Shown here in pieces: positions 1-35,701 of a stretch of 35,701 nt of DNA. A program made the translations under genes and the position numbers. A model generated the notes under the pieces. That model had not been told where the DNA came from. It worked only from the letters and a program-made list of their open reading frames with translations, and ran no database searches. The stretch is from Bacteroidales bacterium (lineage in GTDB: Bacteria; Bacteroidota; Bacteroidia; Bacteroidales; UBA932), in the NCBI GenBank assembly GCA_017560625.1, contig JAFZEP010000149.1:1-35701 (forward strand). Reading direction: 5' to 3'. The first letter of the stretch is position 1. Each line of letters begins with the position of its first letter.

Positions 1-1187
1 GCCGACACGATCTCTGCAGGCACACCTTCGTGAGCCGCCTTAGGATTGTCAATGATGACCTGAGCCTCCTCGTATGCAAATCTGAAGTCTGAATATATAA
101 CTGTCTTTCCGAACCACTGGCTTACAATGCGGCCGAGCGGAGTCATTTCAAAGACAGCCGAGAATGTGAGTTTCTCTTCGTTCGGACGGAGCGAGCAGAC
201 CTTGTTGCAGAGCTTTTCCGGAAGCATAGGCACTGTCCTGTCTACCAGATATACCGAGGTTCCGCGCTCCTGCGCCTCCTTGTCCACAACATCGCCCGGA
301 CGGACATAGTGAGTCACGTCTGCGATGTGCACTCCGATTTCATAGTTTCCATTCTCCAGCACCTTGAATGAAAGGGCGTCGTCAAAGTCCTTTGCGTCTG
401 CCGGGTCAATGGTGAATGTGAGCACATTCCTGAAGTCGCGACGGCCTTTGCGGTCCTCGTCTGTAATCTCCTCAGAAATTCTGTCTGCAGCATTGGCCAC
501 ATCCGATTCAAACTTATATGGGAGGGCGTATTCTGCAAGTATTGCATGCATCTCGGTGTCATTCTCGCCCGGCTCCCCGAGCACGTCGACGATGCGTCCG
601 CGAGGCGACATCTCATGACGAGGCCAATCTTCGACGATCGCAGCGACCTTCATTCCCGAGCGCGCCTTGAGCTCCTGCTTGCCATAGCCGTCCTCGCCGA
701 GTTCGTACACATGATGGATGGCGAACATGTCGTCGCCCAGCGGCTTGAGGTATCCGGTCTCGTCCTTAGGCTCGGCCGCCGACTGGCTTCTCACCTTATG
801 TCTACGGTAGCGTTCTCTGTCTGATTCTGTGAACGGAATTGTGATGTCATATGGCATGAAACGGCTCTGCATCAGCACCCACGCCTGATTTCCGACGATA
901 TGGAGGATGCCGATGAACGGTCTTGGCGAGCGCTCAAGGATCTCCACCACCTCGCCTTCGCGGCGCTGGCGGTCGGTCTTTTCGCGTGTCACCGACACGA
1001 TGACCTTATCGCCGTGCAAAGCACCTCGCGTCTTGGACGCCTTCACAAACACATCGTCTTCCTCGCCTTCAACGATCACAAAGATGTAGCCCTCGCGGGT
1101 CATCTGAACCTTTCCCACTACCTGAGGAAAAACTTTCTTCTCCTTCTTGCCACGGCCCTTGCCGCGATAATTGTTCTTTCTTGCCAT
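1..1187 (-). CDS. rnr: Ribonuclease R (RNase R/VacB family), 3' part cut by window edge
   Basis: Processive 3'-to-5' exoribonuclease that degrades structured RNA in the cytoplasm. The first 395 codons are visible and the C-terminal half lies outside the window. Residues 1-20 form a basic tail (MARKNNYRGKGRGKK). Cold-shock-type OB domains follow at about residues 20-200. The start of the RNB catalytic domain carries DPADAKDFDDAL at residues 261-272, whose Asp cluster binds the catalytic metals in this family. GVHIADVTHYV and RTVPMLPEKLCN are further family signatures. I chose the ATG at 1187 because it gives the usual basic N-terminus and sits just downstream of a TAnnTTTG box. The gene diverges from gpmI. 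Identity is confident; domain boundaries are approximate. Confidence 0.96.
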   Translation of the reverse strand, partial: MARKNNYRGKGRGKKEKKVFPQVVGKVQMTREGYIFVIVEGEEDDVFVKASKTRGALHGDKVIVSVTREKTDRQRREGEVVEILERSPRPFIGILHIVGNQAWVLMQSRFMPYDITIPFTESDRERYRRHKVRSQSAAEPKDETGYLKPLGDDMFAIHHVYELGEDGYGKQELKARSGMKVAAIVEDWPRHEMSPRGRIVDVLGEPGENDTEMHAILAEYALPYKFESDVANAADRISEEITDEDRKGRRDFRNVLTFTIDPADAKDFDDALSFKVLENGNYEIGVHIADVTHYVRPGDVVDKEAQERGTSVYLVDRTVPMLPEKLCNKVCSLRPNEEKLTFSAVFEMTPLGRIVSQWFGKTVIYSDFRFAYEEAQVIIDNPKAAHEGVPAEIVS

Positions 1188-1211
1188 AAAATCAACACCT
1201 GTTTATCTTTA

Positions 1212-1219
1212 CAAATGTA
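1212..1219 (-). promoter_or_regulatory. Putative -7 box (TACATTTG) for rnr
   Basis: On the minus strand the sequence reads TACATTTG, a full match to the Bacteroidota -7 consensus TAnnTTTG, 24 nt before the rnr start codon. No convincing -33 TTG was found at the usual spacing. It lies 12 nt from the gpmI box on the opposite strand. Confidence 0.5.
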
Positions 1220-1231
1220 AAGAGAAAATCG

Positions 1232-1239
1232 TATATTTG
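1232..1239 (+). promoter_or_regulatory. Putative -7 box (TATATTTG) for gpmI
   Basis: TATATTTG matches TAnnTTTG exactly and lies 37 nt before the gpmI ATG. The expected -33 position reads TTTA rather than TTTG, so the upstream element is only partial. The 5' UTR would be A-rich, as is common for strongly translated genes in this phylum that lack a Shine-Dalgarno site. Confidence 0.55.
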
Positions 1240-1276
1240 CGGCGCAAAAATTGAAAAATATAAATATCAATATATT

Positions 1277-2800
1277 ATGGACAAGAAAGTACTACTTATG
1301 ATCCTCGACGGATGGGGCGAGGGCAGACAGGATGAGTCTAATGTCATCTACACACAGGGAGCACCTTACATCGAGGGACTCCGCAAGCAGTACCCTATGA
1401 GCACCCTTAAGGCATGCGGTGAGGCTGTAGGTCTCCCAGAGGGCCAGATGGGTAACTCAGAGGTTGGTCACCTCAACCTCGGCGCAGGCCGCGTGGTGTA
1501 CCAGGACCTCGTCAAGATCAACATCGCAGCACGCGAGCACAAGTTCCTCCAGAACGCTCAGATCAAGGCTGCATACGACTATGTAAAGGCAAACAACAAG
1601 CAGCTCCACCTCATGGGTCTCGCATCTATGGGTGGTGTGCACAGCTCACTCGAGCATGTATATGAGTTCCTTAACGTTGCTAAGGAGTACGGCCTTGAGG
1701 ATGTATTCGTTCACTGCTTCATGGACGGTCGTGACACTGACCCTAAGAGCGGTAAGGGCTTCGTAGAGGCTCTCGAGGCTGAGATGGCCAAGTCAACTGG
1801 CAAGGTTGCTACAGTCTGCGGCCGTTTCTACGCTATGGACCGTGACAAGAGATGGGAGCGCGTTAAAGAGGCTTACGACCTCCTCGTTGAGGGCAAGGGC
1901 GCTTACGCTACTTCAGCTACTGAGGCTATCCAGGCTTCATACGACGAGGGCGTTACCGATGAGTTCATCAAGCCTATCGCTGTAACTGGCGCTGACGGTC
2001 AGCCGCTCACTAAGATCCAGGAGGGTGACGCAGTTATCTTCTTCAACTTCCGTAACGACCGCGCTCGTGAGCTCACAGCTGTCCTCACTCAGCAGGATAT
2101 GCCTGAGTTCGGAATGCACACTCTTCCACTCTACTTCTGCTGCCTCACTCCATATGACGCATCATTCACAGGAGTTCACATCCTCTTCGACAAGGAGAAC
2201 GTACAGGAGACTCTCGGTGAGGTTGTTTCAAAGGCAGGCAAGAACCAGCTCCGCATCGCTGAGACTGAGAAGTATGCTCACGTGACATTCTTCTTCAACG
2301 GTGGCGCTGAGTCTCTCTTCGAGAACGAGGACCGCATCCTTGTAAACTCTCCAAAGGTTGCAACATACGACCTTCAGCCAGAGATGAGCGCACCAGAGGT
2401 TACTGAGAAGCTCGTTGAGGCAATCAACACAGGCAAGAACGACCTTATTATTTTGAACTTCGCAAACGGTGACATGATCGGCCACACAGGTATCTACGAG
2501 GCTATCCGCACAGCTGTGACTGCAGTTGACAACTGCGTTGAGAAGGTTGTAGAGGCTGCTAAGGCACAGGGTTATGTAGTTCTCATCACAGCTGACCACG
2601 GTAACGCTGACTACGCTGTAAACGAGGACGGCACACCTAACACAGCTCACTCACTCAACGATGTTCCATTCATCGTGGTGAACGCTGGTGACGAGGTTAA
2701 GGAAGTGAAGAACGGTAAGCTCGCAGACGTAGCTCCTACAATCCTTAAGCTCATGGGCATCGAGCAGCCAGCTGCCATGACTGGCGAGGCACTCGTATAA
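1277..2800 (+). CDS. gpmI: 2,3-bisphosphoglycerate-independent phosphoglycerate mutase
   Basis: Interconverts 3- and 2-phosphoglycerate in glycolysis and gluconeogenesis, as a cytoplasmic enzyme of the alkaline phosphatase superfamily that needs Mn2+. The 507 residues match the usual family length of about 510. The metal-binding DGWG lies at residues 11-14. The phospho-acceptor serine is S61 in [25 protein letters not shown] and NFRNDRARE are substrate-domain motifs, and ITADHGNAD near the C-terminus supplies further metal ligands. The gene has its own promoter and a strong terminator, so it is probably monocistronic. Codon choice is strongly biased (AAG, GAG, CTC and AAC dominate), in keeping with high expression. 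Confidence 0.98.
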
Positions 2801-2822
2801 GTCTAGGGCATATTATTTTACT

Positions 2823-2862
2823 GAGAGTCAGTGTGGCTGAGGCCTCGCTGACTCTCTTTTTT
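2823..2862 (+). terminator. Intrinsic terminator after gpmI
   Basis: A perfect 9-bp stem (GAGAGTCAG at 2823-2831 with CTGACTCTC at 2848-2856) is followed directly by six T residues. It begins 22 nt after the gpmI stop codon. Confidence 0.88.
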
Positions 2863-2874
2863 GTAAATAATCAC

Positions 2875-2882
2875 TATATTTA
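2875..2882 (+). promoter_or_regulatory. Weak -7-like box before the CotH-domain lipoprotein
   Basis: TATATTTA matches seven of eight positions of TAnnTTTG and lies 22 nt before the preferred start at 2905, just after the gpmI terminator. No properly spaced TTG was seen. It is reported because the terminator implies a new promoter here. Confidence 0.35.
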
Positions 2883-2904
2883 CAAATTGATAAAAAATCG
2901 TCAT

Positions 2905-4719
2905 ATGAAAAGGCTTCATTTAGTTCATTTTGTGCTTGCAGCGCTTCTAGTCTGCGGATGCGAGCCTTCAATACCGGCGCCGACGCCAAAGCCTGAGCAG
3001 CCTGGAAACACCGAAACGCCGGAGACACCGCAGGAGCCGGAGACACCGGAAACTCCGCAAGAACCTGAGCAGCCTCAAGAGCCAGAGGTGCCATCGGACC
3101 CGACCAAGCTTACTGGAACCATCATCGGCAGCCAGTATTCGGTGGATTACAACAACGGCAACTCGCAGTCGACTACAGTCAACACAAAAGACAAGGTCTT
3201 CGACGGCAACTACGATACATTCTTCGCTTCATATGACCGCTCGCAGACATGGGTCGGCCTTGACCTTGGAAAGAAGCACGTCATCACAAAGGTAGGCTGG
3301 TCGCCACGCGTGGACCATCAGGACCGAGTGCAGCTCGCGCTCTTCGAGGGAGCCAACGAGGCTGACTTCAGCGACGCTGTTCCAATCTACATTGTGAAGG
3401 AGCCCGGCGTGAACAGAACCATGCAGTACGCCGACGTGGATTGCTCACGCGGATTCAGATATGTGCGCTATGTCAGCCCTAACGACGTGAGATGCAATGT
3501 TGCCGAGGTGGAATTCCATGGTTATGCATCAGAAGGTGACGACTCTAAACTGTACCAGCTCACAAACCTTCCGACTGTGGTCATCAACACCTATGGTGCC
3601 AAGGAGATTACTTCGAAGGAGGTGGAGATCGGAGCGAATGTCTATATCATCTCTCAGGACGGAACAGACCTGCTGAGCACGAAGAACACAGGCGTACGCG
3701 GCCGCGGAAATGCCAGCTGGGACTTCCCGAAAAAGCCATACAGACTGAAATTCGAGTCGAAACAGAGCCCTCTCGGAGCTCCGGCCTCAGCGAAGAAATG
3801 GACACTCATCAGCAACTATGGCGACAAGACTCTGATGCGCAACATGCTGGCATTTGAGGTGAGCAGAAATGTAGGCCAGAGCTACACTCCTTTCTGTCAC
3901 CCTGTGGATGTGATTGTAAATGGCGAATACAGAGGCTGCTATCAGCTCTGCGACCAGGTGGAGGCTGCAAGCGGAAGAGTGGAGGCCAAAGACGGTTATC
4001 TCATTGAGATTGATGCATATGCATACAACGAGGACGTGTGGTTCAATTCTACCAGAAATACTCCTGTGACCATCAAGCATCCGGACGAGGACGACATCAC
4101 AGACCAGCAGATAGCTTTCATCACAGACTATTTCAACAAGATGGAAGCAGCCGTGTTTGCCACAAACTACAAGGATGAAACCAACGGCTACAGAAAATAT
4201 CTAGACGTAGACAGCTTCCTTCGCAACTTCATCATCGGAGAGTTCTGCGGGAACACTGACACATTCTGGAGCGTGTATATGTACAAGGATGCCGGAGAGG
4301 GAAAACTCTACACGGGTCCGGCATGGGATTATGACCTTGGTTTTGAAAACGACTACAGAACATATCCTATCAACAACCTCAACGAGTACATCTATGTGTG
4401 GAAAGGTTCTGCAGCGAGCGACGCTGTGAAGAACATGGTGACTCGCATTGTCAAGGAAGACCCTGCAGCCAAGGCACGTCTGATCGAGATCTGGGAGGCA
4501 GCTCTTGCCAATGGTCTGTCTGATTTGGCAGCCGACCTCGACGCCTACGCCGAGCTGTTGAAAGAGTCTCAGGATCTGAACTTCAAGAGATGGAAGATCC
4601 TCAATCAGTATGTCCATATGAACTTCCAGGCTCTTGGCTCATATGATGCTGAGGTGAAGTTTGTGAGAGACTACATCACCGCACGTTTGACAAAATTCGA
4701 CCAGCTTCTCAGACGATAA
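2905..4719 (+). CDS. Lipoprotein with discoidin-like and CotH-family domains
   Basis: A probable cell-surface lipoprotein of 604 residues. The signal peptide ends in VCGC (lipidated C19). A Pro/Glu/Thr-rich linker covers about residues 23-66 with a repeated ETPETPQEP unit. An F5/8-type-C (discoidin-like) sandwich lies at about residues 68-212, with DKVFDGNYDTFF and WVGLDLGKKHVITKVGWSPR. A CotH-like domain fills about residues 225-600. CotH features seen are RGRGNASWDFPKKPYRLKF, DKTLMRNMLAFEV and NGEYRGCYQL. GPAWDYDLGFEN carries D475 and D477, the pair expected at the metal site. An in-frame start at 2833 lies inside the gpmI terminator, so the ATG at 2905 is preferred. CotH of Bacillus is an atypical protein kinase; kinase activity here is not shown. 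The substrate is unknown and the discoidin module suggests glycan binding. Confidence 0.88.
   Translation: MKRLHLVHFVLAALLVCGCEPSIPAPTPKPEQPGNTETPETPQEPETPETPQEPEQPQEPEVPSDPTKLTGTIIGSQYSVDYNNGNSQSTTVNTKDKVFDGNYDTFFASYDRSQTWVGLDLGKKHVITKVGWSPRVDHQDRVQLALFEGANEADFSDAVPIYIVKEPGVNRTMQYADVDCSRGFRYVRYVSPNDVRCNVAEVEFHGYASEGDDSKLYQLTNLPTVVINTYGAKEITSKEVEIGANVYIISQDGTDLLSTKNTGVRGRGNASWDFPKKPYRLKFESKQSPLGAPASAKKWTLISNYGDKTLMRNMLAFEVSRNVGQSYTPFCHPVDVIVNGEYRGCYQLCDQVEAASGRVEAKDGYLIEIDAYAYNEDVWFNSTRNTPVTIKHPDEDDITDQQIAFITDYFNKMEAAVFATNYKDETNGYRKYLDVDSFLRNFIIGEFCGNTDTFWSVYMYKDAGEGKLYTGPAWDYDLGFENDYRTYPINNLNEYIYVWKGSAASDAVKNMVTRIVKEDPAAKARLIEIWEAALANGLSDLAADLDAYAELLKESQDLNFKRWKILNQYVHMNFQALGSYDAEVKFVRDYITARLTKFDQLLRR
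3011..3097 (+). repeat. Pro/Glu/Thr-rich linker repeat inside the CotH-domain gene
   Basis: A low-complexity coding repeat. Units encoding ETPETPQEP occur twice in tandem and then decay into QEPEQPQEPE. This is a flexible spacer between the lipid anchor and the folded domains, of a type common in surface lipoproteins. Such repeats may vary in copy number between strains. Confidence 0.7.
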
Positions 4720-4753
4720 TTTAAATTATTACATAATCATTTGCTTATCATAT

Positions 4754-4805
4754 AATCAAGTGTGCGTAACGTGACATTTTGAGGTCATTTTACGCACACT
4801 TGATT
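4754..4805. repeat. Long palindrome, copy 1 of a pair
   Basis: Arms of 16 bp, AATCAAGTGTGCGTAA (4754-4769) and TTACGCACACTTGATT (4790-4805), pair perfectly. The inner GTGAC/GGTCAT pairing extends the stem after one mismatch and leaves an 8-nt loop at 4776-4783. It is followed by four T residues, so it may also terminate CotH-gene transcripts. The core TGTGCGTAAyGTGAC recurs in copy 2. Confidence 0.8.
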
Positions 4806-4845
4806 TTCACAACACACTACTACACAAACACTTATAGAGAACCCA

Positions 4846-4883
4846 TGTGCGTAATGTGACGGTTTTGGGTCACATTACGCACA
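4846..4883. repeat. Long palindrome, copy 2 of a pair
   Basis: A perfect 15-bp stem, TGTGCGTAATGTGAC (4846-4860) with GTCACATTACGCACA (4869-4883), closes an 8-nt loop. The core and loop length match copy 1. No T-run follows, so it is not a standard terminator. Confidence 0.8.
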
Positions 4884-5071
4884 CTTGGCTCCAATGCAGA
4901 GAGCGCCACAGGCAGCAAACTGGCCAACTAACTGCCAGCGGGAGACTTGCATAGCACCTAAAGCATTGATACAATGAACATTAACCAGTAACGCCTGCTG
5001 CAGATGGAAGCAGGCATCCATATTCATCTTGTTGAATATCACCAGTTTAACTGCACAGCATGACAGACCGT

Positions 5072-5102
5072 TTGGAGTTTACATAGAAAAACGCTACCTT
5101 GT
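5072..5102 (+). promoter_or_regulatory. Promoter candidate for the GH92 gene at 5133
   Basis: A TTG (5072-5074) is followed after exactly 20 nt by TACCTTGT (5095-5102), an imperfect match to TAnnTTTG. The start codon lies 30 nt downstream. The -33 element and spacing are good; the -7 box lacks one T. Confidence 0.45.
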
Positions 5103-5132
5103 AATGTTTTATGTACAGATAGCAGACAGATC

Positions 5133-7409
5133 ATGAAAATTGCAAAAATAGCAGCACTGCTGACTTTGGCTACTGCATGTCTATGCGCCAATGCACAGGA
5201 AGTGGCAGGCTCAGCTGAAACGCAGACAGTCACACAATACGTCAATACCTTCATCGGCTCGACCAACTATGGTACGACCAATCCGGGAGCGCTTTGCCCT
5301 AATGGAATGATGTCGGTATCGCCTTTCAATGTGATGGGCTCGAAGCTGAACAGATACGACAAGGACAGCAGATGGTGGAGCACGCCGTACAGCCACGATA
5401 ATAAGTTCTTTACAGGCTTCTCGCATGTCAATCTTAGTGGCGTAGGCTGCCCAGAAGTGGGTCTGGCGCTCACTATGCCCACAAGCGGTCAGCTGCAGGT
5501 GGACTACCATATGTACGGTTCGGAATATCACGCCGAGGAGGCTGAGCCGGGATATTACGGCTGCGAGCTTACAAACTACGGCATCCGAGCAGAAGTCAGC
5601 GCAACTACCAGAACTTCGATTGAGCGATATACATTCCATGAGGGTCAGGGCAATATCCTCGTCAATTTCGGTGAGGGTCTGACCAACGAGACAGGCGCAT
5701 GGCTTCGCAAGGTGAGCGACACCGAGATCGAGGGCATGAGGCTTGCCGGAACTTTCTGCTACAATTCGCAGGCTGTGTTCCCTGTATATTTCGCCATCCG
5801 CATCAACAAAGTACCTTCAGAGAACGGTTTCTGGAAGTTCCAGCCGCAGATGAAGGGTGTGGAGAGCGCATGGACAGAGGATGACGGAACATACAAGATC
5901 TATAAGAAATACGGCCGCGAGATTGCCGGCGACGACATAGGATATTGGTTCTCCTTCCCTACTGCAGAGGGCGAGCAGGTGGAGCTTCAGATGGGAGTTT
6001 CATTCGTGAGCTGCGAGAACGCGTGGGAGAATCTCAACGCCGAGCAGCCAAAGCTCGCTCCTGGAGTTTCAAACTTTGACGCTGTGCGCGCTGCCGCTTT
6101 GCAGGCATGGGAGGCAGATCTCTCCCGCATCAAGGTAAACGGAGGCATAGACCGCGACAAGGAAGTTTTCTATTCCGCTCTATATCATACTCTTATACAT
6201 CCAAGCGTAGCCAACGACGTCAATGGAGAATATCCTTTGATGGAGTCTGACGGAGTCGGTCGTGTGCCGGAGGGACAGACCCGCTACAGCGTGTTCTCGC
6301 TCTGGGACACCTACCGCAATCTGCACCAGCTCATGACGCTCGTATATCCTGAGAAGCAGATCGACATGGTGCGCTCGATGGTAGACATGTACAAGGAGTG
6401 GGGATGGATGCCGAAGTGGGAGCTTTTCGGACGTGAGACATTCACTATGGAGGGAGACCCTGCGATTGCAGTCATCACAGACACATGGCTCAAGGGTCTG
6501 CGCGACTTCGACATCGAGACAGCTTACGAGGCATTCGTCAAGTCTGCAACCACACCGGGAGCCCAGAACCTCATGCGTCCGGACATTGACCCATATCTGA
6601 GCGAGGGATATATTCCATTAGGACTTTATTCGGCAGATGCATCGGGTGACAATTCTGTGTCGCATGCGCTGGAGTATTATATTGCAGATTATGCGCTTTC
6701 ATTGCTGGCCGAGGAGCTGGGGCATGCAGAAGATGCGGCGAAGTTCCGCGCGCAGTCGCTTCAGTATAAGCACTACTACTGCCCTTCCTTCGGTACTCTC
6801 AGACCGCTGCAGCAGGACGGCAGCTTCCTTGAGCCGTTCAATCCGCGTCAGGGCGAGAACTTCGAGGCTGTGCCGGGCTTCCACGAGGGCAGCGCATGGA
6901 ACTACACATTCTATGTGCCTCACGACGTACTCGGACTTGCCAAACTGATGGGAGGGCGCAAGGCTTTTGTTCAGAAACTCCAAAAGGTCTTCGACGAGGG
7001 ACTATACGATCCGGCAAACGAGCCAGACATTGCATATCCATACCTCTTCAGCTACTTCAAGGGAGAAGAGTGGAGGACTCAGCAGATTGTTTCGGAGCTG
7101 CTTGACAAGCACTACACCACCCGTCCGGACGGCCTTCCGGGCAACGACGACACAGGCACAATGTCGGCATGGGCGGTGTTCTCGATGATGGGCTTCTATC
7201 CGGACTGCCCGGGCTCACCGTCGTATACACTCACGACTCCGCGCTTCTCGAGCGTTGAGATCAGCGGCGGCCCGGTGATCCGCAAAGAGGGCGACGGCGT
7301 GCTCATCAGAAGCATCAACCTCAACGGAAAGCGTTACAACAGCTACCGAATATCGCACGAAGATCTAAAAGCAGGCAACACTCTAACATTCACGGCGGAA
7401 CACAAATAG
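5133..7409 (+). CDS. GH92 family exo-alpha-mannosidase
   Basis: A Ca2+-dependent, inverting exo-alpha-mannosidase predicted to act outside the inner membrane. Its 758 residues are typical for GH92. An N-terminal signal peptide ends near ANA (residue 21); a weak lipobox-like ATAC at residues 13-16 means lipidation cannot be excluded. The N-terminal sandwich begins with YVNTFIGSTNYG. The catalytic domain carries FSLWDTYRNLHQL, HEGSAWNYTFYVPHDV (H584, E585), NEPDIAYPYLF and GNDDTGTMSAWAVFSMMGFYP (D672, D673). The last two motifs usually line the active site in this family. NEPDIAYPYLF differs from the other two GH92 proteins here, which suggests a different linkage preference; I cannot assign the linkage. 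It opens the mannosidase run; the next gene follows after 82 nt. Confidence 0.96.
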   Translation: MKIAKIAALLTLATACLCANAQEVAGSAETQTVTQYVNTFIGSTNYGTTNPGALCPNGMMSVSPFNVMGSKLNRYDKDSRWWSTPYSHDNKFFTGFSHVNLSGVGCPEVGLALTMPTSGQLQVDYHMYGSEYHAEEAEPGYYGCELTNYGIRAEVSATTRTSIERYTFHEGQGNILVNFGEGLTNETGAWLRKVSDTEIEGMRLAGTFCYNSQAVFPVYFAIRINKVPSENGFWKFQPQMKGVESAWTEDDGTYKIYKKYGREIAGDDIGYWFSFPTAEGEQVELQMGVSFVSCENAWENLNAEQPKLAPGVSNFDAVRAAALQAWEADLSRIKVNGGIDRDKEVFYSALYHTLIHPSVANDVNGEYPLMESDGVGRVPEGQTRYSVFSLWDTYRNLHQLMTLVYPEKQIDMVRSMVDMYKEWGWMPKWELFGRETFTMEGDPAIAVITDTWLKGLRDFDIETAYEAFVKSATTPGAQNLMRPDIDPYLSEGYIPLGLYSADASGDNSVSHALEYYIADYALSLLAEELGHAEDAAKFRAQSLQYKHYYCPSFGTLRPLQQDGSFLEPFNPRQGENFEAVPGFHEGSAWNYTFYVPHDVLGLAKLMGGRKAFVQKLQKVFDEGLYDPANEPDIAYPYLFSYFKGEEWRTQQIVSELLDKHYTTRPDGLPGNDDTGTMSAWAVFSMMGFYPDCPGSPSYTLTTPRFSSVEISGGPVIRKEGDGVLIRSINLNGKRYNSYRISHEDLKAGNTLTFTAEHK

Positions 7410-7432
7410 CTAAGCATCAACACTTTACACTA

Positions 7433-7462
7433 TTAGCCTGCATCCCCGGGGCGGCAGGCTAA
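7433..7462 (+). other. Intergenic hairpin between GH92 genes
   Basis: A 9-bp stem, TTAGCCTGC (7433-7441) with GCAGGCTAA (7454-7462), encloses a GC-rich loop. No T-run follows and no TAnnTTTG box lies between it and the next start at 7492. It is more likely an mRNA-stability or processing element within the operon than a terminator. Confidence 0.55.
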
Positions 7463-7491
7463 TCAGATAAAACACTGATAATCAACGCATT

Positions 7492-10400
7492 ATGAAATCC
7501 AGCAAAAGCTTGATATTCAAAGGAATTGCAGCTCTTTTGGGAGCGATGGCTATATTCTCATGCAATAAGGCCAGTGACACCCCAAGCCTCACCGGCTATG
7601 TCGATCCGAAGATCGGATCGGGCGGGCATGGACATGTGTTCGTGGGTGCGAACGTGCCGTTCGGCATGGTGCAGCTCGGACCGACCAGCATCCCGCAGGA
7701 GTGGGACTGGTGCTCGGGCTACCATGACAGCGATTCTACCGTGATCGGTTTCTCACACACGCATCTCAGCGGAACGGGCATCGGCGACCTTTTCGACATT
7801 ACTGTGATGCCTGTCGTGGGCGACAGCCTGGCATATGCACGCGGTCGTGAAGCAGACCCGCAATCGGGACTTTGGTCGTATGCAGACCGCTGCAAGGAGG
7901 TCGCTAAGCCGGGATATTACAGCGTGCCGCTCACCCGCTATGGCATCACTGCCGAACTGACCGCAAGCAGCTATGTCGGAATGCACCGCTACACTTTCCC
8001 GCAGGCTGAAAACGCCGGCATGGTGTTCAACCTCCTGCATGGAGGCTGCTGGGACAGGCCGATGGATGCATACATTGAGGTCGTCGACCCTCAGACCGGT
8101 CTGCCGGTGGAGAAGGTTGACGGCACTGAGACCGGCAACTCGGAGACTGACGGCACCAGCCAAAGCGGCACAGCGCTCAGAGGCTATCGTTTCTCACGCG
8201 GATGGGCTGACGACCAGAAAATATATTTCTACGCAGAGTTCTCTAAGCCTTTCACCAGCATCGACTTCATCAACTTTGAGGTGCAGATCTGGCAGGATGA
8301 GTTCAAGGTGATGCCTGGATATGCACATGCACACTTCCAGACAGAAGAGGGAGAGCAGGTGTTGATGAAAGTTGCACTTTCGTCGACCAGCATGGAGGGA
8401 GCATATGAAAATATGAAGACAAATCCGGGTTGGGACTTTGATGCAACTGCAGCACAGGCGGACGCACTTTGGAACGAAGAACTGAGCCGTATAACAATCG
8501 ATACCCAGGACGAAACAGCAAAGAAGATATTCTACACCGCTCTCTATCACACGATGATAGCTCCGAGCGAATTTTCTGACAACGATGGAACATACAGAGG
8601 TGCAGACGGCAAGACTCATGATAACCCTGGATTCAGAAGCTATACAACATTCTCACTCTGGGACACCTACCGTGCTGCTATGCCGCTCTATAGCATCTAC
8701 CAACCTGAGAGATACCGGGATTTCATTGAGACAATGCTCGACATCTATGACAAGCAGGGCAAACTCCCGGTTTGGCATCTGCACGGCTGCGAGACAAACT
8801 GTATGGTGGGCAGCCCTGGCATCATGCCGGTTGCTGACGCGATTGTAAACGGATTTGCAGATGCAGAGAGAGCATTCGAAGCCATAAAGGCATCTGCCAT
8901 GAATCCTGAAAGAGGCCAGGGCCAGCGCATGAAATATGGCTACATCCCATGCGATCTCATGGACGAGTCTGTGGCATACGACCTTGAATATGCAGTTGCA
9001 GACGGAGCTATTGCCAACGCAGCAAAGTTCCTCGGCAAAGAAGAGGAATATGTCTACTTCAACAACCGGAGCAAATCATATAAACACTTATTTGACAAAG
9101 AGCTAGGATTCATCAGAGGCAAGGACAGCAAGGGTGATTTCCGCGAGAATTATAGCCCGTTCGCTTCGACTCACCGCGCAGACGACTACTGCGAGGGCAA
9201 CGGCTGGCAGTACACATGGCTTGTGCCTCACGATGTGAAAGGCCTCGTGGAGTGCTTCGGCGGAAAGGATGCTTTCATAAACAAGCTTGACTCGCTCTTC
9301 CTTGTCTCGTCTGTCATCGAAGGTGAGGAATCGTCACCGGATATCTCAGGCCTCATCGGCCAGTATGCACACGGCAATGAGCCTAGCCACCATATCCTCT
9401 ACCTCTACACAATGGCAGGAGAGCCTTGGAAGGCTGCAGACAAGATCCGTGAGGTGCTCAGCACGCTTTATTCTGACAAGAAGGATGGCCTCTCAGGCAA
9501 TGAGGACGTAGGTCAGATGTCAGCATGGTATGTGATGTCGTCGATGGGATTCTACCAGGTGGAGCCGGGCAGCGGACGCTACTGGTTCGGATCACCGATC
9601 TTCGACAAAGTGAGCATCAATGTCGGTCTGGCAGAGGACAGATATTTCACGATAAAAACAGAAAACTACAGCGTAGAGAACCGCTATATCCAGAGCATTA
9701 CCCTCAACGGCAAGGCTTATACAAAGGGATATATCGAGCATAAGGACATCATGGCAGGAGGTGAACTCGTCATCAAGATGGGCCCGAAGCCAAAGGTGTG
9801 GTACTGCGCAAATGAGCCTTCAGAGTATGTGGACCAGCGTCCACAGCCGGAGGCTCGTCTTTTTACCTCTGAGGCTGTAGAAAAGGAGATTGCAAAGGTG
9901 ACCGGTATGCTGGAGAATCCTCGCCTGCGCTGGATGTTTGCCAACTGCTATCCCAACACACTTGATACAACTGTCCACTACGGCGAAGACTCTGAAGGTC
10001 AACCGGATACGTTCGTTTATACAGGAGACATTCCTGCCATGTGGCTTCGTGATTCCGGAGCACAGGTGTGGCCATATGTACGATATGTAGGCGAGGATCC
10101 TGAGCTCCAGAAAATGATCGAAGGTGTCATCAGAAGGCAGTTCAAATGCATCTGCATCGATCCCTTCGCGAACGCTTTCAATGTAGAGCCTGTAGGAGCA
10201 GCGAACAAGACCGACTGGCCTGCAGCCAACCCTTATGTGTTCGAGCGCAAGTGGGAGATCGACTCGCACTGCTACCCTATCCGCCTTGCATATGAATACT
10301 GGAAAGTATCCGGAGACGCAAGCGTATTTGACCAGACTTGGGAGGAGGCAATCACCAAGATCCTGACAGTGATGCGCGACCAGCAGCGCAAAGACGGTCC

Positions 10401-11166
10401 AGGCCGCTATCGCTTCCTTCGCGTAACCGACCGTCAGCTCGACACCAAATGCGTTGTCGGCCGCGGCAATCCTGTTAACCCCGTGGGCCTTATCGCTTCT
10501 GCCTTCCGTCCGTCGGACGACGCTACTACTTTTGAATTCCTCGTGCCATCCAACTTCATGGCCGTGACCTCACTGCGCAAAGCTGCAGAGATTCTTGAGA
10601 GCGTCAACGGACGTGAAGACCTCGCTGCAGAATGCCACGCACTCGCCTCAGAAGTGGAGGTTGCGCTGAAGGAATATGCAGTGGTAGAGCATCCGGAATT
10701 TGGAAAGATATATGCATACGAAGTGGATGGATTCGGCAGCCATTTCCTTATGGACGACGCAAATGTACCATCGCTTCTTGCGATGAGCTACCTCGGAGAC
10801 GTGTCTGCCGACGATCCTATCTATCAGAATACCAGACGTTTCGTATGGAGCGAAGCGAATCCATATTTCTATAAGGGAGCGGCCGGAGAAGGCATCGGCG
10901 GACCGCACATCATGGCAGAGGTCATATGGCCGATGAGCATCATGATGAAGGCGTTCACAAGTGACGACGATCAGGAGATCCGCGACTGCATCTGCCAGCT
11001 GATGACCACCGACGCAGGCACAGGCTTCATGCACGAGTCGTTCCACCGACACGACAGCGAGACCTTCACCCGCGAGTGGTTCGCATGGCAGAACACCCTC
11101 TTCGGAGAGCTGATTCTCAAGATCATTGATGACGGCCGACTACACGTTTTAAACAGTATAATATAA
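7492..11166 (+). CDS. GH92-GH125 fusion: bifunctional exo-alpha-mannosidase lipoprotein
   Basis: A single uninterrupted frame of 1224 residues joins two mannosidase families. The signal peptide ends in IFSC (lipidated C24). The GH92 part, about residues 33-765, carries GSGGHGHVFVGANVPFGM, FSLWDTYRAAMPLY, CEGNGWQYTWLVPHDV (E568), HGNEPSHHILYLY and GNEDVGQMSAWYVMSSMGFY (D672). After a short linker, the GH125 part spans about residues 785-1220. It shows MLENPRLRWMFANCYPNTLD, GDIPAMWLRDSGAQVWPYV (D854, in the position expected for the catalytic acid) and GPHIMAEVIWPMSIMMKA. GH125 enzymes are exo-alpha-1,6-mannosidases; GH92 enzymes take alpha-1,2, 1,3 or 1,4 links. The fusion could therefore strip a branched mannan or high-mannose N-glycan on one scaffold. 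The next gene starts 12 nt downstream. Confidence 0.95.
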   Translation: MKSSKSLIFKGIAALLGAMAIFSCNKASDTPSLTGYVDPKIGSGGHGHVFVGANVPFGMVQLGPTSIPQEWDWCSGYHDSDSTVIGFSHTHLSGTGIGDLFDITVMPVVGDSLAYARGREADPQSGLWSYADRCKEVAKPGYYSVPLTRYGITAELTASSYVGMHRYTFPQAENAGMVFNLLHGGCWDRPMDAYIEVVDPQTGLPVEKVDGTETGNSETDGTSQSGTALRGYRFSRGWADDQKIYFYAEFSKPFTSIDFINFEVQIWQDEFKVMPGYAHAHFQTEEGEQVLMKVALSSTSMEGAYENMKTNPGWDFDATAAQADALWNEELSRITIDTQDETAKKIFYTALYHTMIAPSEFSDNDGTYRGADGKTHDNPGFRSYTTFSLWDTYRAAMPLYSIYQPERYRDFIETMLDIYDKQGKLPVWHLHGCETNCMVGSPGIMPVADAIVNGFADAERAFEAIKASAMNPERGQGQRMKYGYIPCDLMDESVAYDLEYAVADGAIANAAKFLGKEEEYVYFNNRSKSYKHLFDKELGFIRGKDSKGDFRENYSPFASTHRADDYCEGNGWQYTWLVPHDVKGLVECFGGKDAFINKLDSLFLVSSVIEGEESSPDISGLIGQYAHGNEPSHHILYLYTMAGEPWKAADKIREVLSTLYSDKKDGLSGNEDVGQMSAWYVMSSMGFYQVEPGSGRYWFGSPIFDKVSINVGLAEDRYFTIKTENYSVENRYIQSITLNGKAYTKGYIEHKDIMAGGELVIKMGPKPKVWYCANEPSEYVDQRPQPEARLFTSEAVEKEIAKVTGMLENPRLRWMFANCYPNTLDTTVHYGEDSEGQPDTFVYTGDIPAMWLRDSGAQVWPYVRYVGEDPELQKMIEGVIRRQFKCICIDPFANAFNVEPVGAANKTDWPAANPYVFERKWEIDSHCYPIRLAYEYWKVSGDASVFDQTWEEAITKILTVMRDQQRKDGPGRYRFLRVTDRQLDTKCVVGRGNPVNPVGLIASAFRPSDDATTFEFLVPSNFMAVTSLRKAAEILESVNGREDLAAECHALASEVEVALKEYAVVEHPEFGKIYAYEVDGFGSHFLMDDANVPSLLAMSYLGDVSADDPIYQNTRRFVWSEANPYFYKGAAGEGIGGPHIMAEVIWPMSIMMKAFTSDDDQEIRDCICQLMTTDAGTGFMHESFHRHDSETFTREWFAWQNTLFGELILKIIDDGRLHVLNSII

Positions 11167-11178
11167 AGATTGTCATAT

Positions 11179-13410
11179 ATGAAGACAATTGGAAAACTAA
11201 TAGCATCCCTTCTCCTTCTGGCAGGATGTACAGCAAAACCTGAAATGGTGAGCGAGCCGGCTGACTACGTGTCGACCCTCACCGGAACACTTTCTCACCA
11301 CGCCTTCTCGACCGGCAACACCTACCCGGCCGTGGCACTGCCATGGGGTATGAACTTCTGGACGCCTCAGAACGGAAGGATGGGCGACGGATGGGCCTAC
11401 CGCTACGACCAGAACTGGATCCGCGGCTTTAAGCAGACCCATCAGCCTTCACCATGGATCAATGACTACGGTCAGTTCGTGATAATGCCTGTGAGCGACG
11501 CCAGCTATGTGGATGAAAATTCCCGCGCCAGCTACATCTCGCACAAAAGCGAGACTGCCAAGCCATACTACTATCAGGTCTACCTGGCAGACCACGACAT
11601 CAATGTCGAGCTCACCCCTACCGAGCGCGCTGCCGCATTCCGCTTCACTTATCCTGAGAGCGGCAACTCCGGCATCGTGATCGATGCCCTTGACAAGGGC
11701 TCGTATGTCAAGGTGATCCGCGAGGAGAACGCCATCGTGGGCTACACCACCAAGAACAGCGGCGGCGTGCCTGAGAACTTCCGTAACTGGTTCGTGATCA
11801 AGTTCGACAAGCCTATCGAAGGCCACACATTGTGGGCCGGACCGGAGAAGGCGCTGCAGGACGTCACTGAATATGAAGGTGAACACGCTCTGGTCAGCGT
11901 GTCTTTCGCAACTGAGCGCGGTGAGGTAGTGAACCTTCAGACTGCCTCATCGTTCATTTCGCTCGAGCAGGCATGGAGAAACCTCTCAGAGGCAGAAGGC
12001 CGCAGCTTTGACGAGATCAAGACAGCGGCACGCGATCGTTGGAATGAAGTCCTGGGCCGCATCAAGGTCGGCGGAGGCACGCAGGAGCAGTACCGCACAT
12101 TCTACTCATGCCTCTATCGCGCAACCCTCTTCCCACGCAAGTTCTATGAGATTGACGCAAACGGCAATCCAATCCACTACAGTCCATACAACGGCCAGAT
12201 CTGCGACGGTTATCTCTACACAGATACAGGATTTTGGGACACATTCCGTGCGCTCTTCCCCCTCCTGAACCTCGTCTATCCTTCTGTGAATGAGGAGATT
12301 CAGCAGGGCCTTGCAAATGTTGCACGCGAGAATGAATTCCTGCCGGAATGGGCAAGCCCGGGTCACAGAGGCTGCATGGTCGGCAATAATTCAGCATCGG
12401 TTGTAGCCGATGCGATTCTGAAAGGCATCACACCTGAAAAGGACTGGCAGACTCTCTACGACTGCATTGTATACGGCACTGAGCACGTTCATCCGGAGGT
12501 CAGCTCTACCGGCCGTTTGGGACATGAATATTACAATTCCATCGGATATATCCCATATAATGTCGGCATCCACGAAAGCGTTGCGCGCACTCTGGAATAT
12601 GCCTACAACGACTGGTGCATCCTCCAGCTGGCGAAGAAATTGAACCGTCCGCAGGAGGAGCTCGACAAGTGGGAGGCACGCTCTAACAACTGGAAGAACG
12701 TATTCGACCCATCAACAAACCTCATGCGCGGACGCAACCTCGACGGATCTTTCCAGGAGCCGTTCAGCCCATACAAATGGGGCGGCGCATTCACAGAAGG
12801 CAATGCATGGCACTACACCTGGTCAGTATTCCACGATGTCGACGGCCTTGCCGAGGCGATGGGAGGCAAGGAAACATTCGCACAGATGCTTGACTCTGTG
12901 TTTGTCGTACCACCTATATATGACGACAGCTACTATGGCTACCGTATCCATGAGATCACAGAGATGCAGGTCGCAAACATGGGTAACTACGCCCACGGCA
13001 ATCAGCCGGCTCAGCATATGATATATCTCTACAACTGGGCAGGCCAACCTAAGAAAACTCAGAAATGGGTGCGTGAGGTCATGGATAGGCTCTACAGCAG
13101 CACACCTGACGGATATTGCGGCGATGAGGACAACGGCCAGACATCGGCATGGTATGTATTCTCTGCCCTCGGATTCTACCCTGTATGCCCGGGCAGCGGT
13201 GAATATGCCATCGGAGCACCTCTCTTCGAAAGAGCCGTAGTGCATCTGGAGAACGGTAAGACATTGGAAATCAATGCCGAGGGCAAGGGAACATACATAA
13301 GAGACATCAAAGTCGATGGCAGAACCCACACATCATGGTTCTTCAACCACGACACCCTGAAAGATGGCGTAGAAATCTCCTTCATCCGCACACCGGAAAC
13401 AAATATTTAA
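11179..13410 (+). CDS. GH92 family exo-alpha-mannosidase lipoprotein
   Basis: The third GH92 enzyme of the run, 743 residues. The ATG at 11179 gives a clean lipoprotein signal with a perfect lipobox, LAGC (C17); an in-frame TTG nine bases upstream is less likely. Motifs seen are GNTYPAVALPWGMNFW, GFWDTFRALFPLL, ESVARTLEYAYNDW, TEGNAWHYTWSVFHD (E540), HGNQPAQHMIYLYNWAG and GDEDNGQTSAWYVFSALGFYP (D651). The HGNQP form and the N-terminal sequence set it apart from the two upstream GH92 modules, so it probably prefers another linkage. It lies 12 nt after the fusion gene and is almost certainly cotranscribed with it. Substrate specificity is not assigned. Confidence 0.95.
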   Translation: MKTIGKLIASLLLLAGCTAKPEMVSEPADYVSTLTGTLSHHAFSTGNTYPAVALPWGMNFWTPQNGRMGDGWAYRYDQNWIRGFKQTHQPSPWINDYGQFVIMPVSDASYVDENSRASYISHKSETAKPYYYQVYLADHDINVELTPTERAAAFRFTYPESGNSGIVIDALDKGSYVKVIREENAIVGYTTKNSGGVPENFRNWFVIKFDKPIEGHTLWAGPEKALQDVTEYEGEHALVSVSFATERGEVVNLQTASSFISLEQAWRNLSEAEGRSFDEIKTAARDRWNEVLGRIKVGGGTQEQYRTFYSCLYRATLFPRKFYEIDANGNPIHYSPYNGQICDGYLYTDTGFWDTFRALFPLLNLVYPSVNEEIQQGLANVARENEFLPEWASPGHRGCMVGNNSASVVADAILKGITPEKDWQTLYDCIVYGTEHVHPEVSSTGRLGHEYYNSIGYIPYNVGIHESVARTLEYAYNDWCILQLAKKLNRPQEELDKWEARSNNWKNVFDPSTNLMRGRNLDGSFQEPFSPYKWGGAFTEGNAWHYTWSVFHDVDGLAEAMGGKETFAQMLDSVFVVPPIYDDSYYGYRIHEITEMQVANMGNYAHGNQPAQHMIYLYNWAGQPKKTQKWVREVMDRLYSSTPDGYCGDEDNGQTSAWYVFSALGFYPVCPGSGEYAIGAPLFERAVVHLENGKTLEINAEGKGTYIRDIKVDGRTHTSWFFNHDTLKDGVEISFIRTPETNI

Positions 13411-13418
13411 AGAATCTA

Positions 13419-13449
13419 TTGTTTAGTGGCTAGAACTTTCCTAACTTTG
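13419..13449 (+). promoter_or_regulatory. Consensus Bacteroidota promoter for the small lipoprotein
   Basis: TTG (13419-13421), then exactly 20 nt, then TAACTTTG (13442-13449), a full match to TTG-N20-TAnnTTTG. The start codon is 33 nt downstream. This is one of the best promoters in the window. Confidence 0.75.
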
Positions 13450-13482
13450 AGAGAGTAACACAAAACACTAAAACACATAATT

Positions 13483-13734
13483 ATGAAAAAGATTCTGATT
13501 CTTGCAGCAATGTTCGGAATGTTCGCTGCATGCGGCGGCCCAAAGGACGTCAAAGACATGACACCGGTTGAGAAGTACAACTACTACCAGGAGTCAATGC
13601 AGAAGGCTCTTGAGGCTGGTGAGTATCAAAAAGTTGAAGAACTCAATCAAGAGTTTTATAACTGGCACGGATCTCTTACTGAGAAAGAAGTGGAGGAGTT
13701 GAGCATCGCTCTTTACGGAGAAGACGCTGGTTAA
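13483..13734 (+). CDS. Small lipoprotein, 83 residues, unknown function
   Basis: The signal peptide MKKILILAAMFGMFAAC fits a type II lipobox (FAAC, C17). The mature part is about 66 residues, highly charged and probably helical (KYNYYQESMQKALEAGEYQKVEELNQEFYNWHG split over two predicted helices). I recognise no family. It has its own consensus promoter and an intrinsic terminator, so it forms a separate short transcript between the mannosidases and the ROK kinase. The coding call is supported by the lipoprotein signal, both flanking signals and the start-codon context. It may be a small envelope protein expressed independently of the sugar genes. Confidence 0.85.
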   Translation: MKKILILAAMFGMFAACGGPKDVKDMTPVEKYNYYQESMQKALEAGEYQKVEELNQEFYNWHGSLTEKEVEELSIALYGEDAG

Positions 13735-13752
13735 ACCATACATATACATTTC

Positions 13753-13785
13753 AAGGGGTTGACATTCAGTCAGCCCCTTTGTTTT
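13753..13785 (+). terminator. Intrinsic terminator after the small lipoprotein
   Basis: An 11-bp stem with one G-U pair, AAGGGGTTGAC (13753-13763) with GTCAGCCCCTT (13769-13779), closes a 5-nt loop and is followed by TTTGTTTT. Confidence 0.88.
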
Positions 13786-13791
13786 ATAAAG

Positions 13792-13799
13792 TAGTTTTG
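13792..13799 (+). promoter_or_regulatory. Putative -7 box (TAGTTTTG) for the ROK kinase gene
   Basis: A full match to TAnnTTTG located 36 nt before the start codon and just after a terminator, where a new promoter is required. No TTG at the standard spacing was found. Confidence 0.5.
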
Positions 13800-13835
13800 C
13801 TATCTTCGTAAGGCTAACATAACCATAACACACTA

Positions 13836-14939
13836 ATGATCAACTACAGCACCGATCCGCGCATCATCTTGACACTTGATACTGGCGGAACAAACATGGT
13901 CTTCGGAGCCATGCAGAGGGGAGAATTCATCGTCGAACCTCTTACTCTCCCGGCTCATGCCGACAACCTGGATCTCTGCCTCCAGACTATGGTAGAAGGT
14001 TTCAGGACAATCATAGACCAGCTTGACGAGCGCCCTGCAGCGATCAGTTTTGCGTTTCCAGGACCAGCAGACTATCCGAACGGCATCATCGGCGGCCAGC
14101 TTCTGAACTTCCCTGCATTCCGCGAGGGAGTAGCTTTGGGACCATATCTCAAAAAGAAGTTCAGCATGCCGGTCTACATCAACAACGACGGTGACCTGTA
14201 TGCATACGGCGAGGCTCTGGGAGGACTTCTGCCAGACATCAACGAGATGCTTGACGAGGACGGATGCAGAAAGAGATATCACAACCTTCTTGGCTTCACC
14301 CTCGGCACAGGTCTCGGCATCGGAATGGTTGTAAACGGCCAGCTCAACCGTGGAGACAACTCCTGCATCGAGATGTTCAGCATCCCTTATCTCGGACATC
14401 CGGGCGTGTTTGCAGAGGAAGGCGTGTCAATCAGAGCTGTCAAGAGAATATACGGCGAACTGAGCGGAAATCCGGATCACGGATTGGAGCCGGTGCAGGT
14501 CTATGAGATAGCAGAGGGAGTACGAGAAGGAGATGCAGAAGCAGCACGAGGCGCGTTTGCACAGGTCGGTGCAACACTTGGTGATGTCATTGCAATGACT
14601 GTTTCCATCACAGACGGACTCGTGGTCATCGGCGGAGGACTCGCAGGTGCCTATAAATATATGAAGGACGCAATGTTTGAAAGCCTGCGCGGCAAGATGC
14701 AGCGTCTGAGTGGCGAGACCATCAGCAAACTGGCTTCAAAGGTCTATGACCTTGATAATCCGGAGGAGCTGAAGCAGTTCATCAAGGGCGAACAGAAAAG
14801 CATCAAGATCTACAACAGCGAGATCGAGGTGACATACGACCCTCAGAAGCGCATCGGCGTGGCCCTCTCAAAGATCGGAGCCAACAAGGCAGTATCACTC
14901 GGAGCCTACGCTTTTGCTTTGAATCAACTCAGCAGGTAG
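13836..14939 (+). CDS. ROK family sugar kinase
   Basis: A cytoplasmic ATP-dependent sugar kinase of the ROK family (367 residues). The phosphate-binding motif LTLDTGGTN lies near residues 11-19. The active-site segment NNDGDLYAYGEALGG carries the conserved Asn-Asp plus the general-base Asp. LGFTLGTGLGIGMVVNGQL and DGLVVIGGGLAGA are typical ROK segments. The usual zinc site CxCGxxGCxE is absent; the matching region reads NRGDNSCIEMFSIP. Compared with the common 300-320 residue ROK enzymes it is about 50 residues longer, with extra sequence in the C-terminal half (about residues 295-340). Its place between mannosidases and a sialidase suggests a hexose or N-acetylhexosamine substrate such as mannose, ManNAc or GlcNAc, but the sequence does not decide. 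Confidence 0.9.
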   Translation: MINYSTDPRIILTLDTGGTNMVFGAMQRGEFIVEPLTLPAHADNLDLCLQTMVEGFRTIIDQLDERPAAISFAFPGPADYPNGIIGGQLLNFPAFREGVALGPYLKKKFSMPVYINNDGDLYAYGEALGGLLPDINEMLDEDGCRKRYHNLLGFTLGTGLGIGMVVNGQLNRGDNSCIEMFSIPYLGHPGVFAEEGVSIRAVKRIYGELSGNPDHGLEPVQVYEIAEGVREGDAEAARGAFAQVGATLGDVIAMTVSITDGLVVIGGGLAGAYKYMKDAMFESLRGKMQRLSGETISKLASKVYDLDNPEELKQFIKGEQKSIKIYNSEIEVTYDPQKRIGVALSKIGANKAVSLGAYAFALNQLSR

Positions 14940-15065
14940 ACACACTGCCCTTCTTTGGTGGCAGTTAAATCACTAAGAATCAATAATATACACATTCATT
15001 ATTCCGCATTTTGCGGGAATAAAGAACTTACAAAACTCTGTATATCAACCGTTTAGGCGTCACCC

Positions 15066-15073
15066 TAATTTTG
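15066..15073 (+). promoter_or_regulatory. -7-like box (TAATTTTG) close to the sialidase start
   Basis: A full TAnnTTTG match whose predicted start of transcription would fall at about 15080, almost on the TTG start codon of the sialidase. It may mark a leaderless transcript or be fortuitous. No -33 TTG is evident. Confidence 0.3.
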
Positions 15074-15078
15074 AGATT

Positions 15079-16344
15079 TTGATAAGATTACGACATATCG
15101 CTGCTGTAGTGATAGCAGCAGGTCTGGCGACAGCATGTGGCAGCTCAAGAGAATTGGGCTGCGACGTGCTTTTTAGGTCTGAGGCAACCGACACAATCCC
15201 CTACCGCATTCCAGCTTTGGCCGTCCTTGATGGCAATAAACTGCTGGCATTGGCTGACTACCGCCACTGCGGAAGTGACATAGGTTTCGGCCGAGTGGAT
15301 ATCCATGGAAGGTTTTCACGCGACGGAGGCCGCTCGTGGGGAGAGCCTTTTACGCTTATTGAAGGAACAGGTGTCTCAGGTGCAGTTGACTGCGGATTCG
15401 GAGATGCGGCAATTGTTGCAGACTGGGAAAGCGATGAGGTGCTTGTCATGCTCGTGTGCGGACACACAATCTATTGGCATGAAAGCACCACCCGCCAGAA
15501 TCCAAACCGCATAGCTATGCTCCGCAGCAGCGACAACGGCAAGACCTGGAGCAATTGGCAGGAGGCTACTGAGTCAATCTACTCTCTATTTGACGAGAGC
15601 GCATACGGCTGCGTGCAGAGCTGCTTCATCGGTTCAGGCAAAATCTGCCAGAGCCGTAAAATCAAAGTCGGCAGCCACTACCGTATATATGCTGCACTTT
15701 GTGCCCGTCCAAACGGCAACAGAGTGATCTACAGCGATGATTTCGGCAAGACATGGAACATTCTTGGAACTGCGGATGATCTTCCTGCGGTGAACGGTGA
15801 TGAGCCTAAATGTGCAGAGCTTCCGGATGGCAGCGTAGTTCTCAGCTCCCGCGCTTGGGGCGGTCGTTATTTCAATATATTCAGATATTCTGACGAGGAG
15901 CATGATGGCACTGCAGGTAAATGGTCCACAGGTCAATGGGGTGAAGCTGCAGGCTCGGGCCGTGGCAACAATGGCTGCGCTGCGATTTCCAATTCATGCA
16001 ACGGCGAAATCCTCATTATTCCAGCCGTGCGCACCTCAGACCGTGAGAAGGTCTACCTAGCCCTTCAGTCAGTCCCACTCGGACCTGACCGCACAAATGT
16101 GGGCATATATTATAAGGAATTGCCGGCTGAAATCTCTAGCCTCACACCGTCCGAATTCGCAGCCGACTGGCAGCCCGCCTACCAGATCAGCACCCTCCCG
16201 TCAGCATACTCCACAATGGTGAGCCTGCGCAACGGCAACATCGCATTCTACTACGAAGAATGCGACAACTGCTGCCCCGGCGGCTTCAACATGGTCTACA
16301 AAGAACTCCCGCTGGAGATTATTACGGAAGGACAGTATCAATAG
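15079..16344 (+). CDS. Sialidase (GH33-type exo-alpha-sialidase) lipoprotein
   Basis: Predicted to release terminal sialic acid from glycans at the cell surface or in the periplasm. Its 421 residues form a single six-bladed propeller with no obvious carbohydrate-binding module. The signal peptide ends in ATAC (C20). DTIPYRIPAL holds the catalytic-triad arginine (R43) in the Y/FRIP motif. DYRHCGSDIGFGRVDI follows in the region of the catalytic Asp. Asp-boxes SRDGGRSW, SSDNGKTW and SDDFGKTW are clear. The start is a TTG; no in-frame ATG exists before the signal peptide, so a rare start or an upstream ATG lost by mutation or error is possible. It lies 139 nt after the ROK kinase, in the same orientation. 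Other six-bladed families (for example GH93) are less likely given YRIP plus three Asp-boxes. Confidence 0.9.
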   Translation: MIRLRHIAAVVIAAGLATACGSSRELGCDVLFRSEATDTIPYRIPALAVLDGNKLLALADYRHCGSDIGFGRVDIHGRFSRDGGRSWGEPFTLIEGTGVSGAVDCGFGDAAIVADWESDEVLVMLVCGHTIYWHESTTRQNPNRIAMLRSSDNGKTWSNWQEATESIYSLFDESAYGCVQSCFIGSGKICQSRKIKVGSHYRIYAALCARPNGNRVIYSDDFGKTWNILGTADDLPAVNGDEPKCAELPDGSVVLSSRAWGGRYFNIFRYSDEEHDGTAGKWSTGQWGEAAGSGRGNNGCAAISNSCNGEILIIPAVRTSDREKVYLALQSVPLGPDRTNVGIYYKELPAEISSLTPSEFAADWQPAYQISTLPSAYSTMVSLRNGNIAFYYEECDNCCPGGFNMVYKELPLEIITEGQYQ

Positions 16345-16380
16345 CTCAAAGTCAAATCATTGACCCACAGAACATTAATA

Positions 16381-16414
16381 AAACTGCTTGCTGCATAAGT
16401 GCAGCAAGCAGTTT
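16381..16414. terminator. Long perfect hairpin between convergent genes, likely bidirectional terminator
   Basis: A perfect 15-bp stem, AAACTGCTTGCTGCA (16381-16395) with TGCAGCAAGCAGTTT (16400-16414), closes a 4-nt loop. It sits in the 125-nt gap between the sialidase and the M3 peptidase gene. T-rich sequence follows on the minus strand; on the plus strand the arm itself ends in TTT. Confidence 0.75.
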
Positions 16415-16422
16415 GCGTAAAC

Positions 16423-16452
16423 AGCTGTATTACAATCAATTAAAATACAGCT
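16423..16452 (-). terminator. Second hairpin after the M3 peptidase gene
   Basis: A 9-bp stem, AGCTGTATT (16423-16431) with AATACAGCT (16444-16452), lies 17 nt past the peptidase stop on the minus strand. The stem is AT-rich with a 12-nt loop and no clear T-run, so it probably assists the neighbouring stronger hairpin. Confidence 0.4.
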
Positions 16453-16469
16453 ATTATATTCAGTCTCTA

Positions 16470-18479
16470 TTAGAGGCCGCGAGCGCGGGTGAGGGCTGCA
16501 GGATCTGGGTCGGCGCCACGGAAGCGGCGGTAGAGCTCCATTGGCTCGTCGCTGCCACCCTTCTCTAGGATGTTCTGGCGGAATGACTGAGCTGTCTCAG
16601 GGTCGAAGATGCCCTTCTCCATGAAAAGCTCGAATGCATCCTTGTCGAGTACCTCTGCCCAGAGGTAGCTGTAGTAACCTGCACTGTATCCGCCGCTGAA
16701 GATGTGAGCGAAGTAAGTAGTGCGGTAGCGTGGGATGATCTCGCCGATGAGGCCCATCTCAGCACATGCCTGTGCCTCGAATGCTTCAACGTCAGCAGGA
16801 ACCTCAGTGATCATATGCCACTTGAGGTCAAGGATAGCTGCAGCAGCGAGCTCTGTTGTCATGAAGCCCTGGTTGAAGTTGCCGGCAGCCTCGATCTTAG
16901 CTACGAGCTCTGCAGGGATGATCTCACCTGTCTCGAAGTGACGTGCATATGTTGCGAGAACATCTGGCTGGAACGCCCAGTTCTCCATGATCTGCGATGG
17001 GAGCTCAACGAAGTCACGTGCCACAGATGTACCTGCAACACTCTTGTAAGTACACTGGCTCAACAAACCGTGAAGTGCATGTCCATACTCGTGGAAGAGA
17101 GTCTCCACCTGGTCGAGAGTGAGGAGTGATGGTTTGCCGTCAACTGGCTTAGCGAAGTTACCAACGTTAACGATAACCGGACGGATCTCCTTGCCGTCAA
17201 CAATCTCCTGGTTCACGAAGTTGTTCATCCATGCACCACCTCTCTTTGTCTCACGTGGGAAGTAGTCAGTAAGGATGACACCGATGAGAGAACCGTCTGC
17301 GTCCATAACCTTGAAGCCCTCAACCTCAGCGTGGTATGTAGGGATGCCCTCAAGCTTCTCATACTGAAGACCCCAAAGCTTTGTTGTAAGGTCGAATACA
17401 CCCTGACGTACGTTCTCCATCTGGAAATATGGCTTAGTCTGCTCCTCGTCAAGTGCATATTTAGCCATACGCACCTTCTCTGTGTAGTATGCCCAGTCCC
17501 AAGGCTCGATCTTTGAGCCTGCTGGAAGAAGGCCTGCAGCGATGTCTGCATCCATCACAGCCTGCATGTCTACAATCTCCTCCTTTGCCTTCTTGACAGC
17601 CGGAGCGATGATGCCTGCGAGGAATGTGTCTACAGTCTCAGGTGAGCCTGCCATCTTGTCGTGGAGAATCATCTGGGCAGGGTTCTCATAACCAAGAAGG
17701 TTAGCCTTCTCGATACGGAGAGCCATCATCTTCATGATGAGGTCCTTGGTGTCGTTCTCGTTGCCGTTGTTGCCACGTGAAGCATATGCCTTGAACATTC
17801 TCTCACGGAGTGCGCGGTCGTCAGTCTTTGCCATTGCTCCGCCATACTCAGAGATAGCAACACCGAACTCTGCAGCGAATGCATTATTTTCAGCAAGAAG
17901 TCTGTTGCCGAATGTGTTGGAGAGAGATGAAAGCTCCATGTTGATCTCGCGCATGCGTGCCTGCTCAGCCTCGCCAAGTGCGATACCATTGTTTACAAAA
18001 CCATTGTAGAGCTTCTTGAGAGCCATCTTCTGCTCCTGATTGAGACCAAGTTCATCGATCTTGTTATAGAGCACCTCAACCTTAGAGAAGAACTCAGGGT
18101 TCATTGAGATGTTATCTGAGTGGACAGAAAGCTTAGGAAGCACCTGCTCTACAATTGCATTGAGAGACTCTGTCGCGTCAGTCTCAGCGAGGTTGAAGAG
18201 CACGCCTACAACGCGGTCGAGGATAGCGCCTGACTTCTCGTAAGCTGCCACTACATTCTCGAATGTAGGCTCCTCTGTGTTTGCGATGATAGCCTTGATC
18301 TCAGCCTCCTGCTGAGCGATACCAGCCTCTACTGCAGGGAGATAGTGGCACTCCTCAACGACAGTGAAGTCTGGAATTCCGTAAGGGGTGTTCCACTCTG
18401 AAAGGAATGGATTCTCTGAAGCATTCTTACATGAAACCATAGTCATGACTGCTGCTAATGTGATTAATGTCTTTTTCAT
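16470..18479 (-). CDS. M3 family metallopeptidase lipoprotein (Dcp/oligopeptidase A-like)
   Basis: A zinc oligopeptidase, most like peptidyl-dipeptidase Dcp, of 669 residues (E. coli Dcp is about 680). The zinc site FHEYGHALHG places H463, E464 and H467, and the third ligand E492 (FVELPSQIMENW) sits 29 residues after H463, as in M3 enzymes. The C-terminus ends FRGADPDPAALTRARGL, like Dcp. Unlike cytoplasmic relatives it has a lipoprotein signal (MVSC, C17), so it acts in the periplasm or at a membrane face. It starts 1 nt after the stop of the DUF5689 gene, which implies translational coupling and membership of the nuclease/TonB-receptor operon. It may degrade short peptides released with nucleoprotein, but it could also be a passenger. 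Confidence 0.95.
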   Translation of the reverse strand: MKKTLITLAAVMTMVSCKNASENPFLSEWNTPYGIPDFTVVEECHYLPAVEAGIAQQEAEIKAIIANTEEPTFENVVAAYEKSGAILDRVVGVLFNLAETDATESLNAIVEQVLPKLSVHSDNISMNPEFFSKVEVLYNKIDELGLNQEQKMALKKLYNGFVNNGIALGEAEQARMREINMELSSLSNTFGNRLLAENNAFAAEFGVAISEYGGAMAKTDDRALRERMFKAYASRGNNGNENDTKDLIMKMMALRIEKANLLGYENPAQMILHDKMAGSPETVDTFLAGIIAPAVKKAKEEIVDMQAVMDADIAAGLLPAGSKIEPWDWAYYTEKVRMAKYALDEEQTKPYFQMENVRQGVFDLTTKLWGLQYEKLEGIPTYHAEVEGFKVMDADGSLIGVILTDYFPRETKRGGAWMNNFVNQEIVDGKEIRPVIVNVGNFAKPVDGKPSLLTLDQVETLFHEYGHALHGLLSQCTYKSVAGTSVARDFVELPSQIMENWAFQPDVLATYARHFETGEIIPAELVAKIEAAGNFNQGFMTTELAAAAILDLKWHMITEVPADVEAFEAQACAEMGLIGEIIPRYRTTYFAHIFSGGYSAGYYSYLWAEVLDKDAFELFMEKGIFDPETAQSFRQNILEKGGSDEPMELYRRFRGADPDPAALTRARGL

Positions 18480-18480
18480 T

Positions 18481-19557
18481 TTAATACCAATTTGTTCCGT
18501 CTGATTTCTTTACGCCATCGAGGTCGATGAGGGTGAACTGAGCCTCACCCTTGTACTTTGTAAGGATACCTGTGAATGACACAGTTGCAGTTCCGTCGAG
18601 AACCTCAGCAGGGATCTTTGTGTCTGCAAAACGTGCATATCCGCTTGAGCGCACCTGCACGCTCTTTGATCCCATTGTGAAATACTGGCTGACAGAATAT
18701 GCCATCGAACCGATGTTGTATGTACCGTCGGCATTTCTGAAGGCTCCCACAGTCTTACCGGCAACCTCTACGTTGTCGAAGATGCCTGAATTCAGGTACT
18801 CCTTCCATTTTGTCTCAGAGCAAGCCCAAGTATTCACCCAAAGATCTTTGTCGGCTGGCTGGTTCCAGTCCTCATCGATGAAGATACCGTTGTTTGTGTA
18901 ATCCTTTCTGTCTCCATTAGGATCAACGTATGCAAGGATGAAGATCTGATTCAGTTTGCCATAGTTGTCGACATAGCCATATTTAAGGTCCTTGATGGTA
19001 ACCAGACGGCCCATATTCACATCCTTGAGAAGGTCAGCCTCGCTTACCACTACAGGCTGAACAGGATCGTCATAAGCACCCTTGAACACATGATTGTCGA
19101 TGATGTATGCATGCTCCATGTAGCTTGTCTCATATTCGTTGGTAGGATCCTCATAACCGAGGTTGATCATACCGTTGTAGTCACCGATAGTGAGGTCGGT
19201 ACAGTCTACATAAAGCCACTGGCCGAGCTTGTACTCGTTATAAAGACCATTCTTTCCGATCTTCACCTCGATTCCGGCAGTCGCATCCTGGATGTAAAGG
19301 CTCTTGTAGAGGTTGCCTACCTGGTCTGATGTTGTCACCTGACCTTTGATCACACATCTCTTGTTGACCTTTACCGGCTTGCCGTTGTACATCGCCTTGA
19401 GCTCGGCAATTGTCGTGAACTTGTTGCCGAAGTCCTCGTCGGTGTAGATATACTGCTGCTCCGGATCCGGATACTTGCCTGTGAACACAGGCTGGAACTC
19501 CTCACAGCCTGCAAGGAGTGTCGCCGCAGCTAATATTGCTATAAAAAATCTTTTCAT
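18481..19557 (-). CDS. DUF5689-type OB-fold lipoprotein
   Basis: A probable surface lipoprotein of 358 residues. The ATG at 19557 gives a perfect lipobox LAGC (C18). The next residues, EE, fit the acidic surface-export signal of Bacteroidota lipoproteins. An in-frame start eight codons upstream adds only a hydrophilic tail and is rejected. The N-terminal OB-type domain at about residues 45-150 shows CVIKGQVTTSDQ, SLYIQDATAGIEVKIGKNG and LTIGDYNGMINLG, typical of DUF5689. A second beta-domain fills the rest and ends FTGILTKYKGEAQFTLIDL, itself OB-like. OB folds of this group resemble those in secreted nucleases. It is placed directly after the TonB receptor, so a substrate-binding partner role is my inference. 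Confidence 0.8.
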   Translation of the reverse strand: MKRFFIAILAAATLLAGCEEFQPVFTGKYPDPEQQYIYTDEDFGNKFTTIAELKAMYNGKPVKVNKRCVIKGQVTTSDQVGNLYKSLYIQDATAGIEVKIGKNGLYNEYKLGQWLYVDCTDLTIGDYNGMINLGYEDPTNEYETSYMEHAYIIDNHVFKGAYDDPVQPVVVSEADLLKDVNMGRLVTIKDLKYGYVDNYGKLNQIFILAYVDPNGDRKDYTNNGIFIDEDWNQPADKDLWVNTWACSETKWKEYLNSGIFDNVEVAGKTVGAFRNADGTYNIGSMAYSVSQYFTMGSKSVQVRSSGYARFADTKIPAEVLDGTATVSFTGILTKYKGEAQFTLIDLDGVKKSDGTNWY

Positions 19558-19570
19558 ATTATCTGTATTT

Positions 19571-19725
19571 GAGATTGCCACGGGCTTTCAGCCCTCGCAA
19601 TGACGTATAACAAATCTCACAACATCAAGTGACCGATTCACAACATCAAGTGACTGATTCATACACATCAAGTGAGATAATGAATCTCTCACGTCATTGC
19701 GAGGAGCGCAGCGACGTGGCAATCT
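19571..19725. repeat. REP-like composite inverted repeat downstream of the TonB receptor gene
   Basis: The left arm 19571-19606 and right arm 19691-19725 are inverted copies. They share agattgccacg at the outer end and ctcgcaatgacgt at the inner end, with an 11-nt variable centre. Each arm is itself a small hairpin bounded by ATTGC/GCAAT; the left centre is GGGCT-ttc-AGCCC. The right arm is identical over 35 nt to 22761-22795. No transposase is present. Confidence 0.85.
19618..19675. repeat. Three tandem 21-22 bp repeats with core CATCAAGTGA
   Basis: The core CATCAAGTGA begins at 19623, 19644 and 19666, spacings of 21 and 22 bp (two helical turns). Copies 1 and 2 match over almost the whole 21-nt unit (CACAACATCAAGTGAcyGATT); copy 3 has diverged. 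The array lies in the centre of the inverted repeat 19571-19725, between the TonB receptor and DUF5689 genes. Confidence 0.8.
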
Positions 19726-19728
19726 TCC

Positions 19729-22686
19729 TTAGAATCTGAAATAAAGGTTCAACATGTAGTTAAAGCCCTGCATGTAGAAGTACTTGGAGTCGAAGCGGTA
19801 GTATCTCTCCATGCTCTGGCTGTCGATAAGACGAGTCTGCTCGTAACCACCTGTCTTCACAGCCTTGTTGTTTGTGATGTTCTGAAGGTTGAGCGAGAAA
19901 CCGAAGTTATACGTACGGTTGATGTACCAAGACTTACCGATGCTTGCATTGAGGAGGAATACAGGAGCGAACTTCTCCTGAGCCGCCATGTACTCGATCT
20001 CAGTAGGAGTGATGATCTTATCCGGACCAGCCACTGCAAGGTCAGTTCTATAAAGCGGGTTCATATCGAGATATGAGTTCGCAAAGTACTGAGCATGAAG
20101 TTCAAAGAACCAATATGAATTTGTTCTGTAGTTAAGGCCAAGGTCAGCTGCAAGCTGCGGAGTAGAAGGCACATAGTGCTTCTGGTTCTTCTCCACGATG
20201 TAGTTGCCGTCAACGTCTACCTCATAGATAGCGACGCCATCCTCCACATACTTCTTGTAGACCGGATGACTTGCCCAGTAAGGCACGATCTCGTTCTCGA
20301 CGATCACCTCAGCACTGTTGTCCACAGTCTGAGTCATACGTGGATTCGATGTGTAGATGTACTCACCCCAGGCGAGAGCACCCTCAACTGAGAGACCCTG
20401 CACGAAAAGAGGCACCTTGAATCCGAGTTCGACACCCATATGACGCTGATCGATGCCGCTCATAGCGAAGTTTGTGAACGAGTTCTGCGTGTCGTCATAG
20501 AAGCTCATCATGTCTGTCTGATCCATGATCTTTGTCCAGAAACCGCTCACGCGAACGTTGTAGCCGTTGTTGCTGTACTGATAGTTGAGGTCAGTAGAGA
20601 TAGTCTTCATTGTCTCGAGGTTCGGTACGAGAGAGTTTCTGGTACGAGGAGAGATGAACGACTGAGAGAATGTAGGCGCATCATTGTAGTATGCTGCATT
20701 CGCATAGAATCTATGACCGCCTACGATATGGTACTGAAGTCCGAGCTTACCTGAATATGTGAAGAAGTCGGCCACAGCAGACTTGCCAAGCGAAGTGATA
20801 GGCACAAGCTCGCCGTTCACTGTCTCATAAGTAGTGAGGCTCTTGCCGTCTACGATGAACTCCGAACCGTCAGGGTTCAGACCAGGGAAGAGGCCCTTTC
20901 TCACAAGACCCTCTCTCCAGAACTTCTCATAACCTGCCTGAAGAGCGAGGTTTGCCTTGAATGCACCGAGATCAAGGTCGCCGTTCACCCATGCAGACGC
21001 CTTGCGCACGTTTGCATAGTAGTCATATCCGTACTTGTCACCCTTGTGAAGAGTCTGGGCAGCGCCATGAGCAAGATAGTAGTCAAGGTCGTTCTGCACC
21101 ATTGCAGGGTTGGAAGCGAAATCACGCTCTGCGAATGAGTCGATGTTGATGTAATAATCACCACCAAGAAGGTCGTCAAGCACCTTGAAGTACTCAGTCT
21201 TGTTCCATCTGTAGTTGAGACCTCCGGTAAGTGTGAAATACTTAGCAGGATTCCACTTCACGTTAGCACCGAAGTTGAGGTCGTTCTGATCCACACGGCG
21301 CTCCTCAACGATATACTTCGAGCGGCGGAGTCCGTCTGCATCGTAGTTGTTGTAGTTGACATTGTAGAGACGGTCCCAGTTGAGATGAGTGTACTCAGGA
21401 TAATTCTGAGTCCATGCATCGTATGCCCAGGCAGCCTTCTCCTCGTTCAATCTGTCATAGTCAGGATTGTCCATGTAGTAGTAGCTAGGAAGGTTGCGGT
21501 AGTAATCCGGACGCGGATCCGCTGCGTCATACCAGTCCATAGCTGTGTAGCCGTTCTTACCTGTTCTCCAGACTACTGTAGCAGCTGCCTCAAGGTTGTC
21601 GGTTGGAGTAGCAGTATACTTGAGGATAGTCACAGGCTCGAATGTCTTGCGGACACGTGCATTACGCACCTTGCTGTTCTGATAACCCCAGTTGCTGTTG
21701 TACATGCTGTCGCCTGTGAGGTCGTAAACTTCCTGAGTAGAAGCGTTCTGCGCGCCTCTCTGACCAGGAGCCGCAAAAGTCACGAGGCCGATCTTGTGGA
21801 TGTCGCCGAACTTCTTCTCGACACCTGCATAATATGCGAAGTTGCGGTAGTATACGCCCTTGATCCAGTCGTTGCCGCCAAGACGTGCAGACACGTTGAA
21901 CGCATATGACCAGCCGTTGTCAAGCTCACCGGAAGCATATGTCGCCATGAGGCGGAGACGGTAGAGTGCGCTGTTTGTAAGAGCGCTGAAACGCCATCCT
22001 GTGCGCACGCTTGAAGGCATTGCATGGATGTTTGTAACACCGTTGTAGCCTCCGAAGCCGAACTCGGACACCTCGTTACCTACGGTTGTCTCCTTCGCTC
22101 TTGTGGCCTCGTTAAGACCACTCCAGAGAGAGAACGGAGAGTAACCTGTGAGTGCGTCGTTCATAGGAATACCGCTGAGGTAAACCTCCTGAGACTCACT
22201 TGTATAACCTCTGTTCTTGAAACGGATGTTGCTGAAGCCGAAGCTTGCGATGTTGGTGAACGGGTCGTTGCTTCCGAAAAGGATAGATGGAGAATCCTCG
22301 AATCCCGAATCGTCCATATCGAACTCCGCGAATGAAGTGTCGTCCACCTCAGTCACGACCTGCTCGATGACCATACCCACGAAGATAAGGTCCTTGACGT
22401 ATCCTTCGATGGTCACGTTGACGTTTGCATCAAGGAAACCCGGAGCCTTCACGACCATGTCGTACATGCCGTTAGGAAGAGCCTCGATGAGGAACTTTCC
22501 GTCGGCATCTGATGTTGCCGAAGCCACCTTGTCTCCATTCTGAGAGAGAGTCAGGGATGCGCCGGCAATCGGAGCTCTGCCGGCACGGTTGACTACCGTA
22601 CCCTTCACGCCACCCCAGTCGCCCTGAGCGAAGAGGCCTGTAGCGCAAAGCACCGCCGCGATTGTCAATAATAGTTTTTTTATCAT
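19729..22686 (-). CDS. TonB-dependent outer-membrane receptor
   Basis: An outer-membrane, TonB-gated transporter of 985 residues. The signal peptide ends in LFAQ (about residue 21). A carboxypeptidase-regulatory-like sandwich spans about residues 27-105 (GVKGTVVNRAGRAPIAGASL, TSDADGKFLIEALPNG). A plug domain follows at about residues 130-240, including NIRFKNRGYTSESQEVYLSG and YNGVTNIHAMPSSVRTG. A 22-strand-type barrel ends LYFRF, with the terminal Phe used by the barrel-assembly machinery. No SusD homologue is adjacent, so this is not a standard SusC/SusD pair. It lies in an operon with two secreted nucleases and two OB-fold lipoproteins, so nucleic-acid fragments or their products are the likely cargo (inference). 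REP-like repeats flank it on both sides. Confidence 0.95.
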   Translation of the reverse strand: MIKKLLLTIAAVLCATGLFAQGDWGGVKGTVVNRAGRAPIAGASLTLSQNGDKVASATSDADGKFLIEALPNGMYDMVVKAPGFLDANVNVTIEGYVKDLIFVGMVIEQVVTEVDDTSFAEFDMDDSGFEDSPSILFGSNDPFTNIASFGFSNIRFKNRGYTSESQEVYLSGIPMNDALTGYSPFSLWSGLNEATRAKETTVGNEVSEFGFGGYNGVTNIHAMPSSVRTGWRFSALTNSALYRLRLMATYASGELDNGWSYAFNVSARLGGNDWIKGVYYRNFAYYAGVEKKFGDIHKIGLVTFAAPGQRGAQNASTQEVYDLTGDSMYNSNWGYQNSKVRNARVRKTFEPVTILKYTATPTDNLEAAATVVWRTGKNGYTAMDWYDAADPRPDYYRNLPSYYYMDNPDYDRLNEEKAAWAYDAWTQNYPEYTHLNWDRLYNVNYNNYDADGLRRSKYIVEERRVDQNDLNFGANVKWNPAKYFTLTGGLNYRWNKTEYFKVLDDLLGGDYYINIDSFAERDFASNPAMVQNDLDYYLAHGAAQTLHKGDKYGYDYYANVRKASAWVNGDLDLGAFKANLALQAGYEKFWREGLVRKGLFPGLNPDGSEFIVDGKSLTTYETVNGELVPITSLGKSAVADFFTYSGKLGLQYHIVGGHRFYANAAYYNDAPTFSQSFISPRTRNSLVPNLETMKTISTDLNYQYSNNGYNVRVSGFWTKIMDQTDMMSFYDDTQNSFTNFAMSGIDQRHMGVELGFKVPLFVQGLSVEGALAWGEYIYTSNPRMTQTVDNSAEVIVENEIVPYWASHPVYKKYVEDGVAIYEVDVDGNYIVEKNQKHYVPSTPQLAADLGLNYRTNSYWFFELHAQYFANSYLDMNPLYRTDLAVAGPDKIITPTEIEYMAAQEKFAPVFLLNASIGKSWYINRTYNFGFSLNLQNITNNKAVKTGGYEQTRLIDSQSMERYYRFDSKYFYMQGFNYMLNLYFRF

Positions 22687-22701
22687 AATTTTTCTATTGT
22701 G

Positions 22702-22796
22702 GAGATTGCCACGTCATCCTTCGGACTCCTCGCAATGACGTAAATAACATCACATTGAGCACGTCATTGCGAGGAGCGCAGCGACGTGGCAATCTC
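22702..22796. repeat. REP-like composite inverted repeat upstream of the TonB receptor gene
   Basis: The left arm 22702-22741 is the inverse of right arm 22761-22796. They share gagattgccacgtc (14 nt) and ctcctcgcaatgacgt (16 nt) around a variable centre of 10 or 6 nt, with a 19-nt spacer. On RNA the whole element would fold into one long hairpin within the operon mRNA. The right arm is identical over 35 nt to the copy at 19691-19725. Confidence 0.88.
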
Positions 22797-22801
22797 TTTC
22801 G

Positions 22802-23881
22802 CTATTTGGTAATCACTATATAAGTCGGATAGTGGTCGCTATAGCCGCCGATGAAGGCTCCGTTGGAGAATGTTCTGAACGGTGTGCCCTTATACTGTCC
22901 CTGCTGGTTGGTCAGGAATTTGGCGTTGTAGACTCTTCCGTAGTATCCCTTCTTGTGAAGCTGAAGAAGGCCGAATGTGCCTTCCTGCGGATGCGTGAGG
23001 GCGTTGTTGACCAGAAGAAGGTCATATATGCTCCACACTCCCTGGTATGCAAGCGAGCCGAAGCCTGCCTTGAGCATAGATATGAAAGGAGAGAAGAACT
23101 CTGTGTCGGTGACGTCCTCCTTGAACTCCTGCCCGTGGAGATACACAGCCATCGAAGCATCAGTAGGATTGTCGTTCATGTCACCCATGCACACGATCTT
23201 GATGCCTGGATATTTCTCCTGCATCATCATGGCGTGGTTGTACATGATCTCACCGCCGCGGTCACGGAGCTGGTTGCCGCCCTTCTTTCCGCCGGAACGT
23301 GACGGAAGGTGCGCCACATAGATAGCGAAATGCTCGCCGTCGATAAGTCCATGAACCATGAGGATATCACGTGTCCTGAAATAGTCACGCTCCTCCTGCG
23401 ACTGGATCCAGTCGATAGTGCTGCCCTCGAATGTGAACGGAATAGACTCGCTGTCGAGGAATGTGAACACCTCAGGCTTATAAAGAAGCGCCACATCCAC
23501 ACCACGACGGTCCGGACCGTCATAATGCACGATCTGATAGTTGGCCTCAGCGATCTGAGGCTCCATCACAAGATCCTCAAGAACAAGACGGTTCTCGATC
23601 TCAGAGACTCCGAGGAGAGCGTGCCAAGCGCCGTTCTCCTCTTTCATAGAGTGAATGACCTTAGCCATGTTCTGAAGCTTCTTCTGGTATTTGGCCTCAG
23701 TCCACTTGTTCTTTCCCTCAGGAAGGAACTCCTCGTCATTCTTTGCAGGATCGTCATATATGTCAAACAGATTCTCAAGGTTGTAGAATCCGATCACATA
23801 GTTCTTTGAACCCTTTTTCTGGGCATCAGCTCCGGAGCAGAAAAGCACCAGAGCCGCCAATACTATAAGTATTTTCTTCAT
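22802..23881 (-). CDS. Secreted EEP-family endonuclease/exonuclease/phosphatase
   Basis: A secreted Mg2+-dependent phosphodiesterase of the endonuclease/exonuclease/phosphatase superfamily, 359 residues. The ATG at 23881 yields a type I signal peptide cut near GADA (residue 20); an in-frame start seven codons upstream runs into the preceding gene and is rejected. Active-site motifs in order are GFYNLENLFD (N35), GVSEIEN (E94), DRRGVDVALLY, HLPSRSGG (H191), GDMNDNPTD (D234, N236) and YSDHYP (D349, H350). The set is complete, so the enzyme should be active. Substrate could be DNA, RNA or a phospho-ester. It sits 11 nt after the NUC-type endonuclease gene, which argues for nucleic-acid degradation. 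A 115-nt gap with a long hairpin separates it from the TonB receptor gene. Confidence 0.92.
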   Translation of the reverse strand: MKKILIVLAALVLFCSGADAQKKGSKNYVIGFYNLENLFDIYDDPAKNDEEFLPEGKNKWTEAKYQKKLQNMAKVIHSMKEENGAWHALLGVSEIENRLVLEDLVMEPQIAEANYQIVHYDGPDRRGVDVALLYKPEVFTFLDSESIPFTFEGSTIDWIQSQEERDYFRTRDILMVHGLIDGEHFAIYVAHLPSRSGGKKGGNQLRDRGGEIMYNHAMMMQEKYPGIKIVCMGDMNDNPTDASMAVYLHGQEFKEDVTDTEFFSPFISMLKAGFGSLAYQGVWSIYDLLLVNNALTHPQEGTFGLLQLHKKGYYGRVYNAKFLTNQQGQYKGTPFRTFSNGAFIGGYSDHYPTYIVITK

Positions 23882-23892
23882 ATTGATTGTTT

Positions 23893-25077
23893 TTACCACC
23901 AAAGATCAGCTGTCGTCGGATCTGTGGCCTCGATCTTTGCAGCCTTGTCCTCTCCGATCTTCGCAGGAAGATTTACAAAGAAATCAAGTCCTGTGATCTC
24001 CTCAAGCTGATCGATCGACATCGCATGCTGCTTGCCAACATTTGTCTCCGAATAAGCTCTGTGCTCAAAGTAGAATCCGATTGCATTCCATGCTCCGAGA
24101 GTAGAAGACTTGCTGTACTTAAGGACAGCCTTGAAGTATGCATCAGGCACAGTCACATTGTTGCCGTACGAGTCTTTCTCGATCTTGCTTGACGGGCTCA
24201 CCATACATCCGGTCACAACATATGTCGTATCTGACGCGTTGGCATAGCCTCTCACCTTGTCTTCAAGTTTCGCCCAGATCTTCTGGTTGAGAGCAGACAG
24301 CTGAGGTGTCATGTTGGTTCCGTAATATGTCTGCGCATTAGCCTCATAGCAGCACTGACGGTCAGCAGACGGAAGCTGATGGCCTCTGTCATAAGAGCCC
24401 GCATATCCTCCAAATGGAGCAGCAGAATCATTGCCAAGAAGCGGATCCATTTCCCATGCCTCAGTTCTTCCTGCATTGCCGTTTGTATAGAGTTTGCAGA
24501 GCGGATATGCCACCCAGAGGGCTACACGATCCTTCTGGCTCCAGCCGAAAGAGTAGTTACGGTAGTTCTTGCCGTTGAAATCGAAGCTGTGAGTATAGTA
24601 TCCGAGCGAAGGATTGTCCATTGACGGAAGCTCCATCCACTCGCAATTCTTGAGATCCGAGCTGCCGCCCTGTGACGGTTCCTCCTTATCAGGCTCATCA
24701 TCTGGACGGTATTCTCCGGCAAACTGAGTCAATGTGCATATCGCATTCTTCGAGCCGCTGACGAGAACAATCTTGATGGTTCTTTCTGCCTCAGTCGAGT
24801 TGGTCTTCCACGAAAGCCTTACATTGCTCTTGTTGCCGGTGCCGGTAGTGACGCTCAGAGACGCCCAGTCTGACTCAGCATCAGACACGATATTGAGCTT
24901 CCAGTCGCCGCTGCACTTGACATCGACAAACTGCGATCCCGACTCAGAAGACACCTTCGGGTTCTTCAACGAAACCGAAAGAGTCTCGGCAGGCGCACTC
25001 ACACCGGAAGGGTCACATGAGATGGCCATCAGTGCACAGAGCGCCGCCAAGATAAATGTTAAAGTAAATTTCTTCAT
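23893..25077 (-). CDS. DNA/RNA non-specific endonuclease (NUC family) lipoprotein with BACON-like domain
   Basis: A predicted surface or periplasmic sugar-non-specific nuclease, 394 residues. The signal peptide ends in AISC (C21). A BACON-like beta domain occupies about residues 30-122 (GSQFVDVKCSGDWKLNI ... ICTLTQFAG), followed by an acidic linker. The NUC domain spans about residues 140-385. It carries the signature YDRGHQLPSAD with catalytic H233, then TNMTPQLSALNQKIWAKLE, in which N264 is the expected Mg2+ ligand and the Glu completes the motif. The domain is complete. It starts 3 nt after the stop of the BACON/OB-fold lipoprotein gene. Such enzymes cut single- and double-stranded DNA and RNA, so this is the likely first step of extracellular nucleic-acid breakdown. 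Confidence 0.93.
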   Translation of the reverse strand: MKKFTLTFILAALCALMAISCDPSGVSAPAETLSVSLKNPKVSSESGSQFVDVKCSGDWKLNIVSDAESDWASLSVTTGTGNKSNVRLSWKTNSTEAERTIKIVLVSGSKNAICTLTQFAGEYRPDDEPDKEEPSQGGSSDLKNCEWMELPSMDNPSLGYYTHSFDFNGKNYRNYSFGWSQKDRVALWVAYPLCKLYTNGNAGRTEAWEMDPLLGNDSAAPFGGYAGSYDRGHQLPSADRQCCYEANAQTYYGTNMTPQLSALNQKIWAKLEDKVRGYANASDTTYVVTGCMVSPSSKIEKDSYGNNVTVPDAYFKAVLKYSKSSTLGAWNAIGFYFEHRAYSETNVGKQHAMSIDQLEEITGLDFFVNLPAKIGEDKAAKIEATDPTTADLWW

Positions 25078-25080
25078 GTA

Positions 25081-27249
25081 TTACTCTGCAATAGCCTTGA
25101 TACCGATGAAGATCACTCGAGGCTGTGAAGAATTGGTAGTCTCCACCTTCACATCTGCTGCATCAGCAGAAGGCATTTCAATCTCATAGTAATCCGAACC
25201 AGCTAGTGTAATTGTGTAAGGAGGGTTTCCTGTAGCACCAGCATTAGGAGCCGGAGTCATTGTTGTGAGAGTAGTACCATTGATAGAGAACTTAATCTCT
25301 GACGAACTCTTGTTGGTCCATGCCACACAATAGAAGCCAAGCTTCTTTGTACCAGCAGGAACGTGGAGAGTTGCGTCACCTACAACAGAGCTTGTTCCAA
25401 GCTTGAGCATATTGTCTACAGCCACGCCGTTTACAGTACCTGTCTGAGCATTGCTGCCTGATGTGTTGTCATATGCCTTGTTGCCGAGAGTCCATGTGAT
25501 ATTACAGTCGAACTGGCCATCGCCACCTGCTGGAGGAGTAGGAGTCTCACCACCCTCATCTCCACCTGATGGAGGTGTCACCTCGATGCCGTCGAAACGA
25601 GCACCGGTGAGTCCTGCATAGTCAGAACCCTGAGCGAAGATGAGCTGCATGTTGCCGCTGTTGATAGACGAGATACCCTTGATCACGCCTGAACCCTGAG
25701 GAACTGCAGTAGCGCCGAATGTAGAATACTTAGAAGAGAACACCACGAATGTGTTGCCTGAAGCGTCCTCCATTGTGATGCTAGTATGTGCACCGCCCAT
25801 AACGAATGTCTTCGACATATCGTCTGCGATCACCTGAACGCCCTCAAGAGCGATATACTGACCCTCGTACTTGTTTGCGAGGAAGTCAGCCATTGTCACA
25901 GTCTTAGGAGTAACTGTGTTGCCTGAAGACACCTTAGCAATCTTTGAAAGTGCAAGACCGCTGATCTGAACTGCACCGTTGTACTCGCCTACAGTCACGC
26001 CACCAAGGCTGATCTGCACCTTATCGCCGAATGCGAAGCTGTGGTTCTCAGCAAGGTAGAACTGGAGAGCTGCAGTAGCGTCCTGAACATACATACCCTT
26101 CTTTGAAGTGAGGTTGTTGAGGTCCATGTTAGAGATTACAACACCCTCGATTACTGCATCCGAAGGAAGAGCTGAGCCATAAGCAAGCACCTCTGCAATT
26201 GTCATTGTTGCATTGCCGACTGGAGGAGTAGGAGTGTCACCGCCTGTGTTGCCACCTGCATTGCCTCCTGTTGTACCGTCGATAGCTACACCTGTTGAGA
26301 AGTCGATGGCCTGACCAGCCTCGCCAACCTCGAGGAGAACGTCATCGATGCTGTATGAGCTTGCATATGTAGAAACGAAAGCAACGCTGAGCTGAGCCGT
26401 TCCAGCAGGCACTGTGAAGTTGCAAGATGCAAGGTTCCAGTCACCATTTGTATCAGCACCCTCTGGGAATGCCATTGAAAGCTCAACCCACTTCTGAGCG
26501 TCAGCACTTACGTATGTCTTGAAGTGCTCGAAAGAGAATGTGTTGTCAGAGTCTGACTGATTATATCTCTGGCCACCGAATGAAAGAGCGTAGTCTGTCT
26601 TTGTGCCGTCAAGAGTGATCTTGTTGATCTTGAGGATTGAAGTACCTGTTCCGAAGAAGATCTTGTTTGATCCGGAACCAGCATAGTGAGAGTAACCGGA
26701 ACCGTCGTTTGAAGCCTTGCCTGATGTTCTTACAGACATCTTTCCGCCGAATTCGTATTCCACAGTTGAAGCACCTGAACCCTGCTTGTTGTCCCAGATG
26801 TTGTAATTTGAGTCAAGGTATGGCCAACCGTCGTTATTCTGCGCCTTCTCCACGTCGAAGTCGTTCTTATACATGACAAGAGCAGCTGCAGATCCGCCAG
26901 GACCTGCCTGATTTACTGTCAGATACTTCTTCTTGAGACCGATTGTGAACACGAGGTCAGCAGTACGGTCGAGTCCCTTGTTCTCAAGAACAGAGACTGT
27001 AACTGTCTGAGGATTTGCAGAAGCCGCGCCTGACTCAGGGGATACAACCACCCAGTCTGCGTCTGTCTGCACCTTCCAGTCGCGTGTAGCAGACAATGTA
27101 AGGTCCTTATCGCCACCCTCAGCGTCGAAAGTCATCTCGCTTTCACTGATTGTGATGTCCGGAGTGCCGAGATTCTGCTCAGCAGGCTCACATGCTGCAA
27201 ACATAGCAACAGCAGAGCACACCCCGAGAAATAAATTTCTAAGTTTCAT
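25081..27249 (-). CDS. Multidomain lipoprotein: BACON, beta-sandwich, DUF5689-like OB region
   Basis: A probable surface lipoprotein of 722 residues and first gene of the nuclease/TonB-receptor operon. The lipobox is FAAC (C20), followed by the acidic residue E. Regions are BACON at about 30-115 (GDKDLTLSATRDWKVQTDAD), a jelly-roll-like sandwich at 120-312 similar to choice-of-anchor or cleaved-adhesin modules, and a Gly/Thr/Pro linker at 325-345. OB-type DUF5689-like sequence follows at 348-555 (GVVISNMDLNNL, GMYVQDATAALQFYL, VTVGEYNGAVQISG). After a second PTPPAGG linker comes a C-terminal beta domain at 577-722. No catalytic motif is visible. It could capture substrate for the nucleases and receptor, with its OB domains the natural candidates for nucleic-acid binding (inference). 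Confidence 0.85.
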   Translation of the reverse strand: MKLRNLFLGVCSAVAMFAACEPAEQNLGTPDITISESEMTFDAEGGDKDLTLSATRDWKVQTDADWVVVSPESGAASANPQTVTVSVLENKGLDRTADLVFTIGLKKKYLTVNQAGPGGSAAALVMYKNDFDVEKAQNNDGWPYLDSNYNIWDNKQGSGASTVEYEFGGKMSVRTSGKASNDGSGYSHYAGSGSNKIFFGTGTSILKINKITLDGTKTDYALSFGGQRYNQSDSDNTFSFEHFKTYVSADAQKWVELSMAFPEGADTNGDWNLASCNFTVPAGTAQLSVAFVSTYASSYSIDDVLLEVGEAGQAIDFSTGVAIDGTTGGNAGGNTGGDTPTPPVGNATMTIAEVLAYGSALPSDAVIEGVVISNMDLNNLTSKKGMYVQDATAALQFYLAENHSFAFGDKVQISLGGVTVGEYNGAVQISGLALSKIAKVSSGNTVTPKTVTMADFLANKYEGQYIALEGVQVIADDMSKTFVMGGAHTSITMEDASGNTFVVFSSKYSTFGATAVPQGSGVIKGISSINSGNMQLIFAQGSDYAGLTGARFDGIEVTPPSGGDEGGETPTPPAGGDGQFDCNITWTLGNKAYDNTSGSNAQTGTVNGVAVDNMLKLGTSSVVGDATLHVPAGTKKLGFYCVAWTNKSSSEIKFSINGTTLTTMTPAPNAGATGNPPYTITLAGSDYYEIEMPSADAADVKVETTNSSQPRVIFIGIKAIAE

Positions 27250-27297
27250 GCTTTAATGGTATTAAAATATTTGTTTTGTCTTGTAAGTCTTAATCAG

Positions 27298-27328
27298 CAA
27301 AGATAACTATCGTGCCACACTTTTGCAA
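27298..27328 (-). promoter_or_regulatory. Consensus promoter of the nuclease/TonB-receptor operon
   Basis: On the minus strand TTG (27328-27326) is followed after exactly 20 nt by TATCTTTG (27305-27298), a full match to TTG-N20-TAnnTTTG. The first start codon is 48 nt downstream. No comparable box was seen before the later genes 18481-25077, which supports one long transcript. Confidence 0.75.
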
Positions 27329-27343
27329 TAGGCCAAAGGGCAC

Positions 27344-27370
27344 AAAAAAGCGACCCCCGAAGGAGTCGCT
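27344..27370 (-). terminator. Intrinsic terminator with UUCG tetraloop
   Basis: On the minus strand a 9-bp stem AGCGACTCC/GGGGTCGCT closes the stable TTCG tetraloop and ends in six T residues. It lies 10 nt after the stop of the gene at 27380 and cleanly separates that operon from the next. Confidence 0.9.
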
Positions 27371-27379
27371 AAACTTTTT

Positions 27380-28939
27380 CTAATACTCCGAAATCGGAGA
27401 AGTATTTCCTTTTGACAAGGCCGGGATTTCCAGCTTGAACATCTCGCCCGCGTTCTCGTTCGCATCAAGCGGGATAGCATAAAGCCTGTAGTCGCATCCC
27501 CATTCCAGCTGCACTTCCGTAAGGGATTCAGCGTAGAAGTTATATTCTCCCAGTAGAGCATCGTTCAGAAGCAGAGCACGCACATCTTCATCGGTAGCAC
27601 CCTCCCGCTCAAGCACATCCACAGGATAAATCGTGTAGATCGCATCTGTCGCCGATCCTCCGAAAGAGAATTTCAGACGCACCACAGCCCATCCTGCAAA
27701 ATCAGAATATGAAGCCGATGAAGCAGCTAATGCATCTCCGTCAAAATATTTCAATATCGAAGCTGAAACTGAAGCGTCTGTCGCTCCTTCAGCAGGAGCA
27801 TCGAACCAGCAGATAGCCACCTCAGAGGCATATTCGCCTGCCGAATCCACGCACACTGCGCATGCATAATGCCTCATTCCGGGCTCCAGCGAGAAGCTTC
27901 CTGTAGCAGGACCTCTCTGGGCATAGTATTTTGCGAACTCAGCTCTATCCTCACAATCACCCACTAGGATAGCCTTCTTTATCTCCTTATCAATCAACTT
28001 CTTGACACCATCAGCATTCGGGCCTCCATTTCTTTCCAATTCAGCCTCGCCAGCCACGATTGCAAAATAAGCCACACTGGCATCAGAAGGCTTGAATGTA
28101 ACACTTGCGCTACGTGCAGTCAAGCTGTTGTATGAAATCTCAAAAGTGACATCCGTCGGATCGTTCGGAGTCTGAGTGCGGAACTTCTTGGTAAAGAGAG
28201 GAGTCGTAAGTCCGCCGTCATATCCGAAGACTATGACCATATACTCTGTATCAGGATCCAGCTTGTCATCAAAAGAATGCACCATCTCTCCGCTGTTGGT
28301 ATGCAGAGGAAAGAACGGCTTGTAGTTCTTCATAAGGAACTCCTGAAGCTCGTCCATGGTCATGTCTTTGTATATATCTTCCGGGAATTCAAGCCACACA
28401 TAGTCGTCATCCGTCGTTGGTGTGATGAACAGCATAGCAGAAGTTGCAGTGATCTGATCCAGTTCTATCTCAAACGACATCTCCACCTGCTCCAGTGCTG
28501 GAGTTGTCTCAACCAGCATCTCCACATCGGAAGTCACGGCACCAAACTCGTCTGTATGACATGCAAACACAACAAAGCGCTGCTCCGGTTTGAGGCCTGT
28601 CACATCCCTGATATACTCCCCTTTCTTCATAAGGTCTGCAATAGCCAGATCGCTGTTTTCCAATATCGTAGTCTCAATGAAATTGGTCGCAACAGTCTGC
28701 ATGTCGTCAAAGTCTCCGAAAGTCTTCAGATAATCTTCCGTAGCGACGCCACAGAAATATGGAGAGGTCATATCATCCGGAGTTACCTTCACCTTGCAAT
28801 GACTCGAATGCATGTCCATGATCTCAATCTTGAATCCTTTACCGGAAGCACCTGGCTTTCCCTCCTGAGGATCCTTCTGATCGCAAGCCGCCATGACCAC
28901 GACAGCCCAAAGGAATATAAAATAGCGTAAGTTCTTCAT
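27380..28939 (-). CDS. Fibronectin-like repeat lipoprotein (paralogue of 29817-31790)
   Basis: A predicted surface lipoprotein of 519 residues. The ATG at 28939 gives lipobox MAAC (C19) followed by DQKD, an acidic surface-export type signal. The rest forms three to four beta modules of about 100-130 residues. Each starts like FEIELDQITATSAMLFITP or FEISYNSLTARSASVTFKP and ends in FRTQTP or similar, the pattern of fibronectin type III-like modules. The last module contains ILKYFDGDALAASSASYSDF, similar to YYDGTELAELDPTQFS in the paralogue two genes upstream. No enzyme motif is seen. It is last in a three-gene operon, 4 nt after the Omp28-like gene. It may bind protein or glycan; function unknown. 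Confidence 0.8.
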   Translation of the reverse strand: MKNLRYFIFLWAVVVMAACDQKDPQEGKPGASGKGFKIEIMDMHSSHCKVKVTPDDMTSPYFCGVATEDYLKTFGDFDDMQTVATNFIETTILENSDLAIADLMKKGEYIRDVTGLKPEQRFVVFACHTDEFGAVTSDVEMLVETTPALEQVEMSFEIELDQITATSAMLFITPTTDDDYVWLEFPEDIYKDMTMDELQEFLMKNYKPFFPLHTNSGEMVHSFDDKLDPDTEYMVIVFGYDGGLTTPLFTKKFRTQTPNDPTDVTFEISYNSLTARSASVTFKPSDASVAYFAIVAGEAELERNGGPNADGVKKLIDKEIKKAILVGDCEDRAEFAKYYAQRGPATGSFSLEPGMRHYACAVCVDSAGEYASEVAICWFDAPAEGATDASVSASILKYFDGDALAASSASYSDFAGWAVVRLKFSFGGSATDAIYTIYPVDVLEREGATDEDVRALLLNDALLGEYNFYAESLTEVQLEWGCDYRLYAIPLDANENAGEMFKLEIPALSKGNTSPISEY

Positions 28940-28943
28940 AATC

Positions 28944-29807
28944 TTATTTATAATCATATGTCACAGTGCTTCCGACAGGACACAGGATACAGTTTGCCAA
29001 GTCATAGCGTCCGTCCGAGCCAGCGGCATTGACAAGCACAAGCACCTTGCAGTTTTCAGCCTGCCATGTCTCATCAAGAGACAGAGTGAAAGTCTTTTCC
29101 GCCGTCTGGCCGGCCTGAAGTTCTCCAATCTTTTCTCCGTATATACGCAAATTGAGAGTATTTCCAGCCATTGATCTGACTGCATTGCCATGGGTGTTCA
29201 TCCAGTCCTCTGTCGCGCCTTCCTGTTTGCCTCGGATGCCATCTTCCAGCACCCACACAGCAACACGGTACTGTCCTGGCGTCGCAGCCTTGATCTGCAC
29301 ATTCACACCGACAGTCTTGTCTGACAGGCCTGCAGCCGCAGCAATTCCCACGTCAGCGGCTTCCTTGTGAAGTCTGTCAATGACACCGGTTATTGTACTG
29401 ACTGCCAATGAGGTTCCTGTATTTACTCTTGTCAGATTGAAGGTCAGTTCCGGATAATATCCATCGCAGAATGCCTGAGAAAGATTGGCTGCCGCCTGAG
29501 AATATGCCGGATCGCCCTCCTGATTATATGAATGTGCCGCAACATGCTGATATTTATCGGCATAATGTTCCATCTGAGACAGCTCCTTGAGCGAAGTCAT
29601 CAGGTTCGGACAGTTCGAGCAATATGTTCCGGTGTGCTGAAGGAGAAGAATCCTATGATTGAACTCCGTGTTTTCAGGCTGCGGATCTGCCGGGAGCTCA
29701 GGGATTGCAACATCGCCTGATGGTTCATCGACAGGCGTGTCTTTTTCCGCGCATGCAGCAAAAACAAGAGCTGCACAACATATAGAAATGAGGCTGTTTA
29801 TCTTCAT
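28944..29807 (-). CDS. Omp28-related lipoprotein with CxxC motif
   Basis: An outer-membrane-associated lipoprotein of 287 residues, similar to the Omp28 family first known from Porphyromonas gingivalis. The signal peptide ends in FAAC (C19). Residues 45-145 look thioredoxin-like: ILLLQHTGTYCSNCPN carries C63 and C66 where thioredoxins have their redox pair, and AAHSYNQEGDPAYSQAA follows. The C-terminal part is a beta domain (VGVNVQIKAATPGQYRVAVW, KTFTLSLDETWQAENCKVLV). It sits between two fibronectin-like paralogues with gaps of 9 and 4 nt, so the three are probably made together. It might handle disulphides or simply be a structural adhesin; redox activity is not shown. Confidence 0.85.
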   Translation of the reverse strand: MKINSLISICCAALVFAACAEKDTPVDEPSGDVAIPELPADPQPENTEFNHRILLLQHTGTYCSNCPNLMTSLKELSQMEHYADKYQHVAAHSYNQEGDPAYSQAAANLSQAFCDGYYPELTFNLTRVNTGTSLAVSTITGVIDRLHKEAADVGIAAAAGLSDKTVGVNVQIKAATPGQYRVAVWVLEDGIRGKQEGATEDWMNTHGNAVRSMAGNTLNLRIYGEKIGELQAGQTAEKTFTLSLDETWQAENCKVLVLVNAAGSDGRYDLANCILCPVGSTVTYDYK

Positions 29808-29816
29808 ATATCGATA

Positions 29817-31790
29817 TTATTTCAAAGAGTCTATAAATTCCTGAGCAGGAGATGCTCCACCATTGACGGCAGTGAATTCATGCAGTGCAAACGGTCCTGT
29901 GTAGCCCTCATCATTCACAGCTATACCCATGAAGGACACGATCTGATTGTAGTGCACAACCGCAAAGCCCTGAGTCCTGTCATTGTCACACTGATAGTCA
30001 AGTTCAAACAGGATGTCATCTCTTTCGGCCCAGCTTGCAAATTCGCCATATGTGAATGTGGTTCTCCAATGGGCAGCATCAGCGTTAGGAACAATTGTAT
30101 AAGGCACCATCACCATGCCCTTGCACTTGCTGAACTGTGTCGGATCAAGCTCCGCCAGTTCTGTTCCGTCATAATACTTGTCGATGACGAACTCAATGGC
30201 AGCATTGCTCTCAATAAGGACCGTCGTCCTGAACACTTCACTCGTAAATGGCTTTCTGTAGGCAATCTGTCCAGTTGCCATATTTACAGTGGCTGCAACA
30301 ATCATATGCTCCGTATCCTGCTCCAGACCGGTAAAAGTCCATTTCTGCTTGCCTATTGCAGCACCCATATCTGCCAGGTACTCTGCTCTTGTGCAGCTGA
30401 AGAAATCTGCGCCATAATCAATTCGTTCATCTATGAATCTGCAGATGGCCTCATCCGCCGAACCCTCAGAAGCAATGTACTCCTCATATTTCTTCATGGA
30501 CATGCAGTCATAGAAATAATACAGGCCAAGTTTCGGATGAATGTTGACAGTCACCTTGTTGTGCATGATGTCGGAAAGGACGAATGTCATCTCCTGAGCC
30601 TGCGGCCTTCCTCCTTCCGGAGCTGTAGTGAACTCCGCTCTTGTGAGGCCTGTCGTAGGAGCCCCATCCCAGCCGAAGCACAATACCACATAATCAGTCG
30701 AAGGGCTTAATGAGGATATCTCCTCCAGGTCCACTGTTGTGCCCTTGTACAGCACCTTGTCGAGCAGTCCCCATTTCTGATATGTCGCCACGAGGTCATA
30801 CATGATCTCTGTGTCAGACTCATAGTCCAGGAGCTGCTCCCTCGGCTGTATTGAGCATATAAACGGATCATCGTTCGATGGCGTCACAGTGCCGAGCACT
30901 GAGCAATATGTAGTTCCTGTAATGTCAATCTCAAAGGTATTCGCAGACTGGGCCGCCTTCTGAGTCCTGAATTTCACGACTTCAGCTTTTGTGTTCACAT
31001 AGAAATTCTCATCGATTCCCACAGCATAGGCCATGTACTCTGTGTCGTCCACAAGTTCGTCAAACACCAGGGATGCGCTTCCGACACTTCCAAGGTTCGC
31101 AACCATCTCCTCTGTCGTCCTGCCCATCGTCACATAATAGTCGACAAGAGCAAGAGCGTGAGTGGCAAAGGCCGTCTCATCGCCTCCCCACTGTTCATAC
31201 TGCTCCATCGAGAAGACATTCATGAAGAACACCGCATCCTTCTTGTCGGCTGTCACATTAACTGTTGCCTGGGTCAGCCCTATGTCTGTTATTTCTATAT
31301 TGAAGCTCAGCTCATTCTGCACAATTTCAGGGGTAGTGAACTCACACTTTGTGACTCCCGTAGTGAAATAGCCCTCATAATCAAGGCCGTATGCATAAAG
31401 ATAATAGGTCACACCAGGCATAAGGCCTTCCTCTTCATCTTCGAACGGACCCACATGCAGAAAATCCTTAAGCCAGTCGTAAAGAGACTTACCCTCTTCA
31501 GACGCAAGACGCTCGAACCATTCCAGATCATCGTCCTGATACTTATACTCATCGTCGAACGCACCGAACTCCGACTTCTCCACAATCATCACCACATATG
31601 GCATCTGCTCATACTTGGGCAGAACGGAAAAATGACACGATGTCGATGTGACATCGGTCACTTCCAGCTTGAAGTCATATTGTTCTTCCTGATTTCCCGG
31701 CTTCTCCGGCTCCTCCTGTTGAGGCTTTTCGCAGCCCCAGAAAAGAAACATGCCTGTCAGCAGGCACATTATTGTGAAAATACGATTCAT
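29817..31790 (-). CDS. Fibronectin-like repeat lipoprotein, first gene of a three-gene operon
   Basis: A predicted surface lipoprotein of 657 residues. The ATG at 31790 is chosen because it gives lipobox FWGC (C20); a start 16 codons upstream would precede the likely -7 box. After an acidic, Pro-rich tether come four fibronectin-like modules. They begin YDFKLEVTDVTSTSCHFSVL, SFNIEITDIGLTQATVNVTA, FEIDITGTTYCSVLGTVTP and MTFVLSDIMHNKVTVNIHP, and end in EFTTPE, KFRTQK, EFTTAP and VFRTTV. A C-terminal domain carries FVIDKYYDGTELAELDPTQF. It is a clear paralogue of the gene at 27380. No catalytic residues are apparent. Binding or adhesion is the most likely role. Confidence 0.82.
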   Translation of the reverse strand: MNRIFTIMCLLTGMFLFWGCEKPQQEEPEKPGNQEEQYDFKLEVTDVTSTSCHFSVLPKYEQMPYVVMIVEKSEFGAFDDEYKYQDDDLEWFERLASEEGKSLYDWLKDFLHVGPFEDEEEGLMPGVTYYLYAYGLDYEGYFTTGVTKCEFTTPEIVQNELSFNIEITDIGLTQATVNVTADKKDAVFFMNVFSMEQYEQWGGDETAFATHALALVDYYVTMGRTTEEMVANLGSVGSASLVFDELVDDTEYMAYAVGIDENFYVNTKAEVVKFRTQKAAQSANTFEIDITGTTYCSVLGTVTPSNDDPFICSIQPREQLLDYESDTEIMYDLVATYQKWGLLDKVLYKGTTVDLEEISSLSPSTDYVVLCFGWDGAPTTGLTRAEFTTAPEGGRPQAQEMTFVLSDIMHNKVTVNIHPKLGLYYFYDCMSMKKYEEYIASEGSADEAICRFIDERIDYGADFFSCTRAEYLADMGAAIGKQKWTFTGLEQDTEHMIVAATVNMATGQIAYRKPFTSEVFRTTVLIESNAAIEFVIDKYYDGTELAELDPTQFSKCKGMVMVPYTIVPNADAAHWRTTFTYGEFASWAERDDILFELDYQCDNDRTQGFAVVHYNQIVSFMGIAVNDEGYTGPFALHEFTAVNGGASPAQEFIDSLK

Positions 31791-31813
31791 TTCCTTGGGA
31801 TCATTATACTCTA

Positions 31814-31821
31814 CAAATATA
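31814..31821 (-). promoter_or_regulatory. Putative -7 box (TATATTTG) for the fibronectin-like/Omp28 operon
   Basis: On the minus strand TATATTTG matches TAnnTTTG exactly, 23 nt before the ATG at 31790 and just downstream of the previous gene's terminator. A -33 TTG at standard spacing is not evident. Confidence 0.5.
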
Positions 31822-31839
31822 GACAATAATAATCTCAAT

Positions 31840-31867
31840 AAAAACAGGCGACCCGAAGGCCGCCTGT
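31840..31867 (-). terminator. Intrinsic terminator with UUCG tetraloop after the 1138-residue lipoprotein gene
   Basis: On the minus strand the stem ACAGGCGGCC/GGTCGCCTGT (one G-U pair) closes a TTCG tetraloop and runs into TTTTT. It begins 22 nt after the stop codon at 31889. Confidence 0.9.
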
Positions 31868-31888
31868 CAATATCATATGGAATATGGA

Positions 31889-34800
31889 TTACTCAGCGTA
31901 AACTGTGAGGCTATCCATACGAACCTGACCACCTGTGAGTGAGCTGATCACATATGAGTCAGCAGCTGCATCCAAAACAACTGTAACTACAGAACCGTTT
32001 ACAGATACAGTTCCTGTTGTGATTGAGCTCTTCAATGCTGTTGCATATGAACCGTTGTTGCAAACGAACTCGATCTTAGTCATACCTGCGTACTCTACAG
32101 TGATCTTTGATGACTTGTAGAATCTTGCTGGTGCAGCATAGTCTGCAACGTTGCTTGTTGATGCTCCCTTGTCATTGATGAGCTTAATACCGTTCTGCTC
32201 CCAAACCTGCTGAGAAGTTGTGAAGACTGTTCTGTTTGCCTTGTCAGCAAAAGAAAGTTCTGCAGAACCTGCCGGTGCCTCAACTACTACGTCAGTGTGC
32301 TCAACGATAACGCCACCCTGAGCCATCTGAGGATTCTCATTGTAGAGAGTTCTCATACCCTTTACAGTGATGAGGTCACCCTTTGTGAGTGTGTTAGCTG
32401 GATCTGTAATACCTGCGCATGAGAGTCTGTAAGCAAGCATCTCACCAGTCTCGTCTGAGATGTAGAGAGAGATGTTGTCATAAGAAGCGTTGTATGCCTG
32501 ATAGATACCACTGATAGTACCTGAAACCTGGTACTCGATAGTGTTATCTGTCGCAGCGTTGAACTCAGCGACTGTAACTACCTTTGGTCCCTCTGGCTCA
32601 ACTGGCTCCTCAACTGGATTCTCAGCCTTCACGAGTGTAGGGAGAGTCTCAGGATACTCATAACCACCGTCTACAAGCGCCCAATTGTTGTTTGCTGAAG
32701 AGTAAGTGATGTCGTAGTAGTATGCTGCGTTGTAGATAGATACAGCCTCACCGTAACCCGTCTCTACACACCAAAGATAATATGCATAATCCTCGCCTGT
32801 AGGAAGAACATCAGTAACAGTAATATTACCTGTTTCATCTGTCTGACCGAGGAAACGTCCGTATGAGTCCATGATTGTGTAGTAGCTCATGTCCGGATCG
32901 TACATGAGAGTGAAGATATTCTTCTCTGTACTTGCACCGTTGATCACGTTGCCTGCAGGAAGAGTACCTGTTGTTGTGCCCTCAGCGAGAGGCGCCATAA
33001 CCTTTGTTCCGTTGAAGAACCAGTACTGACCGTTCTCGATAGGACCTACTGGGTCAGCGCCACCAACTTCCTCGAACACGATCTCGTAAGGTTCCTCAAC
33101 AGCTACGAATGGAAGCGGAGTAGGATCACCTGTAAGAGGCTCTGCACCGATCATCACGAGGTTCTCAGAAAGTTCTGAATAAGGATAGTCCACAGGATCC
33201 ATGAACTCATCCCACTCTGGATCATACTGAGTGAAGACAACCTTACCTGAAGTTGCATCAGTCTTAACGATCTCATATGCACCATACATGTAAGCACCGA
33301 AACCTGAACCGTCATTGAGAGGAACCGCAACTACCATTGCACCCTCCTCATAAAGACCGAGATCTACAAGAACGCCCATGTTGGCATAGTACCACTGCTT
33401 GCCGTCGAGCTCGTACTCTGGCTCTGGTTCTGCCGGAGTCTCACCTGGCTTGAGGCCTGCGTTCATAACCCATACCTTACCGTTCTCCTTGTCGAAGTAT
33501 ACGTCGTATGTTCCCTCTGGAGTTGTTACTGCGATATTGCTAGCACCACCATATACAACCGAAATCTCTGCATTTGCCGCATAAGTCACAGCCTCGGCAA
33601 GACCATAGCCATTATATGTTCCAGTTTCGAAAATCTTCAGTTCTATCTGGTCAGCACCATACTCACCGTAAAGTGCGGACGCCCAAACGAACTCAAGGTT
33701 CTTAGCTACAAGATAGCCACCTTCCTCAACGAGAAGAGCAGGAGCATATGTATTGCTCCAGGCCGCATCCTTGATTGTTCCAGACACCGAGTAAGTGATC
33801 ACAGCCGCACCTGGCTCTGTAGCCTCAGCTGGTGTCTTACCCTCAGACATTACATAATACTTCGATGCATCAGCTGCAAGGTAGATATCATACTTGCCAG
33901 CAGCGCTTACGGCAATGTTTGAACCACCCTTTGCCTGAATTGTGTTTGGATCTACAGAAGATCTGTCTGCACCAACCTCAGCAGCACCCCAAGCTGTTCC
34001 ATTGAGGAACTTCCACTGTGCGCCCTCTGCAAGTTCGAGCCCGTAGTATACATAGTAGTTTTCGTCGAGAACATCAAGCTGGAGACCTGCTGCGGCATCC
34101 CAGCCCCAGCCTTCGCCAGTGAATGAGCCTACGATATACCAACCTGACTTTGCTGGCTGCTCAGGCTGTTCAGGCTGCTCAGGAGCGACCTCACCTGGCT
34201 TAGTGCCTGGAGTCACAACCCAAACCTTAAGGTTGGCCTTGTCGAAATATACGTCGTAGTTGCCCTCAGCGCCTGTAACCATGATGTTGTCGCCGCCCAT
34301 CTTCACAGCGATCTCACCGTTTACTGGAGTGACAACATCCTCGGCTCTACCGTAGCCTGTCCATGTGCCTGTCTCAACGATCTTAAACTCAAACTGGTCA
34401 GCACCACCGTACAATGTAGCTGCAGTCACGAAAGGAACGTTCTTAGCCACGAGGTACTGGCCCTCTGCTGCCATGAGTCCCTCTGGAGCGCTGTTGTTCC
34501 AGTTGATGTTGTTGAGAGTACCTACAACTGTGTAAGTGATCTCCACTGGATCTGGGTTCTGTGGCTCCTTCTCACCTGGCTTGTAGCCCTGCTCCATAAC
34601 GTAAACCTCCATGTTCTCCACGCTGAAGTATACGTCATATGTGCCAGCCTCGCCATTGAGCTTGATGTCAGCTGCGTCACCACCGAGGTTTGCCTTAGAA
34701 TACTCTGCAGTTACGACTGCCACCTTACCGTTGACTACGCCTCTCTCTGAACCAGGAGCGACACCGATATTGGTAGCATCAGCCCAGCTCTCGTTGCCAC

Positions 34801-35305
34801 GGATCTTGAATGTAAGCTCTGTGAACTGAGCACCTTTCGCTACGATCCATTCGCCTTCCTTAGCCATAGGAACGTCCTTTGACCAGAGGTTGTCAACGAA
34901 GCAACCCATCATACCCCACTTAGTTTCATCCACAACAGGATCATCGCCTGTGGCCTCAGCAGCAGCCTGATTGACCTTGATTGTTCTAGCGATCTCACCA
35001 GACTTCACTGTCACAGTTGCTACGCGAGCCTCTGTTGCTGTGTTGTCTTCTGCAGTCACCTTTACTGTCACAGCATCCTTTGATGCAACACCGCTTGCTG
35101 GATCGAGTGATACCCAATCCGCATCTGCAGAAGCAGTCCATGCATTGTTTGCTGTCACGTTGAATGTCGACTCGCCAGCTGTTGCTGCAAGAGCGACTGC
35201 TGTCTTGTTGACTTCAAGAACCGGCTCCACAACAGGTTCCTCCTGCTTACAAGCCACGGATGCCGCCATAGCGAGCATACCGATCAACAAATGTTTGATT
35301 TTCAT
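31889..35305 (-). CDS. Large surface lipoprotein: BACON, four SusE/F-like repeats, OB-fold domain
   Basis: A 1138-residue lipoprotein (lipobox SVAC, C19) followed by KQEE, a good acidic surface-export signal. Regions are BACON at about 28-115 and four beta modules at about 130-245, 254-372, 386-495 and 501-622. Modules 2 and 4 are close copies (EGxYLVAKN, LYGxxxADQxExKI, ETGTxxGYG, YDVYFDKxN, KVWVM). Pro/Glu linkers such as PEQPEQPEQP separate them. The layout recalls the carbohydrate-binding modules of SusE/SusF. A unique middle region (630-900) follows, then an OB-type DUF5689-like domain at 908-1010 (YQVSGTISGIY, NISLYISDETGEM) and a C-terminal beta domain. It has its own promoter and terminator. 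A glycan- or polymer-binding surface role is likely; no SusC/SusD is visible. Confidence 0.85.
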   Translation of the reverse strand: MKIKHLLIGMLAMAASVACKQEEPVVEPVLEVNKTAVALAATAGESTFNVTANNAWTASADADWVSLDPASGVASKDAVTVKVTAEDNTATEARVATVTVKSGEIARTIKVNQAAAEATGDDPVVDETKWGMMGCFVDNLWSKDVPMAKEGEWIVAKGAQFTELTFKIRGNESWADATNIGVAPGSERGVVNGKVAVVTAEYSKANLGGDAADIKLNGEAGTYDVYFSVENMEVYVMEQGYKPGEKEPQNPDPVEITYTVVGTLNNINWNNSAPEGLMAAEGQYLVAKNVPFVTAATLYGGADQFEFKIVETGTWTGYGRAEDVVTPVNGEIAVKMGGDNIMVTGAEGNYDVYFDKANLKVWVVTPGTKPGEVAPEQPEQPEQPAKSGWYIVGSFTGEGWGWDAAAGLQLDVLDENYYVYYGLELAEGAQWKFLNGTAWGAAEVGADRSSVDPNTIQAKGGSNIAVSAAGKYDIYLAADASKYYVMSEGKTPAEATEPGAAVITYSVSGTIKDAAWSNTYAPALLVEEGGYLVAKNLEFVWASALYGEYGADQIELKIFETGTYNGYGLAEAVTYAANAEISVVYGGASNIAVTTPEGTYDVYFDKENGKVWVMNAGLKPGETPAEPEPEYELDGKQWYYANMGVLVDLGLYEEGAMVVAVPLNDGSGFGAYMYGAYEIVKTDATSGKVVFTQYDPEWDEFMDPVDYPYSELSENLVMIGAEPLTGDPTPLPFVAVEEPYEIVFEEVGGADPVGPIENGQYWFFNGTKVMAPLAEGTTTGTLPAGNVINGASTEKNIFTLMYDPDMSYYTIMDSYGRFLGQTDETGNITVTDVLPTGEDYAYYLWCVETGYGEAVSIYNAAYYYDITYSSANNNWALVDGGYEYPETLPTLVKAENPVEEPVEPEGPKVVTVAEFNAATDNTIEYQVSGTISGIYQAYNASYDNISLYISDETGEMLAYRLSCAGITDPANTLTKGDLITVKGMRTLYNENPQMAQGGVIVEHTDVVVEAPAGSAELSFADKANRTVFTTSQQVWEQNGIKLINDKGASTSNVADYAAPARFYKSSKITVEYAGMTKIEFVCNNGSYATALKSSITTGTVSVNGSVVTVVLDAAADSYVISSLTGGQVRMDSLTVYAE
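33440..34918 (-). repeat. Four intragenic SusE/F-like module repeats
   Basis: The 1138-residue lipoprotein gene encodes four modules at about 34571-34918, 34190-34546, 33821-34150 and 33440-33805. Modules 2 and 4 share long identical stretches such as YDVYFDK and KVWV, implying recent duplication or exchange, while module 3 is the most divergent. Confidence 0.75.
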
Positions 35306-35349
35306 GATATTATTAATTAATGGTTGTGTTTAGTCTTGGGAGATTCTTA

Positions 35350-35380
35350 CAAATTTATAAAAAATCCTACTTATCAACAA
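35350..35380 (-). promoter_or_regulatory. Consensus promoter for the 1138-residue lipoprotein gene
   Basis: On the minus strand TTG (35380-35378) is followed after exactly 20 nt by TAAATTTG (35357-35350), a full TTG-N20-TAnnTTTG match. The ATG lies 44 nt downstream. Confidence 0.75.
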
Positions 35381-35391
35381 TGAAGAGCAAG

Positions 35392-35701
35392 TTATTTCTG
35401 CTCAAAATGAAATTTCTTACCATCCGGAAGCACAATATCAGCCAACACCTGATAATCTTCAGGCAGATCGCCATGTCGCTTTATGAAAATCGTGCCAGAA
35501 GTGAGTTTTCTGTACTGAGAATAGTACATGACCGGATCTTCGTAGATGAAATAGTAGTCATCGTTGTGCCATGCGCGTGCCACGTCGATTTCCACTCCTT
35601 CAAGAGCAGCGTTGATGCCGACAACTGCATAGGTCGTCTGAGGCTCCGGATCCGCTATCGGAGAAAGCTTGAAATATATCTGCGCATCATCAGCAACACA
35701 A
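35392..35701 (-). CDS. 3' end of an unrecognised gene, cut by the window edge
   Basis: An open frame runs from the right edge to a stop at 35392, giving the last 102 or so residues of a protein. It includes DDAQIYFKLSPIADPEPQT, VGINAALEGVEIDVARAW, GTIFIKRHGDLPEDYQVL and ends LPDGKKFHFEQK. Beta-rich sequence with many aromatic residues suggests another envelope protein, but I recognise no family. An internal GTG at 35595 could serve as a start, yet the frame stays open upstream to the edge, so a longer gene is more likely. A short GAGCA/TGCTC hairpin overlaps its stop and may be a weak terminator. Confidence 0.65.
   Translation of the reverse strand, partial: CVADDAQIYFKLSPIADPEPQTTYAVVGINAALEGVEIDVARAWHNDDYYFIYEDPVMYYSQYRKLTSGTIFIKRHGDLPEDYQVLADIVLPDGKKFHFEQK

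What the first reader, a model, noticed from the sequence alone, without database searches (positions are those of the whole stretch)
16470..27328. Candidate extracellular nucleic-acid degradation and uptake operon built around a TonB receptor
Six codirectional genes follow one consensus promoter: BACON/OB-fold lipoprotein, NUC-type endonuclease lipoprotein, secreted EEP nuclease, TonB-dependent receptor, DUF5689 OB-fold lipoprotein and M3 peptidase lipoprotein. All carry export signals. Both nucleases have complete active sites. Gaps are 3, 11, 115, 171 and 1 nt, and the two larger gaps hold only repeats. The logic parallels a polysaccharide utilisation locus but with nucleases in place of glycosidases and OB-fold proteins in place of SusD. 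It could feed on environmental or host DNA (for phosphate or nucleosides) or dissolve DNA in biofilms and neutrophil traps. Parts are known families; the assignment as one import system is inference.
Basis: partly seen in the sequence, partly recalled or inferred. Interest (0 to 1): 0.78.

Follow-up and report, generated by a model that had tools for sequence, protein, structure and literature searches.

The report
Likely pilus-free DNA-uptake receptor operon
This six-gene cluster encodes an outer-membrane receptor, two surface-type lipoproteins that share a domain with a predicted nucleic-acid-binding fold, and two nucleases with export-type signals; its receptor and one lipoprotein are relatives of the pair that the duck pathogen Riemerella anatipestifer needs to be transformed by outside DNA, so the cluster likely imports DNA, which would suggest how Bacteroidota take up DNA without pili.

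Summary
In detail: six minus-strand genes (27249-16470) with the stated gaps when ATG starts are used. "Nucleic-acid uptake around a TonB receptor" is right in kind, but the closest precedent is not a polysaccharide locus. The receptor (PF13620, predicted plug and barrel) and the next gene, a DUF5689 lipoprotein with a predicted OB-fold, are relatives of RA0C_RS04915/RS04920. In Riemerella anatipestifer, deletion of either abolishes natural transformation (PMC8459023). A named R. anatipestifer record shows that locus: ComEC, EEP nuclease, receptor, DUF5689. Receptor and DUF5689 lie together in 64 of 64 named loci. In 80 genomes of the window's order (80 genera), strong receptor and strong DUF5689 matches coincide: 37 have both, 43 neither (9 of these have a weak DUF5689 match). 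The EEP nuclease is a frequent neighbour. NUC was seen beside the receptor in 5 of 14 loci of the order, M3 in one (same genus). Best reading: a TonB-driven DNA importer that here carries its own nucleases. Whether this organism uses it for transformation or for food is open; its ComEC frame is short (392 aa). New variant of a barely described kind.

The parts
27298..27328 (-). Bacteroidetes-type promoter-like motif TTGC-N19-TATCTTTG
   Evidence: 2 found against 0.31 expected in the window; consensus recalled
25081..27249 (-). BACON + DUF5689 lipoprotein (722 aa), candidate second nucleic-acid-binding surface protein
   Evidence: Pfam PF13004 3.5e-11 and PF18942 1.6e-33; lipobox-like C20; not folded here
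23893..25077 (-). DNA/RNA non-specific endonuclease lipoprotein (PF01223, 394 aa)
   Evidence: DRGH 230-233 and lipobox-like C21
22802..23902 (-). EEP nuclease/phosphatase with signal-peptide-like N-terminus (PF19580); ATG start at 23881
   Evidence: 5.8e-92; motifs; frequent neighbour of the receptor
19729..22686 (-). TonB-dependent receptor (985 aa), relative of the receptor needed for transformation in R. anatipestifer
18481..19581 (-). DUF5689 lipoprotein with a predicted OB-fold; ATG start at 19557; relative of RA0C_RS04920
16470..18479 (-). M3 peptidyl-dipeptidase-like lipoprotein; co-located, found elsewhere only in the one same-genus locus examined
16381..16414 (-). terminator-like hairpin after the M3 gene (15 pairs)
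27349..27370 (-). terminator-like hairpin of the upstream gene, likely upstream border
22702..22796 (.). palindromic repeat in the EEP-receptor gap
19571..19726 (.). palindromic repeat copies in the receptor-DUF5689 gap

Best explanation
The operon encodes a predicted TonB-dependent DNA importer: its receptor and DUF5689 lipoprotein are relatives of the pair that R. anatipestifer needs for natural transformation, the DUF5689 lipoproteins would hold DNA through their predicted OB-fold, and the two nucleases would likely cut it as it enters. Shown here: gene content and order, homology of receptor and lipoprotein to the R. anatipestifer pair, one receptor group apart from 22 weaker-matching paralogues, conserved pairing with DUF5689, catalytic motifs. 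Shown by others: deletion of either member of the R. anatipestifer pair abolishes transformation, and a tonBA mutant is impaired without an iron-uptake defect (PMC8459023; PMC8383284). Predicted: plug-and-barrel receptor, OB-fold. Inferred: that the window pair carries DNA; that TonB energy moves the plug so that DNA passes the barrel; that NUC, of the family of the pneumococcal DNA-entry nuclease EndA (recalled), and EEP trim or strand-separate DNA at the surface or in the periplasm; that ComEC and DprA, both found in this genome, would take the strand inward.
Confidence: 0.7

Rival explanations
1. Same importer, but used to eat DNA or RNA: the nucleases cut nucleic acid at the surface and the receptor imports oligonucleotides for phosphate, nucleosides or carbon.
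For: Two nucleases with export-type signals in one unit with the receptor; own ComEC frame short; in Flavobacterium johnsoniae several TonB receptors, among them Fjoh_3841 listed with pf13620 alone, and two other nucleases rise on phosphate depletion (PMC8115612, abstract start and passages); whether Fjoh_3841 belongs to this receptor group was not established.
Against: In R. anatipestifer the pair is needed for transformation, so DNA long enough to recombine passes (PMC8459023). pf18942, pf19580 and pf01223 do not occur in the main text of PMC8115612, and the one endo/exonuclease/phosphatase seen in its table hardly responds to phosphate. The unit's six proteins gave no nucleoside or phosphate transporter family in Pfam.
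Confidence: 0.35
2. Defence or biofilm role: the nucleases clear environmental or host DNA around the cell and the receptor carries an unrelated cargo.
For: Both nucleases carry export-type signals, one of them a lipobox, and active-site motifs; the window receptor and lipoproteins are acidic.
Against: Receptor and DUF5689 pair without NUC in 9 of 14 loci of the order and all 21 class-level loci, and the relatives' phenotype is transformation.
Confidence: 0.08
3. Unrelated cargo: the receptor imports something else (peptide, metal or cofactor) and loss of transformation in R. anatipestifer is indirect.
For: Another gene essential in the same screen codes for a DUF1343 protein without an obvious DNA role; an M3 peptidase ends this operon; receptor folds alone do not tell cargo.
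Against: Frequent EEP nuclease neighbour and OB-fold partner; markerless mutants of both genes fall below detection while the mutant of another receptor gene, RS09840, does not change; M3 is confined to the window's genus among the loci examined.
Confidence: 0.12

Closest known systems
RA0C_RS04915 / RA0C_RS04920 pair of Riemerella anatipestifer (PMC8459023)
   Same: Outer-membrane protein with PF13620 followed by a DUF5689 lipoprotein, EEP gene next to it; receptors in one group of the tree
   Different: About 30% receptor identity; there EEP is divergent and ComEC lies four genes away; here EEP and NUC are codirectional, a second DUF5689 lipoprotein leads the unit and the partner lacks the DUF5017-like part. 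The paper reports receptor homologues only in Flavobacteriaceae
SusCD polysaccharide utilisation loci and PusCD phosphate loci
   Same: TonB receptor with surface lipoproteins and exported enzymes in one unit
   Different: No SusD family in the unit; DUF5689 and nucleases instead
Type IV pilus/ComEC competence systems
   Same: Would hand DNA to ComEC and DprA, which this genome has
   Different: Outer-membrane passage by a TonB receptor instead of secretin and pilus (inferred; pilus genes were not searched)
PF01223 nucleases: Serratia nuclease, EXOG, EndG; EndA (recalled)
   Same: Catalytic domain aligned with Serratia nuclease, E 2.9e-17
   Different: N-terminal BACON-like domain (below cut-off) and lipobox

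Membership tests
R. anatipestifer-type transformation receptor pair | PF13620 TonB-type receptor, full-length homologue | tested here: met
   29% over full length, 347 bits; same group, SH-aLRT 100
R. anatipestifer-type transformation receptor pair | DUF5689 lipoprotein downstream of the receptor | tested here: met
   window 18481-19581, PF18942 1.1e-44; conserved elsewhere
R. anatipestifer-type transformation receptor pair | loss abolishes natural transformation | not testable with these tools
   known for R. anatipestifer
TonB-dependent transporter | N-terminal plug inside a beta-barrel | tested here: met
TonB-dependent transporter | TonB box | not tested
   the linker 109-140 where it would lie is low-confidence; no motif search was run
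SusCD/polysaccharide utilisation locus | SusD-family lipoprotein next to SusC | tested here: not met
   no SusD family among the ten minus-strand proteins scanned
Endonuclease_NS (PF01223) | DRGH catalytic motif in the family domain | tested here: met
   PF01223 6.9e-37; DRGH 230-233
EEP nuclease (PF19580) | family domain and metal/catalytic motifs | tested here: met
   5.8e-92 over 37-366; motifs NLEN, EIEN, HLPS, GDMND, SDH (roles recalled); no solved relative by sequence
OB-fold nucleic-acid binder (DUF5689) | OB-fold | tested here: met
OB-fold nucleic-acid binder (DUF5689) | binds DNA or RNA | not testable with these tools
   fold shows no function; protein acidic overall

The most novel reading that the evidence does not exclude
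Bacteroidota share a pilus-free DNA-uptake machine in which a TonB-driven receptor with an OB-fold lipoprotein lid pulls DNA through the outer membrane. The window shows a Bacteroidales form that has built its own entry nuclease and a second DUF5689 lipoprotein into the same operon.
Probability: 0.45. Interest if true: 0.9.

Novelty: new variant of a known kind. Interest (0 to 1): 0.75.

Why it matters
How Bacteroidota bring DNA through the outer membrane is an open question: a 2024 paper on Porphyromonas gingivalis says that the mechanism of import into the periplasm remains unclear and that its conjugation pilus is not involved (PMC11532111, passages). A receptor group with an OB-fold partner, strong in 37 of 80 genera sampled in the window's order, gives named genes to remove and test. 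It would make a TonB receptor the route for a polymer far larger than its usual cargo, and bear on gene exchange among Bacteroidales.

Tried and rejected
Membership in a glycan locus: rejected, no SusD. M3 peptidase as a core part: rejected, in 1 of 14 loci of the order, the same-genus one. Co-occurrence with ComEC: no power, 22 of 22 genomes have it. NUC as a general partner: PF01223 is present in 14 of 22 genomes, own included, but only in the window does it lie by the receptor; the named loci were not searched for NUC. Family f105 gave 121 of 121 matches with the receptor profile at E 0.001, but most cover only the N-terminal domain. Solved structures by sequence: none for EEP or DUF5689; for the receptor profile only matches to its N-terminal domain. 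Rfam: nothing at gathering score. No tRNA. M949_1556, namesake of an NCBIfam match, led to 12 Riemerella papers seen as a listing only. A charge argument for DNA binding was dropped because the values go against it. Whole-protein fold matches outside residues 36-172 of the DUF5689 model are barely tested. Thresholds for 'strong' were set after seeing the gap: in the 80 genomes the weakest strong receptor has E 2.7e-60 and the next 7.1e-28; DUF5689 3.2e-35 and 4.4e-19; 9 of the 43 genomes without a strong receptor have a weaker DUF5689 match, E 4.4e-19 to 1.8e-4.

Full report
What is there. The six genes exist as described. They start after a Bacteroidetes-type promoter-like motif (27298-27328; 2 pattern matches in the window against 0.31 expected) that follows the upstream gene's terminator-like hairpin, and end at a 15-pair hairpin after the M3 gene (the region as a whole has no excess of such hairpins). 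Both long gaps carry copies of one palindromic repeat. Two proteins hold DUF5689. Signal peptides and lipoboxes were judged by pattern and eye.

The lead. Of the papers searched, one names DUF5689: a transposon screen for natural transformation in Riemerella anatipestifer (PMC8459023; I read the outline, passages and sections 18 and 20). Markerless deletion of RA0C_RS04915 (predicted outer-membrane protein with PF13620) or RA0C_RS04920 (DUF5689/DUF5017 protein) drops transformation from about 5e-5 to below detection (about 4e-10). The authors speculated that RS04920 binds DNA and RS04915 passes it, and reported RS04915 homologues only in Flavobacteriaceae. A second paper (PMC8383284, abstract and passages) shows that tonBA and tonBB mutants are impaired in transformation and that tonBA has no iron-uptake defect.

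Linking the window to it. The order in L123 is ComEC, carboxyltransferase, EEP, receptor, DUF5689. In L103 Pfam confirms these genes, and ComEC lies four genes before the receptor, as the published locus tags imply if numbered in steps of five (inferred). The window receptor matches the L103 receptor over its whole length at 29% identity (347 bits), and the DUF5689 proteins match at 35% over 130 residues. A tree of 76 receptor rows (12 of the 64 titled loci among them; frames under 700 aa left out) separates 54, window and R. anatipestifer together, from 22 paralogues, SH-aLRT 100, no bootstrap. The two labels were set by BLAST score and locus, so the tree tests consistency and is not fully independent.

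How conserved is the pair. In the 64 titled loci the receptor is followed by DUF5689 in 64 (with some 600 nt between them in five Flavobacterium loci), and EEP is held in 62, once 6 kb away; the other two loci start at a contig end. In the phylum draw of 148 genomes, 21 besides the window's own had a strong receptor (E 7.7e-38 or better), all of the same class. All 21 have a strong DUF5689, within about 1 kb of the receptor in 20 and on another contig in one, G017. In the draw from the order, 78 of 158 genomes, own included, had a strong receptor (E 3.9e-38 or better). For the first 80 other genomes in handle order (80 genera), 37 have a strong receptor and the same 37 a strong DUF5689; the other 43 have neither, though 9 of them have a weaker DUF5689 match (Fisher p 1e-23, with thresholds set after seeing the gap). 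In 35 of 37 the two are neighbours on one strand and in 2 they lie on different contigs (read from the coordinates). In family f4, which by equal contig lengths holds the titled Riemerella and Chryseobacterium records, 118 of 120 genomes have a receptor match. In f105, only 20 of 121 have one with E below 1e-170. The DUF5689 family search also rings in two of 14 control genomes, Bacteroides ihuae and Bacillus subtilis; in the latter I suspect the OB-fold nuclease YhcR (recalled, not checked).

What varies. EEP lies by the receptor in 14 of 21 class-level loci (seven lack it in the 18-19 kb held) and 9 of 14 loci of the order (some are cut by contig ends). NUC is in the neighbourhood in 5 of 14 loci of the order (L109 same genus, L110 same family, L111 and L112 family f86, L117 family f112) and in none of the 21 class-level loci. 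Beside it stands a lipoprotein that matches the window's leading gene: with BACON and DUF5689 in L110 and L117, DUF5689 alone in L111, BACON alone in L109, and a BACON match below cut-off in L112. In L117 these two genes follow the receptor instead of leading. M3 was in 1 of 14 (L109).

Mechanism. Committed reading: DNA is held by the DUF5689 lipoproteins, nicked or trimmed by NUC and EEP, drawn through the receptor by TonB, and either passed to ComEC/DprA or digested. Only the relatives' phenotype and the homology are shown; DNA cargo, barrel passage and nuclease roles are inferred. The own genome has DprA and a ComEC domain, both near-universal families, but the ComEC frame is only 392 aa, ends at domain position 235 of 270 and shows no continuation by tblastn. 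It may be a short form, a decayed gene or an assembly fault. This keeps feeding on DNA as a serious rival (0.35). The confidences overlap, since feeding would use the same importer.

Novelty. The listings of searches in open-access full text showed no paper that describes this operon or extends the pair to Bacteroidales; subscription papers and preprints were not covered. The 2024 P. gingivalis paper states that import into the periplasm is unexplained (PMC11532111, passages). I could not establish whether P. gingivalis has the pair.

Noticed in passing
window 5133-13410, 15079-16344 (+ strand): Three GH92 alpha-mannosidase genes, one fused to GH125, with a CotH-kinase gene (2833-4719), a ROK gene and a BNR sialidase-like gene nearby: a likely host-glycan trimming cluster; no SusCD was among the nine proteins scanned.
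   Followed up: no
window 27380-35305 (- strand): Upstream set of lipoprotein-like genes: two without any Pfam match, an Omp28-family protein with a CSNC motif, and a 1138-aa BACON plus SusF_SusE protein.
   Followed up: no
window 19571-19726 and 22702-22796: Palindromic repeat built on GAGATTGCCACGTC in both long gaps of the operon, REP-like; 4 of 5 near-matches of the window lie there.
   Followed up: partly
L191 10470-11648 (own genome contig C74): ComEC frame of 392 aa that stops before the end of the Competence domain, without a detectable continuation.
   Followed up: partly
L046 15292-17898, L047 2661-5330, L049 13903-16452: A second, more distant receptor paralogue lies about 5-10 kb from the main receptor in three genomes; its role is unknown.
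   Followed up: partly
G021, G025, G057, G130: In four genomes a stand-alone PF01223 nuclease lies about 7-13 kb from ComEC, away from the receptor.
   Followed up: no
L103 15494-19900: Genes downstream of the R. anatipestifer-type pair look like a CRISPR-Cas set (by eye from the frames; no family search).
   Followed up: no
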